From assembly GCA_022539475.1 (NCBI GenBank), contig VCMS01000060.1, forward strand, positions 62,001-126,000: a stretch of DNA of 64,000 nucleotides, read 5' to 3'. How positions within the stretch are numbered: the first letter of the stretch is position 1; every line of letters starts with the position of its first letter. The position numbers and the translations under genes are program-made. Shown here one piece after another: positions 1-64,000 of the stretch. This DNA comes from Gracilaria domingensis. Taxonomy: Eukaryota > Rhodophyta > Florideophyceae > Gracilariales > Gracilariaceae. The notes under the pieces were generated by a model. The model had not been told where the DNA came from. It searched no databases and worked only from the letters and a program-made list of their open reading frames with translations.

Positions 1-492
1 CGTCCGCCTGTCGCCGTCCGCGATCGTACCGTCGCGCGAGCTCTGTCACCATCGCTCTCCCGCGAATGGAAGACGAAACTCTTTTTAGAGCAACGCCGCG
101 CGATGGAAAAGAATGGCGGTCAGAGCTTGGCACACTACGCCAGCCTGGCAGAGGCGGCGGGCGGCGGGCGTCGCGTTCAGCAGGAGGGAGGGCTTCATGC
201 CGCGCGAGGCGGCCTCTGGTGAAGCGGGGCGGGAGGTGCACAGCGACGATGCGCGGGCGCGGGCTGTCCCGCAGCCGATGCGTAGCGCATTTGCAGCGGC
301 GGTGGGCGGCGCAGTGGTGGGCGGCGCAGAGGTGAAGGAGGAGGAGCTGCTGTGGGAGGGCTGTGCGGGGTGCGAGCTGTGCACGGAACAGACGTTGTTG
401 ATGTACGTCGATAGTTTGTAGCGCTCAACTGGAAGTAAATTACGTGTGGCAAATTGTAATGTCGTTCAGGGCGGCACGTGACTGCATGGCAG

Positions 493-530
493 TAGCCAAT
501 CATGGCGGTTTGCCATTCGAATGTTCCTCC
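493..530 (+). repeat. 38-base direct repeat, copy 1
   Basis: The sequence starting TAGCCAATCATGGCGG recurs at 2541-2578 with only a few differences. The two copies lie about 2 kb apart, outside the large tandem duplication. They may be remains of a dispersed element or of an older duplication of the flank. Confidence 0.6.
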
Positions 531-1218
531 ACGGAGCAGAAGCTCTTTATATTTACATGGTCGCACAGGTGGTGTCGTGTCCAAGGGTACACGTATGGTT
601 CACCTACCGCGTACAAAGTGAATGACCGGTCGTGGCGAACGCACGCGTCCGCTGCGAGGAGCGCGCGCATTCGTCACCCTCCATGCCAGCAACCGCACGC
701 CCGCAGCGCTGAGCGGTATGTCGCTCTACTACCGCCGTTCCACCATTCTCTCTGTAGCCAAGGCCGCGGCAGAGTGGCGCCCAGTTAGAAATCACCCCCA
801 TTTCCTGTCATTTCTTCGCGACCGCACAACTAGTACAAAAACTGAGCTCACTGTCGAGTGACGCTCAGTCGCTTCTCGTCATTGGCAATTTGTCCTGTCG
901 GTCCAGCTGCTGGCGTGCTGGGAGACATGGTCAGGGCCCGTCCACGTCAAATTTGACTATCTCGCGCAAACTGCTTTCAGTCTTCTTCGTCATTCTATCT
1001 ATGGACTTGGCCACTGCACGGTAACAGGTGCTTTTAACTTTGTCTCAATGCACAACTGTCACTTTTCGACAAAGTTAAATGCACTTTTACCGAGCAGTAG
1101 CAAATCCACTTGCGCCTCCATTCTTCTTTCTTTTTTCTAGTCCGTCTATTCATCAAGCTCCCATTCCGCTGTTCTTTTCATATTTGCAGTTGACTCAAGC
1201 CTAATGAATCAACCGAAA

Positions 1219-1329
1219 ATGTGCAAAACGAAACGCCGCTCCTGTTGTTCGTATTTGAGCTCATTCTCCGCCAAAGTCGCAGAATGACCGCAAATAAGAA
1301 CAACAGCGATGGCGATTCGTTTTGGACAT
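1219..1329. repeat. Imperfect palindrome with 49-base arms
   Basis: The left arm 1219-1267 and right arm 1281-1329 are reverse complements at 40 of 49 positions, around a 13-base loop. Because of this symmetry both strands encode similar short peptides here, which is a by-product and not evidence of coding. It could be an old foldback element or hairpin-forming miniature transposon. Confidence 0.75.
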
Positions 1330-1550
1330 CGAAAAAAACGTCCCGAAACTTGGAAAGGTTTCCGCCCGTTTCACGGCCATCGCTCGCGATCCACACAGCA
1401 GCCTGGAAGCACATTTAGTTCGCAGTTTACACTATCTTGCCACAATCTTTCTACAACACGAGACAACGAGACTGCTCGAAGTGTTTAAGCAGCGTCATTG
1501 CATCACCTCCGACCACAGCCACTGTGGCCGTATTACAGCCCCGAAAAGGA

Positions 1551-1607
1551 GTTATCGCCTTTGACGAAAGTGCGTGGCTCAGCCACACTTTCGTGACTGG
1601 TGATAAC
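1551..1607. repeat. Inverted repeat (hairpin)
   Basis: The left arm (1551-1579, starting GTTATCGCC) and right arm (1581-1607) pair over about 27 bases with a few mismatches and small gaps, around a core ACGAAAGTG / CACTTTCGT. It is the second foldback structure within 350 bases. Confidence 0.65.
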
Positions 1608-2540
1608 TTTTCGGCGTCTACATTCCTCTCGTCTGTATCCGATGCCATCCCATCTTTCTGAGGAAATGCGTCGGAGCACTCCACGCAAACCTCCTGATGG
1701 ACTTCATAAGCTGCCGCCGCCACTTGATTTAGTTTTGCGAGACGTTCGTGCGATCCGTCACTTTCGTGAATTGCAATTAATGTAATTGCAATTTACTAAA
1801 GTTTTTTTTGATTTTTCGCCTGCCCAATGTCAATTCCATTCCAGAGACCATCACCGACCGCGTCAAGAACTTCTTCTTGAAGACGGGTCAATCTCCTCCT
1901 CGACGCCGGCATCTTCCGCGCCGCGCCGCCCCGCTCCGCACTTCATACAGCGCGCGTCGCTCCCCGGCCGGCCGCAGCACCAGCGGGAAGAACGCGTTCG
2001 TTCGCTCCGCCGTGCGCAAGCCCGGCCGCATCGTGCTGGCCGTCTTTGCACTACGATGAAAAAAGGCGGAGGAGGTGAACACAAAGCTTAGTATAACGCT
2101 TTGGAGCAGCTTCAGAAAGCATGTGGTGTTCTGAAGTTCTACCTGGCGGGACGCAAAGCACCGCAGACGAAAACGCCTGGGAGCAGCAGTAAGTCAGCGC
2201 GGGAGTTTTTCCAATGTTGCATATAGCGCAGTGAGTAGAGTCAGTCCTGGTTTCAGAGACGATGTCCGCAGCTGGATAAAGTCTTCGCCACTGTCTCGCG
2301 ATGAGAGTGCCGAGATGACCTGCATCACCGCAAACCGAGGTGAGTTCGGAACTGAACGGGAGAGGCGAGGCTTGAAGCATCGTAGGATAAGCTCCCTGAC
2401 AAGGTATGACAGCCTGACGAAGAGGCGGGAGCTTTTTGAAGGTAAGAAGGGAAACATGTCATTGCCGCCTGAGAGGGCTTGCCCCATGATGGTGACTCTG
2501 ACGAAGGCTTGCCGAACGTGTGAAGCCTTTTGCTGCGCAT

Positions 2541-2578
2541 TAGCCAATCATGGCGGCTTGCCATTCGGATGCTCCAGC
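2541..2578 (+). repeat. 38-base direct repeat, copy 2
   Basis: Second copy of the element at 493-530. The shared block contains GCCAATCATGGCGG followed by TTGCCATTCG in both copies, with one base between them differing. Confidence 0.6.
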
Positions 2579-2966
2579 ATGTAAATTGTGAGTACCTTTA
2601 CACTATTCGCATGGCGTCAGTTTGCCTTTTCCCGAGCATTCCACGGCAGCCTTGGTGTTGCTGTACGAGTAGAGAAAGCTCTAAAACTACCTTCTTGTGC
2701 ATGCAGCGCTGCTCTCGAATAAGAAAGCCCATAGCATGATTGCGTGTAATACCTTCGTAAACCTTAGATTCAAAAATAATTTCGCCGTATCCGATACAGC
2801 GAATACGGGCAACTGCCATTTGTTTCTTCTTCTAGCAATTGAATCAATTTTTACCTTGAATTGAAGTGCAATTAGACCAATATTTTGTTTCGAGAGCAAA
2901 GCGAGATTAGGTCATGACCTAGAAAACATAATGAAACGTATTCCGTCCGTACCAGCAGAAGGTTAC

Positions 2967-3215
2967 CTCTTCTCAATTTCTTGCGTCTCTGTGGGATGAC
3001 GGGGATAAAACTAGACCAGAATGCCTTGTGAGCTCCATTTGCCTGGCCTGACCACGCCAATATCAACTTGCACCCTGATATACACCCATTGCCGGTACAC
3101 GAGTGAGGGGAACGCAATGACGACTTTCGGCAATAGTGTACACATTAGACGCCTCCACAGTTTTTCTCCCAGCATTCGAAAATGAGCACGTCACTAGCGT
3201 GACCGGCGTCTCCAT
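2967..3215 (-). pseudogene. Frameshifted copy of the divergent exon
   Basis: This matches the exon at 8657-8893. The reading frame starts at the same ATG (complement of 3213-3215) and is nearly identical for about 30 codons. It then breaks where unit 1 has about 13 extra bases just after the stretch encoding ESRHCVPLTR. The splice-donor-like end survives (AGAG then GTAACC on the minus strand, 2961-2970). Compared with the unit 2 copy it is inactivated. Confidence 0.6.
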
Positions 3216-3609
3216 AACCACATACTCAGCAACGGCGCTTCTCTGTGTCTGAATTGAATGCAGGACACGCAATAGTAAATGTCGCTTGCTTTCTCATGTT
3301 TCCTTCAAACGCTGGATATTGCCACAATTGTGTCAGCATTCGGAAAGTCTGAACTCAGAGCTTTAGGTCTCAGTGAGTCAGCACTTGAGCATTTGCTTCT
3401 GGTGAGTCAGCACTCGAACATTTGTTTGCAAGGTCGGAAGACACTTCGCATCCGAGTACACTCAGCAACTCAAGAGGCCGTTTTCTAATCCTCATCTGCC
3501 TCCCTTTTTTTTGATTGCCCTTCGCCTTCTACCTCTGCAACTCGTACAGCACCATCGCGAAACAAGCTCGTGAACGATTCAATCACTCTCTTTCTGAAGA
3601 TAATTTACT
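3216..3609. promoter_or_regulatory. Divergent intergenic spacer, unit 1
   Basis: About 390 bases separate the minus-strand exon from the plus-strand gene at 3610. The matching spacer in unit 2 (8894-9281) is strongly conserved, including the leader ending in GAAGATAATTTAC just before the ATG. Conservation of a non-coding spacer together with divergent starts suggests a shared promoter. I see no clear TATA box. Confidence 0.4.
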
Positions 3610-5088
3610 ATGACTCAGGGTCAGCAAACAGGAACGGGAGAGATAAAAACCGTTACGTGGGCGTGGTTTGAAGCAGGCACCCCACCGAGGTCTGCTCGCC
3701 GATCCATGTGTACGGAGACACAGCACTCGAACCATTTCGCACCATCACTCGAAAGCCTTGCCATTTTCGACGAGATTAAAGCTGTGACTCACAAATCTCG
3801 CTCACATGCGCTAACCAGCCTGAAGTCGATCAGGAACGTCAACACATCCGACCTGGGAAGCTGTGGACAAAGCTTCAGCAACATTGCAGCTCACCGCTGG
3901 TTTGACCCATCCTGTCAAAGGAAGCCGTCTGGAAAAGAGCTTGCTGACACGGTAAACGTTCGCAACGAAGTGAGCTCCCCAGAAAGAATATGGAGGGGCA
4001 TATTTGAAAACCCTTCGAACGTCTTTACTTCAAGGCCGATTGTTGCCTCCAAAGACGGTAGTTGCGGATATGCGATGGGATCAAGAAATGCTTTATCTAG
4101 CAATGCTTGCCCAGATCGAGTTGCAGCGGGCATTTCACATGGGCCTGCAGGGAAATCTTTGCTCAATACTTCACCACATTCTGAGCATTTTACCCCGTCT
4201 GCTGAAAGCCTAGCGATCTTTGACAAGATCAAATCCGAGGTTCACCAGTCTCGCTCGGCTGCAGTGACGAGCTTAAAATCGGTTCCAAAGGCGAACAGCT
4301 CCGATTCTGGAAGAGACATTCTCCCACCAACTACGACCCATACAGGTCGCAGTTGGTTTGATTCATTGGTTCCACAGAAGCGGTTCGAAAAACTGCTTGC
4401 CGGCGATGAAAAGGTTCGTCAGAATGTGAGGTCCCCAGAAATGAGGGACCTATTTAGAAATCGTTCGCGACCGTGGATGTCAAAGGCCACTGAAGCCTTC
4501 AAGAACGGCACATGTGGTAATGGAGCAGATTTTCAGCGTGATAAGAAGTTGAAGCCATCATCTCGAGAGAGTGCCGCGAAGGGAATGAAAGCAATAGGAA
4601 TGGAAAGAGTGGAGAGGAACGACGGAAAAGGAACTTCAGGGGACATGGCCGGGTTCAGTACCTTGCGCAGGATTGTTATACCTCAGAAGAAAACGTTTGG
4701 CCCCAAGACGCAGGCGGAAATGAGGGCGGAAGAATGGAAGCAGCAAGTGGTGGATTACCAGAAGAGGCTTCGAGGTGAATCTCCCGAAAATTTCGAGCTG
4801 TGGGATCGAGAGCATGTTCCATTCCAGCTTCGGTCGTCCAGACCTAGCGTAGCATCGGGGGCCTCGAATGGGTGGGAGTTGAATGACGTTTTCGTTCGAC
4901 GTATGGCTGCTAAGATGAGACGGAATGCTTCCCAGCGCGAGTTTAAGCCCGAAGGGATGATGAAGAGGTGGTGGTCGCGAGTAGGTAACGGAGTTAGACG
5001 GATTGTGGATGCTGTCGCAACCAGGATGAGAAGCTTGTGGAAAATGGTGCGCATGTTGTTGTGCTCCTCGCAGACGATCATCGCATGA
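3610..5088 (+). CDS. Orphan 492-aa protein with an internal duplication (unit 1 copy)
   Basis: I do not recognise this protein. It is hydrophilic and basic and has no signal peptide. Residues about 21-125 and 172-277 are an internal repeat: each half has the order HSNHF/HSEHF, ESLAIFD-[EK]-IK, SLKS, a WFD tripeptide and VR followed by SPE. The C-terminal third contains a strongly conserved block (QKKTFGPKT, AEMRAEEWK, FELWDR, PFQLRSSRPSVASG). The last 45 residues are basic and amphipathic, ending in a short hydrophobic stretch that could contact membrane or RNA; that is a guess. A 490-aa paralogue lies at 9282-10754 with the same start context and full-length collinearity, which argues that the frame is under selection. 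It is convergent with the minus-strand gene at 6668-8134. Coding status is likely; function unknown. Confidence 0.75.
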   Translation: MTQGQQTGTGEIKTVTWAWFEAGTPPRSARRSMCTETQHSNHFAPSLESLAIFDEIKAVTHKSRSHALTSLKSIRNVNTSDLGSCGQSFSNIAAHRWFDPSCQRKPSGKELADTVNVRNEVSSPERIWRGIFENPSNVFTSRPIVASKDGSCGYAMGSRNALSSNACPDRVAAGISHGPAGKSLLNTSPHSEHFTPSAESLAIFDKIKSEVHQSRSAAVTSLKSVPKANSSDSGRDILPPTTTHTGRSWFDSLVPQKRFEKLLAGDEKVRQNVRSPEMRDLFRNRSRPWMSKATEAFKNGTCGNGADFQRDKKLKPSSRESAAKGMKAIGMERVERNDGKGTSGDMAGFSTLRRIVIPQKKTFGPKTQAEMRAEEWKQQVVDYQKRLRGESPENFELWDREHVPFQLRSSRPSVASGASNGWELNDVFVRRMAAKMRRNASQREFKPEGMMKRWWSRVGNGVRRIVDAVATRMRSLWKMVRMLLCSSQTIIA

Positions 5089-6667
5089 GGTCGAGCTTGC
5101 TAGCCTCAACACGCGGCGAGATTTGTCTCCAGGTTAGAGCAGAAGTAAATATTTCTTTCGCACTTTCAGTTACACGAGCTCATGCATTGACCATACATTA
5201 ATACAGCTATAGAGCAATACTAACACATCGCCCTCGCCCTCGTGCAGTGTTCTTGGTCAATAGAGATGAGGAATACAGGGACCGATCTAATGTAAATCAG
5301 AGATACGTGTGGCACTACCTGTGGCGTAGATCGATCCGTTTGATCGATGTTCCCAACAGACACAAGTGCGTTTCCGATATCTGCAAAAGTAGTGCACGAA
5401 GGTGTACCTCCGTGTCGCGGATGGAGGCGCTCTCGACCTCGATCAGTCCGGATGGACGTGGAAAAGCGGACCAAGTAACTCTCCATGACGTACAATACCT
5501 CCGTTTCTGTCATCGAATGCTTTTGTTAATCAATTTTGTATTGCTTCTCATGTCTAATAATTCCAACTCACAGAGTAGTAGTCAAGTTGCAAGTTTGGTC
5601 TTAGGATAACTGGCTGTTAATGTAGCCCAAGTGATTTGGACTGCACACCAACAGTCGCCCATGTTTCAGGACTAACGATTGTGACTGCATTTTCTGCCTG
5701 GGTTTGTTGTTGAAGCTCCACATCGCCACTCTAGAAGCTAGGCTAAAAGAACATGCATGGATATGCAGACGGGCTAAATTAAACACAGAGTCAATGTAAT
5801 GCATCTCAGATTGCCAAAAGTTGAGTGCAGTACCCATGAAAGGTGTGTTTTGGGCGACGCACAGGCTGTTCATCGAAACGCTTTTACATTACATTATAGG
5901 CACCATCAGATGTCTATCTTACTCAAACCACAACCACCAGGCCTGACAACCACCCAACTCGCATCTTTATAGCAACATGCGACCAGCACAACCAGTTTCG
6001 CTCTTTGATCGCTGCCGGTGGGCGCAGCAATGTAAAATGTGACGGAAGGATATCACAAATGGCCGCCATCAAGCTGCCATCTTCGTCAGAAAGTGCAATC
6101 CCTGATGGCCAAGGAAACGGCCGCGTTGCGCGTAGGACATATCGCTCAGAAGTTCTGAGTCAGAACCCGTTTCGCAATTGCTATTCTCGAAAGCTAATTT
6201 ATTTCCAGCCGCCGTCGAAGCTGCAGCTTTCATCGCGCTCGGCACGACAACACTGCCACCAGGGAAAATGTGGACACGTGGGACTGTCTGCACCTTCTCA
6301 CCTTCCGAATTCATTGCTTTGCATGGCTGCCCACCGCAGGGCGCTGACAGTAGGTGCGAAGGTGAGCGCGGCAATTGGAACAGCGCCATTCGAATTAGAG
6401 CGTGTCACGCCGCGCGCAGTTGAGATTGTTTGATGCTGCGCACGTCTAATTGAGGGGGACGGCGGAGATCAGGATGCGAGCTGAACATGCTTTACCTCTT
6501 CTCTACAAGCTACTCCCATTCCAATAGATGTCTTCGGCACCCCCTCACCGCCTCCTGTCCACGCCGTCGTCCACGCCGTGCCACCGCCCCAAGCCAAACT
6601 CTGCCGTCTCGGCTCCAGAAGCGCGCCGAACACTTGCGGCAAAGATTTCCGGCGCTCTCTCGAGCGG
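5089..6667. other. Spacer between convergent genes, unit 1
   Basis: No supported gene. It holds the 3' flank of the 492-aa gene, conserved in unit 2 (5089-5460 against 10755-11110), and blocks that match 11440-11555, 12465-12895 and 14168-14500. The part at 6240-6480 is again conserved in unit 2 next to the minus-strand gene. The frame at 6005-6433 is not conserved as protein between the units and is rejected as a gene. Confidence 0.55.
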
Positions 6668-8134
6668 CTACAGCGCCGCCGTCCGCTCCACCTCGCGAGC
6701 AAAGCCCGCGCCACCCGAAGAAGACGACGAGTAGCTGCTCGTACTATCCGTCGCCTCATCGCCGCCCCAGTTCCTACCCACACCCGCAACCGCCCGCACG
6801 CCGTCCGCCCGCCTTGCCTCTTCGCCGCGCGCCGTCGCCGCACCAGCCACCTCCTCCCGCGCACGATTTCCAACGCAGTCGTCTTCCTGCCCGGCGTATC
6901 GCCGCGGATGATGGGCAGCCTGCGCGTCATAGTGCAGTGAAGGAGACCGGCCTTGCGCGGCAGCACGGTCATGCGCGTCAGCATCGTCAGCGACATACGC
7001 GTAGGAGTCGTCGCGGTATTCCGAAAAGCGGGGGCTTTCGATCACGTAAGCTCCTCTCGCGCCACCGGTATCGCCGACAGCCTCTGCGCTTGGCCCGTCC
7101 ACAACCTGGCCGCTCTGCTCGTGGGGTACAGAAGCGGCGGCAGCGGGAGAGCCACCATGTCGCACCGACGAAGACGGGCTTTCGATGACGTAAGCGCGTC
7201 TCGTGCCACGCCCAGAATCACCGCCCGCTAGCTCGCCTTGCTCCGCCACCGTCTGCGGGACAGAATCAGCGGCCGCGGGAGAAGCACCATGCTCTACCGA
7301 GGAGGATGGGCTTTCGATGACATAAGCGCGTCTGGCGCGACGCCCACAATCACCAACCGCCCTCAAACCTTTTTCCTCCAGCGCCAGTCTGGACGGCTCT
7401 GCCGCGGCTTCATTTCCTTCACCGCCCCGGGAAGCAAGCACGGTGCTCGTCTCATGGCGTTTATCACTGGAGACGAAAGGCTGGCGATCGACGTAGTGCA
7501 CACGACGACGCTTCGGTGAGGGGCCGGGCGCGGACGGGGCCATGTTTGGCGGCAACGGAGCGGCGACAGTTTCCGAGCGCTGAGTTCTGTCAGCAGAGAT
7601 GCTGTCAGCGCTTCTCTTTCGTCCGCGTTGCGTCGGCATCGGCGGCGAAGGCCATCTCGCCACGAGATACGTGCGTTGCATGGGCACGACCATGGGGCGG
7701 AGGTAGCGGCGGGGACAAGGGAGGTCCACGACTGCACTGCGGGGTAGACGCTGGGGCGGTGTATATGGGGGACCCGGCAAGACGGCTTCGGGCGTGTTTT
7801 CCGCAAACGCTTCGGCTCCCGATGCGGCGACAGCAGACAAACATCGAGGAGAGAACGCCCATTCCTCTCTCGATGTGTCTGTGATTGGCCGTAATGGTGT
7901 TACCAGGGGAACATTCGCAGAATGGTGGGGTCGGAGGATGAAGCCGTCATATGGGTCTGCCTCAGCCTCGCGTAATAGTGCCGGCGATGAGGCAGCAGCA
8001 TAGCGGTACGGATCTGGGTGAAACGGGGGCAGACGAAGGGTTACGGGAAAGGCTCCTTCGCCGTACTGGGGGTGGACTGAGGAGGATGAGGCGGCGGAGC
8101 TGGAGTGAGTGCCGGTGGGGGTGGGTGAAGACAT
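6668..8134 (-). CDS. Orphan Arg/Ser/Pro-rich, probably nuclear protein, 488 aa (unit 1 copy)
   Basis: Family unknown. The start (ATG at 8132-8134, context AAACCATGT) is conserved in the unit 2 copy. Residues 170-174 read RGRKR and 205-212 PSPKRRRV, two likely nuclear-localisation signals. Three spaced repeats of about 45 residues share the core [RG]AYVIESP, at 269, 313 and 361; the Ser-Pro and Ser-rich tails look like phosphorylation sites. The C terminus is Gly/Ser/Asp-rich and low in complexity. Compared with unit 2 (533 aa) it ends about 45 codons early at a TAG (6668-6670) lying in a 6-base insertion. The frame beyond the stop still encodes the paralogue's tail. The codon-rich antisense frame (6487-7188) is judged a shadow because the minus frame is longer and has the conserved start. 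Confidence 0.65.
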   Translation of the reverse strand: MSSPTPTGTHSSSAASSSSVHPQYGEGAFPVTLRLPPFHPDPYRYAAASSPALLREAEADPYDGFILRPHHSANVPLVTPLRPITDTSREEWAFSPRCLSAVAASGAEAFAENTPEAVLPGPPYTPPQRLPRSAVVDLPCPRRYLRPMVVPMQRTYLVARWPSPPMPTQRGRKRSADSISADRTQRSETVAAPLPPNMAPSAPGPSPKRRRVHYVDRQPFVSSDKRHETSTVLASRGGEGNEAAAEPSRLALEEKGLRAVGDCGRRARRAYVIESPSSSVEHGASPAAADSVPQTVAEQGELAGGDSGRGTRRAYVIESPSSSVRHGGSPAAAASVPHEQSGQVVDGPSAEAVGDTGGARGAYVIESPRFSEYRDDSYAYVADDADAHDRAAAQGRSPSLHYDAQAAHHPRRYAGQEDDCVGNRAREEVAGAATARGEEARRADGVRAVAGVGRNWGGDEATDSTSSYSSSSSGGAGFAREVERTAAL

Positions 8135-8509
8135 GGTTTAAGGGTTGGTGAGAAAGGTGGAAGACTGAAAGGCAGGGTTAGATTGAGAGAAGGAAAGCAG
8201 ATTGGTTGGAGGCTGGAGGCAGAGGAGAAGGGCAGCCGGATGCATCGGGTAGCGACCAACGCGCTCTGCTCTTGTACGCTTCGCCCCGCACAATGGCGGG
8301 CGGCCTCTCCCAAAGCGCGCGTCATTTTCACTTCGGTTTGGGAGAGTGTGTGCTGTTTCGGGTCATGTTGAAGGCGATGGTTTCGTGGACGTCACCCCCG
8401 TGGCCGACGACGTGGAGGGCGAGACGCTCCGCGCGAGCAGTGAATGGAGCACAATGCAATGCAGATTCGTCCACTTTCGGGGACGCCGATGATCTCCCGT
8501 CACGATGAG
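8135..8509. other. 5' leader region of the minus-strand gene, unit 1
   Basis: On the minus strand the 150 bases before the ATG at 8134 are pyrimidine-rich (CT tracts), as in unit 2 (16107-16260). The rest is conserved between the units up to about 8615/16600. No gene is evident. Confidence 0.4.
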
Positions 8510-8893
8510 TCAATTACAACCACAACGTCCATGTGCAAAGTGTGGCCGCGAAGTGTATAGTGCTCCGCTCACAAGATCTTCATGTCGAAATAGCATTGTA
8601 CACCTTCCTTGAATTACCTCGAATTGAATATACCGTCGGTACCGTCTGCAACTTACCTCTTCCCATTTCTTGCGTCTCTGTGCGGTGTCGGTGATAAAAC
8701 ACTCGTTCAGAATGTCTAGTGTGCTCCACTTCTCTCGGCTGGTCCCACCAACATCAACTTGCACGCTTTGCCCGTCACGGGTGAGGGGAATGCAATGACG
8801 ACTTTCAGCGATAGTGTACACATTAGACGTCTCCACAGTTTTGCTCGCAGCATTCGAAAATGAGCACGTCACTAGCGTGACCGGCGTCTTCAT
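8510..8893 (-). CDS. Short divergent gene or first exon (unit 2)
   Basis: From the ATG at 8891-8893 a frame of 79 codons reaches a strong 5' splice-donor-like site, AGAG then GTAAGT (complement of 8651-8660). The donor falls exactly between codons. Unspliced, the frame runs on to a stop at 8510 (127 aa). The peptide (starting MKTPVTLVTC) has no domain I recognise. In-frame sequence continues upstream without another ATG, so it could also be an internal exon. It sits head to head with the 490-aa gene at 9282, and the arrangement is conserved but frameshifted in unit 1. Homology between the units stops just beyond the donor, inside the presumed intron. Confidence 0.4.
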   Translation of the reverse strand: MKTPVTLVTCSFSNAASKTVETSNVYTIAESRHCIPLTRDGQSVQVDVGGTSREKWSTLDILNECFITDTAQRRKKWEEVSCRRYRRYIQFEVIQGRCTMLFRHEDLVSGALYTSRPHFAHGRCGCN

Positions 8894-9281
8894 AACCACA
8901 TACTCAGCAACGGCGCTGCTCTGTGTCTGAATTGAATGCAGGACACGCAATAGTAAATGTCGCCTGCGTTCATGTTTCCTTCAAACGCCGGATATTGCCA
9001 CAATTGTGTCAGCATTCGGAAAGTCTGCACTCAGAGCTTTAGGTCTCAGTGAGTCAGCACTTGAGCATCTGCTTTCGGTGAGTCAACGCACTCGAACACT
9101 TGTTAGCAAGGTCGGAAGACACTTCGCATCCGAGTACACTCAACAACTCAAGAGGCCGTTTTCTAATCCTCATCTAACTCCCTTTTCTTTTATTGTCTTT
9201 CGAATTCTACTTCTGTAACTCGTACAGCATCTTCGCGAAACAAGCTCGTGAACAATTCTATCTTGCTGAAGATAATTTACC
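8894..9281. promoter_or_regulatory. Divergent intergenic spacer, unit 2
   Basis: Counterpart of 3216-3609. It lies between the minus-strand ATG at 8893 and the plus-strand ATG at 9282. The 60 bases before the plus ATG (CGAAACAAGCTCGTGAAC, then GAAGATAATTTAC) are almost unchanged between the copies, consistent with a retained promoter and leader. Confidence 0.4.
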
Positions 9282-10754
9282 ATGACTCAGGGTCAGCAAA
9301 CAGGAACGGGAGAGATAAAAACCGTTACGTGGGCGTGGTTTGAAGCAGGCACCCCGCCGAAGCCTGCACGTCAATCCATGTATTCGGAGACACAGCAATC
9401 GAACCATTTCACACCATCACTCGAAAGCCTTGCCGTTTTCGACGAGATAAAGGCTGTTAATCACAAATCCCGTTCAGATGCACTGACCAATCTGAAGTCC
9501 ATTAGGAACATCAACGCATCCGACCCTGAAGGCTGTGCACACAGCTTCAGCAACATTACAGCTTGCAGCTGGTTTGAACCACACTGTTCAAGGATGCCGT
9601 CTGGAAAAGATCGTGCCGACAAGGTAAACGTTCGCAACGAAGTGAGCTCCCCAGAAAGGAGGGGCGTATTTGAAAACCCTTCGAACGTCTTTACTTCAAG
9701 GCCGGTTGGCTCGTCCAAAAACGGCAGTCGCGGATATGGGATGGGACCAAGAAATGCTTTATCTAGCATTGTTTGCCGAAATCGAGTTGAAGCAGGCACC
9801 CCACAAAGGCCTGCAGGGAAGTCTTTGCTCAATGTGTCAGAAAATTCTGAGCATTTTACCCCGTCTGCTGAGAGCCTAGCGATCTTTGACGAGATCAAAT
9901 CCGAAGTTCACCAGTCTCGCTCGGCTGCAGTCACGAGCTTAAAATCGGTTCTAAAAGCGAACAGCTCCGATTCTGAAAGAGACATTCTCCTACCAACTAC
10001 GACCCATACAGGTCGCAGTTGGTTTGCCCCATTGGTTCCACAGAAGCCGTTCGAGATACAGTTTGCCGGTGATGGGAAGGTTCGTCAGGACGTGAGATGC
10101 CAAGGAATGAAGGGCACATTTGGCAGTCGTTCAGGATCTGTAATACCAAAAGAGACTGAAGACATGAAGAACGGCACCTTTGGTAATGAAGAGGACAAGC
10201 TGTTTGATAAGGGATTGAGGCTATCATCTCATGAGAGTGGTTCGAAGAGAGTGAAGGTATTGGGAATGGAAACACTGGACAAGAAGGACGAAACAGTTAC
10301 CCCAGGGGACAAGACCGGATTCAGTACCCTGCGCTGGAAAGTTGTACCTCAGAAGAAAACGTTTGGACCTAAGACGCTGGCGGAAATGAGAGCAGAAGAA
10401 TGGAAGCGGCAAGTTTTGGCTCACCAGAAGAGGCTTCAAGGTGAACCCCCCAAAAACTTTGAGTTGTGGGATCGCCGTCATGTTCCATTCCAGCTTCGGT
10501 CGTCGAGACCTAGCGTAGCATCCGGAGCGTCAAATGGGTGGGAGTTGAATGACGTATTCGTTCGACGTATGGCTGCTAAGATGAGACGAAATGCTTCCCA
10601 GAGCGAGATTAAGCCGGACGGGATGATGAAGAGGTGGTGGTCGCGAGTAGATAACGGAGTTAGACGGATTGTGGATGCTGTCGCGACCAGGATGAGGAGT
10701 TTGTGGAAAATGGTGCGCACGTTGTTGTGCTCCTTGCAGACGATCATCGCATGA
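9282..10754 (+). CDS. Orphan 490-aa protein with an internal duplication (unit 2 copy)
   Basis: Paralogue of the protein at 3610-5088, collinear from start to stop with only short in-frame length differences. The same internal repeat is present, with ESLA followed by [VI]FDEIK twice. The C-terminal 130 residues are the most conserved, including QKKTFGPKT, FELWDR, SGASNGWELNDVFVRRMAAKMRRNAS and MKRWWSRV. In the middle (about residues 270-330) the two copies differ much more, as expected of a linker. No known family fits. A reading frame that stays open across two clearly diverged copies is the best evidence that it is a gene. Confidence 0.75.
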   Translation: MTQGQQTGTGEIKTVTWAWFEAGTPPKPARQSMYSETQQSNHFTPSLESLAVFDEIKAVNHKSRSDALTNLKSIRNINASDPEGCAHSFSNITACSWFEPHCSRMPSGKDRADKVNVRNEVSSPERRGVFENPSNVFTSRPVGSSKNGSRGYGMGPRNALSSIVCRNRVEAGTPQRPAGKSLLNVSENSEHFTPSAESLAIFDEIKSEVHQSRSAAVTSLKSVLKANSSDSERDILLPTTTHTGRSWFAPLVPQKPFEIQFAGDGKVRQDVRCQGMKGTFGSRSGSVIPKETEDMKNGTFGNEEDKLFDKGLRLSSHESGSKRVKVLGMETLDKKDETVTPGDKTGFSTLRWKVVPQKKTFGPKTLAEMRAEEWKRQVLAHQKRLQGEPPKNFELWDRRHVPFQLRSSRPSVASGASNGWELNDVFVRRMAAKMRRNASQSEIKPDGMMKRWWSRVDNGVRRIVDAVATRMRSLWKMVRTLLCSLQTIIA

Positions 10755-12934
10755 GGTCGATCTTGCTAGCCTCGCGGCGAGATTTGTCTCCAGGTTAGAG
10801 CAGAGGTAAATATTTCTTTCGCACTTTCAGTTACACGAGCTCATGCGTTGACCATACATTAATACAGCCATAGAGCAATAATAACACATCGCCCTCGTGC
10901 AGTGTTCTTGGTCAATAGACATGAAGAATACAGGGACCGATCTAATGTAAATCAGAGATACGTGTGGCACTACCTCTGGCGTAGATCGATCCGTTTGATC
11001 AATGTTACCGACGGACACAAGTGCGTTTCCGATATCTGCAAAAGTAGTGCACGAAGTTATTATACCTCCGTTTCGCTAATGGAGGCGCTTTCGACCTCGA
11101 TCAGTCCAGAGGGACTTCGAACTCGTGTGTGATAGATGGAGGGAGGCGGATTAATTTGCATTCGTCATTCCCTGATTGGACGATGTGCACGTGACTGTAT
11201 GACGACTCTCACCTCATCCGTCAACTATCCTGTCTGTCAACTGGAGTTTCTCACACGTTGCCGCCAATCTTTCTCAAATCTAGCGCTTGAAAACGGTCCA
11301 AGTAACTCTCCTTAACGTATTTTCGTTTCTGCCATCGAATGCTTTTGTTAACGTTACATGCTCATGGATGGCACAGAGAGAATACACATCAATGTTAATC
11401 AGTTTTATTTCAGTTTTGTAGCAGTCAAGATACGAGTTTAATCTTAGGATAAATGATTGTTATTGTAGCAAAGTGATTTCGACTGAACACTGATTGTCAC
11501 CCATTTTTCAGTGCTATTGATCGTGACTGTATTTTCTGTCTGGGTCTGTTGTTAAAGTGGTTGTCCGATGTTGTTGCTGCAACACATTTTGCTCTGTGAA
11601 GCAGCCTCCACTGTGAGCCACAAGTTGTTTGGCGGGAAACCTGAATATGTTACCCTCACGTAATTCCATGAAACAAGGGGACTGATCAGACGACGACTGC
11701 GAAAGTCTGATGGCCATCCATGCTGTATTGAAGGTAAAGGTCACGATCGTTTGTATTGCACACCTTTGCACGTCACGAAAAGAGGGTGTTCACCAACTTT
11801 AGCGCGGATTGAATCATTGCAATGTTGCTGAATGGAGTCAAGAAGGTAAAAGACCAGGTAGCCAGAAGCCGTGGATCAAAGATATTGTTGCCAGATAGAG
11901 CTCTGGAGAGATTTGCAGTCGGCATGGAAGTAGAACAGAACTGAAGTGGCGGTAATTTGAGTTGCCGCAGCTCGCGCTTGGAAAAAGCCAGAACAGGAAG
12001 AGTGATGAGAGCTTATGTAGAGAAAAGGAATGAACAGCGTCGCTCTCCAGCAAAATACAGGAGGTGGAAGCAGTTCAAACTAGATTTGGACCAAGTCTTG
12101 AAGTGTAGAAGAGTGAGTGCGCGGAATTATGAGATGCCTACAAAATGTGAGCAGCTGAGGCACAAGGAATTGAAGCAATATGAAAGGAAGAAACAACGGT
12201 GGTCAAAACGAGAGCCGAGCTAAAGTTCTGACGAAGATCCAGTAAATGTTGAGGAGAGGGTGGCGGTGTGATCAAGACAGGAAGAATAGAAGTAGAAGTA
12301 ACTGAGTTGCAGATCAGGAAAAGTACTGATGGGAAGCTGCGAAGGCTTAGGGAATGGAAACAAGGCAGGAATGCGATAGGAATGGGGCACCCAAGCTTGA
12401 AAAGTGAACAGATGTGAGCTGAAATGCACGGAGCGATGCTGACAAGAGCCGACAGAATAGTATGCATGGAAGTGCAGAGGGACTAATTCAAACACGGAGT
12501 CAATGTAATGCATTTCAGGCTTCAAAATGTTGAGTGCAGTACCCATGAAAGGTGTGTTTTGGGCGCAAGCTTGTCCATCGTAACGCTTTTACATTGGATT
12601 ATATCCACGATCAGGTTTCTCTCTTACTCCAAACACAACCACCCAACTCGCATCTTTATAGCAGCACCACCAGTTCCGCTCCTTGATCGCTGCCGATGGG
12701 CGCAGCGATGTGAATTGTGACGGAAGGATATCACAAATGGCTGCCATCAAGTTGCCATCTTCGTCAGAAAGAGCAATCTCTGATGGCCACGGAAACGGCC
12801 GCGTGGTGCGTGCGACATATTGCGACATGCTCAGAAAGCAATTCGCAATTGCAATTCTCGAAAGCTAATTTATTTACTTCCAGCCGCCGTCGAGGCTCCA
12901 ATTCCAGCCAACACCTTGCGACGTGTCAACCTCC
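10755..12934. other. Spacer of unit 2 with blocks absent from unit 1
   Basis: The first 350 bases match the 3' flank of the unit 1 gene. Compared with unit 1 there are extra blocks at about 11112-11280, 11355-11400 and 11556-12465. The last contains a frame at 11957-12223 (88 codons, rich in Lys, Arg and Gln, coiled-coil-like), which I cannot support as a gene. Homology to unit 1 resumes at about 12465 and runs to 12897. Confidence 0.5.
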
Positions 12935-14168
12935 TCATTCATTCCTCCGCCTTCCCCTAAGCCGCATCGCTCTCGCCGTCTGCCGCGCGTGCGCGTTCGG
13001 CGACAAACACGCCACTCTTTCGGCAGACGCTGCCAGACGCACCGCCGTCCTCCCATCCTCCTCGCCGCGTGCGAGCGCCAAAGGCGGCGCGCATGAACCT
13101 CCGTCGCCAGCCGTCTGCAAGACGTCCCACAGCGCGTCCACGAGCGCCTTCGGCACGGGCGGCAGATAGACGCGGTACGTCCATGGCGGTCGCTCCTCCG
13201 GAAGCTCCCTGCGTCCAGCTTCCGCGGCGGTGGGGGTGACAGCAGCGACGGAAGCGCCGGAAGCACGAGGTTGGCCGTGGTGGCGGCGTAACACGCGGCC
13301 CACACCGTCGTCCATCGCGCGACGACGCTGCTCAAACCGCCGCCTCCTCCACTCGCGATGCCCCGTCGGCGAGCCCGCTTCGGGCGAGCTATCGGAGAGC
13401 GAGATTGGCACGCGGAGTCGCTTTGGCACCGGCGGGGAGGACGGCGGCGTGAAGGCAAACAGCATTGAGGGCGATGAACGCATTTGCACCACTTCGCTGT
13501 CCGTGGTGTCTCCCGTGCCGTCATCTGACAGAGCTTCGGCGCCTCTCTTTGTTCCTCTAGGCGCCGGCGACGGTATCGCGATTGGCTGCGGGGACGGCGG
13601 CGTCGGCCACGCGAGGCCGGTGGCGAGCAGGACGCGGCGGCGGCGGCGGCGATTGCGGATGGCCTGTCGAAGGCGGAGCTTCGCGATGTGCGCGCGGGGC
13701 CGGCGCGGCGCCGTCTGGATGTGGGGAGTGGCAACGGGGTGGACGTCAGGTGTGGGGTTTGCGTCCGGTGGGGAGATTGAGGCGGCGAGGCTGTTAGGGG
13801 TGGAGTGGGGCGTGAAGTCGGCCATGGTTGGTGTGAGTTGGGAAGACGGGGATGGCAATCAGGAAGATAGAACGGGGTTTGTGTGTGGGGTGTGCAGGGT
13901 GAGTTGGGGGTCAAGGAAGGGATGGATGTGGGTGCGGAGCTGTTCAGCGTTGAATTCGGGCTCGGCTTATGTATGCTCGCGGAGGTGGGCAGCATTGGCT
14001 CGTGACGGGCAGCGCGCGTCATGGCGTGCTGATAATGACGGCGTAACTCTCCCGCCGCCTCTCGCGCGGCGGCGGAGGCGACGCGACATGGCGGCGGCGG
14101 GGTTCGGAGAGGCGTTGGGCGCGTGATGGGGGAGCGGACGTCGGGAGGTCACTTGCATGATCACGCGG
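12898..14168. other. 1.27-kb block present only in unit 2
   Basis: Unit 1 reads straight through at the equivalent point (about 6217, after GCCGCCGTCGAAGCT), whereas unit 2 has this very GC-rich block between GCCGCCGTCGAGGCT and GCTGCATTCAACGCGCTCGG. It contains the gene at 12935-13825. I see no clear terminal inverted repeats or target duplication, so insertion in unit 2 and deletion from unit 1 are both possible. Confidence 0.65.
12935..13825 (-). CDS. Orphan Arg/Pro/Ser-rich, probably nuclear protein, 296 aa
   Basis: Start chosen at the ATG at 13823-13825, in the context ACCATGG. The protein is highly basic and Pro-rich: an Arg cluster near residues 55-65, RGTKR at 90-94 followed by GAEALSDDG, and a second likely nuclear signal PKRLRV at 134-139 followed by SDSSPEAGSP. 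This order, RG[TR]KR[GS]A[ED] then PKR[LR]RV, is the same as in the proteins at 6668-8134 and 14505-16106, suggesting a diverged member of one family. The C-terminal part has a more ordered segment (PPWTYRVYLPPVPKALVDAL). A 382-codon minus-strand frame (12874-14022) and a 298-codon plus frame overlap it in other phases; GC-rich codon bias makes such shadows common, so certainty is limited. Confidence 0.5.
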   Translation of the reverse strand: MADFTPHSTPNSLAASISPPDANPTPDVHPVATPHIQTAPRRPRAHIAKLRLRQAIRNRRRRRRVLLATGLAWPTPPSPQPIAIPSPAPRGTKRGAEALSDDGTGDTTDSEVVQMRSSPSMLFAFTPPSSPPVPKRLRVPISLSDSSPEAGSPTGHREWRRRRFEQRRRAMDDGVGRVLRRHHGQPRASGASVAAVTPTAAEAGRRELPEERPPWTYRVYLPPVPKALVDALWDVLQTAGDGGSCAPPLALARGEEDGRTAVRLAASAERVACLSPNAHARQTARAMRLRGRRRNE

Positions 14169-14504
14169 CTGCGGCTGCATTCAACGCGCTCGGCGCGGCA
14201 GCACTGCCACCGCCGCCGATGTGGACACGTGTGGCCGTCTGCACCTTGTCACCTTCCGAATTCATTGCTTTGCATGGCTGTCCGTCGTACGGCGCTGACA
14301 GAAGGTGCGAAGGTGAGCGCGGCAATTGGAACAGCGCCGTTCGAATTGGAGCGTGTCACGCCGCGCGCAGCTGAGATTGTTTGTTGCTGCGCACGTACCT
14401 TCGGTGTAATTGAGGGGGACAGCGGAGATCAGGATGCGAGCTGAACATGCTTTACCTCTTCTCTACAAACTACTCCCATTCAAATAGATGTCTTCGACAC
14501 CTCC

Positions 14505-16106
14505 TCACCGCCTCCTGTCCACGCCGTTCCCCATGTCGTGCCATCGCCCCACATACGCACCACGCCCCAAGCCAAACTCTGCCGCCTCAGCTCCAGAAGC
14601 GCGCCGAACGTATGCCACAAAAACTTCCGACGCTCTCTCGTGTGGCGCCGCCGCCCGCTCCACCTCGCGATCGAAGTCCCCGCCACCCGAAGACGACGAC
14701 GAGTAGCTGCTCGTACTATCCGTCCCCTCATCTCCGCCCCAGTTCGCACCCACACCCACAACCGCCCGCACGCCGTCCGCCCGCCTTGACTCTTCGCCGC
14801 GCGCCGTCGCCGCACCAGCCACCTCCTTCCGCACACGATTTCCGTCGCTGTCGTCTTCCTGCCCGGCGTATCGCCGCGGACTATGGGCAGCCTGCGCGTC
14901 ATAGTGCAGTGAAGGAGACCGGCCTTGCGCCGCCGCACGGTCATGCGCGCCTGCATCGTCAGCGACATACCCGTAGGAGTCGTCGCGGTATTCCGAAAAG
15001 AGGGGGCTTTCGATCAGGTAAGCTCCTCTCGCGCCACTGGTATCGCCGACAGCCTGTGCGCTTGGCCCGTCCACAACCTGGCCGCTCTGCTCGTGGGGTA
15101 CAGAAGCGGCGGCAGCGGGAGTGCCACCATGTCGCACCGAGGAGGACGGGCTTGCGATGACGTAAGCACGCCTCGTGGCACGCCCAGAATCACCGCCCGC
15201 CAACTCGCCTTGCTCCGCCACCGTCTGCGGGACAGAGTCAGCGGCCGCGGGAGAAGCACCATGCTCTACCGAGGAGGATGGGCTTTCGATGACATAAGCG
15301 CGTCTGGCGCGACGCCCACAATCACCAGCTGCCCTCAAACCTTGTTCCTCCAGCGCCCGTCTGGACGGCTCTTCCGCCGCTTCATTTCCTCTACCGTCCC
15401 GGGAAGCAAGCATGGTGCTCGTCTCATGGCGTTTATCACCGGAGACGAAACACTGGCGATCGACGTAGTGCACACGACGACGCTTCGGTGAGGGGCCGGG
15501 CGCGGACGGGGCCATGTTTGGCGGCAACGGAGCGGCGACAGCGTGCGAGCGCTGAGTTCTGTCAGCAGAGATGCTGTCACCGCTTCTCTTTCGTCCGCGT
15601 TGCGTCGGCATCGGCGGCGAAGGCCATCTCGCCACGAGATACGTGCGTTGCATGGGCACGACCACGGGGCGGAGGTGCCGGCGGGGACGAGGGACTTCCG
15701 CGAGTGGACTGCGGGGTAGACGCTGGGGCGGTATATATGGGGGACCCAGCAAATCGGCTTCGGGAGTGTTTTCCGCAAACGCTTCGACTCCCGATGCGGC
15801 GACAGCAGACGAACATCGAGGAGAGAACGCCCATTCCTCTCTCGATGTGTCTGTAGTTGGCCGTAATGGTGTTACCAGGGGAACATTCGCAGAATGGTGC
15901 GGTCGGAGGATGAAGCCGTCATATGGGTCTGCCTCAGCCTCGCGTAATAGTGCCGGCGATGAGGCAGCAGCATAGCGATGCGGATCTGGGTGAAACGGGG
16001 GCTGACGAAGGGTTGCGGGAAAGGCTCCTTCGCCGTACTGGGGGTGGACTGATGAAGATGAGGCGGCGGAGCTGGAGTGAGTGCCGGTGGGTGTGGGGGA
16101 AGACAT
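14505..16106 (-). CDS. Orphan Arg/Ser/Pro-rich, probably nuclear protein, 533 aa (unit 2 copy)
   Basis: Paralogue of 6668-8134 with the same start (ATG at 16104-16106) and near-identical N-terminal 110 residues. It keeps RGRKR, the PSPKRRRV nuclear signal and three [RG]AY[VL]I repeats; here the cores are AYVIESP, AYVIASP and AYLIESP. It lacks the 6 bases that create the TAG in unit 1 and so runs 45 residues further through a Glu/Ala/Arg-rich tail (beginning HERASEVFV). Substitutions between the copies are scattered and mostly in frame. The gene is convergent with 9282-10754, with the 12935-13825 gene lying between them on the same strand. Function unknown. Confidence 0.65.
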   Translation of the reverse strand: MSSPTPTGTHSSSAASSSSVHPQYGEGAFPATLRQPPFHPDPHRYAAASSPALLREAEADPYDGFILRPHHSANVPLVTPLRPTTDTSREEWAFSPRCSSAVAASGVEAFAENTPEADLLGPPYIPPQRLPRSPLAEVPRPRRHLRPVVVPMQRTYLVARWPSPPMPTQRGRKRSGDSISADRTQRSHAVAAPLPPNMAPSAPGPSPKRRRVHYVDRQCFVSGDKRHETSTMLASRDGRGNEAAEEPSRRALEEQGLRAAGDCGRRARRAYVIESPSSSVEHGASPAAADSVPQTVAEQGELAGGDSGRATRRAYVIASPSSSVRHGGTPAAAASVPHEQSGQVVDGPSAQAVGDTSGARGAYLIESPLFSEYRDDSYGYVADDAGAHDRAAAQGRSPSLHYDAQAAHSPRRYAGQEDDSDGNRVRKEVAGAATARGEESRRADGVRAVVGVGANWGGDEGTDSTSSYSSSSSGGGDFDREVERAAAPHERASEVFVAYVRRASGAEAAEFGLGRGAYVGRWHDMGNGVDRRR

Positions 16107-16600
16107 GGTTTACGGGTTGGTGGGAAAGGCGGAAGACTGAATGGCACGGTCAGAATGAGAGAAGGAAAGCAGATGGGTTGGAGGCTGGAGGCAGAGGAGA
16201 AGGGCAGCCGGATGCATCGGGTAGCGATCAACGCGCTCTGCTCTAGTACGCTTCGCCCCGCACAATGGCGGGCGGTCTCTCCCAAAGCGCGTGTCATTTT
16301 CACGGCGGTTTGGGAGAGTGTGTGCCGTTTCGGGTCATGTTGACGGCGATGGTTTCGTGGACGTCACCCCAGTGACTGACGACCTGGAGGGTGGGGCGCT
16401 CCGCGCGAGCGGTGAATGGAGCACAATGCAATGGAGGACAATGCAATGGAGACGCATCCACTTTCCGAGACGCTGAAGATCTCCCGTCACGATGAGTGAA
16501 TTACAACCGCTACGTCCACCTGGAAAGTGTGGCCACGTAATGTATGGTGCTCGGCTGACAAGATCTTCATGTCGAAAGCCAGCAATGTACACCTTCCTAC

Positions 16601-17541
16601 GTGAAAACCTTGTTAGGTTGATGATAGTCTTCTTCCAAGATAATTAATCCGCCTATTCCACGTCCTGTTGTGCTATCGTCAGCAACAGTTCTCCTTGCGG
16701 GACGAGGGAAATTCGCAAGAACTCAGAGTAGGAGGGAGGAGGAGAAAAAATCGATGGTCTCCAGATAATGTCTTAGCTTTTTCTGACATTGAACGACGAT
16801 TAAACATGTGTCCAAATCAAACGCAAATGATCAAGTAGTGAATCATCCTTCAACCTTTCCGCAATTACCTGAACACAAATAAGTACGTAATCAGTTACAA
16901 AAAGCAATCAAGTAAAGATAAAAGCCAACAGCACAAGCAAGTAAATGATTGCGGAGACAACATAGATTGACACTTCACAATGAAGATTTTGAAGCTTAAT
17001 TTAGGATTAACAATTCTTTTTGTTTCAATGCGACAAATATAGTTTTGCAGCAAGCTCTTTGTTCATGCCAAAGTCGCAAAGAACGGAACATAGACTTTAG
17101 CGGGAAGCTTTGGGAAATTGAAACAATTTAAATATTTTATGTGCGTTTTGGCGACAAGATAAATTTCAAATTAATGTTGAATACCGCTTTTTCCAGAACC
17201 CGTGATATAGTAATAGATTTAAGATCTTATTACAAAAGCATGGTTGAAATAGAAAGTAATATATTCTAAGTAATTCTGAAGTTTCATCGAACATTGGTTT
17301 ATACCTTAATATATATCGAGAGGTGCATTACTCTCATAGTCATAATAATATTTTTAATAGTTTGTCTATTACATATATCATCTACACAAAAATGTGCGTT
17401 TTATACATAACTGTAATTTGGTGTACTAATTTCAAATGTAACGAAAGGTTTACATGCGAAGCTCTGCGTCTGTGTTACAGATACCATATATATGACTCCC
17501 AAACCAAGCCTCCTCTAAGATCTCCGTCACAGGTATGAAGC
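16601..17541. other. AT-rich intergenic region
   Basis: Beyond the end of the duplication the composition turns AT-rich. Frames here are short and of low complexity. It is the 3' flank of the GCC-repeat gene that ends at 17542. No repeat or gene recognised. Confidence 0.5.
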
Positions 17542-19269
17542 TTAATCGAGATCTACACACTCACATGTAAAACCACCAAATACACTGTTCACTCTCCGCG
17601 TCGTCATTGGACATTCCAGATCTGAGAGCGATGGACTTCCAAAGTTCATATCTGTACACCCCAAGCAAGCGTTGAAACGTTCTACAAACGGAAACGTTCC
17701 TGGTGGGCACTGCAAACAAATGTTATCAATATTAACTTCATCGTCTTCGCAATCTGTACATGTGCCATTTTTCTCGCCTTGTCTCTGCGGACAACGACAA
17801 GCGAAAGTGCTCAAGCCTGCAAATCTACCAGACGACAATCTCAGCGTGCATGGCTCACAACTTATGGCTCCAAACGACGAGAATTCGTTTGGCGAACATT
17901 GGGTGCAGCCGTTTTCGGATATGAAAGTATTCTCAGGGCAAGTGCGGCATGAGCCTGATACCAAAGCTGTACCCACCAATGGACATTCTACTTGGTTGCA
18001 ACCGGATTCCGTAAGTCGAGCTCCAGCCGGACAGGAAGTGAGGGGATCCCGACAGATGCAGCCGGCACCGAAATCTGCACAAGAAGCGAGAAAGCCGTCT
18101 GGACAAGGGATGCATGCTGCCGCACCAGAGCTCCCAACTGTGTACTCGTTTTCAGCACACTGTGAACACTGCAGCGAACCAGGTACGCTTATAAACCCTG
18201 CGCCGCAGGGTCTACAACCTGTTGTATCTGACGAGCTAAACGTGCCAGCTGGACATTTCTCACAGAATCCTTTTCCAAAATCTTGTGTCCCAGCTTCACA
18301 CTGACAAAGCGCTTGTCCGAAATTTGTACTGAGATCTGTCGGTGTTTTCCCTGGTGGGCAAAGACGACACCGCATTGTTGCACCACCTGAGCTCACTTCC
18401 CCCGGTCCGCATTTAACACACGTTTTGCTTTCACTATCAAATCTTTCACCAGGTAAACAAGCTCGGCACTCGCCGCTTTCGTCCTCAAACGTGTTGGAGG
18501 GACATCCCGATACGCTATCTCTACAACCTGCGGGGCGAATACCAAGGCTCGAAGTGTTCGGTGGGCACTGCTCACAGGTTCTCGAAAACATCAGAAATCG
18601 AAATGTGCCGGATGGGCATGGGCGACATCTCAAACCGTCTGGTGATGACAGCGTACCAAGAGGACATAAGCTGCAGCTTTCGGAGCCATCCTCGGCGGCA
18701 AACTGGTTTGGCGGGCATTGGGTGCAACCAATCTCTTCCAGAGAACCAGATGCAGCGCCGAAAAGAGGGGGTATGGGTAGTTCCATGGGAACAGTACCAG
18801 CAGGACATGGAACACATTTCGTGGCTCCACGAACGCTGGACATACCAGGAGGACATGGGAAACAAGTGGGTCCAACAGTGTCGCTGAAAAATCCGGGTAT
18901 ACATGGTTCACACCCGAACCTGGCGGAATCAATCCCAAATCCTGGATTGCATGTAATGCAAGGAACCTCTCCAGAGCTCGAAACAAGACCTTCAGCGCAG
19001 GGGATGCAGGAGGAGCTGCCACGGAAGTTGTATGTATCCTGCGGGCACACCATGCAAGACCTGAACGAGGTCGCACCAGCAATTGTGCTGAAAGTCCCTT
19101 GGGGGCAGGGGACGCATCGAGTGGAGTTGGCTTCGTCCTGGAAGAATCCAGCTGGGCATAGCACGCAACGGCCGGCCTCGAGTTTGCTCCCGGGCGGGCA
19201 GAGAGCCGCTGTAGAGGCGGTCAGGAGGAGTATGACCAGAAAGTAGAGCAGTTGGAGCGACTTCGCCAT
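17542..19269 (-). CDS. Secreted cysteine-rich GCC2/GCC3 (ephrin-receptor-like) repeat protein, 575 aa
   Basis: Start chosen at the ATG at 19267-19269, which opens a clear signal peptide (MAKSLQLLYFLVILLLTA, then STAALC). The whole mature chain is a tandem series of 45-to-50-residue modules with the pattern CPPGTFS/CxxCPxG, typical of the GCC2/GCC3 or ephrin-receptor-like extracellular domain (for example CPAGFFQDE, CPQGTFST, CPAGTFSSSD, CPPGTFPF). The Cys content is very high and even, implying disulphide-bonded repeats outside the cell. There is no transmembrane segment or GPI-like tail before the stop, so it is secreted as it stands, or a membrane exon is missing. An upstream in-frame extension to 19395 lacks such features and is not used. 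It is head to head with the von Willebrand A gene at 20210; both products are extracellular. Likely functional. Confidence 0.85.
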   Translation of the reverse strand: MAKSLQLLYFLVILLLTASTAALCPPGSKLEAGRCVLCPAGFFQDEANSTRCVPCPQGTFSTIAGATSFRSCMVCPQDTYNFRGSSSCIPCAEGLVSSSGEVPCITCNPGFGIDSARFGCEPCIPGFFSDTVGPTCFPCPPGMSSVRGATKCVPCPAGTVPMELPIPPLFGAASGSLEEIGCTQCPPNQFAAEDGSESCSLCPLGTLSSPDGLRCRPCPSGTFRFLMFSRTCEQCPPNTSSLGIRPAGCRDSVSGCPSNTFEDESGECRACLPGERFDSESKTCVKCGPGEVSSGGATMRCRLCPPGKTPTDLSTNFGQALCQCEAGTQDFGKGFCEKCPAGTFSSSDTTGCRPCGAGFISVPGSLQCSQCAENEYTVGSSGAAACIPCPDGFLASCADFGAGCICRDPLTSCPAGARLTESGCNQVECPLVGTALVSGSCRTCPENTFISENGCTQCSPNEFSSFGAISCEPCTLRLSSGRFAGLSTFACRCPQRQGEKNGTCTDCEDDEVNIDNICLQCPPGTFPFVERFNACLGCTDMNFGSPSLSDLECPMTTRRVNSVFGGFTCECVDLD

Positions 19270-20209
19270 GGTCTGAGGGTTGGAGATCAAGGAGCGGGAA
19301 TGGAGTCTTTTGATGTGCAGGGGTAACCAGAGTTCAGACCATGCAGATCCTCGGCTCAAAGAAGTAAGGATTCCCGGAATCGATTTACCGTACACATTTA
19401 CACATGTTTCCAGCAGTGCATTCTCAGGGCCACCAAACGTAGAACAGAGATGCTGTAAAAGCTGAGACGGGCGCTTTTATAACTAAGGATAGAAGGCTAC
19501 CCTTGGTAGAAACCTTTGATACACCTGTAGACTGCTCGGTACGAGCAACAAGTTTCAGTCCTAGAATAGGCAGTCGCGCAGTTTTATAGGCTAGGACCAT
19601 GGTTCGTCTGCAGATCAATCACAGTTTTGACATCAGGACTTGGTGTTTTCTTAGGGCGTTTTCTTAGTAGCCTTATACAACAAATGTCAAAGACCGTCGA
19701 TGGTTTGAGACTTTTGTGCTGTCGAGTCGACAAAAAAGTGGTGCGCTCCACGAAGCCGACGACTCTTACACCGGAAGGAAGAGATTCTCAACACAAATTT
19801 CAATTCGAGACGGCTTCTGCTCAAATCAGACTCCAAAATCATAGACATGTCACGTGACATGGATGCATGCTTTTATATTTGTTTTCGACGAAAGTCGAGC
19901 AAAAATCAGCCACGCTTCTCATGGCCCAAGCAACTTCAACCAAGCTGCCCTTCGCCAGGGTCCCGTTCACGTCTCTGGCAGACGTTCTGCATGCCAATCT
20001 TAGTGACGAGGCATGAACGAAAGTTCACTGCTTTTTCGGGCCCGCCTTGCTAGCTATGCTCGGTTGGCGTGCCTCTCGTCGAGCTCCAAGGCTTGGCATT
20101 CCCTCACCACCCTGTCGAGGCAATTGCCTCCGTATCTAAAGCATCTGCGGGCTCTCTAGATCTTGACAATACAGCTAGACGGACTCATTCTCTCTCACTT
20201 TTCTGCACA
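19270..20209. promoter_or_regulatory. Divergent promoter region of the GCC-repeat and vWA genes
   Basis: The 940-base spacer separates two outward-reading secreted-protein genes and contains no long frame. TATAAAA occurs on the minus strand at 19475-19481, about 205 bases before the ATG at 19269. Similar minus-strand sequences lie near 19585 and 19875. The plus-strand gene has no obvious TATA box close to its start. A shared control region is plausible from the geometry but not shown. Confidence 0.4.
19475..19481 (-). promoter_or_regulatory. TATA-box candidate for the GCC-repeat gene
   Basis: TATAAAA on the minus strand, followed by GCGCCCG. It lies about 200 bases upstream of the start codon at 19269, which leaves room for a leader of roughly 170 bases. 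Based on motif alone. Confidence 0.3.
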
Positions 20210-21526
20210 ATGTCTCCTTTCACCATTCTTCTTCTTTTTGTTTTTGCTATCCCTCCAACTGGGGCTCAGCCGGCGTGCGATGATTTACCTCTCTTTCCAC
20301 ATGTTGTGTGCGAGGAACTCTCAGTACCTCAATGCACGTCTGCCGCTCAATTCGGATGCGTTACCACCGAGAATAACGCATGTGCTCTCAACCCTGCTCT
20401 CGCTTCTGCAAGTTTTTGTTCCAGCAACCGATATCCAGTCACTAGCTTTATCCTCTCTCCAAACTCGTCTGTCGATTTCAGACTCACAGTCAATGCCGAT
20501 CAATCTCGCATCGTATCCATTTTGATTGACGCCTCGCCGTCGATGCGAGAACAAATTCCTGATGTGGTAACAGAGTTGTCCGCTCTGGCCGAATCCTTGA
20601 TTACTGAACTTTCAGCATCCATCGCGATCTCCGTTTACGCTGGAGAGGAATCATTCAGAAGTTCTGCTTCACATATTCCGTTACAGGCAACGACCACTAA
20701 CATCACTGCGGTCAAGAAGGCTCTAGAAATCCTTCCTAATCTTCAACTCTTTGGCGGCCCAAGGACACTTCTTCAAGCACTCGACGACATCGCAATAACC
20801 TGCGGTCCCAATATAATCATTGTCGTGGGCGACACACCTGGTCGGGAGCCACTTTGCCGATTTGATGATACTCGAGAATTCATTGACCGCTTTAATGTTA
20901 TTCGTCCTGATTTTTGCTTCGCTCCAGGGACCACCATTCCTACCGCATCTTTAGTGGCCGTGAGTGTGGGTCGACCCGGACTAAATTCTGCGTTGGCGGA
21001 ACCTCCTAGATGCCCAGTTCCTTCCTCAAGCAGTTCCTATATATGTCTGGAGGTGGATGAATGCGACCCTCCGGTTTTTAACTCCCCCGAAGAGTTTAGA
21101 TGTGTGGCAACATGCGAACCCGATCCTGTGGCTCCAATAGCACCGGGACAGCTTTCAGCAATTGCAAACATCGTGAACGGTTCAGTAGTGGAAGGGCTAA
21201 ATGCTGATATGATATTCTTTTCTGTGCAACAGATTATACAGTCTGACGTCATGCGATTTATGCTTCCGACGAGTACGCTTCTGCGCGACTTAGATCCCCC
21301 GCTTCCCCCGGGTCAAGGCGACGATTGTGGTGACCGAGTGTGGATAAACTCGCCGGAACTACCGATGACCATTGCGGGGCATTCTATCAAAAACATTTCT
21401 ATGATGGTTTCGCTTTCCAATCGTGCTTGTGAGAATGGTCCCTTTGTATGCACTTTGATCATTCATTTGGAAAGGACAGCTATTTTCCGTAGTGAACAAA
21501 GGTTTTTGGTAAGGGCATGTCTATAG
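20210..21526 (+). CDS. Secreted von Willebrand A domain protein, 438 aa
   Basis: Start chosen at the ATG at 20210, which opens a signal peptide (MSPFTILLLFVFAIPPTGA, then QPACDD). Residues about 101-280 form a von Willebrand A / integrin I-like domain: the hydrophobic strand IVSILI leads into the metal-site motif D107-A-S109-P-S111, and a later strand reads IIIVVGDTPG. This site normally binds a divalent cation and an adhesive partner. The N-terminal 100 residues and the section after residue 280 are Cys-rich (for example CLEVDECDPP, CVATCEPDP), suggesting small disulphide-bonded modules. There is no membrane segment. The gene is divergent from the GCC-repeat gene, a pairing that suggests extracellular-matrix or cell-surface recognition. 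AATAAA occurs about 325 bases downstream, near 21852. The 47-codon upstream extension to 20069 lacks secretion features. Confidence 0.85.
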   Translation: MSPFTILLLFVFAIPPTGAQPACDDLPLFPHVVCEELSVPQCTSAAQFGCVTTENNACALNPALASASFCSSNRYPVTSFILSPNSSVDFRLTVNADQSRIVSILIDASPSMREQIPDVVTELSALAESLITELSASIAISVYAGEESFRSSASHIPLQATTTNITAVKKALEILPNLQLFGGPRTLLQALDDIAITCGPNIIIVVGDTPGREPLCRFDDTREFIDRFNVIRPDFCFAPGTTIPTASLVAVSVGRPGLNSALAEPPRCPVPSSSSSYICLEVDECDPPVFNSPEEFRCVATCEPDPVAPIAPGQLSAIANIVNGSVVEGLNADMIFFSVQQIIQSDVMRFMLPTSTLLRDLDPPLPPGQGDDCGDRVWINSPELPMTIAGHSIKNISMMVSLSNRACENGPFVCTLIIHLERTAIFRSEQRFLVRACL

Positions 21527-21869
21527 CCAGTATTGTTCACTTCCGCCTGATCACGCAGCTCATTAGCTTTCTTTCTACATGCTGAAAACTGAGCAATTAG
21601 ATCAACTTCTGAAGCCCTTCATGGCAAATTCTACTACTCTATTTCCTGAGATTTTGAATATTTCAAAAGTTTCTGAGCACAATAGTAAAAAACCATAGAA
21701 GGCATAAATACAAATTATCATTACCTGCCATGAGAACCTCACAATTTGCGAAAGTGTTACTACAAATTTTCCGTAGCTAGTAAACGCTACAATTCTGAAT
21801 CGATACAGCAACGACAGTAAGAACCTACTGCCGGTCTGGTAACGCTGTAAATAAAGATTTCACAGACTT
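21527..21869. other. 3' flank of the vWA gene
   Basis: Mixed sequence without a supported frame. It contains an AATAAA near 21852 that could serve polyadenylation. It runs up to the palindrome into which the hAT element was inserted. Confidence 0.35.
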
Positions 21870-21900
21870 GCAGTAGCCGTGATGCTGCATGCGTGCCTAG

Positions 21901-24390
21901 CAGGGCTGTAACCAATATTATTGCAACATATTGGTTGTTCAAACACAATAAGAAATACAATAGGCTCAGTCCCTTTGTTGGGCAATATGTATTGCAATAA
22001 ACAAAAGATTTGAAATACAATAAGATACCAATATACCTTAGCTGTGCAATAAACGTGCAATACGTATGTTTGAACTACGAAAATCAAGAAAGCAAAGCTT
22101 GTTGGTTCAAATCTTGCTAGGTCAGGCAAAGAACTTACTTGTACTGTCAAGTACTCCAAAACCTTGCTAAAATCAGTGCTCTCATTACAATGCGTATCAC
22201 AGGGGGCATATGAACTACAAAGTACGCTAACCGTTACGCAAAACTGCTCAACTGTCAGCCAAAATCCTCTAATAATAACCAGTTTGTTCTCAATTCACAC
22301 TTTCAATACCATACCTCCTCACAATTCAAATTTTCAATTAGATATCATTTCAAGAGAGCTCAGTGGTTCATGAATTCCTCTTCAAGAGTGTACTGTTGTA
22401 AACAAGATTGAACACGTTCAGAACGAGCAATTTAAATTGCTTCAGAAACCAACTGCGAATCCCAAAAGCGTTTGTTCTGTTTCAAAAATTCAATGGCTTC
22501 AAACATCTTTGGGGTCATAGATTTGCGATTGTCTGTCAAAAGGTTCTTGGCGATGCCCCAGAGGCGTTCAACTTCCGCAACGGAGCTCAGAATAAATTCA
22601 CAATTCATATACTTTTCCTTCTTCATCACTACCTTTCTCTCTTTTGCCAGTCGTGCTGCGATTCCCGTCCCAACATTTCCAGAAGCAATACCAACATGCA
22701 CTTCTGAGACTATATCAGGTTTTTCTAAGAATTGAACAGATTCCTTTTCTTCTTCTGTTAGTTCTGTTTTCAAACCGGGTTGAATTTTAACCACACCACT
22801 TTCAAAGATTGGATCCAAAGCAACAGCTGCATCTAGTGCTATAATTCGTTTTCAAGTTTGCACTAGTTAAGAGGAGAGCTTCTAATATTCCGCTGTTCCA
22901 TGACTGTCTCGAGCAAGACATCAAGATGATCTCTACATTGCGCAAGAGTATTGCCACGGGTTTGAAGCGACTTCGTAACAATGTCAATCTCAGCCAACAT
23001 CTTAGAAAACTTTTGTGCTCTCGTAGCCAGTTGCACACTTGCATCAATGACAAGATCGCCTTCCGATGAATTATGAACATTAAATAAATCCTCTCTAATT
23101 CGAATGAACCTTTTCAGCATGTGCAGTTTCTCAGACCACCTTGTAGCATTGTGCATTATCGGCGAGAGATCGGTTAAGTTAGGCAGCAGCTATGCATTTC
23201 TTAAGTTCTTGGCATCTTTCATCGTCACATGTACACTATCATTAGTTATTTCAGTTGACTATGTCTATCTGCCATATGGTTAACTTCTAGGTTCCGCTTA
23301 TGGCTATTGCAGCCTAAAAACCGTTTCCCCAATATGCTAGCCGCTTTTTTATTCGTACTGCAATTGTCAGCGATAAGACAGACACACCACGATGCAAAGT
23401 CTTTTCCAAAGATGAAAAAGATCTCGTTGAAAAAGTGTGCGTGAGTCTTTGCGTTGAATGTTGTAGTTTCGTAATTTGTTTTATCTAGAGCAGTATATAT
23501 AACAGTAAATACTCGGATAATGTACGAGATTGAAAATGAGAAAGGATGGTCCCACCTTCCTGTTAAGCGACTTGCAGACCTTCGTTGTATAGATCCAGAA
23601 GTACTTTGTCTTGATGCTCTGCGTTCAAACCATTCCCGTAGCAACTTATAAGATATGCATAGGGATTATTGAATCCGGTTTTGTCCAAAGAAAAGAAACT
23701 ATTGGAGACACACTGGTAGCCTTAGGACAATTGTACTGGAGGTAAACACGCGAAATCATTTTTCCTGTTGTGCTGTGTTTATGGCTTCGAACTTCTTTCC
23801 CATGGTACTTCATCAACACGCTAACCATTTGCTTCTCGTCGGTCTTCGGTTTGAGGTAGACATCGTATAATCTACCTGATGGTTTCAGATAAAAACTCTA
23901 CGGTGGCTTCGAGTTCTCGTGGAAGTCAATAAGAAGCTCCTAAAGAGAGAAATTTTAAAGGTTCTTTAAGCCCTTGCATAGGAGTCTATAAAGGAACACG
24001 CAAATTCTGAGATGTTGTGGTAGATTGTTTGCTAGATTTCTGGCGTTCGTAATTGATCTCTTGTGTAAATATGCCGATTTGAATTGTTCTGTGGCTTCGA
24101 TTACAGAAATCGTATGGTCATGAATCGTTACGGTCAGGTTGTAATGCATACTTGTGACGTGGGATTTTGTTTCAGCTTTATCGTTGTCAAGATGCTGTGA
24201 ACGAAATCAAAAATTATTTGAGTTCTAAGACAAATATTAATTGCAATATAAAACTGTCGAACAATACGTATTGCAATATAGGCAGAAAGCACAATATACA
24301 TTGCAATGGAGTCATTGACATGCAATATGTATTTTCTTTTATTGGATATTGCAATATATTGCAATAGCAAGGTATTGGGTTACAGCCGTG
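21901..24390 (-). mobile_element. hAT transposon with 8-bp target duplication
   Basis: The ends are CAGGGCTGTAACCAATA on the left and, as complement, CACGGCTGTAACCCAATA on the right. They are flanked by the identical 8-mer GTGCCTAG at 21893-21900 and 24391-24398. An 8-bp duplication and CAGGG-like ends are hallmarks of the hAT superfamily. Both subterminal regions are crowded with variants of TTGCAATA(TGTATTGCAATA) in both orientations, a usual binding-site pattern for hAT transposases. The interior encodes a decayed transposase on the minus strand. Confidence 0.9.
22432..23828 (-). pseudogene. hAT transposase remnant
   Basis: Read from high to low coordinates. A fragment at 23246-23644 contains LIADNCSTNKKAASILG followed by GCNSHKRNLEV, the hAT catalytic-region pattern with D and the conserved C..H. 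A fragment at 22863-23156 begins HNATRWSEKLHMLKRF, also typical. A fragment at 22432-22818 ends with EVERLWGIAKNLLTD and MTPKMFEAIEFLKQNK, the C-terminal dimerisation region. The pieces lie in different frames separated by stops, so no full transposase can be made. The element must have been mobilised before decay or by a related active copy. Confidence 0.8.
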
Positions 24391-24428
24391 GTGCCTAGAA
24401 GGCACGCAAACAGCATCACGGCTACTGC

Positions 24429-25173
24429 TGGGGCATGCGGGAAAATTAACTGCACAATGAAATTTCGTGTACTTATTACTGTTTGCATATCAAAGTATGG
24501 ATGATCCATATATTCGAAAAAAAAACCTTCTGAAATTAGTTGCAATTATTTCATGAGAATTATTAAAAAACCTGCTTACAGTATGAACCATTCCAGGACA
24601 CGTTCTTTCAGTATTTTGGATACGCCTGCATTCACGATCACACAGTACTTTTTGTATGCTCGCAAATGCCCAAAAGATAGCGGGAAGTGTCGGTTATCAC
24701 TAAATCGAAGCCCTTGAAAGGTTTCATGTATATGTGTGATATAAGTACCGTTTCTGTAGTGAGAACTGCTGTACGTCCGGGCTCGGAACGAAGTTAATAA
24801 TTCAAATAAAGCAATTTGGTATGTCGAGAACCTTGAAGTTCATTGGTTTTACTCGTATTGCTCGGTTCTCGTTTTTGGAAGGTTTCCAACTGTTTTGAAG
24901 CCATTTTGCATCGCTGAGGTTATTGGTTTAAAATTGTCTACAATGTAATCATTGTAAGATCTTTGGAGTCAATTGCTCAAAACTCGACGTCTGAATTTAA
25001 AGATTTCAATTGTAGAGAGTGAAAGTCATTTTGGCGGCTACTAATGTACGGCCGTATTGCCGCGACGTGGTTACAGTTTGTTTCTGTTAAGCTCTGTGTC
25101 ACGCCCTAACCTGTGAGAACCGCGAAACACGTTGAGGCACGGTTCTTTTTGGCAAATAATCCATCATTATCTA
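24429..25173. other. Intergenic stretch between the hAT and pogo-like elements
   Basis: AT-leaning sequence with only short frames. No repeat, gene or RNA recognised. Confidence 0.4.
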
Positions 25174-27881
25174 CCTTCCCCACGCGGGCAATGTTGAACA
25201 CAGGCTAATGTTGAACACCCAGAACATCGACGGGAGAATGGCCTCGTAGCCTATAATAGCCCCGCGCTATTTTACACCAACAGACCACAGAAGGTCTTCA
25301 CGTATTGCTTAATGCGTGAGAGCTCACTTGTTGCAAAAACCGCGCCACTTTCAAGCAACAGAAATGTATGCCAGAGCCATCTTCGTCATATCCATGATCG
25401 ATCTTGGCTATTTACGGAATAATTCAAACATGAAGCGCGCCCAACTACGATGGCGACTCTGACACTACTTAAAGCTCCTTTTGCCCACGAAGTAAAACGC
25501 AAAATATGCGCTTTGAACCAGACCAAACAATGGTCACGTTTTCTATGCGACGTCAGACTCAAAATCTAAAGAAACGAGATGCGTTTCAACGAACAGTACG
25601 CATTCAGCGACAGAGATCGATTGATCTGTTGAACAACAAAGTAGCCATTCGAAACATTTTTCCAGCCACTAACCTTTCCATTGGAACTGTTGCGAGCATC
25701 AAGTCGTCCATGGAGGAGTGCGCACAGAAAAACATTCCGTACGACGACAGTGATTTTGAGCTCACGCGCGGCCGTCGTACGGTTCTTGACTACCACGAAG
25801 AGCGCACAATCGTTCGCAGACTCGCGGAAGTTGCCAATCATGGCTTTGCTGTTTCAAAAGAAACTTTAACCGCAATCGCCGCCGAGATTGCGAACGATGG
25901 TCGCGATGGATTTTCAGGTGGATACCCAACAGATGATTGGGTCCGTAGCTTCAGAGCCCGACACCGCGACTTGACCTTTCGGAAGCTGGAGAACAAAGAA
26001 GAGGCGAAACTCGCTGCTGAACACCCAGACCATGTGGAAACATTTGTGAATGCGCTCAGGCACTGTGAGAGAGAGAATCTGGGAATTCTAGACGACCCTG
26101 ATTGTATCTGGAACATGGATGAAACAGAGGTCTCGATCAATGACAGTCCAACTGAAAAAAGATTCGTCGGGGTCTCTACGCACCATGGTGGCTATCGACT
26201 GAAAGCAGACAACGATGGAAAACACCTTACCGCGGTTGTTATTGCATCGGTCTCAGGACACAAACTTTCGCCGTTTGTCGTGTTCGCGGGGAAGAACACA
26301 ATTAATCGATGGTTCGAACTTCTTTCTGACGAGATCTTTAAAGACGAAACCGGCACTTCTCATTGGCTTGCAGTGAAGAGATGGTACCGCAAAGAAAGCT
26401 TTGAAGTCGGAACCGATAATGGGTCAATGACGAAAGATATTATTCATCCGCCCATAGACCACATTCGCACTCACGCGCCAAAGTACGTCGGGAACAAGAA
26501 AATATTGTTAACGTTGGACGGGCATACGCACATACGAACAATTGAGCAAAACGGCATTTGTCGACATCGGGGAGCTTGGAATCAAGTTCAAACTTGGGGG
26601 GCTCTGACACCCACGGTTGTCAGGAAAGCCTTTGATGTTTCCGGGTTCTGACACCCACGGTTGTCAGGAAGGTCTTTGATGCTGGGGGAATGTGGTCGAT
26701 GGATTTCCGATTTCTTACTTGGGCTAAACAGAAGCGGAATCGTAAGACAGAGGCCAATGATGAACGCCTTCGTCGATCGCAGAGACGAGCCGACGCCAAT
26801 GAGTGGAACAATATAATGAACATAGTCCGCACAAATGAAAATGCATCCACAAAGCTTCACGATGTGAAAAGTCTCGTCCTGGGGGGATCACTGAGGGTGG
26901 AGGAGATCGTCATGCAGCGAACGGCGACAAAAAAAAAGATGTGGAAGAACGGGGTGGTTAGCGTGGATCGCAAAACACTTGCGAGAGAGGCTCCTGCTGT
27001 GTATCTTACCCATGGAGAGCTGATCGCAAAAAGGGAGGCTGCTGAGAAAGAGGCGGCGAAATAAGAAGAAAACAAGCAGAAGAGAAAGGAAGAGAAAGCA
27101 GCGGAACGAGAGACAAAGAAGGTCCAGGCCTAGTAGAAGAGGAAAGAACGCAAAGTCGTGGCACAGAAACAAAAGCTGCAGCGCGAAGAAGAACACCAAC
27201 AAAAGTGCCTTGAACGCGAGCGCAAGCGCGCCGCGACTGCTCAAAAGCGCGCAGCTCGAGAGAAAGAACGCAAGAAAAAGCAGTCGGAGAGGAACGAAAA
27301 GCGCCTCAAAGCCACTCACTTCCAATCATCAAAAACCACTGGTGTCGTCCATGTGCCATCTGGTATGCACGCAGAGGGTGAGGGTGAGGAGGGGGATGTC
27401 GATGAGTCTGTGAATGCGTTGGAAGAGGGTAAGGAGCGGTCCTTGGCACAACGTTTAGGACTTTCAGAGAAGAAGGGCCTATCGAGCGAAGACGATTCGG
27501 AGCTCGAGGAGAGCGCTTATATCTTAATGAAGATGCATAGCGTTGATGCCGATTGGCTGATGTCTCACAAAGTAGAGCGGGAGGAGTCTGTGGGAGATAA
27601 GATGTGCATGGAGGAGCCGGGGTGGAGAGGGTGGAAGTTGTTAGATAAAGAGTCCGGCGTTCAACTTAGCCCTGCTCGGGAGTGAAATGCAGGGTGATGA
27701 GCGAAGAGGAGATTTGACGCTGTTCAGAAAAGTAGTAGAGCGGTGGTTCTCAAACCTTGGGTGTGATGTCCTGCCTCGTAGAGCTAATGATTAAGTAAAT
27801 CTTTTTTTATATTGCGGTGGTTATTGACCGTCTCCGGCTCACTGAACCAAAATCCGTTCAGCAATGCCCGCGCGGGGAAGG
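25174..27881 (+). mobile_element. Pogo/Tigger-like (Tc1/mariner superfamily) transposon with TA target duplication
   Basis: The terminal inverted repeats CCTTCCCCACGCGGGCAATG (left) and, as complement, CCTTCCCCGCGCGGGCATTG (right) match at about 22 of the outer 25 positions. Each is flanked by TA (25172-25173 and 27882-27883), the duplication made by this superfamily. The interior encodes a CENP-B/pogo-type transposase, now broken. The 2.7-kb length is normal for the group. Confidence 0.88.
25506..27685 (+). pseudogene. Pogo/Tigger-like DDE transposase, broken
   Basis: The start at 25506 opens a basic N terminus with a helix-turn-helix region, then a CENP-B/Tc5-like DNA-binding part (PTDDWVRSFRARHRDLTFRK). 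The first catalytic Asp is in WNMDETEVS and the second in LLTLDGHTH. The third catalytic Asp and its surroundings are missing: the text jumps from the DGH motif to a C-terminal-type segment (GALTPTVVRKAFD), so roughly the end of the DDE domain is deleted. A 44-base tandem duplication (26603-26646 and 26647-26690) then shifts the frame. The continuation (26690-27064, 27158-27685) is in one phase but carries stop codons at about 27062 and 27131. The C terminus is a long charged coiled coil. Not functional. Confidence 0.85.
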
Positions 27882-27893
27882 TACCAGCACTAA

Positions 27894-30333
27894 GGGGCGT
27901 TCCAGGAGTTTACGAAATGAAAAATTGGAAAGTAGTGAACGCTGCCTGATCTGTAAGGAGTCAGTTGTATCGTTTCCGTAAACGTTGCGTGTGGTGTAAA
28001 GACACAGCCCAGAACTCTCTGTCCGAGTGCATGCATCCGTACCACCAGTAGGGATGCATGCACTAGTAGGCTACCAGAGCAGTCTTGGACGCGCGACGTT
28101 GCCTTCACATGGCAAACCTTGGCAACCGCGCCCTTCTCCGCTGTTCCTTGTGTAGACCTCACATATTGCGGCGCATACTGAAACAGCATGCGCCAAATCG
28201 TATCCGGTTGTTGATCGCTCATCTGTTTTGTGTTCTCCAGAATACAACGCACTGTTCACTACTTTTAAGTACTGCATTTACAGAACCACTTGCATATGGA
28301 GTCAGACAGGGTACGGTCCCGAAACCAAAGTGGAGAAACATCAGTGATGCGAGACAACATTGCTATAAAGCTACAGCGATTCGGATACGTGAGACGCCAA
28401 TAGTCGTAAGTTTTCTCGCGCTTGCCAAATCCCGTGTCGGCGTTGCCTTTGCCGTCGTTGACGCCGTTGTATTGTCCGTCATCGAGTCACATGCTGTGTC
28501 TGGCCTACATTCCAACCCCACAGCCAATCAATATATAACATGCTCTACCTTCTTCAAATACCCTCATGAAATGAGCCCTGCGCCATATCACCGCTATTCA
28601 CCACGGACACCAATTCACGTCCCACCGTTCAGTCCTCAGCAGTATGGCACGCCGCAATACCCACCAGCACACATAGGAATGCCTACATCGCCACGAGCAG
28701 CGCCACACATAGCTATATAGTGCCCCATGTAGCGCCACATGCCGCTTCACAATCAGAACCACGTACAGCACCACAAACGGCGACCTGCGCATCGTCCTAA
28801 ACGCCCTTCAATGACAGAATATCGTTCATGTTTGCAATCAGGTTATCAAAAAAGCGCAGAAAGTCGTCCGGCTTGGACGCACGCTTGTTTTTGTACGACT
28901 CAACCAAGAGCAGGTTTCGCGATATTGTATGCTGTAAACGGTTAAAACTGAGATACGCCACAAGATAATCAAGCTCGGTGAGGCGATATCGGCAGCGGCA
29001 GAGGACAAGCGAAACTGCGACAGCTCATCGAAAGCAACGTTGACGGCGTCGTTAAACTTGATGAAAAGCTTGTCGTACGCTTCGACAGCAGCAGACTTTT
29101 GCAAGAAGAGCTTGCTTTCCTCCGACGCCATGAGCACGGCCTCTCAGACACGCTCCGCGCGCAAGGGTACGATGATGCCGCCCCACAAGACCTCGTCAAA
29201 TGAAACAGCGGCGCGTTTGCGAGCCTGCGCCAGGGCGGCCTCGATTTCCTCTCACAGCAAATCTTGCGACTGGCTGGCGTCATCGCGCAAGCTCTGCGGC
29301 AAGGTGTCATCGCGCTGGCCGGCCGAGCGCGACAGGTTGTAGTTGCAAAAACGGATGGCGTTGTCCACGTCCTCCAAGCGCTTCTCAAACAGCGGCGCGG
29401 CCTTGGTGTCCGCGCACATCCCGGCCATGCCGGTGTAGATCTTGTGGACTTTCTGGTCGGCGTGCAAGGCCGCCGCCTACTGCTCGCGCTCCAGCGCCAG
29501 CGCGGCAGCTATGGAATTGCAGTACGCCTCGGCCTCGAACGCGGTGGACTAGTCCGCCACCTCGTGGCACAGCACGGCCAGCCGCTGCGCTTGGTGCACG
29601 GCGCGCGACAGCTTCGACACGAGGGTGCGCCGCGCGTGCGCCGCGCTGACCGGCTGCTTGCGCTTCACGTCCATAGAAAACGCCAACTCGCGCTTGGCCA
29701 GCACCAGTGAGATCTGCAGCGCGCGCGGGCTGCGTCGCACGGCGTGCGACGTCACGGGCGTGGCGCGATAGCGGCGCGGGTGCGATGGGTGGCGGTTGGA
29801 GCACGCGGTGGCGGCGCGCAGCCGAGCCCCGCGCCGCGTGAAGTAGCGCCGTTAGCGCAGTTAGTCGGCACGCTTGAGCCCGTGCCCGCCCTGCGCCGCC
29901 GTCACGTTGGACAGGATGCCCAGCGACACGCGCGCTACCTCCTTGCCGCCACGCGCCGCATCCTCGACGCCGCGCACTGTTGTTGCGATGGTGTCTGCGA
30001 CATTTCTGCCTGACTGCTCTGATTTCGAAGTGTTGCACTGGATTGGGATAGAGATACACCGGCGCTGCGTTGCGGCGTTTCGTTGTCTGCGCTCGCGGTG
30101 ATGGTTTGTGGCGATGGTGGACACTCCATGTATGTCAAGGAGGTGCGGGTGAATTTTGCGAGATAGGAGACCATGCAGCGGCAAGGGGTAAAGTTTCGTT
30201 GACTGGGAAACATAACGTTTCGCAGACAAGAAACAGACGTATTTTGCCAGCACACATATGTGTCAACAGCTGGTTGCTTGTATGAACGTTTGCAGGTTTC
30301 GTTTACGGATTTCGTAAACTCCTGGAACGCCCC
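27894..30333. mobile_element. Harbinger-like non-autonomous element carrying foreign sequence
   Basis: The outer 25 bases of the ends are perfect inverted repeats beginning GGGGCGTTCCAGGAGTTTAC, flanked by TAA on both sides (27891-27893 and 30334-30336). A 3-base TWA duplication and GG-starting ends are typical of the PIF/Harbinger group. No transposase is recognisable inside. Instead there is a GC-rich decayed gene on the minus strand (next entry) and a plus-strand frame at 28085-28720 with a Pro/Tyr/His-rich tail that I cannot assign. It begins only 12 bases after the pogo-like element ends. Confidence 0.8.
28838..30060 (-). pseudogene. Decayed non-transposase gene inside the Harbinger-like element
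   Basis: Read on the minus strand, one text continues across frames and stops: a segment with GRNVADTIATTVRG and VSLGILSNVTAA, then AFSMDVKRK, then EAEAYCNSIAAALALERE, then HADQKVHKIYTGMAGMC and LFEKRLEDVDNAIRFCNYN, then ESKLFLQKSAAVEAYDKL. It looks like a helical, cytosolic protein of perhaps 350 residues. I do not recognise the family. The high GC content (29100-29960) contrasts with the element's ends, as expected of a captured host gene. Several in-frame stops make it non-functional. Confidence 0.45.
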
Positions 30334-30388
30334 TAAGGCTTGCGTGCAGTATGAGCCAAACCCCCTTAAAATTTATGCCCAAAACAGG

Positions 30389-30470
30389 GGTCGCGCAGTT
30401 TTTGCGCGACCACGTGGCACATCAAAACCAGCAAAACTTTCGAACAAAAGCCTATTTTGGACGTCCAAAA
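30389..30470. repeat. Two short perfect palindromes
   Basis: GGTCGCGCA at 30389-30397 pairs perfectly with TGCGCGACC at 30403-30411. The 16-base palindrome TTTTGGACGTCCAAAA lies at 30455-30470, and its half CGTTTTGGACGTCC recurs at about 30489-30504. Confidence 0.7.
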
Positions 30471-30613
30471 CGCTACACCAATGAAAACCAAACGTTTTGG
30501 ACGTCCAGAACACCACAATGACATCAATTACTGTACGCAGGTTACTGCGACACTTGAGTAGGCGGCCTTTGACCGAGTAGGCGGCCGAAGGTCGCCTTCC
30601 CTTGTCAGAGCAT

Positions 30614-30674
30614 AATGCTTTAGGTCTGTTGGTAAATAGTTCTTCGAACTATTTATCAACAGAATTAAAGCATT
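30614..30674. repeat. Hairpin with 29-base arms
   Basis: Arms 30614-30642 and 30646-30674 match at 26 of 29 positions around a 3-base loop (TTC). The innermost part is CTGTTGGTAAATAGTTC. It is one of a series of near-perfect hairpins between 21 and 47 kb. Confidence 0.8.
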
Positions 30675-31778
30675 TTGTATCGGATTCTCGGCTGTACATT
30701 TCAAATTGAGAAATATTAGTTAATTTGCATACAAAACATAAATCAATCAATTTAGCGAACACCGTCGAATACATGGAAGGGCTCTCTTCCATGAAGGGTT
30801 TTTGCTGGAATAGGTATATGTAAGAGCTCTTCCAGTGCCTGCAAGAGCTCTTCCACGTATAATGTCTTCATATAATTTAACTTAATTGTGGACGCTATTT
30901 TTTCTCATCATACGAAACAACACCCATGGTGACAAACTCAAGAAGAGGAACACAAGAAATGCCCGAGAGTACCAACCTAAAGGGCGAAAGATAATACGGA
31001 AGCTCAGCGATAAACGAAAAAGCTGAACAAGAAAACTGGAACAACAAGGCCTGTCTCAATTTTTACGTCGAAACCAACAACCGACTTCAGAGGCGCAGGC
31101 CAAGTAGCCTGTAGATGCATCTCACGTCCCAGGTTTGTGGGTAGAAAAAGGTTTTCGGTACGATGAGAACCGTCGCAGTGTGCACAGGAGCTCAACGAAG
31201 GGCAACACACTACAACTTCAGGAGAGGGGGGACAAGAGACGGAGCCGCCCAAACAGAGAAAGAAAAGGGGGGAGACATTTGATTGCAGAGAAGCACAGAC
31301 TGTGTTAAAGGGAAGTGGTGATGTCAAAGGAGAGGTCGACGACGGAGATGGAGATGGATAAGAGAAGGTTGGGGGGCGTCGTGAGGGAGGAAGTGGTCTG
31401 CCCGAGCCGAGTTAGTGGTGAGATCTCGAGATCGGGGTTATATAGAAAGCTGAAGTTGAGAAATATTCTAACGTGGCGTGTTCTCTCTATTCTACACCTA
31501 GAAAGAATTGAGTTATTTTCGTGAGGTTTCTCTAAAGTAAGTACATGGTCGGTTGTCCATGTCAGGGTGTTGTCCGACTCCATTACATGCTATGATGTAT
31601 GTCCCCGTGACGGCATTATACTATTCGAGTATCGGTCAATGTCCCAGTTATCTGGGTATACCATATCAAAATCTTGTTCCGACTGTCGCGAACCAGGATA
31701 AATGTCTTTCCCCCTATGCCCTGCCCCGAGTTTTCCGTTCCTCACGATCCCGATCTTAGTTAATTTTCTCCGTTGAAC
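30675..31778. other. Intergenic stretch with small palindromes
   Basis: No supported gene. A hairpin CATGGAAG / CTTCCATG lies at 30772-30793, and a palindromic direct repeat AAGAGCTCTTCCA occurs twice near 30823-30862. Short frames on both strands at 31004-31583 overlap antisense and show no domain. Confidence 0.45.
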
Positions 31779-32247
31779 ATGTCGGCCAAGCAAGTTCTGA
31801 ATATGGTTACTGATGATGATACGGAGCATTCCGGGGTCCCCCCCGTCTACGTTCTAGCGTGATTGATCACAAAGCCGAAGAGGTCAACAGCGATGTCCTT
31901 GCAACGGAAGAAGCGGAGGGAGAACTTTTGCTGATGCAGAAGAGAAGGTGGAGGCCGAAATTGCCGAGTTTGAACTCGTTCTATATCGTTTGCTCTCCCG
32001 AGAAGCAAAGCAAGCCGTCGATCTCTATGAAGGCGTACAGTCTTTACCGCCGTTTTTTGTACGTGGCTTGGGTTTCGGCCTTACATTGTCGGCGCTAGCT
32101 CGACGTTCAACCCGTCGTTCTGCCATAATTGGTCGAGTGCGCACAGTGACCCGTGACAACGTCTCCGGCGCCGCTGCCCCTCCTTCGAGAAAGAGGAGAG
32201 CGGGAAATGATGGCCACGTTAATGATCGCATACCCGCAACGACCTGA
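31779..32247 (+). pseudogene. Possible broken gene with two frameshifts
   Basis: An ATG at 31779 (MSAKQVLNMVTDDDTEHSG) opens a frame that stops after 27 codons, but an acidic text continues in the next phase (VIDHKAEEVNSDVLATEEAEGE) and then in a third (EAEIAEFELVLYRLLSREAK, VRGLGFGLTLSALARR) up to 32247. The first shift coincides with a run of C's near 31840. The combined text looks protein-like and helical, but I recognise no family. A sequencing or assembly error in the C run is an alternative. Confidence 0.3.
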
Positions 32248-32408
32248 ATCCCGGCGTTCTGCATCCGATCTGAGTACCTTGCTCAGTAAGCACTGCGCCT
32301 GCTTTCTTCACATCGTGTAACCCAAGTTGCATTAACAGCAGTTGTTGCATTGTACGAGCGTGCGTGCAGTCTCTTGGCTGCAGCGCGCAATAGCACGCAG
32401 CGCCTTTA

Positions 32409-33000
32409 TCTGCGCCGCGCAACTGCGCGAGACGATTTCCTCATGCGCCACGCCCGCCGGCGCGGTGACTCTCCAATAAGCCGCGCCGGCGAGGCGTGGC
32501 AACTCCCAGTTGCGCCGCGACAGCGCGGCGCGGCATCTCCTCGATACACAGTGGCAGCCGGCGCGGCGTTTCTCTAATGTGCAGCGCCAATCGGCGCGGC
32601 CGCACTCTGATGCGTCACGCCGGCGAGGCACGGCGATTCCCAGTTGCGCCACGCCAGCGCGGCACGTCGTCTCCTTAATATGTTGCGCCAGCTGCCGCGG
32701 GGACCCTCTGATGCGCCGCGCCAGCGCAGGGCGGCGTCTCTATGATGCGCAGCGCCAGCCGGCCCGGCGACTCTCCTTATGCGCTGCGCCAGCTCAGCGC
32801 GGCGTCTTCATGATACGGCACGCCGGCCGGCGCGGCGGCTCCCAGTTGCCACGCGCTAGCGGGTGCGGCGTTTCCCTGTGACGTGCCGCGCCAGCAGGCG
32901 TGGCGTCTTTACTGCGCCGTGCCGTGCCAGTGGGCGCGGCGTCTTTCTTGTGCCCCGCCGGGCCACCCGGCGCGGCGTTTCCCTGTGACGCGCCGCTATT
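32409..33000 (+). repeat. GC-rich minisatellite, period about 34 bases, about 17 units
   Basis: Consecutive units of 32 to 37 bases follow the consensus ATGCGCCGCGCCAGC, then GGCGCGGCGTCTC, then a short variable link. Examples start at about 32442, 32476, 32508, 32542 and 32575. Units differ at many positions, so the array is old. Each unit is itself partly palindromic (GCGCCGCGCC/GGCGCGGCG). There are no unique spacers, so it is not a CRISPR array. Arg/Ala-rich open frames through it are artefacts of composition. Confidence 0.85.
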
Positions 33001-33779
33001 GCAAAACGACATGGCCCAAGGCGTCGTCCCATTAGATTGAGAGCAACTGTTGGACTGCAGCGGTGAAGAGGGCGAGTAGCTCAGCTAGTCGGATAAGATC
33101 ATATCATCCATAAGCGACCACCAACTCCATTCCAACAGGGGCTCGATAGAGAGCCGTTATTTAACTACTCATACTTGTAGTGCAACGCTCATTTAGAAAG
33201 ATTCTGCTCGCACTTATTCATAATTCTTACTCACGGGTTGGCCTGGTACACACAAATATATGACTAGTAATAACTGGCCGTTTCCATCGAGATGGTTCGG
33301 ACACGGGGGACATGGTGAAGCCTATGGGATGTTGAACACTACACGTGGGCATTTGCCACATTTATTGGATATTTTTATTATGTTTAGAGATTGTACTACT
33401 TAACGGGCCAACATCGCCGCTGCCACGCCCAGTAAAGTTCCCTAACCAGAGGTGATCCTACTTCGTATCTCGGCTCTACTCTTTCTCGCCTTCGGCAGTG
33501 ATAACTCCGTACCAGAGTGACTCTCCGTTGCAACTGTTCGGCAATCCACCCTGCGTCCTATGCGAACCCCTATTGTGGGAGTGTTCACCGCTTTTGTCTC
33601 GTTTCGACCCTGCACAAGGAACACTTGGCTGAACGTCGTATCCCTTTGCACGATTTCCTTGAAGACAATACACTTGCGAGGGTGCCTCTTCGCTTTCACT
33701 ATCTTTCCCCACTTCGTGGTACTGACCCTGTAGAGAGGTACATCCCACACACGTGGCTCGCTCTCCCTGCCTGTCCATC
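33001..33779. other. Unassigned stretch before retroelement 1
   Basis: No gene supported. Part of it is likely the upstream part of a long terminal repeat, since the segment right after it (33780-33932) matches 58195-58355, but the LTR start cannot be fixed because no second copy is present in the window. Confidence 0.35.
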
Positions 33780-33932
33780 TCTCTACGCCCTGTCGTGACG
33801 GCGTGGCTCCCGTCCTACACCCGGATCGTTGTGCCATTCTGAAGAGTCTCTGTTCGCTGACTGCCCTCTAAGGAGGAAGATCCCGAACGTCTTCGTGGTG
33901 TGTTTCCCACTTAGGCGCATTGCACTAAAAAG

Positions 33933-33950
33933 TGGTCTCTCGACATAGAA
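33933..33950 (+). promoter_or_regulatory. Primer-binding-site candidate, retroelement 1
   Basis: TGGTCTCTCGACATAGAA begins with TGG, as a site complementary to a tRNA 3' CCA end would. It differs at two positions from the sites at 35667 and 58356, and lies at the same place, between an LTR-like tail and gag. Confidence 0.5.
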
Positions 33951-34025
33951 GGTCTACTCACTTGTGTGTTCCCTCTTTGAGGTTCATTTTTGGAAGTTCC
34001 CGTGTAACGGTTGGATTGGATACCG

Positions 34026-35201
34026 ATGTCTCGGAAGCCCTCCGATGCAAAGCCTGCGATCACTCACAGTCGTACCACCGACGGTGGTAGTCCGACGGAT
34101 GGTCGGCCTCCTTCGAGGATACCAGTTCGCTCTAGATCTACGCTGGGTAACAGGCCGTCCTCGCGGACGTCTAGTCCACCGGCGCGCCTAACACTTCCGT
34201 TTTCCCCATTGATCCCTCCCACTGATGGGATTGCTCCGGCATCTGCCGTTGCCCACCCGCCCCCTGCTGGGCAGTTGAAGGCTACCACCGAGGCGTCTCA
34301 GTCCAGTCGGGAGAAGTTTGACCACCCTCAGGCTACAACCCCGGAAGAGCAGGTTCGCATGCTGCGAGCTGGTCACAATTGTCTTATGGGAGTCCATTAT
34401 TGCCTCGCAGGAAGAGTCCAGACTCTCTGGGAGAAAGTTCGCACATTCCCTGTGAAGGATATCCCAGAGAATTTACGTGTCCTACGGTCCGATGTGAACT
34501 CCGTGCTCGAACGCATTGGAGGGCCCGCTGCCTGCGTGGAAGGAATTCAGACCGGATACGATGGGATTCGAAGCCGTCTGAAGACGTCGGAGAAGGCCGT
34601 CATCGCGAAACTCGCCACCACAGCGGAGCCGGTTGCATTGTTGCATCGCGACAAGAACACCGGCCGTGACAAATCACGGCCTAGGCGGAGGGTCAAGGAT
34701 GCCAGCCAGTCCTCCCACTCGGATTCGAGTACGTCAGTCGACGCCCCGAGTGATTCGGAAAGTTCTGATTCGTCAGACTCTTCCATCGACGATGGTCGTG
34801 TAGGGCACTCATCACGCTCGAAGCGGTCATCGGCCACCCAAAGTGTTGCTCGTACCCGGTTGAGGGGACGGAAGCACTCTCGGCTAAAGAAGCTGAAGCC
34901 GACGAACCCGATGTATCGCAAATTGTTTTCATACGGGTATTACCGTTTGGAAGATTCCTCATTGGATCACGCACCCCGTGGGACGGGTAAGGTCAAGTAC
35001 TGCATCCGCTGTATGCAGCTCTCACGTCGTAACCACACATTTTCTGGAAACGATCCAGTCCTGGTGCTTGATTTTCTCGCCGGTTTTTTGGCGGAGGCCG
35101 ATGTTCTCGGAATGAACGAAGGACAGGCCTACATTGCGTTACTGTATTTCTTACGGGGAGTGGCCGAAGACCAGTTCAACTCTATAAGAGGCTCATTGTA
35201 G
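34026..35201 (+). pseudogene. Gag of retroelement 1, truncated
   Basis: The ATG at 34026 (MSRKPSDAKP) starts a 391-codon frame. A Pro/Ser-rich N terminus is followed by a helical section, an acidic Ser/Asp tract (SSDSSDSSIDDG) and a basic segment (RLRGRKHSRLKKLKPTNP). The beginning of the gag core is then present (FSGNDPVLVLDFLAGFLAEA and YFLRGVAEDQFNSIRG). It ends at a TAG (35199-35201) well short of the core's end. The gag at 58873 has the same order and continues further, so this one is truncated by whatever begins at about 35202. Confidence 0.65.
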
Positions 35202-35666
35202 TATTACGGGCCTTAGGCTTGGTTCCCGATGATCGGTCATTGCTGGTATGTGGATGATGGTCCACAGGTTGTACACGTGGGGCTTTGCGGGCCCCCATAA
35301 GTTTATTTCTTTCTAACTTGTATTATTTATGGCATAGGTAGTATAGTTGGTAGACGTGGTGCACTGCGTTCCAGTGCACTACTCCAGAGCTTGAGGCACC
35401 TCGTAGCCGTTACTTAGGCTGCTCGAGCTTCGCCTTCCTCCTGTGGTAAAGTAAGAGACCCCTTGGCAATTATCTGACCCCATAAGTTAGCAAGTACCAA
35501 GGACCTTAAGGTTTTCAAGCCATCGCTACGTCACTCGCCGTCTATTGTAGGCACGACCGATAGCGCCAGCCCATTGCACCTTTTTAGCAGTGGTCTCTCC
35601 GTTGGCCCCTCATCCTTTGGACCGTTCCTCCCGTGGTTAGTGACCCGTGCCAATATACTACATTTC

Positions 35667-35684
35667 TGGTCTCCCGACCTAGAA
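35667..35684 (+). promoter_or_regulatory. Primer-binding-site candidate, retroelement 2
   Basis: TGGTCTCCCGACCTAGAA is identical over 18 bases to the site at 58356. The flanking elements differ, so the identity points to a functional constraint such as annealing to one host tRNA. Confidence 0.55.
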
Positions 35685-35782
35685 TTCCGCATGGAAGTGA
35701 TCAACGACCTCTAGGAAAGACGAACTACCGGAATTCTACCACCTGGACTACCGACGGGCTGGTAACACAAGCAACCGCCATC

Positions 35783-37048
35783 ATGGATAACAATCAACCC
35801 ATTCAGGAAGACCCTCGTACACCCGTGGCTCAAGCCATTGGAACTCCTCGACCGCCCGCTGATGTCGCCGGACCCTCTGGCGACCACGTGAGTGACCGTC
35901 GGACTTCCCACTCGCAGCCACAGGTTAATCTCCTCACACCAGTAGATAATCCCTAGAAGATTAATCATGACGCCTCTTTGGCCGGAAGACTCCGAGAACG
36001 GCTAGACGAGTACCGCTCGCAACTCAGCACATCACAGGCAGCACCGCAGGAAACCGTTGGTTCCGTAACTACCGATGGACATGCCGATGTCTTATGGCCT
36101 AGGGTTCGAGAGATGCTCGACCCTCGACTCGAAACCCTTGTGGATCTCCGAGTCTCTGTCGCTCTTGCTGAGCACGCTGACCAACTTGCTGAACGTGTCC
36201 TGCCAAAGGTTCTCGAGTTCGACGCTTTCGTCGACTCGCTTGCTTTAGATATCCCCCGTGAGGTGACTCGCCAGGTAGGCCCACCGCCCTCCGTGGGTGG
36301 AATCCAAAGTAACCCAATGGTATCTGTATGGCAATCCCGTTCCGAACCACCGGGAGCAGCTGCTTTGCCAGCCCCTCGCCGGGTTCAACCACAGGTAGAC
36401 CAATCGGGCGCACGTCCAGGGGACAATAGAGACGTCCCTCGGCATGAAAGACTAATGGCCGTGCCACCCGTGAGGTACACCGGGGCCCAGGGCCCCCGAG
36501 CAACCATTAGTTTAGAGGCTGAAGATGAAGAGCCGCCATTGGAAGCTAGAATTTCTGACCGTAGGATGAAGAGAAGTGGAAGAAGGAAGAAGTCGAAGAA
36601 CCAGAGGAAAAGCTGGAGGAACTTCAGCGGTAGCGAGTCCGATTCAGATTCCTCGAGTTCGAGTGGCTCAGAGACAGATGAGGCGGCTGTTTGACGCCTC
36701 AAACCGTTGGTAACAACCAATGAACTCTTCAAGAGAGTATTAGATTACCGTACGTATTGCCTGGCCGATCAATCAGCGCGATACTCCAGCTCGGTGGCCA
36801 AAAAGGTCGCTAGATGGGCCAAACGGATGCAGCTAACCATAACGGAAAAGTTTTCGGGATCCGACCCCATTTCTATCTTTAGGTTTGTCAGTCTGTTCCG
36901 CACGGCCTGTGATCAGAACGGCGTCCACGAGGGTGCCGGTCTGTATCTTTTTCAGTTTTTCCTCCATGGGCAACCCTATGAACATTGTCAGGGTACAAAA
37001 TCTGGCCCAAAAAGGGCCGCACTTAAGCCAGAAAATAGTTTAAATTAA
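35783..37048 (+). pseudogene. Gag of retroelement 2, interrupted
   Basis: The ATG at 35783 (MDNNQPIQEDPRTP) opens a frame that stays in one phase to about 37048 but contains a TAG at 35954-35956 and a TGA at 36692-36694. The order is a Pro-rich N terminus, a helical middle (RVREMLDPRLETLVDLRVSV), a Lys/Arg tract (RSGRRKKSKNQRKSW), an acidic Ser tract, then the gag core (MQLTITEKFSGSDPISIFRF, LYLFQFFLHG). The FSG[SN]DP motif is shared with retroelement 1. Inactive. Confidence 0.65.
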
Positions 37049-38060
37049 TAGGGCCATTTATTGGCTGGACATGACCGAGAATTGGCCTTTTAAACAAAGG
37101 CCAAAGTTGGCCACCTAACATAGTTCGAACATTGACCAAAAGAGGTCCCATACGCAACGAAAATACGTTGGCAAAACAACATCTAAAATAGATCGAATGA
37201 AGCCCAAGATCACTTCCGCTAGTAACCTCGAAGAATAAGCTAAATGTGTTCCAAGAATGGCCAAAATGAGACAATATCTTCTAGCCGTTTAGAGACCAAG
37301 TAGAGGACAAATTAGGACCGATTTCCTAGGTCGAAAATGCATCGTGTCATGGCCCAGGAGGGGCCCCAGTGATTGGACACATATAGATCTTAAGTACTTC
37401 GAAACCTGTACAAGAAATAGAAAGGGTATGTTCACAAGAACAGTCCAAGAACAAAGCTATCATCGTTCGAAATCATGTCAATGTGAGAACGTATTCTGCT
37501 CCCATAATGTGGGCGGTATCTGTACTACATCAGTACAAGATTGGGTTCAGAAACGTCATTTTAGTAGTCGATAAACGACTCATAGAAAAGCAGAAACCCC
37601 ATATTTTACTTCTCCTCAGATGAGGGACAATTTTCATTACGTGAAGAACCATAGTGGAATATTACGTCTCTGGTTAGAAGAGACTCAAATGTAAGGAAAC
37701 TATGTGGTACGAAGATGTGCTCTTCAATTTTCTAGATTGCGCTCGCCATTGATATTGGGATGCGGGAAGCCCAATCCCGTAGTGTCTGGCACCTACATCT
37801 CTCCACGACGAAGGGTACGAAAGCTCGCTTTCTTCGACTTCTTATGGACCACGTTTCCACCATTCCCTCCTCCTTGGGTCGAACATTTGGGTGAAACTGA
37901 AGGAGAAGGATCGGTGTGGGTAGACTCTCCAGTGCGTGCGGTTTGCACCGAAGAACGTTTCGATTGATTCTTTGCCCTCTTCGAACGCCCGCAGTGACTG
38001 CTCAGACGACGGTCTATTCCAGCTTCATTACCTTCTTCTCCATCACTTTTCTCAACAATG
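37049..38060. other. Unassigned stretch after retroelement 2
   Basis: The first 250 bases are peppered with GGCC and TTGGCC motifs and contain no gene. On the minus strand, 37793-38116 holds a Ser/Lys-rich frame that may continue the frame of the next entry after a frameshift. Confidence 0.35.
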
Positions 38061-38567
38061 TTACGCTTGATAGAGCGACTGGAACGACCTGCGACTGGCT
38101 GAAAAACTTTGAACATCCCACCCGTTATCGCTTACTTCACCATCATTGCCAACGTTATTGAAGTCGTTCGATACGGCATCATTGCGCTCTGGCGCCAAAC
38201 ATGAGGTCTCAAGGTGCTCCGGAAGCTCCTCCAAGGTCTGATTAGCTGATGCTGGATGTCCCTCATGATTTGCGAGAACATGAGATGTAGACCGACAATC
38301 TTCACCATCATTCTCGACGGACATGAGCTCGGCAACGGCTTTCTTCCTCTCTTCTACCTTCTTCTTGGACTCAGCAGCAGCCTTTTTGTAACGTTGCATC
38401 GCCTCTTTGATGAATTCAGTAACAATCCAGTAGTTTTGTGCGGCGGCGAGAACTGGGAATGCTTCTACATGTGATGAACCACTCTCAACAACTTTGAGCA
38501 GTCGTTTTTGGTAGTTGAAACCTTCTGTGGCTTTGAGCGCATTTTTAAGAGCACCAGAATCATTCAA
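38061..38567 (-). CDS. Hypothetical fragment with a coiled coil
   Basis: A 168-codon open frame without an ATG at its start. The text has a helical, Lys/Glu-rich segment (RYKKAAAESKKKVEERKKAV) followed by an acidic, Asn/Ser-rich part. A second minus-strand frame (37793-38116, with SIKRNIVEKSDGEEGNEAG) could be its continuation in another phase. Its upstream end overlaps the beginning of the transposase remnant on the other strand, so it may be a second protein of that transposon, a host gene fragment, or chance. I recognise no family. Confidence 0.25.
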   Translation of the reverse strand: MNDSGALKNALKATEGFNYQKRLLKVVESGSSHVEAFPVLAAAQNYWIVTEFIKEAMQRYKKAAAESKKKVEERKKAVAELMSVENDGEDCRSTSHVLANHEGHPASANQTLEELPEHLETSCLAPERNDAVSNDFNNVGNDGEVSDNGWDVQSFSASRRSFQSLYQA

Positions 38568-40763
38568 GGAGATAACTGACGGATTTCAGAGAGTACGAGA
38601 GGGTATCTATGAAGGAAAGGCGCCAGATGGGCCAAACGATTTTTTCCACGGCGAAATGTTCCGAAGAAGATTTTCAGAAGAGCTAGACACCAGTACTACA
38701 ACGAGCGAAGAGATTCACATATATCTTTCTTTGTCTACTGATGGTTTCGAATGCTTGAAGGACAAAAGGGGAAATCCAATCACTTCTTGGCCGATCGTGT
38801 GTACTGTTCTTAACTTCACACGAAAAGAGAGAGAAGCAGAGCTGCAAACTCTCTCATACTTGGTGTTGTTCCAGGTTCTCACTCCGCGGAATATTTTGAT
38901 ACGTTCATGGATCCATTTGTTTCTGATCTTAAGAGGTTAGAGAGCGGAATGAGCGTTGTATGTTTCGAAAAAAAAAGATCAGAACTCTGAAAGAGTTTTT
39001 ATTGTTTTTCACTGCGGATGGGCCTGCTGCGTCTAAATTGTTGGGCTGTTCAGGCCATAGTGCCGCAGTGTTTTGCAGGTTTAGTCACAAACGTCGGATA
39101 CATGTGCCTGAATGTGGATGTCTCTGTGCTCTCCCGGGTTGTAATGTTTCCACTCTCCGCAAAGCCTCAGTGCAAAGAGAAGGACATCGTAAAGGTGATG
39201 TAATCGATATCGAATGCGCCTAACCCCGCACCTCCACAGGCATACTCTCTGTTTGGAGACACTTTCAACAAATGTACCAATCATGAAAGAAAGTCAATTG
39301 CAAGAACCGAGGGGATAAAAAACAACTCCTGCTTAAGAACGCTTTCTTTGGACTTCAAATACGTATTCCTGTATGATGTCATGCTTCTCGTTTTGCTTGG
39401 ATGGTGCAAACACTTGATGAAGCTTATGACAGGGTTGCATCCGAGACTTTCTAACGCCCAACATCTGCCGTACTATTGCATGAGGTCCGAAGTAATCAAA
39501 GAAATATTCGAAAACATAATGATGTGTCAAACGGGAATTCTAAGTTCGTGGGGTCGTCTGCCACTTCCACTGAAAGGAGTCGGGAGATTTAAAGCAGAAG
39601 ACATCAAAAGGCATTCTGAGTTCTTTCTATTGCCATTCTTACATAGGTTTAAAGTGCGTCACAAGCTTGTGAAGATATGGAGGCTCACCTTTATACTAGT
39701 ACGCTCATGTTTTCAATACAATTGCGATGATGCAGCGGTTGAGTGCCTCCAGGATGTCGTAGAGAAAATGTAAGCTTCATTCGTTCTGGAGTTCGCTTCG
39801 ACACGTGAAGATTCATTTTGTCTCACTCCATCTACTCATGCTGTGTTACAGGTGCCAGAGCTCTTGAGAGAATTTGGACCTCTTCCAGTCACATCACAGT
39901 TTCTTGTCGAGCGTCTTCTTGGAGAGATCGGGAAACGAATGAATGCAAGATCCAACATCGCGACACATCTTTTTCACAAAAACCATAAACTTCTTGCACT
40001 GCGTATGATGCACAACGGAATATCGCCAAGATTAGAAAACGATATGTTAGTCGCAGGCATTTCTTCAAGGCTCGAGACCGAAGATGACGCTAGTATATCA
40101 TGAACCAAAGCAGTGTGCTGTGGCAGAGGAGTGTCGTCTTACATCAACGATGTGCAGCTTACCGCAGTTGCACGATACTTAAGAGAGAGCCACTCCATTG
40201 TCACGTTTCAAGTACGCGCTGTCAGAGAGTTCCAAGGCGTAAAGATATGGGACAATGACCGAGAGATATCACTTGAAACAACTGGATCCCAAAAGCGTCG
40301 GCGTAAGCTTCGACGAGACGCTAGGCAGAAATATTGTGTAGCGGCAGAATTTGTGTGTGATAGCGGCTCTTTGAGGCACACTTTGACTTCTGATGATGTA
40401 AGCAAAAGTACGGAGCGGACAAGGAAAGACATATACTACGGAGAGATCAAGAATATCAAAGAAATTGAGCTTGTTCCAAACATTTTTCATGCTCGACAAA
40501 AGAACGATGACATCATCACGATCGTATTTGTTGACGTGTGGTGGTAGTACGGAATGGTTCACGACTTAGAGTTGGATTTGGTATATTCCACAGGGCGCAG
40601 AGAATCAGAGGTCACTTTCGAACCTATTTCTTGCATTAAGCGATTGCTCGGCTTTCTTGATATATCTGATACTAGATATTACATTGATGGTGAGCGTGAA
40701 CGCCTCATGAGATCAAAATCAGTAACTTTGCGGGATGTGAAGAAAACTGTCCCAGGGTGGTAA
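38542..40763 (+). pseudogene. CACTA/Plavaka-like transposase remnant, copy A
   Basis: Fragments in changing frames follow the order seen in this family. IYLSLSTDGFECLKDK with ITSWPIVCTVLNF holds the first catalytic Asp region. Then comes FTADGPAASKLLGCSGHS with a Cys/His segment (HVPECGCLCALPGC), then DVMLLVLLGWCKHLMKL (the usual D-x-MH-x-x-L-G-x-x-K-H motif, here with His replaced by Leu). LREFGPLPVTSQFLVERLLG follows (the FGP and ER motifs), and finally a C-terminal domain (YYGEIKNIKEIEL, IITIVFVDVWW). Stops and frameshifts separate them. I see no terminal CACTA repeats. Confidence 0.7.
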
Positions 40764-41815
40764 CGCTCTGCGTGCGATAGATACCACGCACCTCTCCTGA
40801 AATGCACTTTGTTGTTCTGTAAAATTGAGAAGGATTTAGTCCGGGAAGCAATCTAAAGTGTGTGCGTTGACCTTGTACATATGCAAGTCGCAATTGTGAT
40901 GCAATACGAACAGCCATAAAGCCGGATGTCTACAATAAAGAGGAACAAATAACATAGATCACAGATCTCCCAAAGAGCCATCATAGCATGATTCCAAACT
41001 ATGTGCAACAGGTCCCTGATTGCTGTCGGCTGCCGTCCATGCAATCCATTTGATCTACGTGAACCACCATATTGTACATAATACGCGTTACCTAGTCCGA
41101 ATGGATCCCGTCGATACAAGCAACAGAATGTATCATTGGTTCCGTATACTACTCGAGTGATTCATTACGTTTCGTACCCAGCATATGTGCATAACGTTCG
41201 TCTGTCTCTTGCAGATGCTAGTTTTTGGCGAGGGTCGTCCAGAATGTGGCAAGGGTCGTCCAGTAAATTTTTTGAAAAAATATCGAGATCAATTATTTCA
41301 AAATTTGAAGATAATTGCTTGGGTCGTCCAGAATCGCTGTGCAGTAAATACTGGTGGGTTTTCCACTCGTGCTAGTTCTTTTCTCGAGGGCTACCTGAAC
41401 GGTATTTCGCGAAGTCTAGGTTCAGTTTCCATTAAGGTGCACATTACACGATACCTTCTGCGGAATGATACCTTGCAACGCATGGAATACTAGTGCTAGT
41501 ACAGATGATGCCCATTATGAAATCATACCGTTTTATTCGTATCTATTCTTCTATCGACCGCTTTTGCTAACCACTACTTCGCTTTACATGTACCATATCC
41601 CCATGATGGAGCGGGTGTAGGCGCAATCTGCGGCAGATGCCGCAGACTGCACGTCCACCATCGGCTGTATCGGTAGAACAAATACGCACTCCGAGAGGAT
41701 GAGGCGCGAAGCGCCTCATCCTCTCCGTTCCTCATGTAGGGAACCATGCCCAGATGCATGGTTCCCTACTTGAGGAACCTGCAACTCCTGAGCTACGTCC
41801 GCATCAAAAGTCATT
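40764..41815. other. Intergenic stretch with hairpins
   Basis: No supported gene. GGGTCGTCCAG occurs three times between 41230 and 41335. Three hairpins close together (41623-41778) have their own entries. The frame at 41185-41493 shows no domain. Confidence 0.4.
41623..41778. repeat. Cluster of three hairpins
   Basis: The first has 13-base arms at 41623-41635 and 41638-41650, with 12 matching. The second has perfect 15-base arms at 41693-41707 and 41711-41725 with a GAA loop. The third has 23-base arms at 41727-41749 and 41756-41778, with 22 matching. The second and third almost touch, giving a double-hairpin structure. Confidence 0.85.
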
Positions 41816-42540
41816 TACCTGTATACGCAAGCAGAAAGTATCCATAAGTTAGTCAATTCTCCGTTGGATGCATTTGAAATGCGATGGAACCTACCATTGA
41901 TAAAACAAAACAGAAACGTTGAGCTAGAAAAGTCGAGGGACCTAGTAACCCGCAAAAGGAAGAAGAAGAAGGAAAGGGATCGGTTAGATTATCAGCCCAC
42001 CATCATCGCAAAGCGCGAAAGGTGTCGAAGCGAGAACTCACAAGCAAGGACACCAAGAATGCCCATGCAGCAAACATACCGCAAGATGCGATAAACGAAA
42101 GAGCAGTCTATGTCCCAACCAAGCACCAGAATCTCCTATCCGGAACAGTCAGACATCGATCTTGAGAGACGAAATGAAATTGGTGGTGTACCTATGTACG
42201 CAAGCAGAAATTATCTATAAGCTAGTCAATTCTCCGTTGGATACATTTGAAATGCGATGGAACGTACCATTGATAAAACAAAACAGAAACGTTGAGCTAG
42301 AAAAGTCGAGGGACCTAGTAACTCGCAAAAGGAAGAAGAAGAAGGAAAGGGATCGGTTAGGTTACCAGCCCACCATCATCGTAAAGCGCGAAAGGTGTCG
42401 AAGCGAGAACTCACAAGCAAGGACACCAAGAATGCCCATGCAGCAAACATACCGCAAGATGCGATAAACGAGAGAGCAGCCTATGTCCCAACCAAGTACC
42501 AGAATCGTCTATCCCGAACACTCAGAGATTCAAGATCGCC
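41816..42540 (+). repeat. Tandem duplication, period 373 bases
   Basis: 41816-42188 is repeated at 42189-42540 with few differences; for example the block after TCAATTCTCCGTTGGAT is nearly identical. Both copies contain the same Lys/Arg-rich open frame (KRKKKKERDRL) of about 76 to 100 codons, which may be a repeat peptide but more likely reflects A/G-rich DNA. Confidence 0.85.
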
Positions 42541-42567
42541 AAGGAACCAACTTGGTTTGTTCCGCAG

Positions 42568-42634
42568 TAGGCTCTAGCTTCTCGCGTCTTGCGCTACTTT
42601 TGAAAAGTAGCGCAAGAGGCGAAGATAGAGCCTA
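42568..42634. repeat. Hairpin with 32-34-base arms
   Basis: The left arm 42568-42601 (starting TAGGCTCTAGC) and right arm 42603-42634 pair along their whole length with two single-base gaps and a few mismatches; the loop is one base. Confidence 0.85.
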
Positions 42635-42906
42635 TGGCGCAACGAAATGAACCATTGTTCGCGTACTTACAGTCGTCGCTTTGGGTTACCGGGTTCCCGT
42701 TTTCACCCTTCAATCGTTCTATATCTTGGACAAATAGAAGAAGTTGAGGGTGAAAACTTATTTCCTGCCGTTTGCATGTCGCAGAGCGCGAAGAAACGTG
42801 GTGAGGATTGGTTAGTTTAGAGCAAAGATACGTGGAAGGATATGGAAGAACGTACGAATAGACTGCACGGAATACATCCATGAGATACGGATGATGTCCG
42901 CTTTAT

Positions 42907-42935
42907 GGCGTTCTACTCCGGCGGAGTAGAACGCC
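42907..42935. repeat. Perfect palindrome, 14-base arms
   Basis: GGCGTTCTACTCCG at 42907-42920 pairs perfectly with 42922-42935 around a single G. Compact and GC-balanced, like the other hairpins in this region. Confidence 0.85.
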
Positions 42936-43268
42936 CGACGGTAACGGTATGTCGGACGCCGGAGGCGCGGCGGCGGCGGCGGAGGGAAGAGATTTATTTT
43001 TCTGTGCGAGACTGGACAGGTGTACAGCGTACAACGTTGCGAAACCACAGGTTTATAACCAGTGGTAGATAATACGAGAAGTACACCCTTGTGTTGAGGT
43101 CGACGTGTACCTACGTTCCTTTTTGAACGAAAGCACGTGATTTAAACTCAAAATATATTCTCCGTTCTCAGCATGACGTCAATCTTGACTGTCGCTCGAC
43201 CTCCTTCTCCCTTCTTACAACCATCCCTTGCAGTCTTTGTCGTCGTTTCTCGTTCATTTCTTCTTCCC
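42936..43268. other. Upstream region of transposase copy B
   Basis: No gene. It includes a GCG/GGC-rich microsatellite-like patch at 42960-42985 and the probable leader of the frame that starts at 43269. Confidence 0.35.
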
Positions 43269-44081
43269 ATGGTCTACTACTGTACACACAAGAAGCGTGG
43301 GTGCCCCTTCGTTACTCGCCGAGGAGTCTTATCTCTTCAACAGCATGTCAACCATTGCCCGTTTCGTCTGAAAGCAGCGCTGGAAGACGACAATAGCCGG
43401 CCCATTCGGAGAAGCAAGCGTCTCAAGCTTTCCGCGCCCGCGCCCGCATCTTCCGAAACGGTCACTGCCCCTTGTCGCCTTCCCGAGCCTTCGGTGTCCG
43501 AGGACATCGTCGACCCCACTCCGTGCGCCCCTCCCATTCCGGACACTTCGCATTGTGTTTCTCCTTCCCCGGGTCCCGCGTCATTAGAGCGAGAACACGG
43601 AAGCAGTTCCCGCCCAGTGCCTTCTGAGAAGGCCCTCGGTGATTTGCATATGGATTATCTCACGGTTTGTCTGGCTTCAGTAGCTTCCAACCTTGGTCAT
43701 CGTGAGGCGGACGAGCTAATTGGGCTACTTCGGGACCCGCGATTCTCGCAAAAGCGATTCAACGAGACCATAACAAGTTCTAAGCGCTGTACAGAACTGA
43801 AGAACGCCATTTTCGAACGATACGCCTCAAAGGACGGTTTCAATCGCAGAACTGTCTCGCCAGAAGGATGTAAGTTCAGCGCCACCATCTACACGAGAGA
43901 CCCCGTTCAGACACTTGTTAAACAGCTCCAGTTGGCTAACAACGAAAACACATTCTTCCACCCTATACCTCAGACCCACTGCACGAAAATATCTCACCCC
44001 ATGTCCGGCTCTCTCGCAAGAGACGCCACCTCAAAACTTAAGGAAGTAGTGAGGGGCTCTTTGGATAGTAGAATAGCGTAG
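43269..44081 (+). CDS. N-terminal part of a CACTA/Plavaka-like transposase, copy B
   Basis: Start chosen at the ATG at 43269 (context CCCATGG). Residues 3-32 form a zinc-finger-like motif (YYCTHKKRGCPF, then LSLQQHVNHCPF: Cys, Cys, His, His-Cys), as found at the N terminus of Plavaka-type transposases. A basic signal (RRSKRLKLS) and a Pro/Ser-rich linker follow, then a helical region (LTVCLASVASNLGHREADEL). The frame stops at 44079-44081, but family-typical text continues in the next section (44160-44270: TAYPLHLIFLNFSDELRRKR), so this is the intact front of a broken gene. The upstream in-frame extension to 43173 is unlikely to be used. Confidence 0.5.
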   Translation: MVYYCTHKKRGCPFVTRRGVLSLQQHVNHCPFRLKAALEDDNSRPIRRSKRLKLSAPAPASSETVTAPCRLPEPSVSEDIVDPTPCAPPIPDTSHCVSPSPGPASLEREHGSSSRPVPSEKALGDLHMDYLTVCLASVASNLGHREADELIGLLRDPRFSQKRFNETITSSKRCTELKNAIFERYASKDGFNRRTVSPEGCKFSATIYTRDPVQTLVKQLQLANNENTFFHPIPQTHCTKISHPMSGSLARDATSKLKEVVRGSLDSRIA

Positions 44082-45230
44082 TACTCCCAAGAAATAAGTT
44101 AAAGGGAATCTTTCGTAGGTCATCTGCAGGTATGCACCGATAAGTCTTCAACAACTCTAAAGAAAACATCGGTTACTGCTTATCCTCTTCACCTCATCTT
44201 TCTCAACTTCTCCGACGAGCTACGACGTAAGCGCATCCGTGATGACCTCACAGTAGTGGCATACTTTCCTACAACACTAGTACAGTTTTTCGCATCTGAA
44301 CTTCAGATGCGAAAAACTGTACTTGAAGCAGACGCAATCCTATTTCTCTCTAGGAAGTCTCTACGCGATTCCAGGATGCACATCCTTCAAGAATCTTTTC
44401 GTCAAATCTTGTAGCAAATTCTAAATCTAATGCAAAAAGGTTTTCATTTCATCGGCGAAGACGCACTATATCGAGTGTGCCTTTTTCTGCAAGTTTTTGT
44501 GCGGATATTCTGAGGCTAAGGACATTCTGTCTACTCTTCATGGGACCAAAACGCAAAGCCCTTGTCGTAGATGCAAATCCCCTCCCTCATCTTTATGCAG
44601 TAATGTTCTTACGTCATTCACTGGACCCTCTCAAAACCACACTAAAACTTTTAGTGATAGTTCTTGAAGAGTCAGAAAGACATACTCAGTTATTCTCGAA
44701 TATGCAAAGAAAGGCGAAGGAGAAAGAAGTTTACGTCGTGCAAGGGAGAGGAGATCTAAGTCGGATACTCTCATGCGTTCTAATTCCATATCTCTTATTC
44801 TGTCGTGCATCAAAACCTCCTTGACCGTAAGATTCATCCAGGGGTTATTTCCATGCAATGCAGTCTGTTCGGAACAAGGAGAGCTCTCTTTGAACAGTTA
44901 CGCAACTTGCATCTCGGCATATTGAAACCGATTAATACTCCAGAAATCGAGAGACTGTAGTCAGAGACCCTAAGCACTGCAATAGAATCATCCGCGTCAC
45001 GTTCATTTCGAACGATACGTACTCAAATCCAGAACTTTACAAACGCAAATCTATCCCCCATGCAATGCAAGTTTTCTGCCAGAGGTTTGCATATAGATTT
45101 GTTTACGCCAAAGAAAGGCAGGTTACTGAATGGAACCTTCATTAAGGCAGATCTCCTTCGAATGATGGATGCCAAAACATACAAAGACATTGAAATGTTT
45201 TTGCTTTCATGATGGAATTCTTTGAAATCT
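44082..45230 (+). pseudogene. Decayed continuation of transposase copy B
   Basis: Translation of 44160-44270 gives the conserved strand of the catalytic domain (AYPLHLIFLNFSDE, then VVAYFPTT), matching the family in place and order. Further weak pieces follow (44540-44700, 45080-45210) in other frames with many stops. A perfect 43-base palindrome sits within it (next entry). Confidence 0.5.
44280..44322. repeat. Perfect 43-base palindrome inside the transposase remnant
   Basis: The 21-base arms 44280-44300 (GTACAGTTTTTCGCATCTGAA) and 44302-44322 are exact reverse complements around one C. It lies within the transposase-derived text, immediately after the PTTL segment, as though inserted there. 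It starts and ends with GTAC. Confidence 0.9.
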
Positions 45231-46565
45231 GATAGCGAGCGCAGGACACGGCCCCAATCAGAACAATTTTCTCTCAGTACTCGGACGTCGCTTGGACTAC
45301 TTATAGGTTCAATCGTGGCCCATGGTGTAGTGAAAGCTCTATTTCGTCTCTAAGGTGGCAGATTGAAGCCTTTAAATGCTCCTCGACAAAGTGGTCCGCA
45401 GCAATTCATAGCTTTGGAATTGGAACTCTGAAGTTTTATCACGGCTCTTAACAGAAGAAGAACTAACACCATTGGCAGCATTTTACGGTATCTCTACAAC
45501 ACGTCGATTTATGTCTTCTCTTGTAATGTTGTTGACAGGCCTTGTTAATGGGAGCTGAAGCGATACGATTTCAATATTGGAACTATTGTCATGTGCTACG
45601 AGCCCAAGCACGCCGGGCTGAAGGGTTTTCATGACTACCATCTGTTTTGCTTTCACCTACGACTCTTTTCGCGTTTTCCTTCCATAGAGTTTTAAACTGA
45701 ATGAATTTAGCACATAGGAGCTGCTACAGCCCCCGTTCTCTAAACCTGTGAGGATCATGTAGCAGTTAGCTTATCATGACTCCATTTAGTTCTTTTTAGT
45801 GTTCCGCAGAGATATCCACTACCACTATAATTCGGGGATTCTATGGTCGTTGAAGGCCTTCATTGCTGTTTACCCGCCCGTCGTAACGAACCAATTAAAT
45901 TCAGATATTAACATAAAACGCCAGAGCTGGTGCGCTCATGCTAGACGGTATTACTTCATCTAAATCATCCGTAGAATTTGTATATTCACCGGAAACACTG
46001 GTGGCGAGTATTTTAAGTAGCTACTAACTCTCGTTACTCTGTTTTTCTGCAGCTCATCCCGGCGCATTACCACTTTCGTGCGTGCGGCTGTTGAGGCGCT
46101 TTCGTAGTTCGTCACCTTTCTGCATTGAGCAGTGTAAAAAGTGTCGTGTGTCAGTACGTACACAACTTGTAGCAAACGCATGGTCGTCAGTTTTTTTACT
46201 AGGTCAGCATCAATTGGACACGATAAATAGCTGAGTCTTGTCTGATGAATGTATATTGTGCTTGGAAAAAAAGGACTGTCAGTAATGCATCAAACTGTGT
46301 TTTGGGAGGTGTCGAAAGGCTGAAAAATGGTTTTAAAATGTGTCCGCGAGCAGGGGTTTTAGTGGATCTAGACTGATGCGAGTAATGTGTGCGCTCTCGA
46401 ATTGTGCTTTTTAAGCGCTCATAATACTCGAGATATACTCTCATTTATGTACAGCCGGCGTTGTCTGTACAGCCCTTTTACCTCCCGCCCATCCACGTGG
46501 CCAGCACTGTTCACGTGTTGGCGGGCGAATACACCGTAATGAGTGCCGGAAGTGTCGAGGAAGGT
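45231..46565. other. Intergenic stretch
   Basis: Mostly AT-leaning sequence with short frames on both strands and no recognised domain. It may include further unrecognisable transposon sequence at 45231-45500. Confidence 0.35.
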
Positions 46566-47053
46566 GTTTTGGGAGGTCTTGGCATGGTGCCTAAATGTAG
46601 CCAGAATGTGCCCGCGGCCGTGGGGGGGGGGAGGGGGGGGGGTTGGTTGTGTTAGGGTGGCTACCCTAACACAGCCGGACCCCCCCGTCCGCGGGCACGT
46701 TTTGGCTGGTTTTTTAAAATATGTGCTTTTTTATGCCCGCGGGTGGGGGGGTCCGGTCGTGTTAGGGTAGCTACCCTAACACGACCGGACCCCCCCGCCC
46801 GCGGGCACGTTTTGGCCGATTTTTTGAAAAATGTGCGATTTTATGCCCGCGGGCGGGGGGGTCCGGTCGTGTTAGGGTACCTACCCTAACACGACCGACC
46901 CCCCCCTGCCCGCGGGCACGTTTTCGCCACATTCTGGTAGCGTCCACAGACCTCCCAAAACACACAAAGCACGCAACACCGTCCAAAACGTAATCTGCCC
47001 ACGGGCAGGGTGGTCAAGTTGTGTTACGGTAGCGACCCTAACACAACTTGACC
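46566..47053. repeat. Array of G-rich palindromes, period about 110 bases
   Basis: Palindrome 2 (46735-46806) has 36-base arms matching at 35 positions, with centre GTTAGGGTAGCTACCCTAAC and flanks of seven Gs/Cs and GCCCGCGGGC. Palindrome 3 (46845-46917) is almost the same. Palindrome 1 (about 46621-46697) has lost part of its left arm to G-runs. A fourth (47012-47053) has 19-base arms with 18 matching. Between centres the sequence forms a 110-base unit with 37-base inverted ends. Outer sequences (TGTTTTGGGAGGTCT near 46565 and its complement near 46950) are also inverted, so the structure is nested. Confidence 0.88.
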
Positions 47054-47357
47054 TCGTTTGCTGCCAGTACATCAGAATGACATTATGACATGTCTGACGA
47101 GGCGCGTCTGCAACGACCCGTCTCCAGCAAACCTTCTTCCGCAGGCAAGGCAAAGTGGTGGAAGTTTCACCACTTTGGCTTGTGCTCCTACCAACCCTAC
47201 ACGCCTCGCTTCCCCGCCCTCACTTTGTACAGAACAAAAACTCGCTCGTTGTTTGTTTCGCACCGCCCTGAATTTCTCGCGAGTGCACCCACTCAACGCT
47301 CGCAGTCGTCCCGTCGTCCGTCGCGCGTGCTTCGCCGCAGCCGTCATCGCCGCCACC
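47054..47357. other. Spacer before the ankyrin pseudogene
   Basis: Contains open frames on both strands (a plus frame is in phase with the ankyrin text), but without ankyrin or other domain features. It might be the 5' part of the ankyrin gene. Confidence 0.3.
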
Positions 47358-48780
47358 TCGCATGAGCGTAAATCACTGCTCAATGCTTCCGAAGCATGGA
47401 AGCATGGGAGTCCCATAAACGCCCATCAACTCCTCTTCAGTGAAGGAACCGTTGCAGCGCGGGGAGGAACAGCATACGGATGACCAGTATCGTCATTGCA
47501 TATTGCCGCCTTGAAGGAAACCATGGATGTCGTGGACAAGCTACAGCCGCACGGCACCGAAGTGCCTGAATCAACCAAAGATAAGGACGAAGCGTTGCGT
47601 ATTGCCGCTCGGTGCGGACAGAGAGACAATTTGAACAAGCTGTTGCAGCCCAGCGCAGACGCGCACTCTGCAACCGAAGATGGATGGAGTGCATTGCATT
47701 TTTTCGCCATGAACGGGCACATGTGCGTTGTGAACGAGCTGCAGCACGTCGTTGACGTCCAGAGTGCAACGATAGCTGATGGGAATGTATTGCATTTTGC
47801 TACCTCGAGTGAACACCTGAACGTTGTGAGAGATCTATTTCAGCGCGGCTTGAAACCAGATGCTGCGACCAATGCTGGTCAGAATGCGGTGCATATTGTC
47901 GCCCGAAACGGGCACATTGAAATGGTGAAGGAGCTGCTGCATCGCGGCGCGGACGTGCACAGTGCAGATCACGACGGTAAGAATGCGTTGCATCATGCTG
48001 CCAGCGATGGAAACATAGAGATTAGGAAGGTTTTGCTGTAATTTGGTGTCGACTTGCACAGCGCAGACAGCTTCGGTCGGAAAGTGCTGCATCATGATGC
48101 CGCATACGGACAGATTGAGATGGTGAAGGATCTGTTGCAGCACGGCTCGGACCTGCATGGCCTAGAGAACTATCGTCACAATGCACTGCATTTGAGCGCG
48201 GTGAAAGGGCACGTTGAGGTGTAGAAGGAGCTGCTGTTGTCGCGTGGCGCCGACTTGTACAGCATAGACAAGTACGATTGGAATGCGTTGCATCTCAGGG
48301 CGATGTATGGATACTTGGAGGTGATGAACGAGCTTCTGCAGCACAGTGTCGCACAGCGCAGACGATCTCGGAATGCGTCGCATCATGCCGCCCGATACGG
48401 ACACATGGAGGTGGTTAAGGTTGACGTGCACAGCGCAGACACTTTGGTCGAAATGTGTTGCTTATGCCACCCAAAACGGACACTTTGAGGTGGTAAAGAA
48501 GCTGCTGTAGCCCGTCGCCGACTTGCACAGTGCAGAAAACCATGTTCGGAATGCGTTGCATCTGACCGCGATGGACGGACACATAGAGATTACAAAGGAA
48601 ATTCTGGAGCGCGGCGCCGACGTGAACAGTGCAGACATCTACGATAGCAATGCTTTTCATCTAGGCGCGATGAAGGGACACGTTGAGATGGTGAAGAAGC
48701 GGTTGCTGCAGTGCGGCTCCAATTTGCACTGTGCGGACAACTACGGTTCAAGGCGTTGGATCATGTGTAACTTATCCTTT
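47358..48780 (+). pseudogene. Ankyrin-repeat gene, inactivated
   Basis: About ten to twelve 33-residue ankyrin units can be read, with the usual pattern NALH-hydrophobic-AA, G-H-x-E-[VM]-V-K-E-LL, R-GAD-[VL]-HSAD (for example ALHHAASDGNIEI, HIVARNGHIEMVKELLHRGADVHSAD, NALHLTAMDGHIEITKEIL). The frame at 47496-48041 is the longest. Stops interrupt at 47481-47483, after 48041, and repeatedly beyond 48220, with phase changes near 48340-48480. Ankyrin arrays bind proteins; the target is unknown. It directly precedes the HECT remnant, but I see no in-frame link that would show an ankyrin-HECT fusion. Confidence 0.8.
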
Positions 48781-48809
48781 CACCTTACAAGCTATCGGCG
48801 ACTGGTTTA

Positions 48810-50603
48810 GTGCCATCTTTCGCATCGGTTATTGCGGTCTTGAAGCATCTGCACTGGGTATCGGAGGAACTAAGTTTTTGTTCGACTTCTGTGGGCGCAA
48901 GCACTGTTGCATCTTCTACTGCTAAGGTGACTAGAAAGTTCTATGATCCTATTGCGTTATGTGTAGGGATTGTGCCCCTGTGCTGCTTCACAGTAGCGAG
49001 AGAATCGTCATTTCTAATCCCGTTTGATATCAAAAGAACTCTGTTTCAGTCAACTTCTCTGGGAGTTTTGCAAGCGCTTCATTTGTTGCAGAAGCGTAAT
49101 GAAATGTCAGGGGTTGCGAGTAACAGATCTTCTCGACACCAGCGTGAAAGCGAAACAAGGAAAGGGCGTATTCGACGTCAAAAGGTTCGAATCTATCGCG
49201 ACCGAATCGTCGAATCGGCGATCAAGGTGATGAACATGTATTGCCCTCATGGTACAGTGCTAGAGGTCGAATACATCAACGAGGATGGAGCAGGATTGGG
49301 ACCTACTCTTTAGTTTTACACTCTTACCTCGAAAGAAATTCAGATGGTAGATCTGAAGCTTTGGAGAAGTAGCAGTTCGCAGACAATCAAAACGAAGGCA
49401 GAATCGGAAACGGCAACACACTTCATTCATCATATTCGAGATAATGTTCACGTCCCAGTTCGTCAGTCCTCTACACGACGAAGAAGTCGAAGGCAATCTA
49501 ACACGAAACCGACAGTCGCAGTTCAGAGTGAGCCTCCAAGCTACGTAGTGCCTACTGGGACAGGATTTCTCCCTTCAGGCCTACCAGTAACGATTAGTGA
49601 AGCCCAGAAATCTGCGGCTTCGAAGACTTGCTCTTTGTTCCAATTCATTGGTCGTCCTCTGGGTAAGGCTGTTATTGACGGTCGCTTGCTGGATATGAGG
49701 TTTTAGAACACTTTCTCGGAACTTCTCCCGGCATACTGTCGAGTAATATTCGACAGCTGTGGGCCCTCCCGTTCAGATTCATCAGGCTCGTCATCCATCC
49801 TGGAAAGTAGATTCGGAAGCAACAAACGCGACAGAATGGCGATCGAGATATAGATCGAAAGAAGGTGTGGCAGAGATACACTAGCGAGAAATCGGCTATG
49901 AAACTGTTGGATAATGTTGACCATCAACTCGCTGTTTCGCTGCAATCAATTATAAGAATGGTGGGTGACAATGAAGGCGATTCGATACCAGCCCTTTGTC
50001 TGACATTTGTTTTGCCCGGTGATGATTCGATAGAACTTGTGAAAGGCGGAAGCAATATTGAAGTAAATGAGCAGAATGCTGAAGAGTTCGTGAGAAGAGT
50101 GACATACCATGTGCTTTTTGGAGGTGTGTATCGGCAAGCTGAAACGCTTTTGAGAGGCTTGGGTGAGCTAATTGATATCACGAGTCTTCTAGTGTTCCGA
50201 AGCGCTGAACTTGAGTTGTTTTTCTGCGGTCCGCCATATGAGAAGTGGACTATGAACTTTTTGGTTCATTCTACGCGATGTGATCATGGATTAAGCCACG
50301 AGAGCGCTGCGGTGAAGTACTTCCTACAACTTCTAACAGAATTGGATGAAGAAGATCAACAGCGTTTCATCCAATTTACTACTGGCTCTCCAGCTCTTCC
50401 TCTGGGGGAACTGAGCAAATTGCATCCCAGTCTAACAATTGTGCGACGTACCCCGGAAAGCGGGCACTCTCTGGACCAGTGTTTGCAACCGTGATGACTA
50501 GCACAAATTATTTCAAACTCCCGGATTATAGTTCTTATGAGATTGCGAAGAAGCAGGTGCTTTACGCTGTTCGTGAAGGACAGAGGTCGTTCCATCTTTC
50601 TTA
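48810..50603 (+). pseudogene. HECT E3 ubiquitin ligase (TRIP12/UPL3 type), inactivated
   Basis: The text follows the C-terminal half of TRIP12/UPL3-like ligases: a segment ending FLIPFDIKRTLFQSTSLG, then KVRIYRDRIVESAIKVMNMY and LEVEYINEDGAGLGPTL at the start of the HECT domain. FQFIGRPLGKAVIDGRLLD, CDHGLSHESAAVKYFL and [14 protein letters not shown] follow, and a C-terminal lobe ending in FHLS and a stop at 50601-50603. An in-frame TAG replaces a codon at 49311-49313, another stop falls at 49704-49706, and the frame shifts near 49720-49860 and 50490. The position of the catalytic Cys (motif VMT-C in active enzymes) is a Ser codon here (AGC, 50500-50502). So it is dead at several levels. Confidence 0.88.
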
Positions 50604-50683
50604 GAGTGTTTCGAAAGTTAACGCTAGTCAACGGGCAAAGGGCCGGCAAAGAGTAAAGCTTTTTTCTGCTTATAGAAGTTGGT

Positions 50684-51406
50684 TTACCGAGCACAGTATA
50701 CAGCGGGACTGACTGGGGGTGCTTCCAAGGACTTTGACTTTCTTCGTTCAACCAGCACGTCTATATTTGAAACTATCTCAGTTACTGTTAGCTTTCCGCT
50801 AAGTCCGGCTCCTTCCATTGAGGCAAGGTACATTTGCTGGGTGAAGCCAACCGCTGCGGCCGGCGTGCGGAACAGAAAGAACGTGAGCAGCAGCAGCGTC
50901 ACACTGTAGATCAGCGGTTCGTGTAGAGCCTCACGCGCGCTTCCCTCTCTCGACAACGCGCACGCCAACGCGCTTCGCGCGGAGGTGGCAGACAAAAAGC
51001 CTGACACTACAGGCACAGCGGGGAACAACAGCGGCACGCAGGCGGCACACAGACGCGGGTCGGTGGTCGCGCTATACAGCGGCCACAACACAAGGAAAGC
51101 CGGCCCGCAACTGATTTGGATGATCTTCCTCTTCGTGCGCGAGAAAACCAGCCCAAGCGCTGTTACCCGTTGCCAGACGCCCAGCCAAAGCGTGACGGCG
51201 CCGACGATCGCCAGCGTGAGCTGCGCGTCGCACGACGCGTCAGCGAGCGCCGGCAGCATGAGCGCGCGCTTCGCGCCGCGCTGCAGGCAGGCGCGGCTTG
51301 CGGGGCGGCGGGGAATGAGCGCGATGCGATGGAGAGCGTGCGTGGCGGCGTGGAAACGGCCGGTCTGAAACGACGGAAGCGGCGAGAGGAAGCACGTCGC
51401 CCTCAT
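50684..51406 (-). pseudogene. Phytol kinase (VTE5-like) fragment
   Basis: From the ATG at 51404-51406 the N terminus is rich in Arg, Ala, His and Ser (MRATCFLSPLPSFQTGRFHA), like a plastid transit peptide. A membrane helix follows (LTLAIVGAVTLWLGVW), then RTKRKIIQISCGPAFLVLWPLYS, the signature region of phytol/dolichol kinases, then further helices (CAACVPLLFPAVPVVSGFL) and LSREGSAREALHEPLIYSVTLLLLTFFLF. Phytol kinase phosphorylates phytol in the chloroplast for tocopherol synthesis. The conserved C-terminal half with the nucleotide-binding GGDG...GRR region is missing: after AVGF the text is unrelated. Truncated, so probably inactive, although this part of the frame has no stops. Confidence 0.65.
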
Positions 51407-51589
51407 GGCGGACGGCCGCGCGCACACCGTGAGGGTGCGACGCGGCGCGCGACAGCGTCGCGGCGTCGGCAGATGTTGGCGGACTGCGGAGGTTAGCACC
51501 TGAATCGGCAGCTGCGATCATTGCCAATATTCAGCTGGAGGAGGCGTCGCGACTCGCCTCCGTGCCAAGTGGGCCACAGGCTGGAGCCG

Positions 51590-52640
51590 CTACCGCTGTG
51601 TATGCCTGCGCGAATACACGCGTCACATGCCACGTGCACGGCGGCGTCGTCGGTGAGAGTCTTTCATACCGCGTCCTGTGCTGCGCGGTCTTCTTCGACG
51701 AGTTGGGCGGCGCGCGATGCAGTCGGATGGCGCCGACGGCGTGTTTCTCGCCGGATTGTCGCTTGCCAGCGACGGGTTCTGGCCATACAACCGTCAGATT
51801 GTGGAATGCGGAGGCGCAGTTGCCGAAGCTTTCCTTGGTCGGTCATCGCGATTGAGTGCTGGCGTTGGCATTTTCTACAGAGGGGAGTCGATTGGATTCT
51901 GCTTCGAAGGACGGTCGGGTATGGATCTGAGACGTTGAGAAAGGAACTGGTGAGAGCTTGGCTTCCCATCGCAAATGGGTGACGGATTTGGGTTTGAAGC
52001 CGTATCATTTGGATGAACGATGTTGTTTGGTGGTGTCTGCTTCGAAGGATGCTACGCTGAAGATTTGGAACGTGGCTAGCATGAGCGCGGTCAGGATGCT
52101 CGCGCGACATAGAGCTGCAGTCACGACTGCCGTGTGGAGTGGAGACGGTTTTATCTATTCTGCTTCTCAGGATCGTAGTATAAAGATCTAGAATGCTGAT
52201 AATGGCTTATCTTTGTCGACTATAAATGCACATGCTCACTGGGTGAATTCCATCACGCTTTCTACCGACTACGTGCTCAAGTGCGGTGCGTTTGCATCTC
52301 TGGAAGAGCAGAACGGATACATGCCGGTCAAGTGGTCGCGAGAAGAGGCGTTGGAGCGCTATGAAAAGGTGAAACGGCAAAGTACGGGCGGGAGGGAACT
52401 TATGGTGAGTGGGTCCGATAATTTCACTTTGATGCTGTGGGAAGACGTTTGGAAACGCACCTAGGGCATACAGCCCATTTCGCGCATGACCGGCCATCAG
52501 CAGCTGGTCAAATGCAGGGCGTTCAGTCCGGATGGGCGGTATATCGCGTCGGCTAGTTTTGACAAGAATGTAAGACTTTGGGATGGCAAGCTGGCAAGTT
52601 TTGCTTCACGTTCCGCGGACATGTTGCGGCCGTTTACCGA
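51590..52640 (+). pseudogene. Notchless (NLE) WD40 protein, inactivated
   Basis: Order and wording follow Notchless, the WD40 protein that recruits the Rea1/midasin ATPase to pre-60S ribosomes. The pieces are CFSPDCRLPATGSGHTTVRL, then (in another frame) SHRKWVTDLGLKPYHLDERC, then SASKDATLKIWNVASM and [85 protein letters not shown] and [16 protein letters not shown] complete it. Frameshifts occur near 51720, 51860 and 52600, and stops near 52190 and 52463. The N-terminal NLE domain and the last WD repeats are absent. It reads away from the phytol-kinase fragment. Confidence 0.85.
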
Positions 52641-53990
52641 GTGGTTTGAGAAGATATTAATCCTGCCCAGTTTTTTGTTCGTTTAAGAGATGGAGATGAG
52701 ATATAATGTGTATGGTGTACTATAATGTGCGCCAGGAGGCCTAGATGAGTTGCAAGAGAAGCTTATGGTCCTTAGAAACGTGATAGACCTGATGGAGAAG
52801 GCGGTGAAAGTGTTCTGCACAAGACAAGGGTTGGTGGAGGAAAGGATGTTGAAATCGGATGTAGAAGGAAGGACAGAGATGGGAAGTATGGGAAGGGTTG
52901 CGGCACAGAAGGAGTCCTTTTTGACACCGAAGGCGAAGGCTGGTAGGTTCGTGCACCGGAAGAGCCGTCTGACGAAGAGGCGTAAGGAGAAGAGGATGGT
53001 GATGAAAGAGGTGCCACAGGAGGCAATCGGGGCTCCGGTCTTGACTGGGTTTTAACGTAGGGCATGCCACTGCGAACGGCCGAACGAAATCTGGCGGCGC
53101 ATAAGGAGAGAAGGATGGGGAGGAATGGGAAGCTGTTTTTGGGCGACGCGGGTGTACGGGATTGGGGAGGGTTGCTACCCGTACTTCTACAAAAAAGCTT
53201 TTGGGGAGACGGAGAGGAAGGATCCGAACGCAGGATCGGCGAAAAATGAGTAAAGAGTGATTGCGGTTTGGATGGGAAGGAACGTTGGGATGATTGAGGT
53301 GGTATGAGTTGTGATTTTTATCGCAACTCAGAGGAAAATGGAAACGCAAACTAGCACGACTGCAGTTTTGGGAGACGGTCGCGGAAAAGAGTGAATGGGG
53401 TGGTGCGGCGAAGTAGAACCTCTACAAAAACTAGGGGACCCAAGAATTAAACTGCGCCATATGGAATTTAATATTCCAAAATTTCTTAATTTTTTGAGTG
53501 CCAGCCTCACCCCCTCGCGCGCCCCAAATATCCCAAAAACTAGCTTAGTTTCCAAAGCGAACAGACTATATTCCACTTTGCAGAACACAGACGTTCTTTA
53601 GAACTGAGAAAAGTAAGCAGCACAGGACAGAGGCCGTGAATCTCGCTTATGAATTCAAGCGAGTAAAAAGCAGTTCTCTTCCCACTGGTAGTGAGGGCGG
53701 AGTTTTGCGCATGGCTTCCTGGTAAAATGAGGTCAGAACGTCTCCTATTTTGCAGACAATTTGACCCAAAATGTGATTTTGACTCTGAAAGTGAGATGCT
53801 CCATGGCGGTTACGTGATTTTCAGATGCTAGTTGGCTAAGCGCTGTTACGCGACACCTGGGCACCAGGATTTCTTCTGAAACCTCTGTGCATGTTTGTTT
53901 CTTCCGCTTCCTCACATCATCATCATTACCTGCAACGATCCGTTTAGCCTGGCTCCTTCCAGCTTATCAAAACATTGAATTGCTCTCCAA
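52641..53990. other. Unassigned stretch after the Notchless relic
   Basis: A plus-strand frame at 52750-53055 (Lys/Glu/Arg-rich, starting MQEKLMVLRNVIDLMEKAVK) and a Pro/His/Ser-rich minus frame on the opposite strand overlap; neither shows a domain. The rest is AT-leaning without features. Confidence 0.35.
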
Positions 53991-54875
53991 ATGGCACTAA
54001 TCACATATCTTTGTGTCGAGGATGCTCGCAACAACTGCAAAGTACTTGGTGGTGTGATTGGCTTCGATCCAAATCATTCCTGTGTTGTTTGTCAGAAAGC
54101 GAATCATGTTATCTGCGGCTCCGCACCTAGTTTCACGGTGAAAGAAAAATATGCTCCAGAGAAATCATTCGAACGCTGCGTTATTTGCAGTATGTGCAAA
54201 GAGCAAAAAGAGACTCCGTTTGGTACTCCATGCAAACCAATTTCAAAGAAAACGCAAAATTGTAAACCAAGCAGAGCAGGTGTTGCGGGATCAGCCACTG
54301 TGTTGCAAGAATTAGTCCCTCGTAGTACAAACCTCATTGCGTATATTCAGAGCAAAGAATCGTCAAGAATAAGAGCTTTCAGCCATGATGTGCACTACAT
54401 ATGTTCGACGGGATCTGATCTTCGGGCTGAGAGCTCATTATGCAATCGAACTTCTCTTATTATACCAAACACTTCTCACAGAACGATTTGTAATGACAAC
54501 CAGCTGCAAGTTGAAAAAAAACGTCGAAATGTCGAAAACGTTCGTCGCTATCGTTCAAAGAATAGAGAGAGAGACAACTGGAATGCCAGAAGACGATATC
54601 ATGGGAGGAAGAAAGTCACGAATTGCAAAGTTTCCAGTAGTGCTCAACCGACGAAAAAATCGGAAGAAAGGCTGTTCATTGAACCACCTGGTGAGAAAAG
54701 AGTTGATCCCAAGTTTAGCGGTGAACATTGCCAAGGGGTTTACAAAACTCACACTGTGACTGATGTGTATAAGGTTCGTCGCACTTTTCATACGTACATT
54801 GCTGATATGATGCTCCATTTCGAAGACGTAAATCAATTCTTCGAAATACAAACCGACGAAAATGGACTTCGCTAG
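53991..54875 (+). CDS. Hypothetical protein, 294 aa, with Cys pairs
   Basis: The start at the ATG at 53991 gives an uninterrupted frame to a TAG at 54873-54875. The N-terminal 90 residues have several Cys pairs (HSCVVCQKANHVICG, FERCVICSMCKEQ) that could bind zinc. The middle is Ser/Thr/Asn-rich, followed by a strongly basic helix (KKRRNVENVRRYRSKNRERD). No signal peptide, membrane helix or known family is evident. It stands alone between decayed regions and could be a host gene or the first protein of an unrecognised transposon. The overlapping frame at 54385-54759 is a shadow. Confidence 0.45.
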   Translation: MALITYLCVEDARNNCKVLGGVIGFDPNHSCVVCQKANHVICGSAPSFTVKEKYAPEKSFERCVICSMCKEQKETPFGTPCKPISKKTQNCKPSRAGVAGSATVLQELVPRSTNLIAYIQSKESSRIRAFSHDVHYICSTGSDLRAESSLCNRTSLIIPNTSHRTICNDNQLQVEKKRRNVENVRRYRSKNRERDNWNARRRYHGRKKVTNCKVSSSAQPTKKSEERLFIEPPGEKRVDPKFSGEHCQGVYKTHTVTDVYKVRRTFHTYIADMMLHFEDVNQFFEIQTDENGLR

Positions 54876-56415
54876 CTCGTTCCGATCCGTCAAGGTAGAG
54901 GATCGAGTCAACGGAAGAAATCTTAGGCTACTGTCATCAGATCTTCAACTCTTGTCACAATTTTAACGGCGGTTTGGTAGCACTTTCTTGTTGCTACCTG
55001 CTTGCTTGGATGCTGGCCGGCGGTCGGAGCCTCAGCGCGTGGCTGACGCACTGCAGCGTGTTGTGGGAGATGCTTCAGCTGTGCCGGTGACTGGTCGTAG
55101 GTCGCAGAGTGATAAAAGTTACTGATCGCAAGAAACTGCGTGCAGATAAAGGTTAGAAGCAGCATGGCACGCCACGCAATATTGTATTGTTCTCGCCATC
55201 GCCACCATATTTAGCCATGATGATTGCGTACCGATATGTCACAACCACGGCTTGCGGCAGCCTGCTGCCGGTCTTCGCCGTCTGTCACCGCTACATGAAT
55301 TGCCCTATGTAGAACAAATTCGAAAGCACAATATTCTTCCGTTGATGAATGTTCTAAATCTTACTGCGCACATGTCCTTTCTTTCTTTTGCACAACATCG
55401 CGCTACGTAGTCTGGTAAGTGCCAGCTCACACCTTTTTGAACAGACACACACCACAGTGCTTCTTATGACGGCAGTTACTCGCCTCTTGCTCATAGCCAC
55501 GGAATGAATATACCATTGGCTCGTTGTAGTGCAGAATAGGCAATTGCGGGAGGCGCTTGGTTACGAGCCACATGAAGGGACCGAATTAGTAATATGGAGC
55601 GCCACCACCATCGTCCAGCAGTGTACTGCCACCCTTTCCGTCTCTCTAGGGCATGAGTGCATCTCGTTTTAACAGGTTGAGTCCGAATTGACCACTCTGT
55701 GACTTCCTGTGTTTGATGAACGGCCTATGTATCTGGCATTGGCGAGAAGACGAAAATAAACTTCTCAACTAATCTCACCTGCATGGCCTTGCATTGGGGG
55801 AGCTAACCCTCATCCCCTCCGTCGAAACGCCTCCATACCATCAATTTCTACAACAAACTCTTAACTCTCCCCCCTCCACGACTACACCGATGTGAATGCG
55901 CCCTGGCTCCGTCCTCCGCCGTCATTGACTCCGATGCCGGTGTCTTTCTGCTGGGTCAGATGCCAAACGACACCTTCCAGCGGGTCGATATATTCCCCAA
56001 CGCTCAGCTGAAAACTAGGCATGGGGGAATGACTGGGTGTTCTTGCATAACTTGTGTGTACACTCAGGGTGGACAAGTCATCATGTAGCGAAAAGCGTTC
56101 AGTCTTACCGACGGTACGTGGCCTCTCTGTGGAGCGTACTTTGCATATGATACAGGTGCACGTGGAACGACGATACACGAGCTTATCTCTCTGAAGGTCG
56201 TTCGCGACGAAAAACTTGTCACCGAGCAAAATGTTTGCCCAGGCAGTTGCAGCATAACGCATTCCGACATCGTAAAGCCGTCCGTACATGAGCTGTGCAC
56301 GGATCTTGTCAACATCTTCAACTTCCGAATTTTGAGAGATCACATAGGTAAACGTCGAATGAGAGGTAGGCGAGGTCTTGTTAGCGAGTCTGACTGCTAT
56401 TCCCTGGGCCCGCTA
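54876..56415. other. Unassigned stretch
   Basis: Two minus-strand frames deserve mention. 54923-55165 starts with an ATG and a hydrophobic, signal-like segment (MLLLTFICTQFLAISNF; 80 aa). 55882-56343 is a frame of 153 codons without an ATG at its start and with a CTCIICK motif. Neither has a recognisable family or supporting context. The rest shows nothing. Confidence 0.3.
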
Positions 56416-57586
56416 GCGAGCCCAAGCACTCGTTGTCGAGGAACCCGAGCAGCCGCCGCAGGCGGAAGCTCAGGGAAACTGAACGAGGGAGTCTCCCTTT
56501 CGGGAGACGCGTCCTCAGAGTTGAGGCTGTTGACGCCCGAGGCCTCGTTGCCTCGCTCACCGATGAAAGTCCTTCCGAGGAAAGACGCCGCAGACACGGA
56601 TTCGGAGCAGCTTAGTGTTCTGCGTTGGCTGTGGATACGGGCAAGGAATAACCGGATCCCGTACCCAATCATGGTGATGGCCAAGCGAAACTATAATGTG
56701 TACGCTGACCTTGGCTTCAGCCCCCAGTTTATGGTGCGTTAGCTGAATGTACTAGATACAGGTGCAGGTCTGAACTTCATCGTGGAGTCCCTTCTCACAC
56801 CGCAATTGCGGGAACGTATCCGCCGCAGCGCACTTCCTGATGTCCCTGACGCGAATAACAACCCGTTAACAACGGTGGGAACAATCAACTTAGTCGTGCG
56901 CTTGGGACCTTCCAAAATTGAACTTCAGTGGGGAGGTCGACTTCACCGTTTGTCGGTCATTGGCTGCCCCAGTCATTTTGGATTGCGATTACTGCGACAG
57001 GTTTGTCGATGCAATGAGGCCCCGCCTCAGGCATGTAGAACTCGACGATGGTTCGTCGGTACCTATCTTCCGTGGTCGACTAAAGCGGCCATCGTGGAAG
57101 CCAGTTTCACTCCCTGCTGCGCTGGCCCCTGGAACGGCGTCGCGGGAGTCCACCAAGCTTCGCGTCCCCTCGTCGATTCGCATCCAGCCTGAGTCCCTAG
57201 TTATGGTGTCAGTTAATTTCCGTCAACGCGGTTTTAGGGTTATTCAACCCCTTACCTCGTTGTACGAGAAGTCCCAACTCGCTATCGCGAATAGCGTTGT
57301 GCAAGTGACACCATATACTCCGTTTCGGATAATCGTTGCCAATCTTGGCAGCACCGCCCAGTTTCTGGTAAAGAACCAAGTCATTGGATCCGTAATACCG
57401 CATCCACTCGCGATGCTTCCGACGAAGATGACGGCAGCCGATGTCCTCGGAACAGTTACCTCCGAAGAGGACGTTGCATCATCTGAGGAGGGGGAGGGAG
57501 TTGCAGTTCCTGCCACTTCCGCGAGTACCAGCACCTGTAGAGCAACGCGTTTCGCGGAACTTTGTCGCTTATGCGATTCACACTAA
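56416..57586 (+). pseudogene. Retroelement protease-region fragment
   Basis: Matches the gag-pol junction of the element at 60920-61970. MVMAKRNYNVYADLGF is followed by an in-frame TAG (56740-56742, where the other copy has His), then the retropepsin active site LDTGAGLNFI. After a frameshift near 56918 the text continues: SLAAPVILDCDYCDRFVDAM, FRVIQPLTSLYEKSQLAIAN and AQFLVKNQVIGSVIPHP. It stops at 57584-57586 and lacks reverse transcriptase. The catalytic DTG is intact, but two lesions disable it. Confidence 0.7.
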
Positions 57587-58194
57587 CCTCTCCGGTACGG
57601 AGGTGAGATCTGGTTCTTTATGAGTTGCACGTAAATTTGCCAATTACTTGGGAATGGTCACAATGGGAATTAGTCAGGGTCGTGTACACAGCCTTGCTGG
57701 ATTCTTCACACACGTGTAGTGCTTGCAACTCCTATTCGCAGGAAAACTTAGTACTATTTGTATTATTCCAGAAAGTTAGAATACTTTACTAGTTTTCACC
57801 TTGACACTGGGGTCTGCCACCCTACTTAGGTAGGTGAGCTCGACCCATACTGGGCAACTAAACGCACCAAGCAAGTGTTAGATCTGACTCAAGAACCCCT
57901 GGTACGTGATAGACTCCTCGCGGAGAGTCACTACCTGGTGAGGGACTAGTCATCCACCCTGCGGAGCTTTCTGCCACTATTGAGCGTATTGTTTTGTTGG
58001 TTTCTTTGTTTTGTCACTGTTTAACAGGTACGCACGATCCGTGTGCCGGTCGTTTTTTGCCCCGTCTCGCTGATCACGCTGTTTGCCCCGCTCGTCGCGG
58101 CCAGTGTCACATATGCGTCTGTGTTTCTGTCTCGTCACAGCTCACGCTTTGCTTTGCCGTTGTGTACACAACCCCACGGACTTCTAGGTCACCT
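57587..58194. other. Spacer, probably including the start of an LTR
   Basis: No coding sequence. It lies between the protease fragment and the conserved pre-primer segment of retroelement 3, so part of it is expected to be the 5' LTR. Without the matching 3' LTR in the window its edge cannot be set. Confidence 0.35.
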
Positions 58195-58355
58195 CTTTTG
58201 AGCTCCCTACGCCCGTCGTGACGGTTTGGTGTCGGTTTAGACCCGACTAGTTGCACCATTTCTGGGAGCGCTCTATTTGCTGCGTCCACCTCGTCGTGGG
58301 AAGGTTCCGAATTTCTTTCGTGTCTTCTCCCTTTGCAGGGTTTTGCACCACATTT

Positions 58356-58374
58356 TGGTCTCCCGACCTAGAAG
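58356..58374 (+). promoter_or_regulatory. Primer-binding-site candidate, retroelement 3
   Basis: TGGTCTCCCGACCTAGAAG follows the LTR-like tail ending GCACCACATT. It is identical to the site at 35667 over 18 bases and close to the one at 33933. It begins with the TGG expected of tRNA-primed elements. Confidence 0.6.
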
Positions 58375-58521
58375 TCGAACCTGTCCACAAGGCGTCCGAC
58401 TCATTGTCCTGGATGACTTTGAAGTTCACAGGTTTCCTGGACTCTCTCCGACCATCTGAAGTCGTTTTGGATTCATTCCGCTATGGAAGTGTAGATCGCA
58501 GAATTGAATTTGTGTACCACT

Positions 58522-58758
58522 GTTCGTAGTGTGTGATTCCGGTCGGACGGTGTTTCCATCCCAATTCTGGTGTCGTTCGTTCTGTTGTCTTTCACAAGAA
58601 TTGCTGTTTGGATAAGTTTCCATCGCGGAATACCTACCCTATTTTCGTAGTGTGTGATTCCCGTCGGTACGGTACCTGTTTCTTCGAGAAGAATTGTTTC
58701 TCAGCTGCGCCTGTAGAATTCTCCTATTTCCGTAGCGTGTGATTCCCGTCAGTACGGT
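58522..58758 (+). repeat. Three copies of a leader motif
   Basis: TTCGTAGTGTGTGATTCC followed by GTCGG(TA)CGGT occurs at 58522-58551, 58643-58672 and 58728-58758, spaced 121 and 86 bases apart. They lie between the primer-binding site and gag, where a packaging or dimerisation signal or leader control element could sit. The other two retroelements here have much shorter leaders without it. Confidence 0.75.
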
Positions 58759-58872
58759 AGTTCCTATTGTGCCTGCAACTCACTATTGTGAGGACGGAAT
58801 ACTCATACAAAGATATTTTACTTGTTTATCAGCAGGTGTACAACAGATTCTGGCTTTCTTTCTTTCTCGTCA

Positions 58873-60182
58873 ATGACGATGAGCACAGGCAAGAAGTCTA
58901 GTCCGTCTAAGGCCAAATCACTTGGTTCGGAGCTACCTCCGCGACCGCGCTCCGTTCCGGAACCCCCGGTTGGATTGATTGGAAGGTTCGGAATCCGGAA
59001 GTCAGCACCAAAGTCGTCAGACACCCCGGTGGTTGGGCCTTCAACGCCCGCTGTTGTGGTGAGTGATGCGCTTGTTGTGGAGTTACAGGCTCAAGTTCGA
59101 ACCCTTGAAGCTCGAACGAAGGTCATAAGAAGTTCTCATGCTTTTCTTCTCAACGAGGTCAATACACTTCGTTTGAACGTTGACTCCGCCTCAAACGAGG
59201 ATGTATCAGAGTTATTACGTATTGTTCGGAAGGATCTTAATACTTGAGGTTCTTGGAGGATACGGCGGTTTTACCCAAGAGGTGGACACGAAGTTCAATC
59301 GGATATTCGGGCGTCTTGAAACGTTGGAGGCAACCATCCCCGCGGATGAGCCAGCCGCCCACGCAACGGCGGTGACTTTGCATCGCGTTGGTAACCGGAA
59401 TTCCGGGAAACCTCACTCAAAGAAGGGGGAAGACCAAGAATATGACTCGGACTCGTCTCGGTCATCGGTGAATTCGAACCACTCCGTAGAGTCGCCCTCA
59501 TCGGACTCATCAATAGAAGAAGGAGCCCCTACCCCCTCATCGCGGACGCGCCGTTCAACACCCACCTATGGTGAGATACACACCCGGAAGAGAGGGAGGA
59601 AGCATTCAGGTTTGAAGGAACTGGAACCGACCAAGACCTTGTTCAAGAAGTTCTCATCTTATCGGTACCATCGCTTGGAAGGTTCTAGTTTGAATCGGAC
59701 ACCCCAGTGTACGGGAGAAGTCAAGGACTGCATCAAAAGGATGGCATTGTTTTTTTCGCAACCAGCTATTTACAGGGGAAGATCCTATCCAAGTCCTGGA
59801 TTTGCTCTTACGCTTTGTCGCTGAAGCAAACATTCTCGGAATTAGTGAAGATCAGGCTTACGTCGCCCTACCGTACCTCCCGGGGCCTCGCACAAGATCA
59901 ATTCAACTCTGTAAGAGGTTCCTCTCGAGCCTCAGAAGGAGGGGTTACTTGTTTCCCCGAAGCCGTACAGTACTTAATTCGTTCGTACGCGACTAATGGC
60001 GCTATTGGGGAAGCCGATACCGCGCTACGGGAAACGAAACAACGCCTGAATGAATCGGAAACCGAGTTCTCAGTTCGTTTGAATACGGATTTATAACGTT
60101 TTGGCAATGTTTATCTCGCTAATGAGCGTTGTACGTTACGGATCAACGGAATGAGCCCGGCCATTCGCACTCTAGACGCCTA
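58873..60182 (+). pseudogene. Gag of retroelement 3
   Basis: The ATG at 58873 (MTMSTGKKSSPSKAK) starts a Pro/Ser-rich N terminus, then a helical part (VVELQAQVRTLEARTKVI). After a shift near 59200 come an acidic Ser tract (SVESPSSDSSIEEG), a basic tract (RGRKHSGLKELEPTK) and the gag core in pieces (IQVLDLLLRFVAEANILG, then TALRETKQRLNESETEFSVR). It is related to the gag at 34026 (shared RGRKHS[RG]LK segment). Frames change near 59200, 59740 and 59900, with a stop at 60094-60096. Confidence 0.7.
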
Positions 60183-60973
60183 ACGACGGGAGGACAAGAG
60201 AAAGATTACGTATCTTGAGCTCGTGCAATACACGAAAGCGGCAGGTGACGCGTCTCGTGCACGCTCCGGATACCGGGTTCCATCCAAGGCGCTTCATATC
60301 GAAGGAACGTCATCATCGGTTTCGCTGATTCAGCAGGATTATCTTGGCCACGAAGTGGATAATTTGCATATCTCACAAGATGACCTGGTCTCTGTTCCAA
60401 CAACGGAGTTGCCGTCCGCGACCGAAGTCTACATGGGAACGGACACCCATCTGCTTTATTCAGACCGCCATCGTGTCCGAACCGCGCATATAACCTACGC
60501 TGGTAGTCGTTACCGTGGCCAGGTTGGGTAGACCCGCGAACGGTGAAGATGAAAGATTCACGAAGTGTCGGAAAGATGACCCCGAAGTTGATCTGATATA
60601 CTTGCTACAGCTATGGGCATGCAGCGCCAAACTGCAGCCTCAAGTTGAGGAAAACGTCCAAAGTAGTGGTGAATTATGAATCACTGACTCAAGAAGAGCA
60701 GGCGTTAGTGCCCGTCACCGAATATCTGCGTGCAAAGACAGAATTTCCACGAAGGATTTCGGCTGCAGAAAGTGCTGAGTTGCGACACTCCGGTTCTTCC
60801 CAGGCCAAGTATTGATCGACTCAAGCCGTAGCGGGAACCGCTCCTGCGGGTAGTTCTACTGGAGGTCCGCAGGAATCCTCGCAGATCCCTGGAGCACAGG
60901 AGGCCGTTCCCGTTAGAATGGATGGAGCTCAGTTAAACTGAGTTCGGAAGTCTCCAATGAAGAGTCGCCCAAT

Positions 60974-61968
60974 GTGAGGCCCAAGGCGCCCGAGACGTCG
61001 CTACCTCGCCCCCCGGGCTCAATCCTTTCAAGAAAACAGGTCATCTTAGAAGTTGACTCTACCACCGTTGGTGTGTTGCGTCGCCCGTGGATACGGTTTA
61101 AGAATAACCGGACCCCGGACCGCGTCATGGTGATAGCCAAAAGGAACTACAAGTTTTTTGCAGATCTCTGCCTATCCACCCCAGTATATGGTGCGACATC
61201 TGTCCATATTGGATACTGTTGCCGGGCCCAATTCCATTGTCGAACCGTTGTTACCACCGGAAATCCGTTGTCGAGTTCGTCAAGGACCCGTCATGGACGT
61301 GGCGGAAGCTAATAGTAATCCGCTAAAGATGATTGGAATGGTCACTCTCCTAATAAGGATTGGCAACTATGCTTCGCGGGTGGAGTTCATCGTCTGTAAG
61401 ACGCTTGCTGCCCCTGTCATCTTGGGGTGTGACTTTTGCGACCGTCATGTCGAATCAATCAAGCCGCGTATGCGTGAAATTGAAATAATGGATGGCTCGG
61501 CTGTACCGATTGTTCGTCGCTCACAGAGAAGGGCGACAGCGAAACTGGTACCACTGCCAGCTCCTTAACAGGGTTCAACATCCTCGAAGGAGTCTCGCAA
61601 ACTTCGCGTCGCACGACCTGTCCATGTACCCCCTGGCTTGCAGGTTTGTCTTGACGTCGTTGCCGCGCTCCGTGGATTACGAGTTTTTCAACCACTCCAG
61701 TCTCTGTACGAGAAGTATCAGCCCACACTTGCGAATGGTGTTGTTAAGATCTCTGATGAACGCCCCTTTCGAGTTATGATTGCAAACATCGGAAAAAAGG
61801 CTCAATATCTTATGAAGAATCAGGTTGTCGGCATTGTTCTCCCGCACCCTACCGCCCTTATCCTTACAAAGGTATCCTTGCTAAAGTTCTCGGTCTCCTT
61901 GAACCCGCAAATGCAGTTACTCTCTCTGAGGAGGGGAAGGAGGAGGTTCTTTTATCGCCTTCTCCAGT
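60974..61968 (+). pseudogene. Protease region of retroelement 3, active site altered
   Basis: Homologous to 56416-57586. The upstream text (WIRFKNNRTPDRVMVIAKRN) leads into MVRHLSILDTVAGPNSIV, where the second residue of the retropepsin DTGA motif position (Gly) is Val. The text continues TLAAPVILGCDFCDRHVESI and, in other frames, LRVFQPLQSLYEKYQP and QYLMKNQVVGIVLPHP. Stops and shifts occur near 61190, 61568 and 61640. The substitution alone would probably abolish protease activity. Confidence 0.7.
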
Positions 61969-62009
61969 AGAATTTAACAACCCGAAAGATTCGGAAAAGA
62001 AAGACGTTC

Positions 62010-62894
62010 CTACGAGTTTTGACACACTCGATTCTGTCAAAGAACTAGAACAGTTGGATCTCGGTCATGTACCGGATTCACACTGTGAGAAGTTACGAGG
62101 GATGTTGCGTGAGTTCACAACAATGTGGGATGGATCTCTCGGAGAGGTTTCTGCCACGGAATACCGGATTGATCTAGTACCCGACACGAAGCCAATCGCT
62201 CAACACCCGTATAGGGCAGGCCCGAAGGCACGGGAGGAAGAACAGTTCCAAGTGAATAAAATGCTCTGCGCAGGCGTGAGTGAACCTGCTCAATCACTGG
62301 GCATCCCCAGTTGTACTGGCTCCGAAACCCGATGGGTCCTGGGGTTTTTGTATTCACTATCGCCGCCTTAACGATGTCACCGTCAAAGACTTATACCCTA
62401 TACCTCGTATGCACGTGAATATTGATTTGCTTGGCGATGAGACTGTTTTCGTCACATTGGATGCAAACTGGGGACACTGGGAAGTACCCGTTCGACCGGA
62501 AGACCGTGATGAGACCACTTTTACCTGCCATTCAGGGTTATACCACTTTAACTGTATGCTGTTCGGGCTAACGAACGGTCCTGCTACGTTTCAACGTGCG
62601 CTGGACATTCTACTCGCTCACTTTAAAGCGCGAAGTTGTCTCGTCTACTTGGACGACATCATAGTCTTCTCCAACAATTTGGATGATCACCTCGAACATG
62701 TTCGGGAGATCATGGCCACGCTCCGTGATGCAGGAATAACCCTCAAGCTGAGGAAATGTGAGTTCTTCACTGCCTCAGTCAAGTATCTTGGACACGTTAT
62801 CCGTCCGGGAAGGCTACTGATCGAGGAAGCTCGTGTGAAGTCACTCAAAGAGGCAAACACCTCACAACTCAGACTGACCTACGCTCCTTCCTAG
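62010..62894 (+). pseudogene. Reverse transcriptase of retroelement 3
   Basis: 62054-62280 encodes the usual lead-in (YRIDLVPDTKPIAQHPYRA). After a frameshift, 62280-62894 carries the palm and fingers: ASPVVLAPKPDGSWGFCIHY, DLYPIPRMHVNIDLLGDE, MLFGLTNGPATFQRALDILL and the catalytic YLDDIIVFS (62648 onward). The thumb begins with LKLRKCEFFTASVKYLGHVI. The YxDD centre is intact, but an upstream frameshift and a stop at 62892-62894 separate it from gag and RNase H. Confidence 0.8.
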
Positions 62895-63417
62895 GGCTAT
62901 GCAACGTTTATCGAAGGTTTATTCCAGGCTTCTCGAAGATCGCGGGACCTCACAATGACCTTTTTCGGAAGGCACAACCACCAACACTGGAACCTCTTGC
63001 TCCCGCGCAAGCGGAAGCATTCGACTCACTCAAAGAGACAATTACCCCAGCACCGATCCTATTGGTTCCTAAGAATGGATAAACATTCACCATGGATACG
63101 AATGCGAGTGCCCACCAAATCGGCTCTGCCTTATTTCAAACCACACACGATGGGGAACGCAAACCATTTGTTTATTTGTCTAGGACACTCAACGTTCGTG
63201 AACGGAACTATTCTGTATCCGAGAATGAAATGCCTTGCCATGGTATGGGCTCTTCAGACACTACGTCCATACCTTATGGGTACACATTTTTACAGTCAAC
63301 ACGGATCATTCCGCGTTACGTTGGAAGATGTTTATTACGGAACCTTCTGGTCGACTAATGCGCTGGTGACTTCGGCTACCGGAATTCGCTTATGACGTCA
63401 CCTAAAAGAAGAGAATT
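62895..63417 (+). pseudogene. RNase H region of retroelement 3
   Basis: After the stop at 62894 the connection text (LGLCNVYRRFIPGFSKIA) lies in another frame. 63092-63240 encodes the RNase H start DTNASAHQIGSALFQTTHDG and KPFVYLSRTLNVRERNYSV, then a shifted frame gives MVWALQTLRPYLMGTHF. The expected first Asp motif TDAS reads TNAS, so one catalytic acid is lost. Interrupted by several shifts. Confidence 0.7.
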
Positions 63418-64000
63418 TTGAATACCCAAGCGGACGCCCTCTCCCGTCTAGGAACGGATGGTGAACCAATTCCCGTCAGCGACGACGGTGAGGATATTCC
63501 CTGTTTCTTACTCCATGATGATGATGTGGACTACGAGGTCATCTCGGATGATATATGCGATGACATACTCGTTGCAAACGGTATCGATCCCGATCCGGGC
63601 GCATTTGCCACTATTACTCCTGAGGAGTTAGTTCGTGAACAGCACGGAGACCAGTTTTGTACGAAGGTGCGCGCCCACCTAAATGGTAATACGAATATCC
63701 CCTTCAGAGTTAACTCACAAGGTTACTTGGTTAGGCTGGTTTGATCTAACCCACCAATCGTGGTTCCCCATTCTCTTCAGTCGAGGGTCTTGCATCTCTC
63801 GCACTACTCGAAGATTGCTGCTCACCCTAGTGCCAGGAACCTTTACACGACACTTCTTCGGGACTTCTATTGGCCCGCCCTAGCTCTTGACTGTTATTCT
63901 ACCGTCAAGACGTGCACGCACTATGCTCGAAAACGATTGAAACTTCGTCGCCATGCGAAAAAGCTTACTCTGTTCCCCGCACGGGCGCCTCTTGAATTTG
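63418..64000 (+). pseudogene. Linker and integrase zinc-binding region of retroelement 3 (partial)
   Basis: 63418-63744 has the typical linker NTQADALSRLG, followed by an acidic stretch and REQHGDQFCTKVRAHL. In a shifted frame after about 63745 comes the integrase H2C2 zinc-binding motif (HLSHYSKIAAHPSARNLY, DFYWPAL, then CYSTVKTCTHYARKRL). The window ends before the integrase catalytic core, so its state is unknown. Confidence 0.65.

Follow-up and report, generated by a model that had tools for sequence, protein, structure and literature searches.

The gene clusters described here are the result of a local tandem duplication within a larger array and hold two unrelated families of motif-carrying proteins, which most likely grow by birth-and-death and for which motif-docking roles may be proposed. 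The window, which is the whole stretch of DNA analysed (64,000 nucleotides, C60:62001–126000; window positions are prefixed by w), contains two abutting direct copies, unit A (w2939–8609, 5.7 kb) and unit B (w8629–16598, 8.0 kb), as delimited when the region was compared by BLAST with itself and with the other fetched contigs. Genome searches covered the 77.9-Mb assembly of 680 contigs. One of these, the plastid-like C680 (179,836 bases), holds 10 of the 12 phycobilisome-family matches of the assembly and has genes of the phycocyanin and phycoerythrin types, which in a genome of this size makes a red alga the most likely host. In PDB searches the phycocyanin alpha chain of C680 ranks phycocyanin alpha chains highest, with many differences from them, and the phycoerythrin beta chain ranks a chain labelled 'bacterial fluorescent protein beta' first, 2.4 bits above an R-phycoerythrin.

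Layout of the duplicated units

The tandem duplication of these lengths that an earlier note had proposed is borne out by two large BLAST blocks, one aligning w2939–5463 with w8629–11121 (86.5% identity) and the other w6220–8609 with w14171–16598 (90.6% identity), and two small blocks between them (w5575–5715 and w5753–6225) are 79–80% identical to unit B. Each unit holds P1 on the plus strand and P2 on the minus strand, and all four frames are intact (Table 1), in agreement with the plus-strand gene of about 490 residues and the minus-strand gene of 488–533 residues that had been read in each copy. Unit B alone contains a third gene, P4, in a stretch that is absent from unit A. A third P2–P1 block, without P4, is located on contig C124 (28901–34450). 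In addition, P4-family genes form a longer array upstream on the same contig as the window, and C102 and this upstream part of C60 hold more copies of P2 and P4 along with P3 genes and a zinc-finger gene in duplicate.

Table 1. Genes and conserved flanks of units A and B (window positions)
Feature	Position	Strand	Remarks
P1 copy A, 492 aa, predicted disordered	3610..5088	+	intact ORF; helix motif FxPSxESLAIFDxIK present twice, C-terminal block conserved
P1 copy B, 490 aa	9282..10754	+	intact ORF
P2 copy A, 488 aa; basic core and YVIESPSSS-type repeats	6668..8134	-	intact ORF
P2 copy B, 533 aa	14505..16106	-	intact ORF
P4, 296 aa, absent from unit A; belongs to the P3/P4 family	12935..13825	-	
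Conserved 5' flank of P1 copy A; site of the proposed divergent short exon	3100..3609	.	
Conserved 5' flank of P1 copy B; within the 1.1 kb separating P2 copy A from P1 copy B	8778..9281	.	
Conserved 3' flank of P1 copy A	5089..5400	.	

The flanks of P1 are better conserved between units A and B than the synonymous sites of P1 itself, with 35 of 502 aligned sites differing in the 5' flank and 12 of 301 in the 3' flank. A divergent short exon with a conserved spacer had been placed 5' of P1, and of this proposal the conservation of the DNA stands and the reading frame does not. The minus-strand frame stops soon after 'PLTRVPAM' in copy A and on C124 and runs on in copy B, where there is a one-base difference, and a 99-residue query made from the short exon finds a whole match only in B. 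The short exon was therefore rejected as a gene, since its frame is not common to the three copies, and the 5' stretch would be better read as promoter or leader sequence.

We note that the divergence between the two units is uneven. The dS of P1 between copies A and B (0.25) exceeds that of P2 (0.07), and the flanks of P1 differ by 7% (5') and 4% (3') while the dS of the whole gene is 0.25. These mismatches, of the flanks with P1 and of P1 with P2, do not fit a single duplication that diverged by one clock; they would be accounted for if parts had undergone gene conversion or if the flanks were constrained.

P1: family, motifs, and selection

Copies A and B of P1 are 75% identical. The genome search, which scored the best candidates only, listed 29 matches at E ≤ 1, and those at E ≤ 0.001 place at least 12 loci of the family on 11 contigs. 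Two motifs characterize its members. The helix motif, F/Y-x-PS-x-ESL-x-V/I-FD-E/Q-x-K, is found in all 11 aligned members, twice in nine of them and once in C42 and C137, and a C-terminal motif, H-I/V-PFQLRSS...SGAS-x-GWELN in most members, is found in ten of the 11, being missing in C137 and divergent in C14. In copy A the motifs are located at residues 43, 194, and 402. An AlphaFold2 model of copy B, built from an 11-sequence alignment, has a mean pLDDT of 45.7 and places low-confidence helices at residues 47–77, 196–226, 366–385, 403–406, 424–439, and 446–489; the model of P4 is likewise of low confidence (mean pLDDT 55.4), and the shallow alignments (11 rows for P1 and 12 for P4) may account for part of the low values.

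The absence of a recognisable family, claimed earlier for both long genes, holds: none of the six window proteins, P1 and P2 among them, has a Pfam match over cut-off, and a PDB sequence search with P1 returned nothing significant (best E 1.3). Weak Pfam rows (E 0.06–0.09) are all that the scanned members of P1–P4 yield, including that of P1 copy B to SpoIIIAH (E 0.062), which is far under the cut-off of that model. P1 was also considered as a relative of P2, which was ruled out by profile comparison, the two profiles being unrelated.

P1 is clearly a protein gene under selection, with the strongest constraint confined to short blocks and with linkers that evolve almost freely. The Ka/Ks comparison proposed in the earlier note upholds its view that selection has kept this frame: for the three pairs among copies A, B, and C124, the whole-gene Nei–Gojobori omega is 0.52–0.54, with intervals below 1. 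When the observed substitutions are re-dealt under neutrality, amino-acid changes fall below expectation in all three pairs (z −3.0 to −3.5), and a stop-free P1 appears in none of 2000 runs for A/B and for A/C124 and in 1.7% of runs for B/C124. Constraint varies along the gene, as seen in a 49-codon scan of A/B, where pS and pN are 0.30 and 0.03 at residues 393–441 and 0.29 and 0.28 at residues 295–343.

The blocks of constraint were set only by identity between C262 and C326, two remote paralogues, at three settings (137–165 codons). For B/A, omega is 0.10–0.16 inside these blocks and 0.81–0.86 outside, and for B/C124 it is 0.15–0.18 inside and 0.71–0.84 outside. The blocks (about 39–75, 191–222, and 361–440) overlap five of the six modelled helices. 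Blocks drawn by hand on the family alignment, the choice of which is partly circular, give 0.14–0.15 inside and 0.88–0.98 outside, and with the same blocks other pairs give 0.27 versus 0.74 (C262/C74) and 0.32 versus 0.81 (C326/C15). A definition from four paralogues, two of which are similar, was replaced on account of its poor separation, omega being 0.53 versus 0.50 and 0.54 versus 0.53 at the looser setting, and 0.44 versus 0.66 and 0.40 versus 0.70 at the stricter one. The recent pair C326/C102 has an omega of 1.49 (0.93–2.57).

P2 and its relation to P3 and P4

Copies A and B of P2 are 89.5% identical. In the alignment, the early stop of copy A results from six bases that are absent from the four other P2 copies, and copy A meets a TAG when it is extended to the length of copy B. 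Hand grouping of ten matches from the genome search gives seven P2 loci, among which are two broken copies, C102, which changes frame, and C60u, which has stops in its distal part.

Selection on P2 is less firmly supported than on P1 and shows only against these two diverged copies. In the three close pairs (among A, B, and C124) the whole-gene omega is 0.78, 0.89, and 0.68, with an interval below 1 only for B/C124; the neutral re-deal cannot separate them from neutrality (z −0.7 to −1.2), and the frame stays free of stops in 12.8%, 4.2%, and 2.9% of runs. Against C60u or C102, however, all six pairs with A, B, and C124 show fewer amino-acid changes than the re-deal (z −2.3 to −3.2), as does C60u against C102 (z −2.6). 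Stop-free frames occur in 0–2% of 500 runs for each of the six pairs and in 52% for C60u/C102, a test that is favoured by the entry of C60u and C102 with the open part of P2 only. The earlier view that selection has kept this frame thus holds against the diverged copies and finds no such support in the close pairs.

Within P2, the signal is located in two regions. Against C60u and C102, respectively, omega is 0.40 and 0.30 in the core (residues 140–216) and 0.32 and 0.35 in the repeat region (261–400), and 0.73 and 0.90 in the spacer between them (217–260). The N-terminal part gives 0.62 with C60u and 1.19 with C102 (over 21 codons), the tail gives 0.90 with C102, and over the pairs measured the N-terminal part and tail range from 0.57 to 1.43. 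In the close pairs the core gives no clear constraint (B/A 2.52, 0.34–3.99; B/C124 0.57, 0.25–1.28), and the repeat region in B/A gives 0.31 (0.10–0.93). Among five P2 copies, six of nine gap runs inside the frame of copy B are multiples of three, versus three of nine upstream of it, and of the three exceptions inside the frame, C102 has one and the end of C60u the other two.

The P4 family comprises at least 15 loci by hand grouping of 18 matches from the genome search, with eight on C60, three on C102, two on C169, and one each on C54 and C42. The profiles of P2 and of P3/P4 have a 53-column core in common (hhalign probability 87%, E 4e-6), which is basic (RGRKR...PPxPKRRR) and set in serine/proline-rich proteins. 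As judged from these profiles, P2 and the neighbouring P4 may be anciently related, a case that the low complexity of the core weakens. Basic clusters, RGRKR and PKRRRV, are seen by eye in P2 and P4 and may be of the nuclear-localisation type. No known DNA-binding domain was found by Pfam in the members of P1, P2, P3, and P4 scanned.

Origin of the P1–P2 neighbourhood and comparison with known systems

The earlier note had suggested that P1 and P2 form a paired system. Ten P1 loci outside the three P1/P2 blocks, nine at E ≤ 0.001 together with C14 (E 0.008), were fetched as stretches of 5–8 kb, about 2–3 kb per side. At a match threshold of E ≤ 1e-4, none of the ten stretches holds P2, P3, P4, or the zinc-finger gene beside P1, and a weak P1 candidate, C306 (E 0.45), has no match to any of the five proteins. 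None of the four other P2 loci (C60 upstream, C102, C54, and C42) has P1 in its fetched stretch, and P4-like matches adjoin P2 at all four. P1 and P2 are therefore found together only in three copies of one duplicated block, two in the window and one on C124, and their neighbourhood is best read as a property of that block; as a functional unit the pairing was rejected, the two genes being unlinked in the other stretches fetched. In the window (P2 copy A with P1 copy B) and on C124, P2 and P1 stand head to head, and it may be this divergent arrangement, not the convergent pair first drawn, that makes up the natural unit.

This head-to-head order speaks for a functional divergent pair, in which P1 and P2 would be expressed from a two-way promoter and their products would act together. 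An interval of 1.1–1.2 kb recurs between the start codons (ATGs at w8134 and w9282 in the window and at 32229 and 31005 on C124), and the conservation of the P1 flanks points the same way. The linkage results stand against it, however, as does the descent of one inherited block, which accounts for all three pairs; moreover, the whole-genome matches listed include no P2 upstream of P1 copy A and no P1 upstream of P2 copy B. We consider a functional pair unlikely. Slightly less room is left for the reading that P2, and P4 with it, are not genes at all and have open frames as a consequence of G+C-rich, stop-poor DNA (64% G+C in P2 and 70% in P4). The near-neutral close pairs of P2, two of three with intervals past 1, agree with this reading, as do a second stop-free frame in the P4 DNA and the 21.5% of neutral runs in which P4 stays free of stops. 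It is nevertheless a poor fit to the P2 comparisons with the diverged copies, in amino-acid changes and in core and repeat omega alike, to the frame-keeping gaps of P2, to the single P4 pair tested (z −2.9), and to the 21 P3 pairs, all of which have an omega of 0.44–0.79 (16 with intervals below 1); we regard it as doubtful at best.

The least probable of these readings, to which we give very little weight, is that a mobile element carried the repeated unit as cargo and spread its genes in this way. Copies of P1, P2, and P4 do lie on several contigs, and transposon genes are not far off (DDE_Tnp_4 at C60:45 kb, RVT_2 at C102:60 kb, and RVT_1 at w62280). The copies are unequal in extent, however, and no inverted repeats of 40 bases or more occur in window positions 1–20000. 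A match to a known transposon protein had been named earlier as what would count against a functional cluster, and Pfam gives none over cut-off for P1 or P2; the P1–P4 members scanned have no such match to any family, transposon families included, and contain no transposase, integrase, or reverse transcriptase. In viral and prokaryotic sequence (viral_contigs and genome_contigs), searches with the P1 C-terminal block and with the P3/P4 family confirmed no relative.

Ordinary birth-and-death growth of protein families that are predicted to be disordered and that carry short motifs is most likely. Judging from the predicted disorder, the motifs, and the basic clusters, both P1 and P2/P3/P4 would act by means of short docking motifs for partner proteins. 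P1 could serve as a scaffold, with its helices and C-terminal block binding partners, and P2/P3/P4 as nuclear adaptors under proline-directed phosphorylation. Copies are gained, lost, and broken, most likely via unequal crossing-over and segmental duplication, and P1 and P2 probably adjoin by descent of one block and not as an obligate pair. A bolder reading, which we hold to be improbable, is an undescribed modular docking system of red algae. In it, P1 scaffolds, each with 35-residue helices in repeat and a C-terminal block of the GWELN type, would work together with nuclear adaptors P2/P3/P4, whose array is growing; some of these adaptors would share a two-way promoter with P1, be expressed along with it, and have diversified as their linkers evolved rapidly. 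In any case, the red algae, a poorly annotated group, gain two multi-gene families for which Pfam has no model, and the most constrained blocks of P1 can be used directly to search red-algal genomes by profile and to test binding.

Lineage-specific (taxonomically restricted) families evolve by birth-and-death in tandem arrays. The families described here resemble them in having several paralogues, some in tandem and others in segmental copies, in their rapid divergence and broken copies, and in the lack of a catalogued domain family; they differ in that the constraint on P1 is sharply confined to short blocks. No description of families of the P1 or P2 type turned up among the papers that literature searches listed, a weak result for families without a name to search by, and a link to sex chromosomes (PMC12502185) was considered and set aside without a sequence link. 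As given in PMC10388701, Gracilaria genomes hold species-specific orthogroups and orphan genes, 408–620 per species, and these are like P1 and P2, by description only, in being red-algal, without annotated relatives, and in genomes of similar size. Dehydrins differ in being land-plant proteins; as described in PMC11763121, they are disordered proteins with short conserved segments parted by variable regions, and P1 and P2 can be likened to them, again by description only, in their predicted disorder and their short conserved segments.

Divergence of P1 and its flanks

The flanks of P1, the gene for a predicted largely disordered protein in the duplicated unit, differ by 4–7% between the copies (w3100-3609, w8778-9281 and w5089-5400; w, window position), and are closer than its synonymous sites (dS 0.25). 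This points to gene conversion of part of the sequence or to constraint on the flanks. Elsewhere in the genome, a recent P1 pair lies on contigs C326 (stretch L035) and C102 (L036, at 144 kb), and its omega (dN/dS) of 1.49 (0.93–2.57) hints that selection on it is relaxed or diversifying.

Duplications among relatives of P2, P3 and P4

Two members of the basic-core group, P2 and P3, are duplicated on C60, the contig of the window, and on C102 together with a 336-aa gene, whose copies have an omega of 0.58 (interval 0.32–0.98); in Pfam, the copy on C60 has C2H2 zinc-finger matches. On C54 (L015, C54:30001-37000), a P2/P4-like stretch has as its neighbour a frame that contains the end of a JmjC domain. 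The two P3-like genes of C169 encode identical proteins and lie on opposite strands, pointing apart, with a spacing of ~1.8 kb; the pair is an inverted duplication.

Genes and domain matches

Coordinates of P3-like genes, a co-duplicated gene and further matches in the window
Feature	Position	Strand	Remark
P3-like gene 1	C169:376987-377925	-	in L060 (C169:376801-380900)
P3-like gene 2	C169:379698-380636	+	in L060 (C169:376801-380900)
336-aa gene, two copies	L010:1416-2426 and L013:3796-4806		on C60 and C102
644-aa cysteine-rich protein	w17542-19476	-	matches Ephrin_rec_like and ELAPOR1 TNFR-like
Ankyrin repeats	w47484-48041		domain match
HECT domain, piece only	w49811-50494		domain match
Reverse transcriptase, piece only	w62280-62894		domain match
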